This document shows positions 1-64,000 of a stretch of 64,000 bases of DNA, piece by piece. Positions within the stretch are counted from its first letter, which is position 1. Each line of letters begins with the position of its first letter. The notes beneath the pieces are model-generated. The model was not told the origin of the DNA. It was given only the letters and a program-made list of their open reading frames with translations, and did no database searches. This DNA comes from Pseudo-nitzschia pungens. Taxonomy: Eukaryota; Bacillariophyta; Bacillariophyceae; Bacillariales; Bacillariaceae. The position numbers were made by a program, and so were the translations under genes. The stretch covers positions 1 through 64,000 of the forward strand of contig CM074768.1 of NCBI GenBank assembly GCA_037355855.1, written 5' to 3'.

Positions 1-636
1 AACCCCAACCCCAACCCCAAACCCCAACAACAACAACCCAAACCAACCCCAACAACAACCCCAATAAACCCAACACCCCAACAACCCAACAACCCCAACA
101 ACCCCAACCCCAACCCCAACAACCCCAACAACCCCAACCCCAACCCAACAACCCCAACCCCAACAACCCCAACCCCAACAACCCCAACCCCAACAACCCC
201 AACCCCAACAACCCCAACAACCCCAACCCCAACAAACAACAAACCCCAACCCCAACAACCCCAAACCCCAACAACCCCAACCCCAACAACAACAACCCCA
301 ACCCCAACCCCAACAACAACAACCCCAACCCCAACAACCCCAACCCCAACAACCCCAACCCCAACAAACCCCAACCCCAACAAACCCCAACCCCAACAAC
401 CCCAACCCCAACAACCCCAACCCCAACCCCAACAACCCCAACCCCAACCCCAACAACCCCAACCCCAACAACAACAACCCCAACCCCAACCCCAACCCCA
501 ACAACCCCAACCCCAACAACCCCAACAACCCCAACAACCCCAACCCCAACAACAACAACCCCAACCCCAACAACCCCAACCCCAACAACCCCAACAACCC
601 CAACCCCAACAACCCCAACCCCAACAACCCCAACCC
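1..636. repeat. CCCCAA / CCCCAACAA satellite, first array
   Basis: The window opens inside an irregular array of CCCCAA, CCCCAACAA and CCCCAACAACAA units. The complementary strand is GGGGTT/GGGGTTGTT, so it has many G4 tracts and could form G-quadruplexes. The CCCCAA unit equals the ciliate telomere repeat, but the irregular AACAA spacers, the internal position next to another satellite, and a second copy at 8506-9068 argue for an interstitial satellite. No gene is visible. Confidence 0.95.
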
Positions 637-3042
637 CACTTAAAATGACACCATTTGTGAGCCCTGTGAGGCCACAAATCCAGTCTCAAAACCAAACTTT
701 TGGGTTATTTCAGAGCTTTTCAGCAGACACTTGACCCATCCAAGGCTCCTTGACAGACTCAACACCTAAAAATGTGTTCAAACAATGAGTTAGAAAAAGC
801 CACACAACCCGCCAAAATCACTTAAAATGACACCATTTGTGAGCCCTGTGAGGACACAAATCCAATCTCAAAACCAAACTTTTGGGTTATTTCAGAGCTT
901 TTCAGCAGACACTTGACCCATCCAAGGCTCCTTGACAGACTCAACACCTAAAAATGTGTTCAAACAATGAGTTAGAAAAAGTCACACAACCCGCCAAAAT
1001 CACTTAAAATGACACCATTTGTGAGCCCTGTGAGGCCACAAATCCAGTCTCAAAACCAAACTTTTGGGTTATTTCAGAGCTTTTCAGCAGACACTTGACC
1101 CATCCAAGGCTCCTTGACAGACTCAACACCTAAAAATGTGTTCAAACAATGAGTTAGAAAAAGCCACACAACCCGCCAGAATCAGAGAAAATGACACCAT
1201 TTGTGATCCCTGTGAGGCCACAAATCCAGTCTCAAAACCAAACTTTTGGGTTATTTCAGAGCTTTTCAGCAGACACTTGACCCATCCAAGGCTCCTTGAC
1301 AGACTCAACACCTAAAAATGTGTTCAAACAATGAGTTAGAAAAAGTCACACAACCCGCCAGAATCAGAGAAAATGACACCATTTGTGAGCCCTGTGAGGA
1401 CACAAATCCAGTCTCAAAACCAAACTTTTGGGTTATTTCAGAGCTTTTCAGCAGACACTTGACCCATCCAAGGCTCCTTGACAGACTCAACACCTAAAAA
1501 TGTGTTCAAACAATGAGTTAGAAAAAGCCACACAACCCGCCAAAATCACTTAAAATGACACCATTTGTGAGCCCTGTGAGGCCACAAATCCAGTCTCAAA
1601 ACCAAACTTTTGGGTTATTTCAGAGCTTTTCAGCAGACACTTGACCCATCCAAGGCTCCTTGACAGACTCAACACCTAAAAATGTGTTCAAACAATGAGT
1701 TAGAAAAAGCCACACAACCCGCCAAAATCACTTAAAATGACACCATTTGTGAGCCCTGTGAGGACACAAATCCAATCTCAAAACCAAACTTTTGGGTTAT
1801 TTCAGAGCTTTTCAGCAGACACTTGACCCATCCAAGGCTCCTTGACAGACTCAACACCTAAAAATGTGTTCAAACAATGAGTTAGAAAAAGTCACACAAC
1901 CCGCCAGAATCAGAGAAAATGACACCATTTGTGAGCCCTGTGAGGCCACAAATCCAGTCTCAAAACCAAACTTTTGGGTTATTTCAGAGCTTTTCAGCAG
2001 ACACTTGACCCATCCAAGGCTCCTTGACAGACTCAACACCTAAAAATGTGTTCAAACAATGAGTTAGAAAAAGCCACACAACCCGCCAGAATCACTTAAA
2101 ATGACACCATTTGTGAGCCCTGTGAGGCCACAAATCCAGTCTCAAAACCAAACTTTTGGGTTATTTCAGAGCTTTTCAGCAGACACTTGACCCATCCAAG
2201 GCTCCTTGACAGACTCAACACCTAAAAATGTGTTCAAACAATGAGTTAGAAAAAGTCACACAACCCGCCAAAATACTTAAAATGACACCATTTGTGAGCC
2301 CTGTGAGGCCACAAATCCAATCTCAAAACCAAACTTTTGGGTTATTTCAGAGCTTTTCAGCAGACACTTGACCCATCCAAGGCTCCTTGACAGACTCAAC
2401 ACCTAAAAATGTGTTCAAACAATGAGTTAGAAAAAGTCACACAACCCGCCAAAATCACTTAAAATGACACCATTTGTAAGTCCTGTGAGGCCACAAATCC
2501 AATCTCAAAACCAAACTTTTGGGTTATTTCAGAGCTTTTCAGCAGACACTTGACCCATCCAAGGCTCCTTGACAGACTCAACACCTAAAAATGTGTTCAA
2601 ACAATGAGTTAGAAAAAGCCACACAACCCGCCAGAATCACTTAAAATGACACCATTTGTGAGCCCTGTGAGGCCACAAATCCAATCTCAAAACCAAACTT
2701 TTGGGTTATTTCAGAGCTTTTCAGCAGACACTTGACCCATCCAAGGCTCCTTGACAGACTCAACACCTAAAAATGTGTTCAAACAATGAGTTAGAAAAAG
2801 TCACACAACCCGCCAAAATCACTTAAAATGACACCATTTGTGAGCCGTGTGAGGCCACAAATCCAATCTCAAAACCAAACTTTTGGGTTATTTCAGAGCT
2901 TTTCAGCAGACACTTGACCCATCCAAGGCTCCTTGACAGACTCAACACCTAAAAATGTGTTCAAACAATGAGTTAGAAAAAGCCACACAACCCGCCAGAA
3001 TCACTTAAAATGACACCATTTGTGAGCCGTGTGAGGCCACAA
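637..3042. repeat. 182-bp tandem satellite, about 13 copies
   Basis: Consecutive units start at 637, 819 and so on, 182 bp apart, and are nearly identical. Variants are mainly CACTTAAAATG versus CAGAGAAAATG at the unit start and a few single-base changes. The last unit is cut at about 3042 where the next repeat begins. The short open frames on the minus strand recur exactly once per unit and are satellite artefacts. Units of this length resemble nucleosome-scale satellites; any centromeric or heterochromatic role is inference only. Confidence 0.95.
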
Positions 3043-3420
3043 AGCTTAGCATTTCAGCAATAAACCTATCATTTTGCAAAATCACCAAAGCTTAGCATTT
3101 GGTTGAGCAATAAGGCAAGCATTTAGCTCAGTAACAAACCAAGCTTTGCATGAAGCCCATATTTTGGCTAAGCAACAAAACTGGGGATTGGGTTCAGCAA
3201 CAAGCCTAGCATTTTTGCTGAGCAACAAGCCTAGCATTCTGCTGAGCAACAGGCCTAGGATTTTGGTCAGCAACAAGCCTAGCATTTTTGCTTAGCAACA
3301 AGCCTAGCATTTTACACATCAGCAAAAGCCTAGCATTTTTGCTAAGCAACAAGGCTAGCATTTTGCTGGGCAACAAGCACAGAATCTTTGGTGATCAACC
3401 AGCTGAAGCATCTTGCGTAA
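3043..3420. repeat. Degenerate AGCAACAAGCCTAGCATTT repeat
   Basis: Imperfect units of about 25-35 bp built around AGCAACAAGCCTAGCATTTTTGC follow the 182-bp satellite directly. The core AGCAACAAGCCT resembles the AGCAACAGGCTT repeats that mark ends of the foldback family near 36040, 53330, 54660 and 62460. No gene is visible. Confidence 0.75.
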
Positions 3421-3479
3421 CACTTTGATAATTGCTTACAAACACAGTTTAACATCTATTCAAAATAAAAAGATAAGAT

Positions 3480-5432
3480 TCACTCGCCATCGCTGCTGTT
3501 TTCTGACTCATGAGCATCGTACTGTCTCAACTGATCAGGAGTCTTCAACATCACAGCTTGCTCCCAATCGTCGCCTTCAGCATACAAGAGGTAAATTGCG
3601 AGGTCCCGTTCCGTGGTGCCAGTCTTAAATGTGCCTCCACTTTTGGTGCAAAGGCGGAGCTTTCCACGGTAGTTGTAGAATCTGACGCGTCTCAAGATAT
3701 CAAGAAGGGTTTGTTCTCTGACGTCCTCCTCATTTTCCAGCTGTTCGTCATCGACCTGTTCCTCTTCAACACTACCAAGCTCGGTGTGGCCTTGTGCTGC
3801 TTCTTCTAAATTTGTCATGAAGTCTCCAACCTGTTCGTAGTCTGCGAGAAACTGTCGACGACTTTCCCTTGCCGCATCAGCAGCCTCTCTGATTTCTTGC
3901 TCCTGTGCTTCGTTGAGTCCACGCTCAATGGCCAGACGCAGTGCCATGTGGTGAGCCGTTTCGAAAACACGGGCTCCGAGTGTTGGGTGGTTAGTGAGGC
4001 GGATTGTTTCGTAATTCCCATTGGGATCCAGTCGAGTGGTACGATACTTGAAGTTAACAGCAGAAAAAACATGAATGTCGATCACAAACGGACTGTACCG
4101 GTAATTTGCATTGTGAAATTTTCTGTTTGCAAAAAACTTGCTCCACTTTTTAGTTGAAGGAATGGAGATATCGTCATCTCGCTGACGACGAGTTGAATGA
4201 TGCAAACCACCAATCTTGAGATTGAAAACCTTGAACCGATTGACCTCATCCTTATGATTCTTGATCAAAAGGGGGGTATCGGTAATGTAAATGCCAAGAG
4301 AATTCATCAACTCCATGTAGGCAACTCGCTTTAACGGAGTTAGCTTGTTTGATGCTCTTTCACCTTTGAAAAACGGTAGACACTGAGCAAAAAGGGCTTC
4401 GTGCATTGCAAACATAACAGATTGCGGCACTTCCATCACAATAGTGGAAGCCTTGACTCGTTTGTGGATAAGAAATGCTTGGCGGACGGCATCGTACAAT
4501 CCTGCTTCTCGACTGGATTCCTCAACTTTAATTCTGTATTCGTAGCGGAGCATTCCACATGTACATGGATTTTCCTTGTAAGCTTGGAGAATATTCCCCA
4601 TGTAGTGACGTGAATTCTTGAACGAGGCAAAGTTCTTGGGAATCCAAACAGATGTGGATCTCTGAATTCCTTTCCAGATGTGAGCACTCTTGTTGTAAAT
4701 ACGAATAAGCTCGCACCTGTGTGATTCATGGTGGGATGTTAAAGTAGCCTTGATGCCACCAAATTGGTTGACAGGAATGTCAGCTTGGTAGTTTCTAAAC
4801 AATGGATAAACGTAATCATGAAAACGAGGAAAATTCTTTTTCCAGTGCACCAGCAATGGTGAAACAATGGGAAAGCAAGGCTCAACAGGCTTTGTGGGAG
4901 TTTCTTCAATTCCGACATCAATCTTCACCGTAATGTCATCACCAAACCGGTCTTTGATTGACATCAACGATTCAAAGCCATAAACAGTGGCTTTCATCCC
5001 ATACTGTTCGACAATAATCTCGTCCACCTCAGCATGAGTAAGTACGGACATTAGATCATACGATGAGAGACGTTTTGGGGGAGTATCGAACAGAAATTTT
5101 GGAGATCGTGCATGCTTCATTGGATGACCATAGTGGTTGCGAATGGCTTGACAGATATCGCTCTTGTATCGGCGCTTGACAGAAACATAATAGGGTCCAT
5201 GTGCAACCAAACACCAAAAAGATCGGGGCTTGTATGACGGAACAGTCTTCCCAATGTCCCAGTGAGACTTTGTGATGAGTTGGAGTACGGAGAATCGTTG
5301 AGTCTGAAAGAAAACATAGTCAATGTCAATGTAATCATTGCAGAACTCATACCAGTCATCATCATCCGAGTTGTGGTGAGGAGGGTTTATCTTGGGTACC
5401 TTTTCCTGAACATTGGTTGGGTTGATTGGCAT
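3480..5432 (-). CDS. Unrecognised 650-residue protein (possible replication-initiator-like motifs)
   Basis: One uninterrupted open frame. The longest frame reaches a TTG at 5525, with an in-frame stop at 5543; the first in-frame ATG is at 5432, giving 650 residues. I do not recognise the family. Visible features: an N-terminal proline/asparagine stretch followed by DDDDW; a basic central region; the motif RIYNKS near residue 244 and RYEYRIK near residue 296; a glutamate/alanine-rich predicted helix after about residue 490; and a very acidic C-terminal region. The RIYxKS...RxEYR spacing recalls rolling-circle replication initiation factors (Rep_trans), but this is pattern resemblance only. A 10-A run just upstream and possible introns make the N-terminus uncertain. 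It is embedded between satellites, so a mobile-element origin is possible. Composition is protein-like and unlike the flanking repeats, so I consider it a real gene. Confidence 0.7.
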   Translation of the reverse strand: MPINPTNVQEKVPKINPPHHNSDDDDWYEFCNDYIDIDYVFFQTQRFSVLQLITKSHWDIGKTVPSYKPRSFWCLVAHGPYYVSVKRRYKSDICQAIRNHYGHPMKHARSPKFLFDTPPKRLSSYDLMSVLTHAEVDEIIVEQYGMKATVYGFESLMSIKDRFGDDITVKIDVGIEETPTKPVEPCFPIVSPLLVHWKKNFPRFHDYVYPLFRNYQADIPVNQFGGIKATLTSHHESHRCELIRIYNKSAHIWKGIQRSTSVWIPKNFASFKNSRHYMGNILQAYKENPCTCGMLRYEYRIKVEESSREAGLYDAVRQAFLIHKRVKASTIVMEVPQSVMFAMHEALFAQCLPFFKGERASNKLTPLKRVAYMELMNSLGIYITDTPLLIKNHKDEVNRFKVFNLKIGGLHHSTRRQRDDDISIPSTKKWSKFFANRKFHNANYRYSPFVIDIHVFSAVNFKYRTTRLDPNGNYETIRLTNHPTLGARVFETAHHMALRLAIERGLNEAQEQEIREAADAARESRRQFLADYEQVGDFMTNLEEAAQGHTELGSVEEEQVDDEQLENEEDVREQTLLDILRRVRFYNYRGKLRLCTKSGGTFKTGTTERDLAIYLLYAEGDDWEQAVMLKTPDQLRQYDAHESENSSDGE

Positions 5433-5630
5433 GATTGGTGTTGGTGGTAAAAATTCTGGTGTTTTTTTGCTGGGTTTTGGTTTTCCAGATTTTGAAAATT
5501 GTGAGAAGAAAAAAGTGTGAGACAAAAACCATTTTTTTTTTCATTTCGTGCGTGAGGACCTTTGTACAAGGGTTCACAAAAAAAAAGATTTTATTCAACC
5601 GCGAACTGAAAGATTTCGTTCGAACGAAAA

Positions 5631-5772
5631 TTCGAAAATCCGGGTTCCTATTGCTGCTTCTTACGTACGTACTATTTGTAATTTCGAAAATCCGGGTTCC
5701 TATTGCTGCTTCGTACGTACGTACTATTTGTAATTTCGAAAATCCGGGTTCCTATTGCTGCTTCGTACGTAC
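5631..5772. repeat. 52-bp tandem repeat, about 2.7 copies
   Basis: TTCGAAAATCCGGGTTCC recurs at 5631, 5683 and 5735, exactly 52 bp apart, each copy carrying TACGTACGTAC. The last copy runs into the 38-bp satellite. A perfect 16-bp palindrome, TTTCGTTCGAACGAAA, lies just upstream at about 5614-5629. Confidence 0.9.
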
Positions 5773-8050
5773 ACCGAGGCAATTTTGAGACATGTGTGGT
5801 GTGGGACTAAAACCCTGTAGTTTTGAGACATGTGTGGTATGTGACCCGAACCCTGTAAATTTGAAACATGTGTGGTATGGGACTCGAACCCGATAATTTT
5901 TAGACCTGTGTGGCATGTGACTCGAACCCTGTAATTTTGAGACATGTGTGGTGTGTGACCCGAACCCTGTAATTTTGAGACATGTGTGGTGTGGGACCGA
6001 AACCCGATAATTTTGAGACATGTGTGCTGTGGGACCGAAACCCGATAATTTTGAGACCTGTGTGGTATGGGACTCCAACCCTGTAATTTTGAGACCTGTG
6101 TGGTGTGGGACCGAAACCCGATAATTTTGAGACATGTGTGGTATGGGACTCGAACCATGTAATTTTGAGACCTGTGTGGTGTGTGACCCGAACCCGATAA
6201 TTTTGAGAACTGTGTGGTGTGTGACCCGAACCCTGTAATTTTGAGACCTGTGTGGTGTGTGACCCGAACCCTGTAATTTTGAGACCTGTGTGGCGTGGGA
6301 CCGAAACCCGATAATTTTGAGACATGTGTGGTATGGGACTCGAACCCTGTAATTTTGAGACCGGCGTGGTGTGTGACCGAAACCGGATAATTTTTGAGAC
6401 CGGTATGGTGTGGGACCCGAACCTTATATTTTTGAGACCGGTGTGGTGTGGGACCGAAACCCGATAATTTTGACACATGTGTGGTATGGGACCGAAACCC
6501 TACAGTTTTTGAGACCGGTATGGTGTGGAACCGAAACCCGTTATTTTTGAAGCCGGTATGGTGTGGGACCGAAACCGGATAAATTTGAGACACATGTGGT
6601 ATGGGACCGAAACCCGATAATTTTGACACATGTGTGGTATGGGACCGAAACCCTACAGTTTTTGAGACCGGTATGGTGTGGAACCAAAACCCGATAATTT
6701 TGAGACACATGTGGTATGGGACCGAAACCCGATAATTTTGACACATGTGTGGTATGGGACCGAAACCCTACAGTTTTTGAGACCGGTATGGTGTGGAACC
6801 GAAACGCGATAATTTTGAGACACATGTGGTATGGGACCGAAACCCGATAATTTTGATACAGGTGTGGTATGGGACCGAAACCCTACAGTTTTGAGACCGG
6901 TATGGTGTGGGACCGAAACCCGATAATTTTGAGACCCATGTGGTATGGGACCGAAACCCGATAATTTTGACACATGTATGGTATGTGACCGAAACCCTAG
7001 AGTTTTGAGATCGGTACCGGTACGTATGGTGTGGAACCAAAACCCGATAATTTTGAGACGCATGTGGTATGGGACCGAAACCCGATAATTTTGAGACCGG
7101 TGTGGTATGTGACCCGAACCCTATAGTTTTGAGACCCATGTGGTGTGGGACCGAAACCCGATAATTTTGAGACATGTGTGGTATGTGACCCTAACCCTAC
7201 AGTCTTGAGACCGGTGTGGTGTGGGACCGAAACCCGATAATTTTGAGACCGGTGTGGTGTGGGACCCTAACTCTATATTTTTGAGACCGGTGTGGTGTGG
7301 GACCGAAACCCGATAATTTTGAGACATGTGTGGTATGTGACCCTAACCCTACAGTCTTGAGACCGGTGTGGTGTGGGACCGAAACCCGATAATTTTGAGA
7401 CCGGTGTGGTGTGGGACCCTAACTCTATATTTTTGAGACCGGTGTGGTGTGGGACCGAAACCCGATAATTTTGAGACATGTGTGGTATGTGACCCTAACC
7501 CTACAGTTTTGAGACCGGTGTGGTGTGGGACCGAAACCCGATAATTTTGAGACATGTGTGGTGTGGGACCGAAACCCGATAATTTTGAGACATGTGTGGT
7601 ATGTGACCCTAACCCTACAGTTTTGAGACCGGTGTGGTGTGGGACCGAAACCCGATAATTTTGAGACATGTGTGGTGTGGGACCGAAACCCGATAATTTT
7701 GAGACATGTGTGGTGTGTGACCCTAACCCTACAGTTTTGAGACAGGTGTGGTGTGGGACCGAAACCCGATATTTTTGAGACCGGTGTGATGTGGGACCGA
7801 AACCCGATAATTTTGAGACATGTGTGGTGTGTGACCCTAACCCTACAGTTTTGAGACAGGTGTGGTGTGGGACCGAAACCCGATATTTTTGAGACCGGTG
7901 TGATGTGGGACCGAAACCCGATAATTTTGAGACATGCATGGTGTGGGACTGAATAATTTTGAGACCTTTGTGGTGCGGGACTGAATAATTTTTCGATCGG
8001 TGTGGTGCGGGACTAAAAAATTTTTCGACTTAGTGTGGGGCCGAAAACCC
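5773..8050. repeat. 38-bp tandem satellite, about 60 copies
   Basis: Units of 38 bp (GAGACATGTGTGGTGTGGGA followed by CCGAAACCCGATAATTTT) run head to tail for about 2.3 kb with no unique spacers. Later units form higher-order blocks of 76 and 152 bp. Because 38 is not a multiple of three and the unit lacks stops on the minus strand, long minus-strand frames exist in all phases (up to 340 codons), with a 38-residue peptide period. They are repeat artefacts, not genes. The array decays after about 7960. Confidence 0.95.
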
Positions 8051-8505
8051 AAGGGATAAGGTTATTCCCCCCCCAGCAGCCTACTGCAACCAACCCTACT
8101 TTTTTTTCACTAAGTCATTTTCAAAATTTTTTTTGACTCAAACTCAACACATTTGGGGTCTAGATGCCAAGTTTGCTGAAGATATGTAAAAAAAAAAAAA
8201 AAATTTTACCAAAAATTTTTAGGTCCAGCGGAGATATTTTCAAAAATATTTTTTGGTCAAACCCAGCATATTTGGGTTGTAGACGCCATGTTTGCTCAAG
8301 ATATTTCAAAAAAAAAAATTTGAAAAAATTTCACCCGCTAGCATTTTATATGGGGACCAAAAAAATTTTCTCTAAGTTTTTGCTGTTTTTTTTGACCCAT
8401 TTTTTTAAGTGTCCAAGGCTACTCCCGGGTCCAGGTGGGGCTAGAGAGTAGCAAAAAGGTCTGAACGGACCTAAAAGTCCATTTTAAACGCTAGGAAAAG
8501 ACTAC
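8051..8505. other. AT-rich junction with an imperfect duplication
   Basis: No gene seen. Two diverged copies of a roughly 115-bp segment (about 8108-8220 and 8222-8335) share TTTTCAAAA, a run of T, GACTCAAAC/GGTCAAACC, ATTTGGGxT, AGAxGCCAxGTTTGCTxAAGATAT and a poly-A tract. This may be the remnant of another tandem repeat between the 38-bp and CCCCAACAA arrays. Confidence 0.6.
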
Positions 8506-9068
8506 TAACAACCCCAACCCCAACAACCCCAACAACCCCAACCCCAACAACCCCAACCCCAACAACCCCAACCCCAACAACCCCAACCCCAACAACCCCA
8601 ACCCCAACAACCCCAACCCCAACAACAACAACCCCAACCCCAACAACCCCAACCCCAACAACCCCAACAACCCCAACCAACCAACCCCAACAACCCCAAC
8701 CCCAACAACAACAACCCCAACCCCAACAACCCCAACCCCAACAACCCCAACAACCCCAACAACCCCAACCCCAACCCCAACAACCCCAACCCCAACAACC
8801 CCAACCCCAACAACCCCAACAACCCCAACAACAACCCCAACCCCAACAACCCCAACAACCCCAACAACCCCAACCCCAACAACCCCAACCCCAACAACCC
8901 CAACAACCCCAACCCCAACAACCCAACAACCCAACCCCAACAACCCCAACCCCAACAACCCCAACAACCCCAACCCCAACAACCCCAACCCCAACAACAA
9001 CAACCCCAACCCCAACAACCCCAACCCCAACAACCCCAACCCCAACAAACCCCAACAACCCCAACAAA
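8506..9068. repeat. CCCCAA / CCCCAACAA satellite, second array
   Basis: Same unit family as 1-636. It ends about 22 bp beyond the stop codon of the LRR gene, so the gene's 3' untranslated region would run straight into GGGGTTGTT repeats. A short piece of the same repeat also sits inside the last intron of that gene (about 9261-9285). Confidence 0.95.
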
Positions 9069-9090
9069 AATACAATGAAAAATAATTATA

Positions 9091-12000
9091 CTAATACTTA
9101 GTACATGAGCAAAAAGTGATGTTACCACCAACTTCATCCTCAAAATAATCTTCTTCACAAGTGAGGTTTGACAATGACAAAACCCCATCACCCTGACACA
9201 TCGAAATAGCTGCAAACAAAGACAAAAGACAAAACATGACAAAATCAGTAGGGAAAAGCACAACCAACAACCCCAACCCCAACAATAAAATTACGATAAT
9301 TCGCTTGAACAATCATTCTCTCAAATATCCACACTCACACAAAGAAAGATATTCCAAGCCTGTCAACAACCCAATCTCAGAAGGAATGCTTCCATTCAAT
9401 TCATTCCCATCTGCAAACACACACCAATACACAACGTGAAACAAACATTCAACACACACATTAAGTATATCATCAACAAATCCATTGACACAAAAACACA
9501 CAGCATTCACAAACCCAGAATCTTTCACACCATCAACAATCACAACAACATCCGCACTCACCCAAATCAAGATATTCCAAGCCAGTCAACAACCCAATCT
9601 CAGAAGGAATGCTTCCATTCAATTCATTCCCATCTGCAAACACACACCAATACACAACATGAAACAAACATTCAACACACACATTAAGTATATCATCAAC
9701 AAATCCATTGACACAAAAACACACAGCATTCACAAAACCCCAACCTTTCACACCATCAACAACCACTACAACATCCCCACTCACACAAATCAAGATCATA
9801 CAAGCCCGTCAACAACCCAATCTCAGAAGGAATGCTTCCATTCAATTCATTCCCATCTGCAAACACACACCAATACACAACATGAAACAAACATTCAACA
9901 CACACATTAAGTATGTCATCAACAAATCCATTGACACAAAAACACACAGCATTCACAAAACCCCAACCTTTCACACCATCAACAACCACTACAACATCCG
10001 CACTCACACAAAGAAAGAACTTCCAAGCCCGTCAACAACCCAATCTCAGAAGGAATGCTTCCATTCAATTTATTCTCAACTGCAAACACACACAAATACA
10101 CAACATGAAACAAACATTCAACACACACATTAAGTATATCATCAACAAATCCATTGACACAAAAACACACAGCATTCACAAAACCCCAACCTTTCACACC
10201 ATCAACAACCACTACAACATCCGCACTCACACAAATAAAGATATGTCAAGCCCGTCAACAACCCAATCTCAGAAGGAATGCTTCCAGTCAATTCATTCCG
10301 ATCTGCAAACACACACCAATACACAACGTGAAACAAACATTCAACACACACATTAAGTATGTCATCAACAAATCCATTGACACAAAAACACACAGCATTC
10401 ACAAAACCCCAACCTTTCACACCATCAACAACCACTACAACATCCGCACTCACACAAAGAAAGAACTTCCAAGCCCGTCAACAACCCAATCTCAGAAGGA
10501 ATGCTTCCATTCAATTTATTCTCAACTGCAAACACACACAAATACACAACATGAAACAAACATTTAACACACACATTAAGTATGTCATCAACAAATCCAT
10601 TGACACAAAAACACACAGCATTCACAAAACCCCAACCTTTCACACCATCAACAACCACTACAACATCCGCACTCACACAAATAAAGATATGTCAAGCCCG
10701 TCAACAACCCAATCTCAGAAGGAATGCTTCCATTCAATTCATTCCCATCTGCAAACACACACCAATACACAACATGAAACAAACATTCAACACACACATT
10801 AAGTATATCATCAACAAATCCATTGACACAAAAACACACAGCATTCACAAACTCCCAATCATTCATACCATCAGCAACCACTACAACATCTACACTCACC
10901 CAAATCAAGATCATACAAGCCTGTCAACAACCCAATCTCAGAAGGAATGGTTCCATTCAATTCATTCCCATCTGCAAACACACACCAATACACAACATGA
11001 AACAAACATTCAACACACAAATTAATCATATCATCAACAAATCAAACGACACAAAAAAACAAAGTATTGGCAAGCCCCAAATCTCTCACACCATCAACAA
11101 CCACTACAACATCCGCACTCACAGAAAGAAAGAACTGTCAAGCCAGTCAAAAACCCAATCTCGGAAGGAATGGTTCCAGTCAACTGATTCTCAGCTGGGA
11201 ATACATACCAATACACAACATAAAACAAAGCATTCAACACACACATTAATCATATCATCAACAAATCAATTAACACAAAAAAACCCAAAAGCATTGACAA
11301 ACCCCAAATCTCTCACACCATCAACAACCACTACAACATCCGCACTCACAGAAAGAAAGAACTGTCAAGCCTGTCAAAAACCCAATCTCGGAAGGAATGG
11401 TTCCAGTCAACTGATTCGCAGCTGAGAATACATACCAATACACAACATGAAACAAAGCATTCAACACACACATTAATCATATCATCAACAAATCAAATGA
11501 AACAAAAAACACATAGCATTGGCAAACCCCAAATCGCTCACACCATCAACAACCACTACAACATCCGCACTCACACAAATACAGATCTGTCAAGCCTGTC
11601 AAAAACCCAATCTCGGAAGGAATGGTTCCAGTCAACTGATTCGCAGCTGGGAATACATACCAATACACAACATGAAACAAAGCATTCAACACACACATTA
11701 ATCAAATCATCAACAAATCAAACGACACAAAAAAACAAAGTATTGGCACAAATCTCTCACACCATCAACAACCACTACAACATCCGCACTCACACAAAGA
11801 AAGATATTTCAAGCCCGTCAACAACCCAATCTCAATAGGAATGCTTCCAGTCAACTGATTCGCAGCTGAGAATACATACCAATACACAACATGAAACAAA
11901 GCATTCAACACACACATTAATCATATCATCAACAAATCAAATGAAACAAAAAACACATAGCATTGGCAAACCCCAAATCGCTCACACCATCAACAACCAC

Positions 12001-15000
12001 TACAACATCCGCACTCACACAAATACAGATCTGTCAAGCCTGTCAAAAACCCAATCTCGGAAGGAATGGTTCCAGTCAACTGATTCGCAGCTGGGAATAC
12101 ATACCAATACACAACATGAAACAAAGCATTCAACACACACATTAATCAAATCATCAACAAATCAAACGACACAAAAAAACAAAGTATTGGCACAAATCTC
12201 TCACACCATCAACAACCACTACAACATCCGCACTCACACAAAGCAAGAAATTTCAAGCCCGTCAACAACCCAATCTCAATAGGAATGCTTCCATTCAATT
12301 CATTCCCATCTGCAAACACACACCAATACACAACATGAAACAAACATTCAACACACACATTAAGTATATCATCAACAAACCCATTGACACAAAAACACAC
12401 AGCATTCACAAAACCCCAATCTTTCACACCATCAACAACCACTACAACATCCGCACTCACATAAAGAAAGATATTCCAAGCCTGTCAACAACCCAATCTC
12501 AGAAGGAATGGTTCCAGTCAACTGATTCTCAGCTGGGAATACATACCAATACACAACATAAAACAAAGCATTCAACACACACATTAATCATATCATCAAC
12601 AAATCAATTAACACAAAAAAACCCAAAAGCATTGACAAACCCCAAATCTCTCACACCATCAACAACCACTACAACATCCGCACTCACAGAAAGAAAGAAC
12701 TGTCAAGCCTGTCAAAAACCCAATCTCGGAAGGAATGGTTCCAGTCAACTGATTCGCAGCTGAGAATACATACCAATACACAACATGAAACAAAGCATTC
12801 AACACACACATTAATCATATCATCAACAAATCAAATGAAACAAAAAACACATAGCATTGGCAAACCCCAAATCGCTCACACCATCAACAACCACTACAAC
12901 ATCCGCACTCACACAAATACAGATCTGTCAAGCCTGTCAACAACCCAATCTCAGAAGGAATGCTTCCATTCAATTTATTCCCATCTGCAAACACACACCA
13001 ATACACAACATGAAACAAACATTCAACACACACATTAAGTATATCATCAACAAATCCATTGACACAAAAACACACAGCATTCACAAAACCCCAATCTTTC
13101 ACACCATCAACAACCACTACAACATCTGCACTCACATAAAGAAAGATCTGTCAAGTCTGTCAACAACCCAATCTCAGAAGGAATGGTTCCAGTCAATTCA
13201 TTGTTACCTGAAAAATGTGAAGAGACTACCAATTAGCTCCATTACAGTTACATGAACATTTTTCAAAAAAGTATGCTACGAATCTCAACTCACCTAAAGA
13301 CAATCTGGAAAATGATTGTAGCAACATTGTATATTTTGGAATTGTCCCAGAAAGTCCCAATTGGTGCAAATCCAGTTCTTTGGGAGCTAAATCTTTCTTG
13401 CAAACTATTGCAGACCAGAGACATGTTGGATTGGAATTGATCCATGATCTTCCCCCGCCTTTCACTGGGGCACTATAGTTCAATAGACTCAGTCCAAATC
13501 TCTCATTGAAATATTCGTCACTACAGTCTGAATTCCCTGAGTCATCTTCAACAATCCAGTACAGAGCTTGCTTTGCATGAAAATCATTGTACAATTCAAA
13601 CACATTAGCAGCCACAGAAAGCTTGTCTATCATGCATTCAGGAATCGCCTTAAAGGATACACTTCCTTCTTCAACACTGTTGCCTGCAAGGATCTTTGTA
13701 GTGTTTGCAACACTGTCTCCCATGTAAAGGGAATAGTCAAAATACCAGATGGTATTGGTGATATCAGTTTGATTCTTCACTGTCATAAGGCAATTTGCAC
13801 GATCACTGACATGAACAGTCTCACTACCATTGGTCATGTTTTCACTGATGTCAAGTGATAAAACAATTTTTCCCTCGCACTCAAGGATAAGATAAGGATT
13901 GTCAACTGGATTGCCTTCTTCATAACACCACGGATCTTTTTCTGATTCTGTAACGTTACCAAGATGGATTGTGATTGGAACCATGCTTGGATCTGTGCAG
14001 TTGGGAAAGCCATTGCCAGTGATGTTTGACATACCAAAAGCTTTGGTGATGGCATCAATCCCACAGACAGAATGAGAGCATGTTGCAGAGCAGCAATCTC
14101 CACCATCATATCCCAATGTCAAGTTGTTCAATTTATCGTCACATTTTCCATCATCAATCGAGTAGCAAATTTGCTCCTCATTTTTTGGCCATTTGAATAC
14201 AGACACATCAATAGGCGTGCCAGAAGCACTGTACCATCCCTCATCAAAAGCAGTCAATATGTCAAAGGTGTCCATCTTGGATGAAAATGCAAGTTCATCA
14301 GCCTTTGCCTCTTTCTGACATGCATCAGTATCATTCGAGGATAGTGTCCAACGGCGATCCTCAATGCAGTACTGAAACATTGCTGTGTCAGTGTCACCTG
14401 TCAGAAGATAAACATCTCTCTTGTGTAGATCCAATTCTGAAAACTGGCTTTGATTCATCTGTTTGTAGCATCCACTGAACCCTTGGAGTTCAGTTGTCTG
14501 AAAGTCAACCCTCAAAATAGTAGTACGCCATTTATTTGGGTCTGATTGGTAAGAAACGATTCGACCGATGAATGCAACACAAATAGCTCCCAGAGCTACC
14601 AAAGTGAAATGGAATCGAGTATGCTTTCGTCGTGACATGCAGTGTGGGAGTTGAAGTTTGGTGATTCGATTTGCTTCTTGTTGAAGTTTTTTACCATATT
14701 TCCCACTCAAGGCCAACTGAAAGGCCACATTATCCAAGCTACTTATGAAATTCTTTCCGAGAAGGCAAATGAAAGAAGTAAAATGAAGAGCAAGTGTCCA
14801 GGAAATGGAGAACAGAGGATAGTAGTGTGAGACAACATCTGTAATCTGATGGCAATCTGGTGTCAATTGGAAACGTAATATGGCTCTCACCACTGCAGAG
14901 AAGTTTAGGACAATCTCAACTGCAGTTTCCGATGTTACAATTAGTAGAAAAGCTGCAAGCATTGCCAACAAACCTTGAAACAAACGAAGCATGCAAGAAA

Positions 15001-16120
15001 ATACCATGCATCCAACTTTGTCACCATGGTTAGTTTTGGAGAAATTGGGGAATTTCTCAATTGCAGTAGTAATGTCCAGCATAGATGCGTCTGCAAACAA
15101 GACATAGGCTGAAATAGCTATGAACTGTGTTGCTTGTACGACTGGATCTGCATTGGCGGCAACAATTCTCGCAAGCACATCATCATCTGGATTGTCATCG
15201 TGCCTTGTACCCCAGTCTGGATGAAGAACACTTAGTAACATCATACTAACAAGCGACACTTGAAAGATGGAAACCATAATTCCCATACCAAAGAAAAGTG
15301 GTTGGTCAATGGGCCCGTGGAGGGACAAGAAAGAATAGGAGTCTTCTGGATAGACTGGATGTGGAATATCCTCAACACAGAACAATTCACTATCTCTATC
15401 CCCTTCATTTGTGTTTTCTTCCCTTTGACTTTTCTTGTTCGATTCATCGTCTAAAGTATCTTCCCTAACCAAAGTATTGATTGAATCCTTGCCATAATGT
15501 TTTGGAGCACCACTCTCTATATCATCGTCGGATAATTCCAATGAATTCTCATTGGAGCGTGCGTCCATCTCCTTTGCCTTGTTCCTTTCCAAGTCTGTTG
15601 GTTCCTTTATGGTATCAACGTCGAGAGTTAGGGCCTCCACCTGATGCCCTGCATAGGAAGATTTATTGTTGTCTTGATTGACGTTTTTGGTGCTACCATA
15701 GATGGTATGATAATTGACCAGTGGAATTTCATCGTAGGACACAACAAAATCTGCAAAAGCTTCTTTGGTGTATGCTTTGGGATCCTTGTAATTCTGGCCT
15801 GAATCTCCAAGATATTTTTTGAATGCCACAAAAGTCAAGAGTTGTCTATGAAGTGCCTTGGAAGTGGGAATTTGGACTCCATGTTCACTCCAAGCAAGAC
15901 TGTTGACAGTGGTGGATGTGAGTTCAAGAAAGGAGTCCCACTGGGTAAACCCAGATGCAATGAGAGCACTGCAAAGAAGAGATTCATCATTGGTTTCATC
16001 CAGCAATTCTTTGAGAATGCGTGCAACGTCATGATGAAATCGTGGGAATTGATTTGTCATCGTTATTGCAGCGTTGTCTCCAGTTTCGGCTGCATTACCG
16101 GTAGATTGCAATTCGGCCAT
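9091..16120 (-). CDS. Membrane protein with LNR motif and 18 single-exon leucine-rich repeats
   Basis: I reconstruct 20 exons. Exon 1 is 13294-16120; then 18 exons of exactly 72 nt start (plus-strand low coordinate) at 13136, 12913, 12688, 12461, 12238, 12019, 11794, 11575, 11350, 11123, 10900, 10677, 10454, 10231, 10008, 9785, 9562 and 9339; the last exon is 9091-9209. All introns are GT(GAGT)...AG and phase 1. The sum is 4242 nt, divisible by three, giving 1413 residues. The ATG at 16120 follows an in-frame stop. Domain order: N-terminal helical region (about 25-95, SAM-like at best), acidic linker, about five membrane segments (near 275-298, 325-345, 370-400, 432-455, 501-523), a large probable ectodomain with an LNR/Notch-type cysteine motif ending GYDGGDCC (about 655-675), then LRRs of plant-like consensus NxLxGSIPSEIGLLTG, and a short C-terminal cysteine-rich cap. 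Likely a surface receptor or adhesion protein; ligand unknown. Confidence 0.85.
9339..13135 (-). repeat. Tandem array of exon-plus-intron units (about 223 bp) within the LRR gene
   Basis: Each unit is one 72-nt LRR exon plus one intron of 147-155 nt (most 151). Exon starts are spaced 223 bp for most units and 219, 225 or 227 bp for a second subfamily (11123-12912). Introns are almost as similar as exons, implying recent unequal exchange or gene conversion. Higher-order duplications are visible: 446 bp (exons 10008/10231 versus 10454/10677), 444 bp (11575/11794 versus 12019/12238), and a block shifted by 1338 bp (11123/11350/11575 versus 12461/12688/12913). Frames open across introns on both strands are by-products of the low-complexity introns. 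Confidence 0.9.
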
Positions 16121-19100
16121 ATTGCTTGCGGTCAAATGGAATGTTACTTATTGCCAAGGGGTAGTGGCTATTGTTTCCGTGTGAGATGTAGCAAAGCTTT
16201 GCAACAAGAAATGTAGAGTATGCAGAGTATCCGATGGTATATCAGTGCGGCAATCCAAGAGGAAGGGGACAGAGATACGGTTGGAGTGGATCAATGAGAT
16301 GCTGATTTGCACAGGATATCGAAAAGAGGTGCTCTGAGATGCGAGCGACGACATTTCGTCTGTAGGAAAAAAAGATACGGATCGATTAGCTTGAGTAGAT
16401 AACAACTTGAGGAGTAACTTACGTAAGAATCAGCTGCGTATTGCTGTGTTGCTGCGTCAGTCTCTCCTGGAACGCTGACAGAAAGAGGCCTGCTGTGTTC
16501 GTACGAGCAAAATGGATACGATCGAATAAAAAAAATTCTTTCTCCGTCAATATGTCAAGTGTCAGGATCGGAATGAAACTGTTGTGTCTGGGATGACTTG
16601 CTACAAGGCAAATATTTATGGCGTTGGTAAGCCTGGGTGTAAAGCGTTTAGGAATTGGGTAGGTGTTGTCGCTGATATGCCGTTGTCGAGATTTCGTCGT
16701 AATTCCGAAACTTCGTGATTCCAAAATGTTATGTACTGGTTCGTATTCAGCAAAACTTGGATATGGATACACCGATTGGGGAGTTTGATTGTATCGCAGT
16801 GTATGAGAGCACCTTTTATCCGCTGCTGTCTCTTCGAACAGTGTTCTTGTGGAGGTGTAGCAGCAACAACAGATGGACGTTGTTGTTGTGTCGGGACGAG
16901 CGAAATGGATACAACAGAGGAGAAAGAAAAAAATCTTTCTCCATCAATACTTGGAGTTTGACGACCGGAGTGGCACTGTCGTGTTCAAAATAGCGGAGGG
17001 GATACAAAATTCTAGAACGGCCTGGATGGAGAGCTGTCAAAAGTTGTGTTTCGTGACTGCAAAGACTCCTGGATCGTCAATATGGGTGAATTTTCGACGA
17101 TCGTGGCTCCTGTTGGACTGTCCTTGCCGTTGCCTAGATCTTCAGCTTTCTTCGTGACTAGTTCTCAACTGGAAGGAAACAGAACGTGGGTAGTGAGCAA
17201 ATAGATCTTAAGGCAGCATGTAGAATATAATTGGCAGTAACACTGAAGAGTTCGTACGTGGCAAGTGTAAGTACCGGCAAAACGACGATAATGCTTGGTT
17301 TCAACGCCTCCGATATTCACTACGAAGTACCAATATTACAACGTACGATTGGCTATCTACCTATCTGGCCCCGTCAGTTAAACCTGATGTGTGCAGCTTG
17401 AAAGGGGTACAGATGAACCGGATGTGACGTTAGTAGGTTGATGATGATTCCGTTGCTGTCCGAGGATAATTGTCGTGTACCAGGTACCGTACGTACCAGT
17501 CACCAATACAGTAAGGAACGAACTTTTTTTTCATTGTGTAGTGTACAAGTAACCTTTTAAGGTTACCAGGTACCATGTACTTCGTAAGATCTAAGTAACT
17601 TCGTACCAGATAGTAAATTGGCACTTGAGGGTGAGTGGAGTTGTGGTCCATAATTTTTTTATGTTTTTATGGTTATTTGTACTGGTTGTGTATGGTTATG
17701 CGTACCTATGTTGTAGTTATATGCCTCTCTCACTAGATCTATCAATGTGCGTTCAATTTGCTTCCAATCGCTTCCAATCCACATTAAAATCAACGTTACT
17801 TCTATTTTTTAATTCATTCAATCCGCGTCAATCACATTTGCCTTTCATACAACCATCAAACAAAATCCCAAACATTTGTCTAAACCTAACTTAAAATCAA
17901 CAAATATCATTACCAAAAACACAAAAAATGTCTAAAACCACGACCATTCGCGGGGTAACTTTTCGTACAGCGATTCTTGCCAAGTCTACAGTTAAAAACA
18001 GCGAAAAGTCAGTTTTTAACTTTCCCCCCTCTCTCACACTCTCTCTTCTAACGAAGTAGAGCTCCATTGTGACTGAGGTGATAAATACTCACAACTCCAC
18101 TAATTACGATATTTATTGGAGAAGATAAATTGGCCAAAACAAAAAATACTATCCGTGAGTTAATTTTTACGGGTGAATGTCTCGATGTCATTGTATCGAC
18201 TTCCCCGTGGTAAATTACCAGGACCGGTATCGTACATCATTACAAGTTACAGGACGTAAGATTACTCGTAGTGAAAAGCACGGAAACGCAAGAAAGACAC
18301 ATCCGGATGCTTTTGGACCTTATGTTCCTACTACCGTAGACTTATGTACAATAATACGTACGTACGTATGCGTTCTGCAGCAAAATGGGAGCAAAACTTT
18401 TGCTATTTTAATTGCCAGCAAAGCAAAAAGCAAAATTTGCTTTATCCCTTTTGCAGCGTGCCCAATCGCTAATACCAACACCTCAGATTTTGTACCAGGC
18501 ACCGCTGCAATAGATGCTGTTTGCTATTGATTGTAAATTTGTGCTGTTGAGTACACGTATCAGTATCATCATGAGTATCCTTATGAGAATCATTAATTCG
18601 GAATCTATCTAGCGCAGCACAGTAGATTTCTACTGTTAGTAGTAGTTCAACTAGTATACTACTACTACTATAACGCCTAGAATGATTGTTCACGCTAAGG
18701 ATGAGGCAAGCCACAATGTCAGCTACTAGCGACCAATTCTCGGGAAACGTGACGACATGCGCAAACTGGTGTTCAATTTTATTTGCCATTGCGCGCTGGC
18801 AGCGAACAGAACAGATGGATTTACTCGAACACGGTGTGCTTCTATTTTTCATGCAAAACTAGTAGTTACACTTCTCTCCAACCAGGGACAAGTGGTCTAA
18901 GGGCAGCGATGAATCCAAAACACAGCGCATTGTGTTACGTCCGATGCCAATGCCGATGCCAATACTGATGTCAGGCGCGACGCGTGACGCTCCACTCGCC
19001 GCTGGAATGAATTGCATAGAGTTGACTTGACCTATTGGTTTTCGTTCCGCTCCGGTTCGAGCAAGTCGGCCGTCCATCCACGCCAGGAGCCTACTTCGTC

Positions 19101-19206
19101 TTGCCTTACTTCTCTTCCTCCAGGTCCTTTTCCTTAACCTCGTCCCGTGGTTGCTTTCTCGTAACCGTGCCGGACCGCTGCCGCTGGATGCCGACTTCAA
19201 CTTCAA
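16121..19206. other. Intergenic region, no convincing gene
   Basis: Short open frames here (up to about 120 codons) have no coherent protein character. Two diverged copies of a segment containing ACGAGCxAAATGGATAC followed by an A-rich run and TTCTTTCTCC are found near 16500-16590 and 16890-16970. Dense TACCGG/GGTACC, TACGTACG and AAGGTTAC motifs occur at 17470-17600 and 18350-18370. 18630-18675 has AGTAGTAGT/ACTACTACT runs. Confidence 0.6.
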
Positions 19207-19925
19207 CTACGAGCTTGTCGCCCGCAAATCCGCCGTGTCCTTCTCCTCGTCCTGGTCGTCGTCCCTGCTCCGCTTTCTCCGGCGTGTTTTCTCGCCGCCA
19301 GAAGGAGCACACGCATCAGCATCAGCATTGGCATTGGCATTGGCATCAATGACAACATCAGCACCAACATCAGCACCAACATCAGCACCAACATCAGCAC
19401 CAACACCATTATCGTCGTTATCTACCTCCGTATCCTCCGTTGCCATCCCTGTGGCTTTTCTTCTTCCTGTCGTGTTTGCCGCTATTCCCTCCGGCTGCGC
19501 CTTTTGCGCCTTTTGCGCCCTGACCTTGCTCCGCTTTTCGTAGTTGTAGAGCGCCACCGAAATCTTGCGCTTGATCTTGGCCTTGTCCAAAAGTCGGACC
19601 CATGATTCGAGTTCGTTGTCCCACACTAGGAAGCGGCCCCTCCGGTTGATCTCGATCTCGTCGACCAACCAGTTGCAAAAGTGCTCCGTGGCATTTGCAT
19701 TTGCATTTGCGTTCGCATTGGTATCGGTGTTGGTATGGTGATCGGCAGTTGCGCAAGAATCTAAATTGGCACCTGCATAGGTGTCTCGATTGGTGGCGTC
19801 CGAGATCTCTGCGTCGGGAACAAGAGCCAGAGCCGGAACCACGCCCGCCACCGCAACTTCGTCGTCAACTTTTTGCGGTTTGCGAGGGGTCGAGTGCAGG
19901 TGCTTTCGGTGCGTCTTGTACTTGC

Positions 19926-20000
<75 letters not shown>

Positions 20001-20300
20001 CCGCTGACGTGGCCGTTGCTGCTGCTCCTCCCTCGGAGCGATGGCAATCTCCGGCCGAGGAGGAGGTACCGACAGCGATGCTGCTGCTGCTGCTGGTGGT
20101 TTTGGTGGTTGTTTTGGTTTTGGTCTCGAGGACCATTTTCCGCTTGAGCTCGTCGAGGATGCAATCCCTTAGTACGTCATTTCCGGGATTCGCCTTGTAG
20201 GGCTTTCCCTGCCGAAAGACGACGTCGTTGGAGAGGGGGCACTCGACGATGATGGGCCGTGGTTTGAGTTTTGGTCTTGGTTTCTCATGAGGTGGCACCA

Positions 20301-20334
<34 letters not shown>

Positions 20335-22478
20335 ATGCTGCTGCTGCTGCTGCTGCTGCTTCAGCTGTTGTAGCGCTGCAGTCGTGTTTGGATTTGTGTT
20401 TGTGTTTCCGAGTTCCGCCCAGTGGGCCGCGAGAGCTGCTGCCGTGGCCGAAGCCAGAGCTGCTCCGGACGAAGCCGTGGTGATTGGGTCTCGGACCTTG
20501 AGTGGAAGTTGGACTTGCACCTGTGATTGACGTGCCCGTGCCCCTGCCCGTGCCCCTGCCCGTGCCCCTGCCCCAGCCTCGCCGGGCTCGGATGTTCCCC
20601 GCACCGGTACTGGTACTGGTACTGGTACTTGTACGTGTGGGTTTAAATCTGAATCTTGTTCCAGCAAGGTCCTCGTTTTCATCCATTTCTTGAAATAGTT
20701 CGTCTTGATGGATCCGGTTTCGGTGACGGGGAAGAACTCGGAGGCAATCCCGTATCCCTGCAGGCACTCCCGCATTTCGGCATCGGTCATTCCGACGTGG
20801 AAGGTCTGCCGAACGATCGGTGGCTGCTGCGTCACCGAGAGGGACGGAGGCGAAGACAATTTGGGAGACTCCCTGGCGGTGGCCTCCTTTTTTTTTCGAT
20901 CCTCGCCCTTGTCGCTGTCCTTGTCGCTGTCCTTGTCGTCGCCCTTCTCTTCATAGCCTGCATCACCATCATGATCCTCCCTATCCCTAACCCTATCCCT
21001 ATCCCTATCCCTGTCCTCGTCCTCATCCTCATTCCCATCGCAGGTCATTCCGGGCACCAGGACCTCCTTGCCGCGGATTGAAATGTCCTTGCCGAGCCAT
21101 TCGTAATCGGCGATCGAGTTGCAAAAATTGTGACTGGTGACCATCCGCGTGGGAACCGCACTGACGATCTTGTGTATGAGAACGTGCAGCGCGTGGTTCT
21201 TGGACTGCAGCCAGGAGGATATCCCGTTGGGATGGGCCACTAACACGACCCCCTTGCACTGCGTCTCAATCGAGTCCGTGCTGGCCGCGTCCCACACGTA
21301 GAAAAAACACTTGGCCTGTTGTCGTTGCAGATGATGTTGTTGTTGTTGTTGTTGTTTTTGTTTTTGTTGACGATGATGATGATGATGATGATGATGGTAT
21401 TGTTATTCATGTTGTTGTTGTTGTTGTTGTTGTTATTCATGTTGTTGTAGCGAAATCAATAACAATAGCAATAACAATAACAATAGCAATAGCAATATAT
21501 CGATATCGATATCGATAAAAATAGAGAAACAAAAGCCGCGCAACGACGAAGGATGAGATGGTAGAAGAAGGGCATTCCCCATCAAAAATTACAGTGTAAC
21601 AAAACGACATGTACTCCATCTCGCTGTGCGCGCATGTGTCGGTGTATGTGTGTAGTATATGCAAAACACATGTCAAACCCATGAATTGTACAGGATCCAC
21701 AATACTACGAGAGCAAGCGCCACCTCCACTCTTTTCGTTTCGTTTTGGTTTTGGTTTGGTTTGGTTTGGTTTCGTTTTGGTTTTGGTTTCGTTTTCGTTT
21801 CGGTTTCGTTTTCGTTTCGGTTTCTTTTGGTTTTCTTTATTGTCTGATCTCGCAACGTACCTTGGTGACGGGTTCGGGATCCATTCCGTTGGGATCGCCC
21901 AACACGACGACGACCCGCCTCCCACTCCGATCCCGAAAGGGTATTAGCTGCAGGTATCCCTGTTTGAAAAACTTGAGCTCCGCCTTGGAAAAATCCGACA
22001 GACGAACGGCCTGCGAGAGTTGGTAGGTCGGAGCGGTGTTTGTGGCGACAGCAGTGGCGGTAGCAGTGGTGGTAGCAGTAGCAGTAGCGGTAGCAGTAGC
22101 AGTAGCTGCAGTCACTGCGGTGTTTGCAATTCTTGCAATTTTTTCGGTTTTTTCAATTTTTTCAATTTTTGCGCTTCTTGTGGTTGGTTTAGTTTTGGAG
22201 CGCTGCCGCTTCGGCGTGTGGGATCCCGATCCCGATCCCGGGCCCGAGCCGCCTCCGCTTCCGCCTCGACTTCCGGGCTTGGAGCGGCTTCTCGACCGGC
22301 TTCTCGCCCGGTTCCCGGGCGCTGCCGACTTGCGGAGGAGGACGTCCGGGCCCCACAGCTCGTGCACCAGATCCAGGTACAAGACAAACCTGAGGACGGC
22401 CCTCGGAACGTCAAAGAGTTCGGTCCTCAAAAAACGGAGCCGAAAGGATTTGTCGTGCAATGCGTAGTGATAGTAGCT

Positions 22479-22521
<43 letters not shown>

Positions 22522-23072
22522 TTGTTGTTGCTCGATGGCTTTACTTGTTGCTGCTGTTGTTGTTGTTGTTGTTGTTGTTCTTCCGAGTTTGACACTCGTT
22601 GCTCTTGCTGCTGCCGTTCCTCAACGATTTTGAGATAGTTTCTTTTCTTTTCCACCGGCAGAGAGTCCAGATGTTTTTCAAAGTCTTCCAGTGCCGATCG
22701 CTGGAACGCCAGGGATTCGTACAGCTTAGAAACGCATCGGACGCCGTGGACTTCTTCCTGGATGGTGGTTCGATCGATGGGTGATATCTTCAAGAGTTCA
22801 CGGGACATGAGACGCTTGGCGTCACAGGCGCTATCGTTGTCGCTGCTGCTGTTGCTGTCGCTGTTGCTGCTGTTGCTGCTATTGCTGCTGTTGCTGCTAT
22901 TGCTGTTGCTGCTATTGCTATTGCTGCTATTGCTACCGTTATCGTTGACGTCATCGTTGTTGTTGTTGTTGTTGTTGTTGTCGCTTTCGCTTCTGTCCAT
23001 GTCCATCTTGTCGGGATCAGAATTTGCCTTCATACGCGTAGCCTTAATTGCATTGATATTCGTATCGTCCAT
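19207..23072 (-). CDS. CRAL-TRIO-like / DUF6824-like protein, two exons
   Basis: Exon 1 is 21861-23072 (404 codons from ATG) and exon 2 is 19207-21315, joined in phase 0 across a 545-nt GTACGT...CAG intron; the product is 1106 residues. The junction restores a continuous segment: GYLQLIPFRDRSGRR before it, AKCFFYVWDAASTD after it. With HVGMTDAEMRECLQGYGI and a KWMKTR end, this matches the diatom CRAL-TRIO-like (Sec14 type) domain at about 360-610. From about 760 to 1000 a DUF6824-like domain (SNDVVFRQGKPYKANPGN ... GRFLVWDNELESWVRLLDK) is interrupted by a threonine-rich insert. Long Asn/Ser, Gln, Ala-Thr, Asp-Arg and Thr tracts come from trinucleotide and other microsatellites and are probably length-polymorphic. 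Role unknown; CRAL-TRIO folds bind small lipids, and DUF6824 is a diatom-enriched domain of unknown function. The alternative reading as two separate genes is less likely given domain continuity. Confidence 0.8.
21316..21860 (-). repeat. Intron packed with microsatellites
   Basis: The intron of the CRAL-TRIO/DUF6824 gene contains GTT, GAT and AACAATAGC-type runs, a TATCGATATCGATATCGATA tract (about 21497-21520), and GGTTTCGTTTT-type pyrimidine-biased repeats (21738-21835) close to the 5' splice site. Frames open through these tracts are not genes. Confidence 0.75.
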
Positions 23073-23711
23073 CTTGTGTTGTTCTGTCTTTCACTTCGCC
23101 TAAGGTTCTTTTCTCTTGTCTCACTCCAACATACTAGTACTGGTGTGATGGTGTTGGTGTTGGTGTTGTTGGTGTTGATGGTGTTGTATCGTATCGTATC
23201 GTATCGTATCGGTGCCTTTCGGTGCCTTTCGAATGTGATTGGTATCGTGCACGGTAGATCTGAAAACAATACCGGTACCGTAGCAATCTAAACCGTGGAT
23301 TCTGTTTCTCGTTCTATTGCTGATTGCTGATTCTATTGCTGTTTCTATTGCTGTTTCTATTGCTGTCACATGTCACATGTCACATGTCACATGTCACATG
23401 TCCGCAGGCCCTCCGGTTGATTGCAGATCTCTCACGTCCCAAGGATCCGTCGTGTACTGTTTCGTGGTGATTCGGTGTGTTCGGTTTCTTGTTGTGCGTA
23501 AGATTTCCAGAGTTTGTACAAGGAACCTTGCTTGTAAGGTTACCGTAAAAACCTTACCGTGCAAGCACTCGTACATGTACGAAGTAACTTAAAAGTTACT
23601 TATTGCATTGTAAGGAAGAAATCTCAACCTCAACAACAAACAACACTAAACTATAAGTCCGACTCACTCTGATACGGTAAGACCTTACGGTACGGTTACT
23701 GTGCCCTTACC
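23073..23711. other. Intergenic region with short tandem repeats
   Basis: No gene seen. It holds GGTGTT repeats (23140-23185), ATCGT repeats (23190-23215), TTCTATTGCTG repeats (23308-23365), and a five-copy 8-bp repeat TCACATGT (about 23365-23402). From 23520 onward TAAGGTTAC/GTAACCTTAC motifs become dense. Confidence 0.7.
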
Positions 23712-24726
23712 GGGCCCTCCGGAACTGAAAAAAAAATCGCGCGTACCGCACTTTGTGTCGAGTCCCGTTAAAATTTATTCTCCCCTTTATTTTTTCCTCC
23801 CCCTAAAATACGTGGGTTTTTCACGGTGAAAAAAAACCCACGTTGCATTCGTGGGTTATTCACGGTGAAAAAGAACCCACGAATGAAACCACGTTAACCC
23901 ATGTTAACCCACGTGAACCCACAAAAATAACCCATGAAAACCCACTGAAACCCACGAAAACCCACAAAAACCCACGAAATAACCCATGATAACCCACGAC
24001 TTTTTTCCGTGAACCCACGAACCGATTGTGGGTCAACTTTCGGCGAAACTTGGTATCTTGGATTACTGTGGTTCTACAAGGAGCTATGTACGATGTTGAG
24101 TACTGGCATGAATCACGGGGACTACTATGAAGATATTTCACCTCGATATTATTATGCTATCATGCTACTTACCGTCGGGGTATGGTCATTGTGTACAATA
24201 CGTACTATAACCAGATACCCAGCCCCTGCAGTTAGTTCACGAGCGAGCGAGTTAGCGAGCGCATCGATTCAAATACAGGTGTCAGTAAAAGTCAGTACGT
24301 AGAATTAAGTACTGGACCTACACACCCTGACCCTTTACCGACATACGAATCAGCGATATGGAACAATTATTTCGGCATGGGTTTGTGGGTTCACGGAAAA
24401 AAGTCGTGGGTTATCATGGGTTATTTCGTGGGTTTTTGTGGGTTTTCGTGGGTTTTCATGGGTTATTTTTGTGGGTTAACGTGGGTTAACGTGGGTTCAT
24501 ATGAACCCACAATTATTCCATTCGTGGGTTCGTGGAGTCACGTGGGTTCAAGTGGGTTTTTCACGGTGAAAAAAAACCCACGTTGCAACTCGTGGGTTAT
24601 TGATGGTGAAAAAAAACCCACGTTTTTTACCCCTTAAAAAATTATTTTCCCCCTAGGGAACCGAAATCAGTTCCGAGTTGACACAAAATTGCATGCGCGC
24701 GCAAATTATTTAGTTCCGGAGGGCCC
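23712..24726. mobile_element. Foldback-type inverted-repeat element, about 1.0 kb
   Basis: The two ends are inverted copies of GGGCCCTCCGGAACT (23712-23726 and 24712-24726). The arms (about 23712-24022 and 24383-24726) are long inverted repeats rich in AACCCACG / CGTGGGTT. Each arm also contains two internal hairpins of the form CGTGGGTT...TTCACGGTGAA...AACCCACG (for example 23811-23842 and 23847-23885). The core (24023-24382) has no gene and carries a fragment related to the foldback family at 53320-54740. No transposase is encoded, so it would be non-autonomous. No clear target duplication is seen, partly because the flanks continue the palindrome (TTACC/CGGTA). Confidence 0.8.
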
Positions 24727-26805
24727 CGGTAGATTTTAACTTATCGTTGCATTCGACGACTCTCGACTCGAGTCAGAGTCGCGAGCAAGATGACGAGTTT
24801 GGAATCCGCCAGCACAGATCGAAACGAGAACTGGTACAAGCACAACTACAATTACAGGTACAACTAAGTTACCGTACAACTACAAGTAACTTAATTACAA
24901 TTACAACTACCGGTACAAGTAACCTTACAAGTAAGTCTACCGGTACAAGTACAATCACTGGTAAGGTTTACCAGTAAAGGTACGGTAACTTACGAGCACT
25001 CGTAAGGTTAAATTCTACTCGTTGAAAAAACTACAAAGTAAGGTTAGAGCCCTACTTCGTAATTACGAAGTAACCTTACGAAGTAATCTTACTTCGTATC
25101 AACCTTACGTGCAAGTTCCTCTACCGTATTCCTGTACTGTCGTAAGTTAAGGCTTACTTATAGAGTACCGATTTCGTGACGAGTGAGTCATTGAGTTCCC
25201 GAAAGACTACCGTAATTACGGTAAGGTTTAAGTAATTAAGGTTTACTATCATCAAAAATTGTGCATGAAAATATCAAAAGTGTGAGCTGATAAACTTACC
25301 GGTACACGACAAGAAACAACACGAGAAGGAAATGATGTGCTGGGGGTGCCTAAAGAACATGAGGGAGAAAACAATTCGCAGCAAAATATATCAAAACAGT
25401 ATTACTTGTATACGGTTTTCGATATGTCACAATCTTCATCGCATCAATCCTCGCATTCTATCACATTATACTAAAATGATAATATTCGGTATATGCCATT
25501 GAAAGGAAAAGTTTCTTTCATTGAAATGGCTAGTAGTATTTTAAGAAGTCTCTCCAGAATTATTACTACTAATCATTAGTCATACCGGTACAGTTTGGAT
25601 TTACTGAAAGGCAATGAGAAGCAGATCACAGACTAATTAGTTGCACTCGTAAGGTTACGGTAAGGAGGTAAGATTAAGGTTTACCGTAACACTAATCTTA
25701 CGGTAAGAATAATGAGAGATTATCTCAGGAAATATATTTTTGTTCCACTGGTCGCCACTTGCAACCTGGTTGCAGTTTCAGGGTCGTAAGGTTATAAGGA
25801 AGTTAGTCCTTCACTGGACCAGGTATAATTAATCTTACCTTACCCGTCATCAGGGATGTGGAACGCAAACGCATCATTTGAGAACATTACGAGTGAGATT
25901 ACTTCTACGAGTAAACCTTACGTCTAAAAAGTAAATCGCTATCTAAATTCTTGGATCGAAAACGACACACGTACGGTAAGGTTTGTTACCGTACCGGTAG
26001 CACAGAATACAGAATGATGATTCATTCCTTTTTTGTCCCGAACGGAAATTTCATAAGGATCATGGAAAAATTTCCTAATGTCCAATGCACAAAGAATCGT
26101 TCGTTCCGGAATAGCGAACTTGTTTTCATAGTATGTGACGTGTTTATTCCAGGATTCAATCGACGAATGCAGAACGATAACAATAACAAAACTGCAAGAA
26201 GCACGGACGGAGTAAGCAAGAACACAGGTCAGTCAAGGTTAAGTTACTTGTCCTTGTAAGATCTTACTTGCACTTCGCAGTAAAGATTTACAGCATTTTG
26301 CAAAAAACACGCACAAGGTACGTAGTAAGTTGTAAGTTTACAAAGTTTGCCTTGCAAAATGTACGTACCGGTAAGTTATGCTCTCTACTGTCGATATAAT
26401 CGCATGTTTTAGTAAAGAGTAAAGAGTGAGGTTATTCACTAGCTATTCGGGATTCATCCTCACATGCCTTACCTCGTTCACGTACACGTACCGGTAACCT
26501 TACCGTACCGTATTACCGTATGAATAACCTTAAGCCTTGCTTGCCGAGCAACTCCAATCCATGAGAGAGGCATCGCCGAAAAATGTTCGGACGGCGACAA
26601 GCTCGGATGTTTGATCAAAGCTCGACGGATTGAAGGAGAACAGGAAACCGGCCTGTTGTGGAAGATGAGGAGGTGATTTGGGTGATGAGTTTTAGAGGTT
26701 GAGGCGCTCATAACCTACGAAATGTCTGCACTGGTACGGTATGGTAAGGAATATGCTCCTACAAGTAAGTTAAGGTTTACCGTATTGTCGATAGAAATAA
26801 TACTA
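24727..26805. other. Intergenic region dense in TTACGGTAAGG-type motifs
   Basis: No gene seen. The region is saturated with short near-palindromic words (GGTTACCGTAA, CTTACGGTAAG, TACGAAGTAACCTTAC, TACCGGTA), in both orientations and without a fixed period. Open frames (for example around 25951-26259) lack protein-like character. Confidence 0.6.
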
Positions 26806-26898
26806 GGAGGGCCACTCAACCGAAACGGGATTTTCAGACGTGCAAAACGGGATCCGGTCGGCGACCAGAACCTCAAGCACGTCTGACCAAAAACTCAA
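26806..26898. repeat. Left terminal inverted repeat of the 6.5-kb transposon
   Basis: This is the inverted copy of 33239-33331. Within it the sub-repeats TCAGACGTGC and GCACGTCTGA face each other about 36 bp apart, making the TIR itself a nested inverted repeat and a candidate transposase binding site. Confidence 0.92.
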
Positions 26899-27294
26899 AA
26901 AATTTCTGATCGTGGGTGAGATCATTTTTTTTTGTGCACATCATGCTGATCGCAACCAAACACGGGAATTTTTTATGGAGTGATAAATAATAAAATGTTT
27001 TCGAAAACAACATGTGGTTGAAACGAATTCAATCCTGGACGCAAGCAAGACGCAAACAACAAGCAGCAAAGCAAGCGGCAAAGCTAACAGCAAAGCAAGC
27101 AGCAAAGCAAGCAGCAAGCCGCAAAGCACGCTGCGAGGCAAGCAGCGAGGACTTCGCAAGCAGTTGAATGAAGCAACAGCTGTATTGTTCTATTTCGTAG
27201 TGTTCATTGGGTGGTGATATCTTAATTTCGATCTGACTGGAAATGGTAAATCCCCATTAAGCCGCAGTCCGAAGTGGATCCAATTCCAACTAAA

Positions 27295-30200
27295 TCAACG
27301 GAATTTTTTGTTTGGAACTCGTTTCCTTGTTGATCTTCGGGTCGGAACGAACGATGGTACCGCTGATGGATTTTTATTACGATAGTTTCGTTTCTGTTTG
27401 TTTTGCCCTGATTCCACTGGATTTGTTTCGCAGGGAATCTCCTTTCTTTTTTCAGGAGCAGTGACAAGGCAAGGATGCTCTTGGAATCCATCGTCTGGAG
27501 GAGGAGACTGCACTGGCGATGGCTTAGTCCTAGATACAGAACTTGCTGAAAAATCGTCGTTGTTAACAGTGGCACTTGACTTTGATCTTGTCGAATACTG
27601 CTGCTCGGAACCCGTTTTTTCTTTCTGAATTGTTGGCGGCGATGATATACCTTGGTTGGGATTAGGTACGTGACAAATTTCAGGAGACGATGTAGCAAAT
27701 GAAACAGTTTTGGAGCGAGATGATTCTAGAGTCCTAGAATTATCTTCAGTTTCAGATGCCAATAGGACAGACACAGCATGATTATCCTCATCGCAGTCGT
27801 CCTCCTCGACAAATGATGACTCGAGCGCAAATGATGACTCGAGCGCAAATGATGACTCAAGTGCAAATGAATTTTCACCATCTGTTTGCTCCTCAACGTT
27901 TTCCTGTCCTCCGTATTCTTCTAGTTCATTCTGCAGAGCCTTCTCTTTATCGTCAAAAACAGATTGGGTGATATTTATAACCTTCAAAGCTTGAATCATT
28001 GTACCTCGCCGTTTTGCAATCCTTGTTCGGTCTTTTACATCAAATACCTTCAGCAGCGGAATAAGAAACTGCCTTGTCAGTTGGGGAGCATCAAAGTTAA
28101 GGGATCCGTTCTCCATCCAGATGGAACTAAATGACTTTATGTCGCGAAACTTGCGGATCTCCTTCAATCGGCGCCTGCAAAGATGAGCCTTTGCTTTTCG
28201 CGACCGTTCCTCATTGGCATTTTGCTCTCGAATATCGGCTAGATGCTGCTCATCCATCTGTGCCACCTTTACTATTGCATCGCTACCCCTTCTGGTCTTC
28301 ACTACTTTTCCTCCGCGTCGTTTTCCTTCCCTCTTGTTTGTGTGGTGTGCTCGAACAAGCGTCTTGCAGATATTATCCATAACTAACTTTGACATTGATG
28401 ATGTGTTGTTTCCGTGAGCGCACAACTCAATAGTATGCTCCTCGTCTCCAAATTCTACAGTCACAGAATGATTGCTTGGTTCTTCGATGAAAGCAACAAT
28501 CGATTGCCGAAACGAAGCAAAAGTCTGTTCCTCTTTAGGTTTTTGCATGAACAAATCAAACTTGCTCTTTATCTCAGCAAGCCTTTCTTCCTCAGCTAAA
28601 GTCTTGGCAATCTGCTTAATGACCTTGTCCTTCTCATACTTTCTTCTCCTACGTGAACGCCAATTTTTCTCACGTAGGACTTGATCGTTTGGAAACATGT
28701 CGTACTCAAGATTTATTAGCCATTCGTTGTCGAGTTCGTCTGTTGTTACTTGAATAGCTGCTTCGCCATCAAATACATGCCAAGTATCAGTAGGCTTTTT
28801 CATTTTAATAGCTCTGTACCATTCATTCTCTTCATTTGAACTTCCTTTTGGTTTAACTTCAATAGATTCGTTCTCCTTTGTACAACTGAGGAGAGCATCT
28901 CGCTTCGCACGCTGAAAGTTATGTTCAAGTAGTAACGACTCCGGATAGAGTGGTTCCGCAGGAATGATTTGTGTGATTTCCATGTGCTCCAATGCAATTC
29001 GTTCTGCAGCACAAGTTGCTCTTGGCCTCGTAGTTCGTTCCTCTCCTTGCTTTTCAATCCAGTTGTTCACAATATCATTTGCGATAGCGTAACACTTTGA
29101 CAATGGATCGTCCACAGCGGTGGATTCACTGCCATCATTGGCTAAAACTGGAACAATTTCATTCAGCAAACGTATATCAGTATCAGAGAATGGAGGGCGT
29201 GTTTCTTTTTGTCTTGGCCGAACGCCGTAAAAGGGAGATTCAGCTTCACTAGTTATTTTCAACCCATTGAATGCTGCAAAGAGCTCAAGGTTTTCACGCC
29301 AGCCACTCGAGTGCGGATCACATGGCTCCATGCCAGTTACTCGATAGGAACGTGTTGTTGAATTTGATCCACGGTGGAGCAGTTTTTTTCGTTCTCCGTC
29401 CCGGAACAAGTGGAAGGCTCTTTCAAGAATTCGATTGCTGTATCCAATATTGGTATCACTTTGGAAAAGTCTCTCCAGCTGCGACGCAACCTCAATACAA
29501 TGGTGCATGAACATGATGACGCCATTGTCTTGAGGTTGGACAACAATTGAAAGATGAGATGGAAAGAAAATTGGCATCACTCTATGCTTGATTAGATGGT
29601 ACAGTGCCCTTGGATGCCAACGGGATACATGGCTATCTAGGAGCAGGAATGTCCATTTTCCATTTTTACCTTGCTCCGGAGAAAGCGAATGAACGTAGTG
29701 AAAAACTGTGTCTAGAAAGAGCTCCTTTGTCATACTGCCATTTGTTGACGTCCGAACAGTAAGTCCGAGGGGATTTCCTGGTGTAAGACCCTCTTGATAT
29801 GTTGTATCGAAGTCAAATTCCGTCGCTTCATCTACGTCGTCGTAGAGACTCATCCTTTTTTCAATTGGCGTCATATCTTTGTCTTGTCGCGATGGCTTGG
29901 AATGAATGACCACTGGCATGGGAGCACCCTCAATCCCTGCTTCTTTATCCTTGTACTGACCATTGCTCTTTGAAAATACAGCAAGAGTGATGTGCCGATT
30001 TGCTCGGTCACCTTCCGGAGTTGCTTGGAATAGTCGCTGTGCAATTTCCTTTGGTATCAGCATCTTATCTCGGTGCTGTGTATTATCTGTTCCCATTTCA
30101 TCCATATTATCTTTGAATGCTTTGTCAACTTGAGCCCAAGTCTTCCATGGACACGCCTCCCCATTAATCTCATTCAGAAGGGTTACTATTTGATCCAATC

Positions 30201-31467
30201 GAAAGAAGAATGAATCTCTGTTTGCAGTCGTAACCTGTGCAATCCGGACAGGATCAATATTCTTCAGATTCTTACACGCCAAGTCGTAGTCGGCAACGAA
30301 TCGATTTAGAGTTGATTTGGAAAATGCTCGCTTGCCGTCTGTGTCCCAATCTCTCAAAGCCTCCTCTAAGATTCTTGTAGTTACTTTTTTGCTGATTCCT
30401 TGCCCACATAAAGCAAGCTGTTTGATCAATTCTTTTGCAAATATCTCTAGTTCCTGTGGGATTGCTTTTGAAGAAGACGCGTTCCTTTGTCGGACGTCTT
30501 GAAGCATGCTCTTTTCACTTTGCCACCACTTATCATATACAGCGACTGCATCTTGGAGTGATTGCGAAAGTGTGTCTGACCCCTCTTCTGCTTTCTCCTT
30601 CTTCATTTGCTCAAGCCCGCACTTTTTCCAACTGCGCCAGATTGCATTCTTATTGTTGTATAGCATCTTGCTTTTGATGAATGTTGTAAGGGACATCGTC
30701 GGTTCTAGATAGAATGACATTAATACGGCTTTCATCTCAGAATCAGAAAGTTTCTTTTCCCTAGGACTAGTAGTAATACATGAATCATCACTCAATATAG
30801 CGGTAGCAACCGGTGGATCTGGATCTGGATCTGGATCTGGATCTGGATCTGGATTCGGGTTCAAATTTGGATTTGGATTTGGATTCGGATTCTGATCAGG
30901 ATCTGAGGGATGACTACTTTTGATGCTGTCGCTACTGTTGGCATTCTCAGTTGCCTTCAAATTGGCTTCCTCGTTGACTACTATGCTTTCGAAACTGCTG
31001 CTATTATGAATGGTGCGATTGTCCTTGTTGCTGGCAGATCCAACTGTATTTGATTCGTCGCAGTTGTTCTCTCCATTGAGTTCGGTATCAATGTGTATCT
31101 CAAATTTGGGAGGTTTGTACTTCTTCATTCTGTTCTTGCTTTGCTTCTCTGCCAAGTCGCTCTTCCACTTCTGAAACCATTTGTCGTATTGATGCGCAGC
31201 ATCGCTTCGTGATATCTTATTTCCTTCCTCATTTAATGCCTTCAATCCGCTTTCTTTCCATCTCTTAAGAAACGCAAATCGTTGTTGCGTGAGGCCTATC
31301 TCCTCCAAGAATCTTACGACGCTTTTCTTCACGTCAAGTTCATAATACATTAGAACATACACCCTCCATTCTTCTTCAGAGACTTTTCGTTTTGTTGGCT
31401 TGCTTCCTTTCTTTGAAGCAGACCTATTGGCTCCACCTTGAAGCGCTCTCTGGTGGCTATTCTCCAT
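27295..31467 (-). CDS. DDE_1 (pogo/Tigger-like) transposase, 1390 residues
   Basis: The long frame begins at a TTG (31566); the first ATG, at 31467, gives 1390 residues. The N-terminus holds two related helix-rich modules (about 30-110 and 245-335), each with a Trp-containing helix, GL and a YDKWxQ motif, likely DNA-binding. A CENP-B/Tc5-like helical region follows (about 345-430). The catalytic core has NMDEMGTDNTQHR (Asp456), FLLLDSHVSR (Asp611) and PQDNG (Asp647), that is a DDD triad with 35 residues between the second and third Asp, and a PSHLSIVVQPQDNG block typical of DDE_1 transposases. Between the modules lie Asn-Pro and Asp-Pro repeats; the C-terminal third has basic and acidic tracts and a four-times repeated SSFALE-like motif. 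It acts in the nucleus on the element's TIRs. Intact and much longer than usual pogo transposases (about 500 residues). Confidence 0.88.
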   Translation of the reverse strand: MENSHQRALQGGANRSASKKGSKPTKRKVSEEEWRVYVLMYYELDVKKSVVRFLEEIGLTQQRFAFLKRWKESGLKALNEEGNKISRSDAAHQYDKWFQKWKSDLAEKQSKNRMKKYKPPKFEIHIDTELNGENNCDESNTVGSASNKDNRTIHNSSSFESIVVNEEANLKATENANSSDSIKSSHPSDPDQNPNPNPNPNLNPNPDPDPDPDPDPDPPVATAILSDDSCITTSPREKKLSDSEMKAVLMSFYLEPTMSLTTFIKSKMLYNNKNAIWRSWKKCGLEQMKKEKAEEGSDTLSQSLQDAVAVYDKWWQSEKSMLQDVRQRNASSSKAIPQELEIFAKELIKQLALCGQGISKKVTTRILEEALRDWDTDGKRAFSKSTLNRFVADYDLACKNLKNIDPVRIAQVTTANRDSFFFRLDQIVTLLNEINGEACPWKTWAQVDKAFKDNMDEMGTDNTQHRDKMLIPKEIAQRLFQATPEGDRANRHITLAVFSKSNGQYKDKEAGIEGAPMPVVIHSKPSRQDKDMTPIEKRMSLYDDVDEATEFDFDTTYQEGLTPGNPLGLTVRTSTNGSMTKELFLDTVFHYVHSLSPEQGKNGKWTFLLLDSHVSRWHPRALYHLIKHRVMPIFFPSHLSIVVQPQDNGVIMFMHHCIEVASQLERLFQSDTNIGYSNRILERAFHLFRDGERKKLLHRGSNSTTRSYRVTGMEPCDPHSSGWRENLELFAAFNGLKITSEAESPFYGVRPRQKETRPPFSDTDIRLLNEIVPVLANDGSESTAVDDPLSKCYAIANDIVNNWIEKQGEERTTRPRATCAAERIALEHMEITQIIPAEPLYPESLLLEHNFQRAKRDALLSCTKENESIEVKPKGSSNEENEWYRAIKMKKPTDTWHVFDGEAAIQVTTDELDNEWLINLEYDMFPNDQVLREKNWRSRRRRKYEKDKVIKQIAKTLAEEERLAEIKSKFDLFMQKPKEEQTFASFRQSIVAFIEEPSNHSVTVEFGDEEHTIELCAHGNNTSSMSKLVMDNICKTLVRAHHTNKREGKRRGGKVVKTRRGSDAIVKVAQMDEQHLADIREQNANEERSRKAKAHLCRRRLKEIRKFRDIKSFSSIWMENGSLNFDAPQLTRQFLIPLLKVFDVKDRTRIAKRRGTMIQALKVINITQSVFDDKEKALQNELEEYGGQENVEEQTDGENSFALESSFALESSFALESSFVEEDDCDEDNHAVSVLLASETEDNSRTLESSRSKTVSFATSSPEICHVPNPNQGISSPPTIQKEKTGSEQQYSTRSKSSATVNNDDFSASSVSRTKPSPVQSPPPDDGFQEHPCLVTAPEKRKEIPCETNPVESGQNKQKRNYRNKNPSAVPSFVPTRRSTRKRVPNKKFR

Positions 31468-31742
31468 CTTCTTGTGCAGCGAAAACAACAAGATAAAGTG
31501 ACTTTGACGGCATGAAAGGATTCGATTTTGTTTGCGTCGTTGTGCCGTATATGGACGCAAATACAAGACGAGTAGTATATCATTATCAAATTTTCTTGAG
31601 ACAAGTTAAAACTTGAGTTCTAATTTAAATTGGTATGTGTGAAGTTGCTTCGCTCATTTTTTGGGTGATAAAGGGAGCATGGCATACTGAACCAAAGTAG
31701 CCGTTGCTGGTGTTATCGCTGACGAAGCTCTGCTATTTCGGA

Positions 31743-32207
31743 CTAGAGGGATTTGAGGAATTCAGAAAGTTGCTGGTAGTCGTTTCTAACTTGCATCTTG
31801 ATTGTTGTCTTATCATGCTTTTCGACGATTGTTAGTTTACCTCTTGAAAAGTTTCCTCCGACACTTCTGATTCTCTTCAGGCTCAAGCTTTCCACCGAAT
31901 CGCTTTCCAGATCAATCATGAGGGTCGGCCTGAACTTTTTGTACAGTTGAGTGTCGATATGATAACGAATTGCATCGTCTTTGTTCATGCCTAGAGCAGC
32001 TATATGATCCCCCGTCCAGATGCGTAGAATTTTGCTCTCCCTTGTCACTGTCACGATTGCAAAATTGCAAAATAAGTAACCGTTGCCTGTCACCTCTGGG
32101 TCACTACTTCGTGCCCGAAAGACATGTGTTGCAATCACACAGACATGAGGTTTCCGAGTGGTCATGCTGTCCGCTTTGCCTTCGATACTGGTATTAAAAC
32201 TTGTCAT
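31743..32207 (-). CDS. Accessory ORF of the transposon, 154 residues, unknown function
   Basis: ATG at 32207, stop at 31743; same strand as the transposase and 275 bp upstream of its start. I do not recognise a family. The sequence looks globular: alternating hydrophobic strands (HVCVIATHVFRARS, YLFCNFAIVTVTRE), a basic stretch (SLKRIRSVGGNFSRGK), and a C-terminal helix. It lies inside the TIRs, so it probably moves with the element. A link to transposition is inference. Confidence 0.6.
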   Translation of the reverse strand: MTSFNTSIEGKADSMTTRKPHVCVIATHVFRARSSDPEVTGNGYLFCNFAIVTVTRESKILRIWTGDHIAALGMNKDDAIRYHIDTQLYKKFRPTLMIDLESDSVESLSLKRIRSVGGNFSRGKLTIVEKHDKTTIKMQVRNDYQQLSEFLKSL

Positions 32208-32539
32208 CTTGCTCTACTGCTGATTGTGTTGTCGACAGCTGCTGTTGCTGCGCTGCTGTACTGTTTTGCTGCTGCGTGGTTACGCTGCTGTACAGTTTTG
32301 CTGCTGTGGCTCCGCATTTTTTTGCTGTCCTGCTGGCGTCGGTAACTGTTGTACTTCTCTTAGCAAAGCGCCGGAGAGTTTCAATTTCTCTTCAAAACCT
32401 TACAATCCTTCAATTTTGGACATTGAGCGGCTTAATGGGGGAGGAGTTGCGCGACCCTGCCAGACCGTGGATCTATCTAACTCAATACAACAGTTCATGT
32501 ACTGCTCATAAATTCAGCTCAGCTTCAATAACAACGCCA

Positions 32540-32932
32540 ATGGCAAGCAGCACCATGAGCATCCCTACTTCTGCTGTTCAAATCAAGCCAGATTCTGAGG
32601 GAAACGTCACCATCACCATCAAGCTGATCATCGCCGGAGCTGCCACAAACACCACCCAAGCTATTGTAACCACTCAGTCGAACCATTCGACGACCTGTTC
32701 CGAGAATTTGCTGGACTCAGATGGGAGCACTGATTTTGAGCAAGAGGCGGAGATCGAGATGGGCAAGAAAGGCAAGAGCAAGAAGGACAATGCCGATGAC
32801 AATACTACCACAGAACCACCAGTGAGAGATTTCCAATCTTGCTTCAATCTTCACGATGACAGTGACAATAGCAGTCACGAAGAACTCGACCGCAATCTCT
32901 CTCAGCAAGTCGGCGGTTGGGGCAGGTACTAG
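32540..32932 (+). CDS. Accessory ORF of the transposon, 130 residues, unknown function
   Basis: The frame is open further upstream, but the first ATG giving a sensible product is at 32540; another ATG lies a few codons on. The product begins with a Ser/Thr-rich segment and a strand-like VTITIKLIIAG, then acidic and lysine-rich stretches (EIEMGKKGKSKKDN) and an acidic Ser/Asp C-terminal tail. It is divergent from the 31743-32207 ORF, with a 332-bp gap that could hold a two-way promoter. No family recognised. Confidence 0.45.
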   Translation: MASSTMSIPTSAVQIKPDSEGNVTITIKLIIAGAATNTTQAIVTTQSNHSTTCSENLLDSDGSTDFEQEAEIEMGKKGKSKKDNADDNTTTEPPVRDFQSCFNLHDDSDNSSHEELDRNLSQQVGGWGRY

Positions 32933-33238
32933 TAGTAGTGACCACACGTCACTATTTGTTATCTCTGACTCTCTGGCTGCTGTTGCCGTTGCTATTCTTC
33001 ATGCTCCAATTGCTGCCACCACCACTACAAATACTTCTTGAGTACTAGAACCTCTGATCATATAGTCTTTGTTTACAACATCAACATAACTAGTAGGATT
33101 GCAAGAGCACCCCATCGGAGACTCATGCATTGGAACTACTGACCAGAACATTATTGACATGACAAAGTTGTCAATAAATTGTTGCTTTTTTATGTGTCTT
33201 CGGCGAATTTAAAATCCAAAAATGTTCCTTGAGAGACG

Positions 33239-33331
33239 TTGAGGTTTTGGTCAGACGTGGTTGAGGTTCTGGTCGCCAACCGGATCCCGTCTTGCACGTC
33301 TGAAAATCCCGTTTCGGTTGAGTGGCCCTCC
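33239..33331. repeat. Right terminal inverted repeat of the 6.5-kb transposon
   Basis: Inverted counterpart of 26806-26898. It ends ...GAGTGGCCCTCC at 33331 and is followed by the flanking direct repeat TACTA. Confidence 0.92.
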
Positions 33332-33336
33332 TACTA

Positions 33337-34618
33337 TACGGATGTACGAAGTATGAATATGAACCTTACACGTACGGTACGTATCGCAATGAGAGTGAGG
33401 GTTTCGTCGCTACGAAGTAACCTTAAGATTACCCGTACTGCTACGGGTAAGGTTTACTTGTAATCTTACTTTGTATTCACTCTAGGGATTCACCGTCGTC
33501 CTTACAATCCGCCCGTCTGGTGTTGTGTTTCGTTTTTTGTTTCGAAGGCCATACGAATACGAATAGGAATACGAATACGAGTATTGGTGTTCGGGGGTGA
33601 ACGGGGTGGAGCGCAACGTTGCGCAGTCGAGTGGACTGAACAAAACTCGAATTAACGAACGAATCCATGCCTCGCATTCGCATCCGGATCGTTCCAGGAG
33701 CAATAAATACAGCGAGTCTCCAAGAATTGGATGTTGTGGGATGTTCTGTTACGTTGTGTCACGTTGTGTCACGTTGTGTTATACGTGTAGTATGTGATGT
33801 ACGAAGTAGGCAACAACGATATGGCGACATGCGCGGCATGAGGATCGAGTTGGATGACTCCTCTGCCGGATAACTTACCAGTCGATCCGAATTGGAGTTC
33901 GAAATCGAAATCGAAATCGAAATCGAAATCGAAATCGAAATCGAATCCGGATTCATATCGCATCCACAGTCGCTTTCTGTCGTTGCTTGGCGACAAGAAC
34001 AAGAACAAGAACAAGAACAAGAACAAAGATAACGACAGCGACAGCAGCAGCGACAGCAGCAGCGACAGCAGCAGCGACAGCAGCAGCGACAACACAACAC
34101 AACACAACACAACACAACAATCCACCGGAATGCGTCATCGCCTGGTTGAAGCAGAGCCCTGGCCCGCCAACGGTAACTCCAACCATGTCACTGTGACGGA
34201 TGCAGCTGTGCAGCAATTGCAGACGAATCTCATCGGCATTAGCATCGCCACTAGCATCGCCACTAGCATTAGCTTTATCGTTGGTAATTGGCAGCGAGAT
34301 CCGGTGCGACTAAACGTACGTATGCATTCAAACCACCAAGAAGATAGGAGCGATGCACCAATTGGATCACATGGGATCACATGGGATTGCATTGGATTGC
34401 ATTGGATTGGAAATAACAAACACAATAGGTGTCCACTGCGTGCGTGTGATTGCACCCTCTACGAATCGTTTACTACCAGAAAAACCGACGAAGCAATGAA
34501 ACTCAACAACTCGGGAGATTCAACGTCGTATTGGTGATCGTAGCAGTAGCAGTATGCGGTATGCGGTATGCGGACATGGACATGGACATGAAAATAGAAC
34601 GCGACGGCTCTTGCGACC
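33337..34618. other. Intergenic region with many microsatellites
   Basis: No convincing gene. Repeats include ATACGA-type (33550-33585), GTTGTGTCAC repeats (33748-33780), GAAATC (33898-33945), AACAAG (34001-34026), GACAGCAGCA (34033-34090), AACAC (34090-34120) and GCATCGCCACTA (34242-34270). The long open frames on both strands come from these repeats. Confidence 0.65.
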
Positions 34619-35762
34619 ATGACGATGGCTGCTTTTGCTGCTCCGATGGCGCCGATTGCGCCGACTGCGAGCGTAAATGCGAATGGGAATGCGAATGCGA
34701 ATGCGAATTTGAATTTGAATGCGAATTTGAATGTGAATGTGAATTTGAATTTGAATTTGAATTTGAATTTGAATTTGAATGTGAGTACGAGACGCAACCA
34801 CAACAGAAACTGGAGCACGAAGATGAACATAAATATGAACACGAACACGAGCAAGAGCAACAGCACGAACACAAACGCATTCTGCTGCCTTCTACTTCCA
34901 AAGCCTTTGCGGAAGGCTTTCGTACGGACGGCAGCGCCAACGACACCAATTTTACCAACATTGCGAGGCTCACGCCCTGTTCACGGCTCCGAACGGTACC
35001 TTATTGTGGAAGAGGTACGGTACAGGACTGCCACAACATCAACTTCCACAACACAACTACGAGTAGCACCAGGTATACAGACTGCCCATTGTCATGGACG
35101 AGCTCGAGTGGTCTTCCGCCTCGATCCGTGACGGGTCGTTTGTCCTCATCTCCAACACGGCCCTGTGCAATCACCTCTGGGGGATGCAGGTCGTGGCGTC
35201 TGCTGGCGACAGCGACAGCAGTAGCAGCATCGGCAGCGACAGAAACAGAAACAGGAACAGCAGCAACACCTCTTCGTTACCGTGGCAGGAACTTCTGGGA
35301 ACCACCAAGCTCCTCTACCGGTTGGCACTGGAGAACAGTGTTTCCTTTGTCCACGGCGTCGACAAGCTCTGCTACGTGGCTCTCTACAACGACCTCTCGC
35401 GCGCGTGCAAGTTACTGGACGGCTTTCGCAATGGGCACGACCGCGGAGGCTCCGGCTGCGAAATCGGCGAGTGCCAATCTCCGTCTCCGAAGGCGACCTG
35501 GTGCGACAGCATGCTGATCAAGGCCCTGTTCTGGTTGAGGGACAGCCGGCTCATCCATTCCTCCCGGCAACCACCAAACGCTGTCACTGCGACTGCGACT
35601 GCAACTGCAACTGCGACTGCGACTGCACCTGCACCTGCACCTGCACCTGCACCTGCTGCTGCTGCTGCTGCTGCTGCTTCGGAAACATCTGCAAACACCG
35701 CAATCGCATCTTCCATGGCAGAACACGCGAACGCAACGGAGAAATATGCATCACATGAGTAA
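34619..35762 (+). CDS. Probable two-exon hypothetical protein with weak TPR-like character
   Basis: Exons 34619-35014 and 35073-35762, joined across a 58-nt GTACGG...CAG intron in phase 0, give 361 residues. The split is supported because the 3' frame has an in-frame TAG just before the predicted acceptor, while the joined protein reads smoothly (ERYLIVEE into VYRLPIVMDELEWSS). The first exon starts in an Asn/Ala/Leu-rich microsatellite-derived tract, so its start is uncertain. The second exon contains DGSFVLISNTALCNHLW and TTKLLYRLALENS...YVALYNDLSRACKLL, reminiscent of the degenerate TPR-like helices common in diatom proteins, and ends in Ala/Thr/Pro repeats. Function unknown. Confidence 0.5.
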
Positions 35763-36029
35763 CATACCTGCATACCATCCCACCGACGGGGAGACAGACT
35801 AACCTTGCTTGGAGGCTTGCTCGACGAGAAGACTACCAGGTCGCTACCAAGTCGCGGATTTCCTCGATTCTGTTTCCAACCGAGTATCGCGAACCGAATG
35901 CGAACAAACGATGGATGTATTCGTGTGTCCTGCGTGGCGATTTCTTTATTGTTTATTTGGATGGAAGACTTGTTGTTGGGGTTGGGGTTGTTGGGGTTGA
36001 ACCCAGGTCGCTTTGCTTTTAGCACCCTA

Positions 36030-36200
36030 TAGCACCACCTTGGAAATAAGCCTGTTGCTAAGTCTGTTGCTAAGCCTGTTGCTAGTAAGCCTGCTGCTCA
36101 GCACACAGCCTTGTAGACATTTACTGTAGCCCTGGTACAGTTCTCTACACATGCACCTTAGTAGAATCTTCCATAGCATCTTAGGGAGGTGAATAATCAA
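36030..36200 (-). mobile_element. Fragment of the foldback family (copy A)
   Basis: AGCCTGTTGCTA repeats followed by CACAGCCTTGTAGACA, TAGCCCtGGTACAGTTC and CTTCCATAGCATCTTaGG match the right outer part of the 53320-54740 element and its flank (54650-54850). The following 36200-36520 is unique DNA rich in ACTAGTAGTAGT words. Confidence 0.65.
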
Positions 36201-36706
36201 CACACACAAGTGTGCTGTATCCTACAGGGTTAATGATGCTAGTACTGTCAGAGGGTACAAGTATGGCTCATGATGCATACAAGTTAAAAATGCTGTTTGT
36301 ACCATCACTAATAGCACCATCAATCACTGAGGATAGTACTACTACTGGTAATGCTGGTAGTAGTACTAGTAGTAGATCCATCCCTAGTACTACCACTTAA
36401 ACCCACCACATTGTGATTCTAGATCCATCCATACTAGAACTTAAATCCACCACATTATGATTCTACTACTAGATCATCCATCTCTAGCTAGTACTTCAAT
36501 CCACTACTAGTAATTTGATCAATTATGAAGATATTCACCATAGTTATGGTGCTGGTGATATCATCATGATGGAGGATACCCAATATAGTAATGTTACTAC
36601 TAGTACTAGTTGTAGGTCGCTGAGTAGGCAGGGATCCACCATAGTACCAGCACCAGCAGGCAGACGAGCTACATACCCCAGGTCCTCTAGGTAACACCAG
36701 TCTACA

Positions 36707-36982
36707 GGATGCTGGTGTGCAGTGCTGGTGTGCATGATGCTGGTGTGCAGGATGCTGGTGTGCACCAGGATGCTGCTGGTGTGCAGGATACTGTCCAGAA
36801 TGCTGTCCAGAATGCTGTCCAGAATGCTGTCCAGAATGCTGTCCAGAATGCTGTCCAGAATGCTGTCCAGAATGCTGTCCAGAATGCTGTCCAGAATGCT
36901 GTCCAGAATGCTGTCCAGAATGCTGTCCAGAATGCTGTCCAGAATGCTGTCCAGAATGCTGTCCAGAATGCTGTCCAGAATA
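36707..36982. repeat. Minisatellites: 15-bp and 12-bp units
   Basis: 36707-36788 has irregular GATGCTGGTGTGCAG units. It passes directly into about 16 perfect copies of TGTCCAGAATGC (36789-36980). A 12-bp unit keeps all frames open on both strands (Gly-Gln-His-Ser repeats on the minus strand), which explains the apparent ORFs. The perfect copies suggest a very recent expansion. Confidence 0.92.
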
Positions 36983-38838
36983 AACCTTACCCATTACGTA
37001 CGTTCTGATGCAACAAAAAGTGTTCTTGTACAAGTGTGTACGACAGGACGCCGTAAGAAAGACATTGCATGAAGGACCATAATATTATGACCACGTGATT
37101 ACTCTGATGAAGTAAGTTAACCTTACTCGTACCGTACGGTAAAACTTACGAAGTAAGGTTACTTCGTACCGGTAACAAAAATGAATATCATCACAGTGAG
37201 CTTTTGGGTTTGGCCTAACACAGTTTTGGTTCTCACCAGTGACATCTCATACATTCGCTTACCATACCGTAATACTACGTATTACAGTATATTATTGCCC
37301 TAATTGATTGGCATCAACCAATAGAACGAAATAGTGCTCGGCAATACGAGGTAATTACTGGTACTTGTACTGTAAGTGTAGAGTAACCTTATCGTATTTC
37401 GTACTGTTGTTCCTTCCACCGAACATACGGTAACTTACTGGTAAGATCACCTCCTACGGGTTGAGTCTGCAACATTTGTGCTGTTTCTCTTCCAAAATCA
37501 AAACGGAACTTTTTCTCTACCGGTACCTATGGTGACGTGGGGAACGCTTTTTGGAGAATTTTGATACCGGTATTGACGGAAATTGACCATAGCTGGTATG
37601 TCTTATCGTATTTACCGTATTTACCGCATCTGTCGCGTCAAAATAAAAAAGATTATATGCATTACAACGAAGAAAAATGAGTGGTGGTCAACAGATTAGA
37701 ACAAAGAAGACGAATACCAATTCTGAAGAACAAATTCCTTGTGTTGTATTCATGTCCAAGGAACATGGATAATAAACAAAAATAGAGTGAAGAACAACAC
37801 CTCATGAGAGCGTTTCTCACCATCTAGAAGACACGACACGCCATATAACACCAATGCGTAGTATTCGTACCGGTACTTGGGTTCATGTTCTGTTAGTGAA
37901 AACGAAAAACCTGTTCATAACGTAATAACGTAATTCATAACAAAATCTCGTTTGTACCAGTAAGAAAAAACAGGAATTTCATAGAGCACATCTTCCTTAC
38001 TCGCACCTCACAACCTTTCCCACTTCCCACGCCGAATGCCTCACCGATAATCCAGTACTATTGTACTTTGTACTTCGTATTTCGAAAGGACTGTGTTGCT
38101 GCCGTAATCTTGGATAACAAAGCAATCATTGTCCCGAGATTCGACGCAACACAACACTTAACCTTCAGAAACGGCAATTGATTGTTATTCGAAACGAGAA
38201 ACTGTATTAGTAGTTGATTTCTGAAGAAAAAAAATTCGGATACAATTCGGATCTATAGTCGATATTACCGTTCGCTATTACCATCCGATAGTCGATATCC
38301 GGGGGAACGAAACAATCGGACTACTTGAATGGAAAGTACGCTCACTGAATCCACTCGTTTTTGAGCACTAACATCAACTACAAGGATATCTACAAGAATA
38401 ACATGCAAAGTTGTTTCGCGTCGGGCAACTCTTTCTCGAGTGGTCACCGGAATCGATCCTACGCTGCTTAGATTGGAACAGAAGGAACAACTGTTGCGCT
38501 TTGTTTCGTATCGGTTGGATTTATCGCATCGGAGCAGACTCGATTACAGTGGATTGAGTTGGGTTGGACTGGGTTGGACTCGGTTGGACTCGATTCGATT
38601 CGATTCGATTCGATTTCATTTAATTTAATTTACTCATCTCTGTATTCTCAAGTTCACTTCAACTTCTTGTCCAACCAACCAACCAACCAACAAACAAACC
38701 AACTGACGGCACATGGAAGATTCAAGCATTTGATTCCAAAATCCACTCCGATCACTTACATAGCTTGAAGAATCTGTCGTTGTGCTGTGTGTGTTGTAAG
38801 CAGCATTCTGCATCGCATCGCATTGCACCACAACCTCC
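36983..38838. other. Intergenic region upstream of the bZIP gene
   Basis: No gene seen. 37100-37460 is rich in GGTTACTTCGTACCGG/ACCTTACTCG-type words. 38560-38625 has GTTGGACTCG and GATTC repeats. The 5' flank of the bZIP gene has CAACCAACCAACCAACAA at 38672-38700. Core promoter elements cannot be assigned with confidence. Confidence 0.55.
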
Positions 38839-40329
38839 ATGACGAATCCAAACTCCAACCCAGCCGATACCGTTTGCGATGTCGAATCAGGAGCAGAAAC
38901 AGAAAACAGGAGCGGAATGGAATTCGGATCGTCTGATGTGGATGCCGATGCGGATGCCGATGCGGATACCGATGCGGATACTGATCTCGACTTGGATTCG
39001 CAGATGCACGACAAAACGGACAGGGAAAATAACGAGAACCACAACCACAACGAACAGGATATCGCGGACGACGAAGAGTTTCAGTCTCATTCCTACCAAC
39101 AGGAAACTACAGAAGCAGCAATGGAGTCGTCATCTGCTGTCCACACAAGCCAAAACGCCGCCATTTCAAATCCAAACCCTACAAGTTCTACAGCTAACTC
39201 CACCGATAAAACTTCGACAACTTCCGACATTACCCGTGCGCGCCGCGAAAAACGTTTGGCAATGAACCGCCGATCGGCTCGGTCTCGCCGAAAACGCAAG
39301 AAGGTTCTGCTGGAAAGTCTCAACGCCCAGGTCCTCGACCTCACCCGCCGCCTCGCCGAATATGAAGAGCACCTCATCCCGGCGTTGAGGACCAAGGCCA
39401 GCAACCTACAGGTAGCTCTGAACCAATCCAACGCGGTCTTGTTCAACCTCTTGGCGGCCAACCAGTCTGCGAATGCGAATGCGACTGCGACTGCTACCAG
39501 GACTCTCCCACCAACTGCTGGAGCAGTGGCAGCCCTGGGAACTACCGCCGCGGATACCATGACAGCCCACTACCGAAATCAACAGCAACAGCAGCAGGAC
39601 CACCAACTCTATCAAAACGCCCTTTGGGGTGCACAGCTGCGAGCCCTGCTCCAGTCGCAAACCCAACCAGCAGCAGCAGCAGCAGCAGTCCCGACACAAT
39701 CGCTTCAGGAGCTTCTTCCCCTCCTCACGGGTCTCGATGTGGCGGCAGCGGTGGCAAAGGCAGCCAACCGCAGCGTGAATGCCAAAGCCCCGCCTCCCAC
39801 CGAGCCGAGTGTGAGTGCAATCCGTCCTCCGAGCGAACCCTCGCCTTCTTCTCCTACGGACGCTCTGAATGCTAAACAGCAACAACAGCAGCAACTGAAT
39901 GCCGCCCTGCTCACCGTCCTCGGGCAGCAGCACCACCACCACCACCACCACCAAGCGGCCCAAGCGGCCCAAGCGGCCCAAGCGCAGGCACAACAGCGGA
40001 TCACCCCAAGCGGACTGCCCATGCACACTACACCACCTGCGGTAGTGAATCTTCCAGCACCGCCTCCACCGCTGCGGTACGACCTGTCGTGGCAGGCATC
40101 CCTGCTCTCGCCGACGGCAAGTGCGGCAGCAACAACGGCTTCCCCGCAAGCAGCGCTGCTCTCACAACACCAACAAGAACAACACCAACAACCGCAGCTG
40201 ACCGTCGCAATCCATCAACAGCTTCGGTACCTACAGCAGGTCAAGCAGTTGCAACCCTATCCACAACAACAACAACAACAACAACAACAAGACGCATCCG
40301 CCAAGCCACCACAGCACAAACCCAAGTGA
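38839..40329 (+). CDS. bZIP transcription factor, 496 residues
   Basis: Single exon from ATG 38839 to TGA 40327-40329. The basic region begins at about residue 133 with the diagnostic NRRSARSRRKRKK (Asn143, Ser-Ala, Ser, Arg), directly followed by a leucine-rich coiled coil (about 154-190: LLESLNAQVLDLTRRLAEYE), so it should bind DNA as a dimer in the nucleus. The N-terminal 130 residues are acidic, with an Asp-Ala repeat, and may activate transcription. The C-terminal 300 residues are low-complexity: poly-Gln at several places, poly-His, QAA and Pro-rich tracts, typical of diatom transcription factors. No introns needed and no light-sensing PAS/LOV domain is visible, so it is not an aureochrome. 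Targets are unknown. Confidence 0.88.
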   Translation: MTNPNSNPADTVCDVESGAETENRSGMEFGSSDVDADADADADTDADTDLDLDSQMHDKTDRENNENHNHNEQDIADDEEFQSHSYQQETTEAAMESSSAVHTSQNAAISNPNPTSSTANSTDKTSTTSDITRARREKRLAMNRRSARSRRKRKKVLLESLNAQVLDLTRRLAEYEEHLIPALRTKASNLQVALNQSNAVLFNLLAANQSANANATATATRTLPPTAGAVAALGTTAADTMTAHYRNQQQQQQDHQLYQNALWGAQLRALLQSQTQPAAAAAAVPTQSLQELLPLLTGLDVAAAVAKAANRSVNAKAPPPTEPSVSAIRPPSEPSPSSPTDALNAKQQQQQQLNAALLTVLGQQHHHHHHHQAAQAAQAAQAQAQQRITPSGLPMHTTPPAVVNLPAPPPPLRYDLSWQASLLSPTASAAATTASPQAALLSQHQQEQHQQPQLTVAIHQQLRYLQQVKQLQPYPQQQQQQQQQDASAKPPQHKPK

Positions 40330-41636
40330 GTTGAGTAGAGTCAAACCCACCTTGTTCAATCCAATACTACAAGGGAGCGTACGGCTTTCAACGAATCTAT
40401 GTGTGGAATACTATCCAGGGAAACATCGTAACGAACTCCACATAGGACAATGAATGTTACAACCAACCCATCTAAATGCGATTTTCAACATTTTTGTAAC
40501 GGGAAAAGCAACCCACTGGCAACAAAACCACCGAAGAGTGAAGCGATAGACCCATTCAGAATACCAAAATGATTGAATATTGTTCTTCACAACAGTTCAA
40601 ACTACAAGGCAGGTATATGAAATAATGAATAAGATTGATTTTTGATTGAGTTATTACTATCTAAAGTTTAGGTATGTTAATGTAGAAGCGTTGACAGATT
40701 GTTTTCTAACGCAGAGTTGTAGGAGTACGGGTATTATCATTCCGGAAATGCTCCAACCAACAGGGAAACGGAGGGAATGATACTATTATACAGTACTCGT
40801 GATCGTACTCCTAGTCCAAGAATGAACATTATACTAACAATTACATCTTGGATACGATCGTGCATCATCTTACAAACTCCCTGCCCTAGGAGGGTCGGTC
40901 ATAGGTTTACCACTACCCATCGCCCATCATTCGTTCAGTTTTGTTTGTTGTATCTGTTTGTTATTGTTGTGACGGACTTTGTTGCGCTGTTGCTGGTGTT
41001 ATTTCGAACGGACGAATGTGTTGAAACTAGGAAGTAGTATGGAAGAGTACACAACAGCGGTTAGGGAACCATCGGTTGTGTGTTAGTTTGCATTTTGTTT
41101 CCTCGTACATGCCCGTTGGTAGGCGTTTGTTTTGCTTTCTATTTAACTATTGTATCAACCCATTGCGACAACTCTACACTGTTGCAAAAACGCAACAACG
41201 ACGAATGCGGTATATCAATGGGCCAGAGGTTGTGGGGTACGCTATGCTATGCAAAATGCTTTAGTCATGCATCTCCATAGCGATCGCCAGGAGCAGGCAT
41301 GATGAGTTGTTCGTGCCTTCTAGCAGCAGCCCAAACCGTGTTTTGGGGATTGGAATTGGAATCGTGATGGAGTTGGATTTATTCATTATTATTTGATGGC
41401 ACGTCACTCGTATTGTCTACGGCATCGTTGGCTTTGTTGGGTTTGCATCGCACAAATCGTCGCACGCAATTCACGGTAGCGCTATCGTGACAATCGCATG
41501 GGAAACAAACACCATCACAGCATTTTTAGAATAGTGTTGCCCAACTCGGAATACCGGTAAGATTACCTTACGGTATGAATATTTGGATACAAGTAAACCT
41601 TACTCCTGCGAATATTCATACCGACACTTTTTGTTT
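40330..41636. other. Intergenic region, nothing recognised
   Basis: AT-balanced unique sequence downstream of the bZIP gene. Short open frames (up to 86 codons) show no family features. A few TTACCGGTAAG-type words occur near 41550-41605. Confidence 0.55.
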
Positions 41637-41741
41637 TTACAAGCCGTATTCTGCTACGGAGAAATCTGCCAAGAGTCTCATTTTCTGGACACGTTTTCCG
41701 GAGAACATGAGAAATTCAAAGGTTCGCCAGATTTCTGATGC

Positions 41742-42074
41742 TGTCATATCTCCGGAAACCAGAGGTCGACCGAATATAAAAATAAAGTGATTGATAATCT
41801 TGTAAAATAAGAAATTATGATAAGAGTTATGATTTTGGAAACTAAGATAAAAATGAATGTTCTCTCGTACAACGTCGTGTTGTTTATCTTGATAAAGAGC
41901 AAACAGACATAGAGAAGCTTTGCAATATATATATTGCCATATATATAAAAAGGTCATAAGAACCTGAGTCACGGTCATAGGTCATTTGGTCATAGGACTT
42001 GAATAGAAACAGGGTTTGTTTCTTAATACATAAATAGATTGTTTCTTGTTGTCGTAGTTTCGGGATATACGACA
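41742..42074 (-). repeat. 3' LTR of the host gypsy element
   Basis: 333 bp, begins TGTCATATCTCCGG and ends TACGACA as read on the plus strand. Same length and apparently the same sequence as 52813-53145. Confidence 0.95.
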
Positions 42075-42118
42075 TTATCTTTCTTCTCGAGATAGATCTT
42101 GTTGAACTTGGAAAGATC

Positions 42119-44932
42119 TCATGGGGAATGATAAGGCTTGATACGTCTGAGATTAATCCGTTCAATGATATGCTCATTGCGAAGGAAAGATACAGTACCA
42201 TTGGTGTGGACTTGAGTGATGGTAAATGGGCCAATTGCTCTGGAACCAAGCGCATCAGTCTTGTAGTTGAAGATCATGATCTGATCACCAATGTTGTAGT
42301 CATGGTGTTTACGACGCTTGTTTTCTCTGAGCGCATTCTGATCAATAACAGATTGGCGTTTGGATCTGAGGAGTTTGATATCAGTGATGATAGGAATTGG
42401 AAGGAACATATCACGATGGAAGGCAATAGCTCCAGGTGAAACACCAAATGTTTTATGCACAGTGCATCTGACAGCAAATTGAGCAGAGGCAAAAACATTG
42501 TCAATGAGGTCAATAGCTTGTTGCAAATCCTGAGGAGGATTAGCATGAAGTTCAGTGCGCATGGCAGATTTCATAGTATCATGCACACGTTCCAAAACAG
42601 CATTGGCTTGAGGATTTTTGACTGTGGTTGGAACAGGCTTGATGTCAAGGTTAATAAGGTGAGATTGAAAATCAACATTGAGGTATTCAGAACCTTGATC
42701 AAAAATGCATCTGCTGGGTTTTGGATAGCGAGAAAGCCATGCATCGTTTAATGCATAGATGGACATTTTACCTGAGGGATTCATCTGTGGAGCACGTTTG
42801 ATTTCAAGGAGGTTAGTGCACATATCCATAATGGTGAAACCATTGAATTCAACATTCCCAATATTTGGAATATTGATGTTCCAGGGTCCAATAGTGTCGA
42901 TTGCAATAGTTTCCCATGGAATGGAGAGTTCTTCGCGAGTTGCAAGATGTCCATAAGAGATGTGGGCATTCTTGTGGCGTTGACAGGAATCACAGGTTTT
43001 ACAGTATGCTGCAACAGCATCCTTAAGACCCGGAGAATAAATAAGCATGGAGATGGTTCTGGTCAAACGTTCTGTGCCTGCATGACCAAGAACATGGTGA
43101 TACCAATTGATGGTGTTTTGAACAAGGGATTCGGGAAGAACAATCTTGGTTTGGTTGTTTTTGGTGTAGACCTTGAGTTCAGTGCCAGCGAAATCTTTGG
43201 TGGAATAATGCTTGGTGTTTTGAATGGTTGGATCTGCTGCTTGGGCTTTAGCAAGATCCTCAAAACGAAGAGGATATGCAGGAAGATCTGCAGGGTAATT
43301 GATAAAAAGATCAGCAATGGAAAGATCAGAAGTGTCAACCTTGGAGATTGGCTGAATGTTTGGATCTTTGGAATCTTTGGAATCTTGGGAAGGAGAAACA
43401 GAAGGCAAACCCTGCTCCTCCTCCAAGGGAAGGCGCGAGAGGGCATCAGCAAGGATGTTATCTTTGCCTTGGATGAACTTGAAAACAGGACTGAAGTCTT
43501 CAAGGAGCATGCGCCAGGTCATAATTCTGTTGGAATTGAGATTTTGACGAGTGAGGTTTTCATGGTCAGTGTAAACAAAAATAATTGCACCCCAAAGAAT
43601 AGTCCGGTATTCTTTGAAGACTTCCACAATGCAAAGCATTTCTTTGTCAATGGTTGGATATTTGAGTTGAGTGGAAGTGAGTTTCCTGGAGAAGCATGCA
43701 ACAATTTTACCATTTTGAATAATCACAGCACCAAGTTGATAATCGGAGGCATCAGTGTAGACATGATAAGGGAGATTAGGATCAGGATATGTGAGGAGAA
43801 TTTCCTCAGCAATCATGGTTTTGGCAGCTTTGAAGGCAGCAAGCAATTCAGGAGTTGGCTTGACCGGTCCACGGGCCTTTCCAGAGAGGGCAGTGAGAGG
43901 AGCCAAAATCTCAGCGCGCTTGCGCCAATGAGCCCGATAGAAATTAATCATGCCAATGAAGGATCGAAGGTCAGTGATAGTTGCAGGGAAAGCAAGCTTC
44001 AGGATTGGTTCAATCTTTTTAGGGTTTGGAAGGATACCAGTGGTGGTGATGATGTGACCAAGCCATGGTGCTCGTTGTTGGAACCAATGGCATTTGGCAG
44101 GTTTAACAGAAAAGTTGTTGGCTTGTAGGATGGACAAAACAGTGGAGACAGTTGTGCAGTGGGATTGAAAGTCGCTGGAGAAGATACCAATGTCATCAAT
44201 ATAGACTTCAACACTGTTGAGGTTGATAAAAAGGGATTCCATACAGCCTTGCGCCCAGCTTGGAGAGTTGAGGAAGCCCATTGGAAGTCTCAGCAATCTG
44301 AATTTGCCAAAAGGAGTGACAAGCACACAGAGCCAAGTGGAAGGCTCATCCAATTTGAAGGTATGGAATTGCATGCTGACATCAATAAGGGTGACATATT
44401 TGAACCCACGGCGGCGATGGAAGATATCTTGGATCTTGGGCAAAGGATAGTGGAGTTTCTTGGTGACTTTGTTAAGTTCACGAAAATCAGAAATGATTCT
44501 GCAGGAGCCATCCGGCTTGGGGACAACAAAAGTTGGCATACCCCATTCAGTTGCATAACATCTTTCAAGAATTCCAAGTTTCACTTGGCGAAGGAGTTCA
44601 GTTTTAACAGCGTCTTGTTGATGGATAGGGATACTGTAGGGCTGCTTGATATGATATGGTTTTGCACCCGGTTGGAGTTCAATGTGGAATTCCTTGTGGG
44701 GGAAAATTCCAAGTTCTCTATGAGAGAGACCTTCAAACAGAGGATGGTGTTTGGAGAGAATCTGAAGCAACTGGGATTGTTGGTCACTGGAAAGATGGGT
44801 TTGGTTGGAAACCAGTTCTTGCAAATCAGTTTTCTCATATTTGGTTGCACTATCAACGTAGGATTGAGAGGTTTGCGCGATGTAGGCTTCAGCAATGGAG
44901 TAGGGTTCATTGCTGATAATCTTTCGGACCAA
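42119..44932 (-). pseudogene. pol part of the host gypsy element (RT, RNase H, integrase), cut off from its start
   Basis: Reverse transcriptase with the VYIDDIG active site and LRLPMGFLNSP; RNase H with YTDASDYQLGA and VYTDHENL; integrase with an H-C zinc module (HHVLGHAG ... CKTCDSC) and catalytic AIDTIGPW, FDQGSEYL and NPQANAVLERVH; and a GPF module (AIGPFTITQVHTNGTV) at the C-terminus, no chromodomain seen. The enzyme domains look intact, with all key acidic residues. The frame lacks its own ATG because the plus-strand element has inserted between protease and RT, so no full gag-pol can be made from this copy. Confidence 0.93.
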
Positions 44933-44937
44933 GGTTT

Positions 44938-45217
44938 TGTCACATGGTGACGCGCACGACTAACCTACGACGGACGTACGGCCAGTCACGACTGATAATT
45001 AATTGTATCCCGTATGTGCTTGCATACTGAACGGACGTCAGGTGGATTATATGTTAATCGCGGATGGATAATATATGTATGAGCGATGATCGCGCAAGGG
45101 CGCAAGGCGAGACTCATCGCTCATTTCCCCCTCTTTAGAATTTCCATTCCCACGTTGTAAAATATTAATGAACACACAATTTTCATTCACTCGAATTTTC
45201 TACTCTAAAGTGTTACA
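44938..45217 (+). repeat. 5' LTR of the nested gypsy element
   Basis: 280 bp, TGTCACATGG ... AAGTGTTACA, same as 50351-50630. Confidence 0.96.
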
Positions 45218-45356
45218 CAGTAATTACTGTCCGCCTTAAGTAGGAACAGTAGAACTCAGTACTGAATTCATCACCAAATAATAAACATCCTTATCCTCAA
45301 CAACAGGGGTACCTTCTATCCCTGACAAGCAACTATCCAACCTTCAACCAGCCACG

Positions 45357-46362
45357 ATGTCCGGAATCTACAGAGACCCCCCCATTCAGCTACAAGAGCT
45401 CCTTCGATCGCAGCAAGCCGAAGCTTGTGACCCTCTATCACAACGACGCTGAGGGCAACACCGATAGCCTGAAGGTCCCCTTGTTCACGGACAAAGGAGG
45501 CCTAGAAGAGCTCCTGTACGTAGAAGAGTCATTTCGCAACGCGGCAAGAGAACTGCAGCTACCCATGCACAGATATATCACCCATTTTGCTCGGTGCCTC
45601 AATACCGACGCACAAACACAATGGAATGACCTCATCCGGGACGAAAACGACGAGATTGAATACGATCAAGAGGTGATTGAAGGATATACCTTGGCAATTA
45701 CAGATTTTGTCAAGCTCTACTGCAATGCCAACGACGCTCGAGATATCATGCATGCCTACCTCAGAGGGCCAGACTGCAAGAAGAAGCTGGATTCGACCTG
45801 CAAGACACACGCCGACAGAATTGTCATGCTCCTCAAATACACCACTAAGCTCCACGGCACAGCCTCTCCGCTATCCAGAACTGAAAAGCTCACCATCCTG
45901 CTGCACACCTTCCCGACAGCATGGATCGAAGACTTCGGACGCATCCACAGTGGAGTGCAGGAGACCACCACGATCCAATTCATCGTGGACCATATGAGCT
46001 GTCTCGAAAGACAATCTCGAAAGAACAAGGGCAACAAGAGCAACGGGAGACGTCCTAATGCTTCTAATAACCCGAATTCATCTAATCGCAAGCGAAACAA
46101 CAACAACAAGGGGAACAACTCCTCCAACAAAAAGAAATCCAACCCTTGCCGTATCTCGGGACACGACCATGACTGGTCCGAGTGCCCAAATAACAGATAC
46201 TCCAAGAATTACAACAAGGGCAAAAATCAAACTAAAGGACCTAAAACTGGGAGCAACGAGACCTTCCAGGCTCACCTCCAAGCAGCCATAGAGTCCTATC
46301 ACACCGATTATGGTGGTCGATGCGAGAGAAGCATCGACGGCGAGCTGGTGTGGCTCCCCTGA
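45357..46362 (+). CDS. gag of the nested gypsy element, N-terminus shifted by a C-run
   Basis: The best start codon (45357) opens a frame that stops after 31 codons. The main gag frame lies +1 to it and is open from well upstream to TGA at 46360-46362. The two frames meet at a run of seven C (45377-45383); a one-base length change there would connect them, so this is either a mutation, a sequencing error or a +1 frameshift site. The main frame encodes a helical capsid-like region (about 45430-46000), an Asn/Lys-rich basic stretch, and a zinc-knuckle-like CRISGHDHDWSEC. It packages RNA into the particle. The TGA is in the same frame as pol. Confidence 0.8.
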
Positions 46363-49300
46363 GTCACCAAGCACAAGCCACCCCGGGCCAAGCGCCCTAT
46401 TCAACCAGCAATCACCTTGCCTCCGGCGCCACAGGCCCTGGATGCCAGCTCAGCACAGCTGACTGGGAAGTCGCATGGAGGAGATCTCCCGGAAAAAGAG
46501 GGGAAGGAACCTACAGGATGGAGTCCTGTTGAGCGCTCAGCAAATAATATTAATAACAAAAGAAGTCGATCCGACTCCGAAAAGGAAACCGAATCGACAA
46601 TGGATCCCCGGAGATCCAAGGGTACAGACGCAAACAACGAATCGACAGAAAAATCGATCGATAAAACGGCAGCAGCAGCAATATCAGGACAATCATGTCT
46701 CCTGACAAGGACCTGGTCCACCGGATCAGCCAAAATATTCCAAAGCAATCCCAGCAAAACTAAAGACAACACCCATGGAGGTGCGCTGGAGCAAAATTAT
46801 TCGAAACTGCTGTCAACTGCTGGAAATACAGCAGAAAAATCATCCCAAAATCAACCGGCATCGAATACGAAGATGAGCAACGTGGCTCCTATTCTATTAA
46901 CCAACGTACAGTTTATACAAGGCATACCTCTCAAAGCAAGACCACTACTCGCACTACTCGATAGTGGATCAACCACGACACTAATCAACAAACGAGCACT
47001 ACCATTCGGCACCATACCAACCATGTCCCAACACAAGGTGATAACCACGACAGCTAGTGGTTCCTTCGATACTACAGAGTATGTTACCATGAAGAACATC
47101 AAGCTACAGGAGTTTGGCAGCACCACTATCATCAAGCAACAAGCACGACTCTTCAATTCCCCGGACTGTCGATATGATCTGATACTAGGGAGAGACTTCC
47201 TCCACCTAGCAAAGATTAATCTGCTATTCGAATCGGCTACAGTCCAGTGGATGAACAGAACAGTCCCAATGAAAGATCTATCCATCTACCAATCCAACAG
47301 AGACTACCAAGGTCTAATGGAAGAGCTTGAAGATGCTGAACTCTTTGCTGACGACCTCACCTTTGCCAATCCATACAAGTCCAAGGTCATCCTAGACCGA
47401 GCCTACCAAGAAGTCGACCCATCTACAGTCGCGGGTCAACAAGCCCACATGTCCAAAGCAGAGCAAAAACAATTCCAAGCAGTCCTCAACAAGTATCCCA
47501 ACGTGTTTAACGGAGAACTCGGAAGATATCCACACAAGAAGATCTCTCTAAGACTCAAATCCGGAGCAAAGCCCATCCACAAGAAGCCTTATCCAGTTGC
47601 ATACAAGAGAGAAGACCTATTCAAAAGGGAGCTCCAGAATCTTTGTAATGATGGAGTACTCAAAAGGTGCACGGGACCAGCCGAATGGGCGTTTCCTACA
47701 TTCATTGTTCCAAAGAAGGACAACAGAGTTCGATGGGTATCAGACTTCAGAGAACTGAATCAACTGCTTGAAAGACGTCCTTATCCAATCCCAAGGATAC
47801 AAGACATCATGAACAAGCGGGGCAAATACACGCACTTCACCAAGATTGACTTGTCCATGCAATACTACTGCTTTGAACTAGATGACGCAAGCAAGAAGCT
47901 CTGTACCATTGTAACGCCATATGGTTGCTATGAATACCAGAGACTACCAATGGGTGTCAAAGTCTCCCCAGATGTAGCCCAACAGCTCATGGAAGATATC
48001 CTACAAGACACCGACTGCACGGTATACATCGATGATATAGGAATATGGACTGATGGATCCTTCGACCACCACATGAAGACTATTGACAAGATCCTTGACA
48101 GGCTCAACCAAAATGGGCTAAAGTGCAACCCACTCAAGTGTGATTGGGCTGTACAAGAAACCGATTTCCTTGGTTACTGGATGACGCCTACAGCTGTTAA
48201 GCCGTGGAAGAAGAAGATTGAAGCCATCCTACGAATGGATCGACCCCGAACTGTCACTCAAGTCAAGTCCTTCCTAGGAGCAGTGGGATACTACAGAGAT
48301 ATGTGGCCTCGCAGATCTCATATCCTAGCTCCTCTCTTTGATATCACCGGTGGCCCCAAGAAAACCCCTCAAGCAGCTGTCATGAAAGGCAAGCAACGCA
48401 AAGCACCTTCATCAACAGCCTTCACTTGGGGCCCTGCTCAAGATAAAGCCTTTCAAGAAATGAAAGCCATGGTAGCAGCGGATGCGCTGAATACCTATCC
48501 GGACCTTAACAAGCCCTTTGAACTGTACACTGATGCCTCCGACCTACAACTGGGCGCTGCTATTCTACAAGATGGCAAGCCCATTGCCTATTGGTCAAAG
48601 AAACTAACTGAAGCCCAAAAGAACTATACTACTATGGAAAAAGAACTCCTCGCAATAGTTCTGTGTTGCAAGGAGTACCGAAAAATGCTCCTTGGTGGTG
48701 TTATCAACGTATACACCGACCATAAGAACCTAACCTTCAGGACCCTGTCGGTCCAACGAGTCCTCCGATGGAGACTCTTCCTAGAAGAATTTGGTGTTAA
48801 TCTCACCTATGTCGAAGGCAAATCTAATGTCTTAGCTGATGCCTTCTCCCGGCTCCCCCGGATGGATCCACCTACTGTGGGGAAGAAAGAAGCCCTTGGT
48901 AAGGGAACTTTGATTGATTTCCTGAAACTGGAAGTCCCAGAGCAAGAAGAAGAACTGTTTCTTACAGAACTTCCAAGCGTCTTCCAACACTTGTGCCATG
49001 ACGCAGATTATGAACTCCAATCGTGTCTGCTGAACAATGAGTGCCTGGTCAATCTACCCACGATTCAAGACATGGAATGCCCTGTAAATTACAATACCAT
49101 CTACAACCATCAAGCCAAGGACAACAAGCTCTCTTTCAAGGCAAACTCCAAAACATTCTTCTACCAAGAAATTGAAGGCCATAACATTCTATGCTATGCC
49201 AATATCACGAAGCCCGACAAGTGGAAGATATACATCCCACCTTCTCTAGTGCCCGACACGATCAAATGGTACCACCTCTTGCTGGGTCATTGTGGATCCA

Positions 49301-50337
49301 CCAGGCTATATCAAACGATCTCCGAACGCTTCTTTGCTGAAGATCTAGACAAATTATGCCGCGAATATGTATGCCCCGACCATTGCCTCAAATACAAGAA
49401 TAGGCAGTTTCAATATGGCAAACTACCGGCCAAAGAAGCGCCCCTGACGCCATTTAGTGAAGTACATGTTGACCTCATCGGCCCCTGGAAAATAACAGCC
49501 CAGAATAAGACCTACACCTTCAGAGCGCTTACATGCATTGATCCAGTCACCAACCTACTAGAAATCATCCGGATCAGAGACAAGTCCTCCCAACATGTTT
49601 CAGACCAGTTCAAGAATTGTTGGCTCTCCAGATATCCAAGACCCCTCAGATGTGTCCACGACAATGGAGGGGAATTCCTAGGACCTGAATTCCAAGCAAC
49701 CCTCTCGAAGTATGGCATTCAAGCAGTACCAACCACTGTGAAGAACCCCCAGTCCAACGCGATTTGCGAAAGAGTTCACCACACCATTGCCGACGTCTTA
49801 AGAATCCTAGTACATGTCAATCCACCTCAACCGAACACCAGGATGACGCAACTGATGGACAATGCTTTATCGACCTGTATGCATGCCTCCAGGTGTGCTG
49901 TGAACGCATCTCTCAAGGCATCTCCCGGAGCCCTGGTATTCAATCGTGATATGCTCGTGGATATACCTCTTACAGCCAATCTGCTAGCCTTGCAACAACT
50001 GCGCCAACAAGGCATCGATACCAACCTAATTAGACACAATCGAAGCCGAATCGAGCATGTATTCAGAATCAATGATCGAGTATGGATGCAAGAACCAGAC
50101 CCGGACAAGCTGCAGCCTCGCAAGAAAGGTCCCTTCGAAATTGTACAAGTACATTCAAACGGTACCGTGAAATTGCAAACGACGCCTTCGACCACCGAAA
50201 CAGTGAACATCCGAAAACTAACGCCATACAAAGAACCACAGAGGTCCGACGTAAACGCCGAAGAAAATTCCGAAGACACTGAAGAAGTTTCCAACGAGTC
50301 CGCCGATCATTTCTGCACACTTACCATCTCCATTTAA
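46363..50337 (+). CDS. pol of the nested gypsy element (protease, RT, RNase H, integrase)
   Basis: Open frame directly after the gag TGA and in the same frame, so it could be made by stop readthrough; the first internal ATG is at 46600. Domains in order: protease with ALLDSGSTTTLI and YDLILGRDF; RT with VSDFRELNQ, TKIDLSMQYY and the VYIDDIG site; RNase H with YTDASDLQLGA and VYTDHKNLT; integrase zinc module (WYHLLLGHCG ... CPDHC), catalytic VDLIGPW, DNGGEFLG and NPQSNAICERVH; and a GPF module (KKGPFEIVQVHSNGTV). No chromodomain is visible. No stop or frameshift interrupts it, so the enzyme part appears functional. Confidence 0.94.
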   Translation, partial: VTKHKPPRAKRPIQPAITLPPAPQALDASSAQLTGKSHGGDLPEKEGKEPTGWSPVERSANNINNKRSRSDSEKETESTMDPRRSKGTDANNESTEKSIDKTAAAAISGQSCLLTRTWSTGSAKIFQSNPSKTKDNTHGGALEQNYSKLLSTAGNTAEKSSQNQPASNTKMSNVAPILLTNVQFIQGIPLKARPLLALLDSGSTTTLINKRALPFGTIPTMSQHKVITTTASGSFDTTEYVTMKNIKLQEFGSTTIIKQQARLFNSPDCRYDLILGRDFLHLAKINLLFESATVQWMNRTVPMKDLSIYQSNRDYQGLMEELEDAELFADDLTFANPYKSKVILDRAYQEVDPSTVAGQQAHMSKAEQKQFQAVLNKYPNVFNGELGRYPHKKISLRLKSGAKPIHKKPYPVAYKREDLFKRELQNLCNDGVLKRCTGPAEWAFPTFIVPKKDNRVRWVSDFRELNQLLERRPYPIPRIQDIMNKRGKYTHFTKIDLSMQYYCFELDDASKKLCTIVTPYGCYEYQRLPMGVKVSPDVAQQLMEDILQDTDCTVYIDDIGIWTDGSFDHHMKTIDKILDRLNQNGLKCNPLKCDWAVQETDFLGYWMTPTAVKPWKKKIEAILRMDRPRTVTQVKSFLGAVGYYRDMWPRRSHILAPLFDITGGPKKTPQAAVMKGKQRKAPSSTAFTWGPAQDKAFQEMKAMVAADALNTYPDLNKPFELYTDASDLQLGAAILQDGKPIAYWSKKLTEAQKNYTTMEKELLAIVLCCKEYRKMLLGGVINVYTDHKNLTFRTLSVQRVLRWRLFLEEFGVNLTYVEGKSNVLADAFSRLPRMDPPTVGKKEALGKGTLIDFLKLEVPEQEEELFLTELPSVFQHLCHDADYELQSCLLNNECLVNLPTIQDMECPVNYNTIYNHQAKDNKLSFKANSKTFFYQEIEGHNILCYANITKPDKWKIYIPPSLVPDTIKWYHLLLGHCGSTRLYQTISERFFAEDLDKLCREYVCPDHCLKYKNRQFQYGKLPAKEAPLTPFSEVHVDLIGPWKITAQNKTYTFRALTCIDPVTNLLEIIRIRDKSSQHVSDQFKNCWLSRYPRPLRCVHDNGGEFLGPEFQATLSKYGIQAVPTTVKNPQSNAICERVHHTIADVLRILVHVNPPQPNTRMTQLMDNALSTCMHASRCAVNASLKASPGALVFNRDMLVDIPLTANLLALQQLRQQGIDTNLIRHNRSRIEHVFRINDRVWMQEPDPDKLQPRKKGPFEIVQVHSNGTVKLQTTPSTTETVNIRKLTPYKEPQRSDVNAEENSEDTEEVSNESADHFCTLTISI

Positions 50338-50350
50338 TTATGGGGAACTA

Positions 50351-50630
50351 TGTCACATGGTGACGCGCACGACTAACCTACGACGGACGTACGGCCAGTC
50401 ACGACTGATAATTAATTGTATCCCGTATGTGCTTGCATACTGAACGGACGTCAGGTGGATTATATGTTAATCGCGGATGGATAATATATGTATGAGCGAT
50501 GATCGCGCAAGGGCGCAAGGCGAGACTCATCGCTCATTTCCCCCTCTTTAGAATTTCCATTCCCACGTTGTAAAATATTAATGAACACACAATTTTCATT
50601 CACTCGAATTTTCTACTCTAAAGTGTTACA
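50351..50630 (+). repeat. 3' LTR of the nested gypsy element
   Basis: 280 bp, same as 44938-45217, followed by the target duplication GGTTT. Confidence 0.96.
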
Positions 50631-52367
50631 GGTTTGATCAGTGAAGTAGCATCTGGGATGAAACGCCATTTGCTTGTCAAACCAGGAAATGAGGCAGGTT
50701 TCAAAGTCCATTTTGATGGCAAGCTTCCGCATTGTGACACGCCCAATGATCAAATCATAATACATGTTGTTAACCACAAAGCAAGTCAAGCTTTTAACTC
50801 TTCTGGAATAAGAGAGTTCTGGAAACATAATGTCAGTAAGCACAACATATTCAACACATTTGAACTTGCCATCGGGAGTGTCTAATCCAATCTCAGATTT
50901 GAGGGCATGGATGGGAATATTCTTTGGAATTTGATTCTTGGAGATCAATTCAAAGGTGGAGCCACTGTCGAAGAGGGTTTTGAAATAAAACTTGCCGGGA
51001 GTATCATTGATGGATTTGCATGTAGTCAATGTAGTTGGAGCCAAATCAGTTGAAGGTTTGGAGATGAGTGGTTCAAATGGTGCAGGATTTGGATCCGGTG
51101 GACTTGGAGATAATACAATGGAAGGATCATAAGGATCAGCAGGGGCTGTGAACACTTCAGCAAGAGGTATATCATCAGCAGTGGATGGTTTAATTGGAAA
51201 GCGTTGGAGGTCCTGATGATAATAGGCTTCATCAATTTCAGCGTTGACATGAAAGAGGTCAACCCAAACATCTTCAGGTGGAGAAATAAAGGTGCAAACA
51301 TGACCATCACCGGAAGAAGGTGGATTGCTGGGAGTTGTCACTGAAGAAGTGCGGGAGCTGTTTGCAGAGCTTGTTGCTGCATTTGCATCAGCTGAAGTCC
51401 GATTGGTGTTATTGTTGGAAGGACCACGACGCTTGCCATTAGGATTGTCAATATTTTTGAAACATTGGCCCCAAGTATGGTTGCTACCAGGATGAATAGG
51501 ACATGGGTCTGTATCCTTGATTCTGTTGTTGGAATTAGAGTTGGAACTGGCGGAAGAATTCTGTGAGGAATTGTTGTTGTTGTTCGAACGCCGACTGTTG
51601 TTGTTGCCAGAACGACGGTTGTTGTTGTTCCGATTTTTACCAGTTTGTCTGTTGGAGGACTTGTTGGAATTGTTGATGTTGTTGCTGTTGTTGTTGTTCC
51701 TACGATTGGCCTTGGTACAATAACGTTCCATTCTTGTGATAATATCAGCAAGAGTGTCATCATAGGGTGAATGATGATCTTCATAGGTGTCTTTCCAATC
51801 AGATGGCATGGAATCATAAATGAGGCTTTTAAAATCATCCTCAGGAATGATGGCATCTGCAGCAGTAGTTGGAGCACCAGGTAACAAAGGAAGCACCACG
51901 TTATTATGGTAAGTGACCAAGGAAACAAAGCTGGAAACAGTCATGGAAGTAGTCTTTTTGATCTGAGAAAGGAATCTTTTGTGGTTTCGATACTAGACGT
52001 CATCGTTGTTAGAGAACTTGAACCGAATGAAGGCACGAACGTCGTCGTCAAAATGAGGCACCGTTTCAGTATGTCCAATGATGTTGGTCCTCCACCAAGT
52101 CTTATCAGAATAGTTTCGTAGAATGTCTGGGAACTTGGCATATAGTTTTGGGCCTGTTGTCCAACCCATGGCATGACGCGCTTCGGTGAATTCATAAATA
52201 GTAGAATGAAGCAATTGTAAGAGAGTGGACGTTGTAGTGATAAAGCTAACCTTTATCTTAGTTGTTTCAGTCTCAGTTTCAGTGGTTATAACACGTTTGT
52301 ACTCAGCCTTTTCAAGTTCTTCTGGTTCGAAGTCGAACTTAAATGGAAGAGGTGTAACAGAAGACAT
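50631..52367 (-). pseudogene. gag-protease part of the host gypsy element (one nonsense codon)
   Basis: ATG at 52367. The frame is open for 124 codons, meets TAG at 51993-51995, and continues in the same frame to the insertion point at 50631. The gag region has an Asn/Ser-rich stretch and a nucleic-acid-binding knuckle (CPIHPGSNHTWGQC). The retroviral-type aspartic protease follows with FDSGST and YDLIIGR. The frame joins exactly to the pol part at 44932 once the nested element and one GGTTT copy are removed, so gag and pol formed one continuous frame of about 1517 codons apart from the TAG. Whether the TAG is a mutation or a programmed stop is not decidable from one copy. Confidence 0.85.
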
Positions 52368-52812
52368 GGTTGTTGTTGGGTAATGCTGGGTACTTGGTAA
52401 GTATGTGTAGGTATATATGTGTTGGTATATATATATATAAGTGAGAAGGTATTGGTGGATACCTTAGACAACTTGTAGTTAAGGGAAGTAGTTGTCGAGT
52501 GTTGTCGGAGAACCTTAAGCTTGTTTGCTTAAGTATAAAAAATAAACTTAAAAATAAATGACCGAAGGTATGAATGACCGAAGGTATGAATGACCAAAGT
52601 ATGAATGATCGAAGGTATGATGTTGGGTTAACCTTAACCTTGGAAGGTATGGTATGGTACGTGGTGAAGTACTGTAGCCGTACTGATGAAAGGCTTTGAG
52701 TGGTATGATGGTAGGATACCACTGAAAAAGTATCCGGATTAAAGATGGGTTAAGGAATATAATCAATTCAAAGAATTGACAATGGTGGTCGTGTAATCGA
52801 CTGTAATTACAA

Positions 52813-53145
52813 TGTCATATCTCCGGAAACCAGAGGTCGACCGAATATAAAAATAAAGTGATTGATAATCTTGTAAAATAAGAAATTATGATAAGAGTTA
52901 TGATTTTGGAAACTAAGATAAAAATGAATGTTCTCTCGTACAACGTCGTGTTGTTTATCTTGATAAAGAGCAAACAGACATAGAGAAGCTTTGCAATATA
53001 TATATTGCCATATATATAAAAAGGTCATAAGAACCTGAGTCACGGTCATAGGTCATTTGGTCATAGGACTTGAATAGAAACAGGGTTTGTTTCTTAATAC
53101 ATAAATAGATTGTTTCTTGTTGTCGTAGTTTCGGGATATACGACA
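52813..53145 (-). repeat. 5' LTR of the host gypsy element
   Basis: 333 bp; it is the promoter-bearing LTR because the element reads on the minus strand. The following internal bases (minus strand TTGTAATTACAGTC) occupy the primer-binding-site position, but I cannot match them to a tRNA end. Confidence 0.95.
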
Positions 53146-53319
53146 GATGCACACTTCGTGTGAAAGTCGCGCGGGACTACTCTTTGGAATTTGATCTCGT
53201 GGAGGCAAACGAGTTCGTGGTCTTTTCCCCAAATTACGACGATGATGGGCCGCTGTGTGGGAGGCATCTGTAAGGTTACCGCAGCTACTTATCTTAGTTC
53301 CAAGAAGTAATAGTCTACA

Positions 53320-54740
53320 ACTGTCTACTTAGCAACAGGCTTAGCAACAGGCTTGGCAAGCCACTGTAACAGGGAGCTATGGGATGGTTATCGACTAAGG
53401 TGCTGGGTCATTGTGTAGGATTTGTACCAGTAACCGATACCTAACTGTAGCATCCGTAAGTCTTAACGTACCGGTAGTATTCTATAGCATACGGTAGAAG
53501 GTTGAAGGATGTACGCGCTAAACTACAGATCCTAATATTGCAACCCGGGGTAATCTTACGGTCAGGATGTATGATATGTACTGGAACCGAATAAGCTTAC
53601 CCGGCCCTTCAGTTAGCGCGAGCACCTTATCGAGCGCGCAAGCAAGAAGCAACACGATTAAAAATACTTCGTAATAGCTCGTATGCTACACAGGGCACGC
53701 CAAAAAGCTGTGCGCTACTCTACGCTACAGCGATACTTCGTAGTAATTACGAGACATCCGCTGCTGTCACCAATACAGAGCTGAGCTAAGCTCAGCTCCC
53801 GCTTCTTTCTCATGATGTACCGGTAACCTTATCTCTTTTTTAATTAAAAATTAGCTAAGCACCATATCAAGCCTTCCCTATTGCTGACCTGTTCTTCTGT
53901 ACCTCTCTAGGGGAGTATCTTGTAGTATCTGAGTGTATGCAGTAGTCCTAGTACTAGTAGTAATAGCCTCTGAAGAAGTGTAATCATATTGCTCGTCAGC
54001 AATGAGCGGATGATAACAGTAACAACAGGACAGCACGGAGTGCTGACAAATAGTGAGACTACAGAGGATAATGTTCGAACGCTATTACATACACTCATTT
54101 ACTACAAGATACTCCCCTAGGGGTACAAAGGGATAGATCGAAAGGGGAGGGCATGATGCCGGTACCGTAGGTGTTTATTTTAAGGTGGAAGAAGAATAGT
54201 GGAGGGAGCTGAGTTGAGCTGCGCTTAGCTCTGTGGTGTGACAGCTTGCTTCGCTGTCTCGTATCTTTAGCACTGTACAGCGCTGTAGGTTCAGTACTGT
54301 AGTGTACGGGTAGCGTTTAGCGGAGTAGCGTTTAGCGAGTGATCCAATCGTGTGCTACGCTAGCTCGCATCGCCTGCTTGCTTGCTAGCGTGCTCGCTAA
54401 GTTGCTCGCTTATTAACTGTATGGGCTTGGTGTTGGGTTACAGTAAGCCTTACTTATCGTACGCAATGACCCTACCCCGACGGTAGCATAATATGGTAGC
54501 GTACGAAGTACAGTATCTCGTAACAGTAGCAACCTTAACCCTGTAGCACTATGCTACCGGTACAGTGTACTGGTGATACCCGGGTCCTCGTAACTGGTAC
54601 AAATCGTACACGAGGACCCTGGTCACGTGACTGTTAGCACCCCACCATAGCACCTTGGAATAGGCCTGTTGCTAAGCCTGTTGCTAAGCCTGTATGCTAA
54701 GCCTGTATGCTAAGCCTGTATGCGAAGCGTTTAGCATGCA
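53320..54740. mobile_element. Foldback element with about 0.6-kb inverted arms (copy B)
   Basis: The left arm (about 53320-53935) and right arm (about 54075-54740) are diverged inverted copies. Matching landmarks, outside to inside, are: AGCAACAGGCTT tandem repeats; GGGTCATTG blocks; GAGCTGAG/CAGCTCCC palindromes (53785, 54210); and GGGGAGTATCTTGTAGTA (53910 versus its complement at 54100). The loop is about 140 bp. Arms also contain TAGCGTTTAGCG and GCGAGCTAGC-type repeats. No coding capacity. Relatives lie at 36030-36200 and 62340-63150, with a fragment in the core of the 23712-24726 element. Confidence 0.75.
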
Positions 54741-57205
54741 GCCCTAGCACCTTGTAGACAGTCACTGGGGGCTGATATATGTAGCCCCAGTACAGTTCCC
54801 TACATAGGAGGAGTCTTCTTAGCACAGTCCATAGCATCTTGGATATCTTCACAGAAGAGTATATCCTCTGTGTGCTCCTCAATGTTTGTTGCCAGCGGTC
54901 TGTGTGCTGCTGTTGTTACTGTTCCTATTGTTATCGTAGTTACTAGTAGTAGTAGTACTAGTTCTCCTCTCCATTGCTGATGGGCAAACACCAACATACA
55001 TACTACAGTATCATGTACATAGTAGAATGATATGGTGGTTCTTCTTGTGTCTGTTGTACACTGAATGCAAACCATACCTGAGGCTAGCAGTATCTTACTA
55101 GCACATCTCATAGTAGCATATCAATAGAGCAGAATACTACTGCTTTCATTTCACTCGTGGATGCTGTTATCTGTCACTTCAGTGCTGAGTGCTGTTATCT
55201 CCTGTTGTGCATGCCTGTGTCCTGTAGACTGCTACTACTATTAGCTAGGATATGCAGCTCTGGTACAGGTCCATAGACAGAGACCCAGCACTCTCTCCAG
55301 CATAATCCATACCACCACTATTGCTCCAGTGGATTCTATCTCATGTACAAGAGTAATTTGGATGATGAACCCACTATTACATGCAGATACAATATTTAGG
55401 GAGGAAGAAAGAGGGCTTCTTGATTCAAGGAGGAGTGTAACGGGATGCTTTTCAGGAGTGTTCTTCATTGTGGTGGTGCTGTTCTGTAGCCTGCTACAAG
55501 GTACAATATGTAACTCCAGCACAGATCACTACACTGGGACCCAACACCAAAAGCTTCATATATTTTTGGTAGTACCAAAATGACATGTTATTACCTAAAT
55601 TCTGAGTAGAGGCAATTCTGTTTGATACTACCACTACTTGTATCAACTGTCAATCCTGTTGGTCATAGTACTCTAGTACAAGAAGCAAGAATGTGCGCAC
55701 AGCAATCATAGTAGTAACAGAAGTGAAATTTTAAAAAACATGATGAAGACTTTGCCCCGCCCTTGAATTGTTACTCTGAAAGTACTAGTGGTACCTATTC
55801 TTCCTCAAAGTCAAAGCAACTTTGTCGTCCTACCAGAAGAAGAAGATTTCGTCCATTTCATTCACTCTGTATCCAAAACTAGTAGAAGTAGTACTACACA
55901 CCACCACAACCACAAGTCCTCGGTCTTCTATTATTTATTTCTCTCCATACCACTAGTAGATCGTGCCGAGTTTCCTCGTCCCTTTTTATCCGCTGCAACG
56001 ATCAACGTCACATGACTGCTGCTGGCACCCTAGTAGCTACTAGTAGTAGTAACACAAGCAGCAGCAGCAATGCCTCATTCGGAACAAAAAAAATACATAA
56101 TACTATTAGTACTACTACTAGTACTAGGCTACTAGTAGTAGTACGGGCGAAGAAAGGAAAGAAGTGATGAACTAAAGAACAGAACAGGTTTGTAGCATTG
56201 TCTTCACATGATATTAATTTTGAATAAATTACGAAGAACCAGCAACAACAAGCATTCATAATTCATAAGTCCTAATTGGGATATTAATTTTAGAAAAATT
56301 ACGAAGAACCAAGCAACAACAAGCATTCATGAGTCCTAATTGGTACTAGAGTATATATTGCTCCATTTTTGGTTTCTCGCTCCGGTACTTCATGGTACCG
56401 CCGTACATGCTGAAAAGTGCCACAACTGCGATGGAAAAAGTGTAGAGAAATGCATTGCAACTGTGCGAAACAAAAAAAAGAACGACGAAGATAATGGGAT
56501 GTTTGCTATTACGTGTACCGTACAAATAAAAACATGAAAAATAAATCCCATTTTGTCCCCTTGCCGACCAATCGTTTAGTTTTCACCTCATTTCATTGCA
56601 GTTCAGTGTGTTGCGTGTCTCGTCCGCCGCACTTAGCATGGGTTGGCTTGGCCTCCATTGCCCGAACGCTGCGATGCGATGCGCCGCGCAACGCAACACA
56701 ATACATAATAATCATGACCCATCGCAGCACAGAGCGATACATCTTGCCCAATCCAATCCAATCTTCACCAATGGAATTGAATGCGAGCAAGCAATAGGGA
56801 CCAGAAACCAGGCAAGCCGCAGAGAACCGAGTTGGCAATAGCACAATCCTCTCTCCCACCCATCTACACGTACTGTATAATGATAACATTAGAATATACC
56901 ATATATCACATACCACATACAGGATCCTTATCCTTATCCGCATCCACCCTCCTCGCAACTCCTCTCAACTCGATCGAAATTCCAACCATACTTTGACATC
57001 GAAGTAGTACGTACATGTAACTAACTGAAATAAAAATCCAAGTCCAAGTCCAAGTCCAACATTCATTCATTCATAACCAACCCAGTGCAACTCACTCGCG
57101 ACCGAATCAATCAATCCATCAAAATACTCAAACTCAAACGCAAATCGAGCCAAGCCAAGCCAAGCCAAGCCAAGCCAAGCCACGTCGATTCCGTCTACTT
57201 TCTTT
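54741..57205. other. Intergenic region rich in ACTAGTAGTAGT words
   Basis: No convincing gene. 54741-54850 continues the family flank (GCCCCAGTACAGTTC, CATAGCATCTTGGATATCTTC) shared with copies A and C. 54940-56150 has frequent ACTAGTAGTAGTAC clusters. A segment of about 65-75 bp (GATATTAATTTT...CAAGCATTCAT...AGTCCTAATTGG) is tandemly duplicated at 56211-56275 and 56280-56342. 57040-57058 has AAGTCC repeats and 57145-57180 AGCCA repeats, just downstream of the aspartate kinase stop. Confidence 0.6.
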
Positions 57206-59826
57206 TTATGGATGGGCCTCGTCGTCCTCTTCCTCTTCAGTGTAATTGTAGTCACTGTCAGAGGTATTTGCATTGTGTGCCCCCTCGAAGAAGCAGACGT
57301 GCAGGCGTGCCATGGCCCGTTCCAAACACTCCGTCTTGACGATGAAACTAATGTTGACCTTGGAGGCTCCCTGTGACATCATTTCTACAACAATGTTTTC
57401 TTTGGCAAAAACCGAAAATGCTGTCGCCAGAACCTCCGACGACCGTGCAATGTCTGGCAGAATGAGGGTGAGAATGGATCGGTCGTCCTTGCGGTTGACC
57501 GTCGAGCAGTCTCCGAGGTCCTGCTGGAGTGCTGCAATCGAGGTTTGTTCCTGTTTCTTGTCGAGGGTGAGCGAAACCGACACCTCCGAGCTGGCTAGGA
57601 CATCGACCGACAATTTGTGCGTGGCAAAGGCGTCAAAGACGCGGGCCAAGAATCCGTAGGCGCCGAGCATCTGCGTCGAAACAATGTCCAGCACGGTGAC
57701 TCCTTTTTTGTACGTGATGGCCGTGACCTAACATCAAAAAATAATCATCCAAAAACAATCAATCGAGCAATGGAATAGAATAGTAATGAATGATTGTGAA
57801 AAGGTGAAACAGTCAGTGAGCGAGTATAGTGAATATTATTTTTTGTATCCAACATCATCCAATATCCAATATAGTTGGGGTTGTCATGTACAATGTACAA
57901 TGTACAATGTACCATGCACTCACCAAGCGTTCCTCTTCCGACCGCTCGTGCTGAATGAGCGTCCCCACCGCACCGGGATTGTAGCTGTTCTTGACCCTAA
58001 CCGGCACACTCGCCTGCATGGCCGGCTGCATGGCAATGGGATGCAGTACCTGCGCCCCAAAGTACGCCAATTCGGAGGCCTCTTCAAAGCTGACCCTGTC
58101 CAGCGGAATTGCCCCCGGCACCACCCTGGGATCCGCCGATAGAATCCCGTCAACGTCCTTCCATACCTGAACCTCGTCGACTCCGAGTGCGGCGCCCAGA
58201 GCGGTGGCGGTCAGATCGGATCCTCCCCGTCCGAGCGTCGTGATGCAGCCGGTGGAAGGATTCTTGCCGAGAAATCCCGTTACCACGGCCACCACGTTTG
58301 TATTCTCTTTCTCATTCGCTTGTTCTTGGCTCTCGGTTTCTGCAATGGCCTCAAAGACCTCCCGGACGGCATCGGGCGATGCCTCCAGCAAGCGGGCATC
58401 GCCAAACTGATCGTCGGTGAGAATGCCAGCGTCCCAGGCATCCAAGTGAATCGCTTTGACGCCAATCTGGTTGAGCCTTTCTGCCACGATGCGGACCGAG
58501 CAGCGCTCGCCGTAGCTGACGAGTCGATCGAGCGAGCGGGGGCTTAGCTCCTTGAGCAAACTCACACCGGACAGCATTTGTTCGCACTCTGCCAGCAGCG
58601 ATTCGACCTCGGCGCGAACCAAAGACGAAGACGAAGTTGACGAACCATCTTCCGGGTCATCTTCCGAATCCGAGTCACCGCCAATGCCAAAGGTATCGAG
58701 GGCTTCGGTGTGGAGTTTGCGGATGGTCTCTACCGAGACATTACCGTCTGAATAGCAAGAAGTGGAATGGAGTTTGTGCAAAAAAGAAAAGCACAATCAA
58801 CAAGAAGCAGAAACATCACAAAAATAATTGAAACAACCATTGAAAATTGAAAAAAAAGCACAAGAAGCAAAAGCAAAACAAAACAAAACAAAGAAAGAAA
58901 AAGAAAACGAGAAGGTTCAGCCATCAGGGACCCAATCACCCAACCAAAATGGTGAACGAATGAATACAGTACAAGTACGTGTAGCAAATGAAAGTATGAA
59001 TGAATCGTCATCCGAAGGAGGACAACCAAAATGAAGGAGAAAGCATCAAACACACAAAGGATCGGATGAGCATTTGGTTCGGAAATTACCACAGTGATAA
59101 TACATATGACACATCACATTACATCACATCACATCACATCAAATCACACAACACGCTTTACAATGCCATGCATTGAACAGTAATCAATAATCAATATTCA
59201 GTAATCAATATTCAGTAATCAATATCACTCATCAATCCTCTGTAATTAAACTGGAACTCGAACTCGCACTCACCCAGCGCCAACTCTCCCGCGCTCAGCA
59301 AGTTGTTGGTGGTTTTCCCCATCGCCGAACACACAACGGCACGCGGCACAAAACCGGCGGAAATCTGGTCCTTGATCAAATGGGCGACGTGGTCGATCCG
59401 ATCGGCGTTGGCCAGAGACGACCCTCCAAACTTGAAAACGCACGAGGTGGTTTGGGTTGGAGTTTGATTTTGATTTTGCCTTTGGGTTTGATTCGTCGTC
59501 GATTGCTCCGATTGTGGTTGGGAAGAATTCGAATAAGAAGAAGAGGAACGATTCATTCCTGCCAGGGGATCGGTGCCCGCGAAGGGATCCTTGTGGATCT
59601 GAGAGAGGCCCTTGCGGTATTCCTTGATTTCGTCGGCCAGAAACAGACAGGTGGAGGATGTGTGGGAAGATGGCGATGATGGAGTGAATGTGAATGTGAA
59701 TGTGGATGTGGATGGGAATGTGGAGCGGGAGGAATGTGAATGTCCATGTTTTCCGTTGTACTGAAAGGCAAAGGCCGACGCCGATGCCAACAAAGACATC
59801 ATCAAAATCAATATCAATATCATCAT
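57206..59826 (-). CDS. Plastid-targeted aspartate kinase, three exons
   Basis: Catalyses ATP-dependent phosphorylation of L-aspartate, the first step to lysine, threonine and methionine. Exons 59274-59826, 57924-58747 and 57206-57727, with GTGAGT...CAG and GTGAGT...TAG introns (526 and 196 nt) in phases 1 and 0; the total of 1899 nt gives 632 residues. The ATG at 59826 is the first in frame; the open frame extends upstream from a TTG only. The N-terminus is a hydrophobic signal peptide followed by ASASAFAFQ, the diatom plastid-import cleavage motif, then a Ser/Thr-rich transit region. Kinase core: VFKFGGSSLANADRI (Lys132), TLGRGGSDLTA (about 355), DGILSADPRVV. Two ACT regulatory domains follow (about 470-520 and 540-605), so feedback inhibition by lysine or threonine is likely. 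No homoserine dehydrogenase domain, so monofunctional. The C-terminus ends in an acidic tail. A Ser/Asp/Glu-rich insert interrupts the kinase domain around 200-225. Confidence 0.93.
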
Positions 59827-61080
59827 TTTGGTTGTCGCTGGTATTGATGTTGTTGTTGTTGTTATTATTATTCTTATAGTTGGGACACGAGTAAGATTAC
59901 TGCTAGTGCAGTATAGATTATCCAATCAACAAAAGTCCTGTAGCGTTGATGAAAGATGGGAGATAACAGATGGATACGAATAATAGTGGATCGTATGGAA
60001 GACGAAAGGTGGAAGATGGAAAGGGTACTTTTTACGGTAGGGTTACTTCGTGCGTTAAACTACTTGTACTTGTACTTGTACTTCTACTAGTAAGGGTACG
60101 TAACCTTACCTATCCATCTTCGTGGATTTTTTGGGCATCCAAAAGGGGGCGCACCTATGCTATGTTTCTACACACAAAGTACGAAGTAACCTTACTTCGT
60201 AAGTTACATTCTACCGGTAACTTATGTGTCTTATCTACGGTAAGACTTCCTGCGTATTTTTTTTTGCGTTAATATTCTATTCGTAAGATTACGTTACCGT
60301 AACCTTACTGTATTGATACCGGAAGATCTTTCCCATCTTACACTTTTACCGGTGCGGTAAACCTTACTCGTACCCATCTTGCCCATATTTTTCTTCTCCT
60401 CTCACGGTTTTGGCATCGGCATCTTTGCATCACAGTTCACAGTTCACAGTTCACAGTTCACAGTTCACAGTTCGAATTCCTGTACGAGCACTGTACAAAA
60501 TGTCTAGTACTGTACTAGTATGTTACGGTATGTATTGGTAAGTACGAAGTAGTACATTGATGCAACATACGGTACGAGTTACTTCGTACAAAGTACGTAC
60601 TCAATACTGAATACGAAGTACGAAGTAAGCCTTACTGAATACGAAGTACTTGTACCGGTAAGGTTACTGTAAGGCTTACCGGTACTTCGTAAACCTTACG
60701 GTACGGTACTGTTTTCTTCCCAACTCCCATCCAATGTTCCATCATCCGATGTTCCATTCGATGTTCTATTCTACTTTATAATACCTTGCGGTAAGTTGCC
60801 GTACCAGTACCAGTATGTCTGTTCCATTCCATCCAATTGTTTTGTTTTGATTGAGATTTTGAGATGAGATGAAAATTGCATTCCGTTCGAATTTCCAATC
60901 CGTTTTCGAGTTTGGCTTCGTCTCGTTTTTTTGATTACATGTAAATTTCGTAGAATCACCAATCAACAATCAATTCTTCATCTCCAAAAAAATGAAAGTC
61001 GAAAACACAGGAACATGGTTGATTTGATTTTTTTTCTAAGAATTTAAATTTTTCCAGCCCCCCGCGCACCACTTAGCGTT
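59827..61080. other. Region upstream of the aspartate kinase gene
   Basis: No gene. Immediately upstream are AAC/AAT repeats (59840-59875, seen on the plus strand as GTTGTT/ATTATT). 60030-60310 and 60480-60720 are packed with GTAAGGTTACGAAGTAC-type words. A six-copy 7-bp repeat CACAGTT lies at about 60431-60472. Confidence 0.6.
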
Positions 61081-61082
61081 TG

Positions 61083-61311
61083 GTGTCACTTTGACACCCG
61101 GGGTCACTTTGACACCCAGAGTCACTTTGACACCCAAAAGTATCAGCGAGTGTCAAGTGTCACTTTGACACCGGGTGTCACTTTGACACTCCACGTATTT
61201 TTCTACTTCTCTTGTGAGTGTCAAAGTGACACCCAGTGTAACTTTGACCCCCAAAAGTATCAGCAAGTGTCAAGTGTCACTTTGACCCCGGGTGTCACTT
61301 TGACACTGATT
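61083..61311. repeat. Cluster of GTGTCACTTTGACAC hairpins
   Basis: About ten copies of GTGTCACTTTGACAC or close variants (GGTCACTTTGACACC, AGTGTCAAAGTGACACC) fill this stretch in both orientations. Each is an inverted repeat (GTGTCA/TGACAC) around a 3-nt loop. Two sub-blocks, each containing AAAAGTATCAGCxAGTGTCAAGTGTCACTTTGAC (starting near 61136 and 61253), are direct copies. Confidence 0.85.
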
Positions 61312-62339
61312 CAGTGTGGGGAGGACCGGGAATTTTTGAAATTTGTGAAAAAAACAAAAATCAATCATGTTCCAGCAAACAACACATCTCTTTTGACAGG
61401 AGTTCTCGAAACAATTGCCAACACTATGGTCGATACAATCAGATCGATCAATAGTACAGTATGATCGATACAGCAACACTCCAAGAACTATTTTTCGATA
61501 CTCAAGTCAGTAGTATTACTACTAATACTAGAGTAGTAATACTAGTACTAGTAGCAAGCGATACTCAACTGTTTTTCGATACTCAAGCCACCAGCATGAG
61601 GAAGGCGATACTCACCAACTGTTTTTCGATACTCAAGCTGGTGGAAGCAAGGGGAATCATACGGAGCAATGCGATATGGTATCATACTCAAGTAGCGTTG
61701 AGGAGGTGCAAGCAAGGTGATAGTACTCAACTGTTTTTTCGATACTAGTACTCAAAGCCACTACTACTAGTGTACTACTAGTACAACAAGAAGCAAAGGG
61801 ATACAATAGTGTGTTTCGTTAACCTTACTCAAGGTATTGGCAAGGGGATGCATACTAGTAGTAGTAGCACTCAGTCTGTTATTCTTTGATACACAAGCAG
61901 CGAGCAAAGGGATACACCCTGGGGGAGCGATACTCCATTATTTGATACACAAGCTACTACTACTACTACTAGTACCTGTGAGGCGGCAATGCAGGGGGAG
62001 CAACACAATACGGCATGACACACTCCCCCAATGGACAGCAATAAACTTGAACTTGAAAATGAGGACCTGGTGGTGGTGATAGTAGTAGCAGCAACAGCAG
62101 GGGCACTTCCCCTAGTATCCAACAGCAGCTTGCTCGTCATTCTTGCTCCAAAAGATCTCCTCCAATTCAATCCATAGTACTACTAGTACTACTAGTAGTA
62201 GTATGATTCAATCCAAACCATTGATCAATGATCTCCTCCAAGGGACAGCAGCAGCATGATACAGTAGTATACAAGAATACTACTAGGATACAGCAGTAGT
62301 AGTACTAGTAGTAGTATGAAGATATTCAAGGTGGATGCT
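61312..62339. other. Intergenic region with CTGTTTTTCGATACTCAAG repeats
   Basis: No gene seen. Between 61480 and 61760 a motif close to CAACTGTTTTTCGATACTCA recurs four or five times at irregular spacing, with ACTAGTAGTAGT clusters between and after (61500-61560, 61745-61785, 61850-61975, 62170-62320). Confidence 0.6.
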
Positions 62340-63150
62340 ATGATCTGTGCTAAGGCTCCTGTGTAGGAGAGGTACTGGGGCTACAGGCAGCAGCATCCAG
62401 CAGTAACTGACTAACACCAGGTGCTGAGCTGAGTGCTGAGCTGTGTGCTAGTTGGTAGCATACAGCCTTAGCAGCAGGCTTAGCAGCAGGCTTAGCAACA
62501 GGCTTAGCAACAGGCTTAGCAACAGGCTTAGCAACAGGCTTAGCAACAGGCTTAGCAACAGACCTATCCTGCTTACGAAGTAGTATGGATGCTAGCAGAA
62601 TTTACTAGGGCCGTCGCGTACGATTTGTACCAATCGTACGTACCCCGAGTAAAGCACCTGTTATGGTGAACCTGTTATGGTGTAGCTAAATGCTACAGGG
62701 TTAGGGTTGCTAATGCTACGAGATACTGAAAGATGCTAACCTACCATGATACCATGCTAAGATACTATGCTACCGCCGGGGTCGGGTCATTGGTGTATAA
62801 TATGTACCATGACCGGATACCCGGCCCAAACAGTTACCAAACGTGCTAGCATAAGTGAGCTAGCACACAATTCGATCTAATAATTAATCGGAGATACGAT
62901 ACTCCGATACGATACGCTACCCGTAGAATACAGTACCAGAGCTACAGAGCTCTGTTATTATACGAGTTATCGGATCGCTGTCACGATAGTACAGAGCTGA
63001 GCTGCGCTCAGCTCCCTTTATTCACTCTTTATCTTCCACTCTAAATTAAAAGCCTATCATGCCCTCCCCTTTTGATCGATTCCGATGTACCTCAAGGGAA
63101 GTACCTTGTAGTAACTAAGTGTATGCAATAGACTGAACAGTCCACTGTAG
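62340..63150 (+). mobile_element. Member of the foldback family (copy C), one arm visible
   Basis: In the orientation opposite to the right arm of copy B, it shows in order: GGGGCTACAGG block; AGCAACAGGCTT tandem repeats (about 62460-62570); CGTACGATTTGTACCAATCGTACG palindrome; GGGTTAGGGTTGCTA; GGGGTCGGGTCATTG; GAGCTGAGCTGCGCTCAGCT; ATCATGCCCTCCCCTTTTGATCGAT; and TACCTTGTAGTAACTAAGTGTATG. All have counterparts in 54080-54760. A second inverted arm is not evident before the window end, so this copy is truncated or the arm is lost. Confidence 0.7.
62455..62575. repeat. AGCAACAGGCTT tandem repeat, about 9 copies
   Basis: Near-perfect 12-bp units (AGCAGCAGGCTT then AGCAACAGGCTT) at the outer part of foldback copy C. 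Shorter arrays of the same unit mark 53330-53360 and, inverted, 36045-36090 and 54660-54720. Confidence 0.9.
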
Positions 63151-64000
63151 ACTCACGATTTGCCAGGACTTTACGTGTTATTATTGTTAGGGCTTTCCCC
63201 TATTTTCAGTACGCAGTACTACAAGATGATTTATCTACGAGTCGATTAAGTTCCCCGAAGATCGCTGACGAGCGAATATCAACACAGTAGTAGTGCTACC
63301 ACCATCATACACCACCAGCAACTCAGCTAGTACTACTACTACTACTATCCTGCTGCTTGGTCAGTTTTTTGTTAGTTTCTTGATGCATTAGTACATAAAG
63401 ACCGGCATCCTATCATAAACCCACCAACAAACACGATTCTGATACTACTACTACTACTAGTAGTATCTCCAATGTAGTACCCGTACTACTAAAGAAGTAC
63501 AGAAGTAGCTAGTACTACTAGTGTACCCCTCAGCATATCACACCAGTACTACTAGTACTACTAGTAGTAGTACTACTAGTTTTGATGAATGCCAGCTGTT
63601 GCCTTGTTACTCCTTGTCATTATTCCGTGCTAAGTTACTGTAATTACTACCTGCTGGTACGGTAGTACCATGTTCCAGATGGTCTCGACGGGCAGAAGTC
63701 ACACCACCACTCCTGAAATACGCGACTCAAAACTCGGAACTGTAAGGTTACCGTACGGGTACGAGTAATCTTACATCTTACGGTAATGAGTGATTCCCGA
63801 AATACATAACACATTATTTCGACCCACATAAAAAATGTCACTTTGGATTCCCGAAAACATAAGGAGATATATTAAATGTCTTTTCACATAAAAAGTGGTA
63901 GTGCCGTCTGTCCGACTACGACTTGACATAAACATAAATCGGAATCGCGCGCCAAAAAAATCTTTAGATGCGCGCGTTGGCAGATAATAGATAATTTTGG
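63151..64000. other. Window end, no gene seen
   Basis: ACTACTACTAGTAGTAG clusters (63280-63350, 63440-63590) are followed by TAAGGTTACCGTACGG words (63640-63790) and a GCGCGC-containing tail. No open frame with protein character. Confidence 0.55.

Follow-up and report, generated by a model that had tools for sequence, protein, structure and literature searches.

The 64,000-nucleotide stretch of Pseudo-nitzschia pungens DNA analysed here (the window) carries an open gene that probably encodes a membrane-anchored, leucine-rich repeat (LRR) receptor-like protein, diversified in the germline for recognition of a microbe, a parasite or a partner cell. Judged from nucleotide comparison, strong diversifying change is demonstrably concentrated at the x positions of the LxxLxLxxNxL motif, which lie along the concave surface of an LRR protein.

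A receptor-like gene with one exon per repeat

The spliced model runs from an ATG at 16120 to a stop at 9091 on the minus strand, with an open coding sequence divisible by three, bounds and frame that the initial annotation had already placed correctly. Its 18 LRR exons were confirmed as well: each (18/18 in the window) is exactly 72 nt long, in phase 1 and flanked by CAG and GTGAGT, and encodes one 24-residue LRR step. The 17 inter-LRR introns measure 147-155 nt, the intron ahead of the first LRR exon 86 nt and the last intron 129 nt, and in the spliced model without the hidden intron described below, 19 of 19 introns would bring an in-frame stop if retained. The repeat structure of the array is not due to chance (TRF score 5543). 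The gene and its flank comprise:

14891..16120, minus strand, exon 1a: start codon, N-terminal region and first membrane helices; 410 codons
14753..14890, minus strand, predicted hidden 138-nt intron, GTGAGA...AAAG, without a stop by chance
13294..14752, minus strand, exon 1b: final membrane helix, ectodomain rich in beta structure, weak LNR-like motif, probable LRR N-cap; phase 1 end
13295..13525, minus strand, probable LRR N-terminal cap; ORF residues ~866-942 align with N-terminal parts of SERK2, PEPR1 and HSL1
13136..13207, minus strand, LRR exon 1
12913..12984, minus strand, LRR exon 2
12688..12759, minus strand, LRR exon 3
12461..12532, minus strand, LRR exon 4
12238..12309, minus strand, LRR exon 5
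12019..12090, minus strand, LRR exon 6
11794..11865, minus strand, LRR exon 7
11575..11646, minus strand, LRR exon 8
11350..11421, minus strand, LRR exon 9
11123..11194, minus strand, LRR exon 10
10900..10971, minus strand, LRR exon 11
10677..10748, minus strand, LRR exon 12
10454..10525, minus strand, LRR exon 13
10231..10302, minus strand, LRR exon 14
10008..10079, minus strand, LRR exon 15
9785..9856, minus strand, LRR exon 16
9562..9633, minus strand, LRR exon 17
9339..9410, minus strand, LRR exon 18
9210..9338, minus strand, last intron, 129 nt, with a short telomere-like stretch inside (~9267-9285)
9091..9209, minus strand, last exon: C-terminal cap with cysteines, and stop
8509..9067, minus strand, block of telomere repeats immediately behind the 3' end of the gene, its G-rich strand oriented like the coding strand
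637..8508, unstranded, ~7.9-kb subtelomeric element: 182-bp satellite, ORF and 38-bp minisatellite
1..638, unstranded, chromosome-end telomere repeat, irregular CCCCAA/CAA

Exon 1, previously drawn as one piece, had to be divided, as a 138-nt intron without stop codons sits inside it (14890-14753). The matching piece measured 103-138 nt in the nine other loci in which its anchors were found, and in five of these nine its length was not a multiple of 3. The segment is missing from the homologous Pseudo-nitzschia protein P0001, and residues 412-457 form a stretch of pLDDT<50 in the predicted structure. From these comparisons we judge the segment to be an additional intron whose window copy happens to lack stop codons; once it is removed, the resulting 21-exon model predicts a product of 1367 aa.

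In the predicted protein, an N-terminal region is followed by 3 or 4 membrane helices and a beta-rich ectodomain; the 18 LRRs come next, between a probable N-cap and a C-cap. This membrane-type layout agrees with the surface protein proposed earlier. The plant-type repeat LxxLxLxxNxLxGxIP is present, and the best PDB sequence match was FLS2 (E 3.2e-165). However, unlike in plant-type LRR receptor kinases, no kinase-domain model was found. At E<=0.1 the 26 aligned members hit 16 Pfam families, none of them ROC or COR. The best-scoring proteins were from Pseudo-nitzschia (the label 'Psemu1' among the homologues presumably denotes P. multiseries). Residues 250-942 aligned over 97-100% of their length, at 42-64% identity, with LRR receptor-like proteins of this genus (P0001-P0007 and P0009). 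P0001 reached E 8.7e-292 and 64% identity over 99% of these residues, and P0005, from a transcriptome set, continues through a long LRR series. On these alignments, the window protein shares the ectodomain family of the Pseudo-nitzschia LRR receptor-like proteins over its whole length.

That the best-scoring homologues come from Pseudo-nitzschia also suits a serious rival to immunity, namely mating or species recognition, in which co-evolving partner-recognition proteins, rather than pathogens, would drive array diversity. According to the available text of PMC5485032, sexual reproduction is accompanied by expression changes in several LRR receptor-like genes of Pseudo-nitzschia multistriata, and two of the 11 regulated genes showing Ka:Ks>1 are of the LRR receptor-like kind; MRP2 and MRM2 are described as mating-type-biased, with a transmembrane region and LRRs and, in the text available, without a recognisable kinase domain (PMC6261938). 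Nevertheless, the family would seem too large and mosaic for the needs of one mating pair, and we regard this role as possible, if somewhat unlikely. Our preferred reading is still germline diversification for recognition in the broader sense.

Exon and intron amplified as one unit

The gene is one of a family spread through the genome; across the 14 loci examined we counted 256 LRR exons, 240 of them canonical. When LRR cores were picked blind to splice sites, AG preceded 209 of 211 and GTGAGT followed 202 of 211. A length of 72 nt was assigned to 248 of the 256 exons, a count that leans towards 72 because the script tries this length first, and 90 of 239 introns were off the modal length of their array by a non-multiple of 3. 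These data indicate that the predicted splice sites are conserved, and that intron lengths drift out of frame while exon lengths hardly do. Since each LRR is a phase-1 symmetric 72-nt exon, units could be gained, lost or swapped with the frame intact. The introns, said in the initial annotation to be as similar as the exons, are in fact more alike (9.6% vs 14.2% pairwise divergence, 136 pairs); the recent amplification of the exon-plus-intron unit proposed alongside is borne out by identical units within the window array (u3=u9, u6=u8). Unit u1, moreover, is identical to a unit at locus C8 (C8.1).

Symmetric phase-1 exons would equally permit a Dscam- or NLRP-like system, in which alternative splicing of exons, and not germline change, is the main source of diversity. 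A junction stop codon arises in only 1.15% of random exon pairings, and splice variants of brown algal shuffling-LRR genes differ in LRR content, as the available text of PMC11378527 reports. However, donors are nearly all the one hexamer (202/211), so there is no obvious basis for exon choice, and we consider splicing an unlikely main source. Under germline diversification, exon skipping may still add isoforms.

Diversifying change on the concave face

At the 15 scaffold residues of the LRR exon, entropy stayed at 0.1-0.8 bits, whereas residues 1, 3, 19, 20 and 22 reached 2.0-3.1 bits and the junction residue 2.7 bits. Pooled dN/dS was 5.4 at the concave x positions vs 0.39 in the scaffold, and the concave value exceeded 1 in 13 of 13 arrays (range by array 2.1 to 30.8), in support of the recognition-face diversification for which this test had been proposed; the units are related by conversion, which breaks the independence of pairs that dN/dS calculations presuppose. 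Codon positions 1+2 at concave residues also diverged more than introns in all 13 arrays (13/13), with a bootstrap ratio of 5.2 (3.8-8.0). The concave excess is not circular, because, when the codons were picked from locus C9 alone, the 13 remaining arrays gave a dN/dS of 5.97, and with no choice of codons (all 23) the value was 1.64. In the window array alone dN/dS was only 2.26, and pS there was raised at concave codons (0.213 vs 0.139 in the scaffold), as it was in C3 (concave pS 0.258); the pooled values were 0.107 for concave and 0.081 for scaffold codons. Residues 5, 7 and 17, which lie outside the concave motif, vary too (1.1-1.4 bits, dN/dS 1.73).

Three hypervariable codons are mostly NNT (codon 20 in 227/240, codon 22 in 232/240 and the junction codon in 199/214), changing at bases 1 and 2 while base 3 is mostly T. 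This pattern could point to targeted hypermutation of NNT codons, of the kind carried out by diversity-generating retroelements. Mutagenesis by these elements is adenine-specific, however, whereas codon 19 keeps a third-base A in 220 of 240 exons and codon 1 a G in 182 of 240. Pooled concave pS also lies near scaffold pS, though it is higher in the window array and C3. We find such an origin exceedingly improbable.

One hypervariable NNT codon is split by the exon junction, and thus any two exons joined give a new, nearly always stop-free codon. Each ligand-facing strip spans a junction, so whenever an exon acquires a new neighbour, both a new strip and a new junction codon result. A strip cut in this way, through a codon that is mostly NNT, would offer a combinatorial route to diversity. 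In the 10 arrays with at least 12 units, linkage was seen between residues <=6 nt apart (z 9.8-14.1) and, weakly, between opposite ends of the same exon (z 4.0 and 2.3), but not between neighbouring exons (z 1.1 and -0.6).

Mosaic arrays at chromosome ends

Repeat number, predicted to be variable, ranges among loci from 4 to 34 LRR exons per locus, and at the sequence level the arrays are clearly mosaics, both within and between loci. A telomere repeat lies <=751 nt behind 9 of the 14 arrays, and all of these (9/9) read towards it. The right end of contig C8 carries a 9.1-kb stretch that is 98.8% identical to the subtelomeric element, cap exon and telomere repeats of the window. A cap exon like the window's last exon is present in C8, C5, C1, C3 and C12 and degraded in C7b; among the loci examined, it was not found in C4, C7a, C7c, C11b and C11c. 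The C8 cap exon has an early stop, exon 1b of C7b is damaged (44 stops in the frame used), exon 1a ORFs are shorter in C8, C7b and C12 (281-311 codons vs 401-529), and C3 has two 73-nt LRR exons.

Broken copies, homogenised units and a location at chromosome ends beside satellites would all fit a neutral subtelomeric expansion, with the unit spreading as satellites do and a large part of the array making no working protein. Yet out-of-frame length change is found in introns and hardly in exons, splice sites are conserved, and nonsynonymous change is far below intron change in the scaffold and far above it on the concave face, neither of which a neutral satellite gives. The selection pattern largely refutes neutrality, which we hold to be very unlikely.

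Under germline diversification for recognition, the arrays would arise by unequal crossing-over and by sequence exchange among chromosome ends, telomere repeat would occasionally truncate them, and selection would retain those exon combinations that alter ligand binding. It is doubtful that the process is clonal, with end arrays trimmed by breakage and telomere addition and then regrown or swapped by recombination during vegetative growth; receptors would in that case differ among cells of one clone, forming an antigen-receptor-like or antigenic-variation-like repertoire within a unicellular alga. Recognition diversity in phytoplankton is now directly testable by strain and clone sequencing.

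Comparison with known systems

Trypanosome VSG and malaria var genes are subtelomeric diversified surface families, and yeast Y' elements are likewise telomere-proximal. The window family resembles them in its position near telomeres and in the exchange of ends, but differs in what would be cut or swapped, namely a receptor's terminal exon array. To our knowledge, the LRR exons of human NLRP and glycoprotein-hormone receptor genes are not recent near-identical unit arrays. Within the source texts available, the human NLRP LRR domain is described as exon-modular, with frame-preserving skipping possible (PMC6642158), and the LRR exons of glycoprotein-hormone receptors are likewise modular (as cited in PMC11378527).

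Tetrahymena LRR genes have tandem exons of one size, 90 bp and phase 2, spread by exon shuffling, the youngest of them being subtelomeric or pericentromeric; the window exons differ in being 72 nt (18/18) and phase 1, and the words 'concave' and 'positive selection' are absent from the available text of that paper (PMC6564038). As far as the text of PMC11378527 extends, brown algal (Ectocarpus, Saccharina) ROCO genes have shuffling LRR exons of 72 bp in which nucleotides 3-71 encode 23 residues, the same layout as in the window gene (their "phase 2", by its nucleotide numbers, is what we call phase 1), with concave-side sites under positive selection. The brown algal proteins, however, are GTPases (LRR-ROC-COR), whereas the window gene encodes a membrane-receptor-type protein, and their ligand-facing strip, going by the consensus and sites 14, 16, 18 and 19 in PMC11378527, seems to lie within one exon, whereas here the junction cuts it. 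Exon-per-LRR shuffling is already known from brown algae and, among ciliates, from Tetrahymena; the present family would add a diatom to the groups with receptor shuffling of this kind, and what is new is its occurrence in a membrane-receptor-type protein at chromosome ends.

Gene model and splicing

The window holds an LRR receptor-like gene, encoded on the minus strand, with the following features:

13207-13136 to 9410-9339, minus strand: 18 LRR exons of 72 nt each, with CAG before and GTGAGT after
9209-9091, minus strand: last exon of the spliced model (C-terminal LRR cap), stop at 9091
14890-14753, minus strand: hidden intron of 138 nt (GTGAGA...AAAG) inside the 942-codon 'exon 1'

Splicing the upstream ORF, the 18 LRR exons and the last exon yields one ORF from the ATG at 16120 to the stop at 9091, with phase 1 array introns; the initial annotation was right in its coordinates and counts. 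An in-frame stop lies in all 19 introns of that model, meaning that retention would truncate the protein. Its 'exon 1', however, contains the 138-nt intron at 14890-14753. The corresponding piece measures 103, 104, 134, 137 or 138 nt in the nine other anchored loci (not a multiple of three in five of them) and is missing from the homologous Pseudo-nitzschia protein P0001; in the predicted structure of the folded ORF of the window, residues 412-457 have a pLDDT <50. By arithmetic, the gene thus comprises 21 exons, with a CDS of 4104 nt that encodes 1367 residues. Introns had also been described as being as similar as exons; in fact they are more alike, with a mean pairwise divergence in the window array of 9.6% vs 14.2% for exons (136 pairs).

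Constraint on the sequence supports splicing. Among 211 LRR cores picked without regard to splice sites, AG precedes 209, GTGAGT follows 202, and GTGAGA, GTAAGT or GTCAGT follows six more; two of the three cores lacking a GT match exons cut by telomere repeat at loci C11b and C11c (loci are named by contig). A length of 72 nt was assigned to 248 of 256 LRR exons by a script that tries 72 first, while 90 of 239 introns deviate from the modal length of their array by a number of nucleotides not divisible by three. At the protein level, the Pseudo-nitzschia homologue P0005, which comes from a transcriptome set, reads unbroken through the ectodomain and a long LRR run. Of note, two 73-nt frameshifted LRR exons lie in the otherwise open C3 array (L025, C3:4827740 and 4827292); the frame is kept if they are omitted.

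A family of LRR arrays

The genome has 66.9 Mb in 28 contigs, of which C11 begins with the window. In it, one exon-plus-intron unit has 314 matches, the receptor part matches 54 pieces, and an inner exon pattern has 203 exact matches vs 0 for the reversed pattern. We examined 14 loci: the window, 11 loci selected for matching it best, and two that are more distant. This sample is biased towards the subfamily of the window. Its loci carry 256 LRR exons, 240 of them canonical, with 4-34 per locus. Exon 1b, the second part of 'exon 1', is open in nine of ten anchored loci and broken in C7b, while exon 1a has 401-529 codons in seven of ten and 281-311 in C8, C7b and C12. One paralogue, on C7 at 85 kb, is more distant (39% identity) and has most of its LRRs in one open frame, suggesting that the exon array is a derived state.

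Five of the 18 LRR exons of C12 lie ~2.4 kb past its cap exon (L028, ~163.0-164.0 kb) and may belong to a second gene or result from duplication of the tail. On C1, two LRR arrays ~0.38 Mb apart (C1:4847453-4850275 and C1:5230444-5233287) have mirror-image spacing, either through inverted duplication or as an assembly artefact.

Probable selection on the concave face

In LRR proteins, the concave surface that binds the ligand is lined by the x positions of LxxLxLxxNxL. Across 240 exons, the six most variable places are these positions: exon residues 1, 3, 19, 20 and 22 have an entropy of 2.0-3.1 bits and the residue made at the exon junction one of 2.7 bits, against 0.1-0.8 at 15 scaffold residues and 1.1-1.4 at residues 5, 7 and 17. 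The motif would accordingly place the variable residues on the concave face.

Within arrays, the difference at codon positions 1+2 is 0.47 in concave codons and 0.030 in the scaffold, against 0.098 for introns (1647 pairs which, as in the dN/dS estimates, are not independent, since units are related by conversion). The concave excess over introns holds in 13 of 13 arrays (C9 was excluded from the unit alignment), with ratios of 2.2-55 and a value of 5.2 (3.8-8.0) when loci are bootstrapped. The dN/dS at these positions, a check that the initial annotation had proposed for solvent-facing LRR residues, exceeds one (pooled Nei-Gojobori 5.4 vs 0.39 in the scaffold). Because the codon classes were fixed after the entropy table, we repeated this with independently picked codons: those chosen on C9 alone gave 5.97 in the 13 other arrays, and those chosen on non-telomeric loci gave 6.41 in telomeric ones. 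Taken over all 23 codons the value is 1.64, falling to 0.63 without the five motif codons, for which every array exceeds one (13/13; 2.1-30.8). Few arrays score below that of the window (2.26), whose concave pS is raised (0.213 vs 0.139 in the scaffold).

Pooled synonymous change at the concave codons (0.107) is close to that of the scaffold (0.081), pointing to amino-acid selection rather than local hypermutation. This pattern of selection suggests a role in recognition. Partner recognition (PMC5485032; PMC6261938) is a live rival for the role of the receptor family.

Exon junctions and reassortment

The intron splits its codon 1+2, the upstream exon supplying the first base and the next exon the other two, so that each ligand-facing strip is assembled from two exons; 168 of 214 strips are distinct. 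As 235 of 240 exons start with any base followed by a pyrimidine, no upstream base can turn their joined codon into a stop. If all exons were paired at random, only 1.15% of the junctions would be stops, and the 214 actual junctions encode 14 amino acids and no stop. NNT codons predominate at codon 20 (227/240), codon 22 (232/240) and the junction (199/214), with 12, 14 and 13 first-two-base types, respectively.

In the ten arrays with at least 12 units, there is no statistical linkage between the bases flanking the junction (z -0.6) or between residue 22 and residue 1 of the following exon (z 1.1), whereas linkage is tight for residues no more than 6 nt apart (z 9.8-14.1) and weak for one exon's two ends (z 4.0, 2.3). 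Exons thus reassort freely relative to their neighbours.

Unit-by-unit nearest neighbours show that the arrays are mosaic. The first unit of the window matches C8 unit 1 exactly. Units 2, 3 and 5-10 are private, showing 25-34 differences from other loci, and include two pairs of identical copies (u3=u9 and u6=u8); units 11-17 differ from other loci's units by 3-11. C11b repeats a six-unit block. Among 196 units, 19 identical pairs fall within loci and 4 between loci. Insertions of ~3 and ~5 kb also occur in LRR arrays (genome G000, C4 ~1.9-4.9 kb and C11 ~2.125-2.130 Mb; L013, L023, L024), each with ~0.3 kb of sequence repeated near both ends, as in LTR elements.

Arrays at chromosome ends

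The telomere repeat is an irregular GGGGTT with GTT insertions rather than a uniform hexamer (window 1-638; ends of C1, C3, C4, C6 and C8). C1 and C3 carry it at each end, and further contigs also end in it. In nine of 14 loci (the window, C8, C7a, C4, C11b, C5, C1, C7c and C11c), a telomere block of 475-843 nt starts 0-751 nt past the last LRR exon, oriented as a chromosome end ahead of the gene would be in 9 of 9 (p 0.004); C11c has an additional 156-nt opposite-strand block upstream. No block was seen at C3, C7b, C12, C5d or C9, the last covered ~0.1 kb beyond its array. The repeat cuts the array within an intron or exon in C4, C7a, C11b and C11c, where a search for the cap exon found none.

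Scaffold-internal blocks run into exactly 500 N, directly in C1, C7c and C11c and after the subtelomeric element in C5 and C11b; we therefore read them as true chromosome ends that the assembly has put at internal positions. The distance from C7a to the C7 end is 22 kb, and the stretch covered contains no N. At least 17 telomere-bearing ends were recognised (an incomplete list; two C2 blocks near 8.57-8.60 Mb are ambiguous), and at nine the nearest family gene is one of these arrays. Beyond the window array lies:

637-8508: subtelomeric element of 7.9 kb, with a 182-bp satellite x13, an ORF at 3480-5525 and a 38-bp minisatellite x57

This element recurs at other ends (~91-99% identity), flanked by telomere repeat, and thereby recalls yeast Y' elements; its ORF has no relatives in Pfam or the protein database. 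The cap exon, telomere block, element and terminal telomere of the window and C8 are 98.8% identical over 9.1 kb vs 84% for the receptor parts, indicating exchange in or beside the array. Elsewhere in the window, long ORFs at 42119-44932 (minus) and 46417-50337 (plus) may encode Ty3/gypsy-type retroelement polyproteins, which they resemble by motif.

Relation to known systems

Among the literature matches listed, we found no published layout like this one: in a diatom, of membrane-receptor type, at telomeres, with a junction that cuts the ligand strip. Exon-modular LRR genes as a kind are already known. The LRR exons of Tetrahymena measure 90 bp and are of phase 2, and the youngest lie in subtelomeric or pericentromeric regions (PMC6564038). 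The LRR exons of human NLRs are likewise modular (PMC6642158), and Seminavis has many LRR genes among its tandem duplicates (PMC7335047). Brown algae have 72-bp LRR exons with a layout of nucleotides 3-71 and selection at concave sites (PMC11378527), and both that exon length and that layout are the same as in the window gene.
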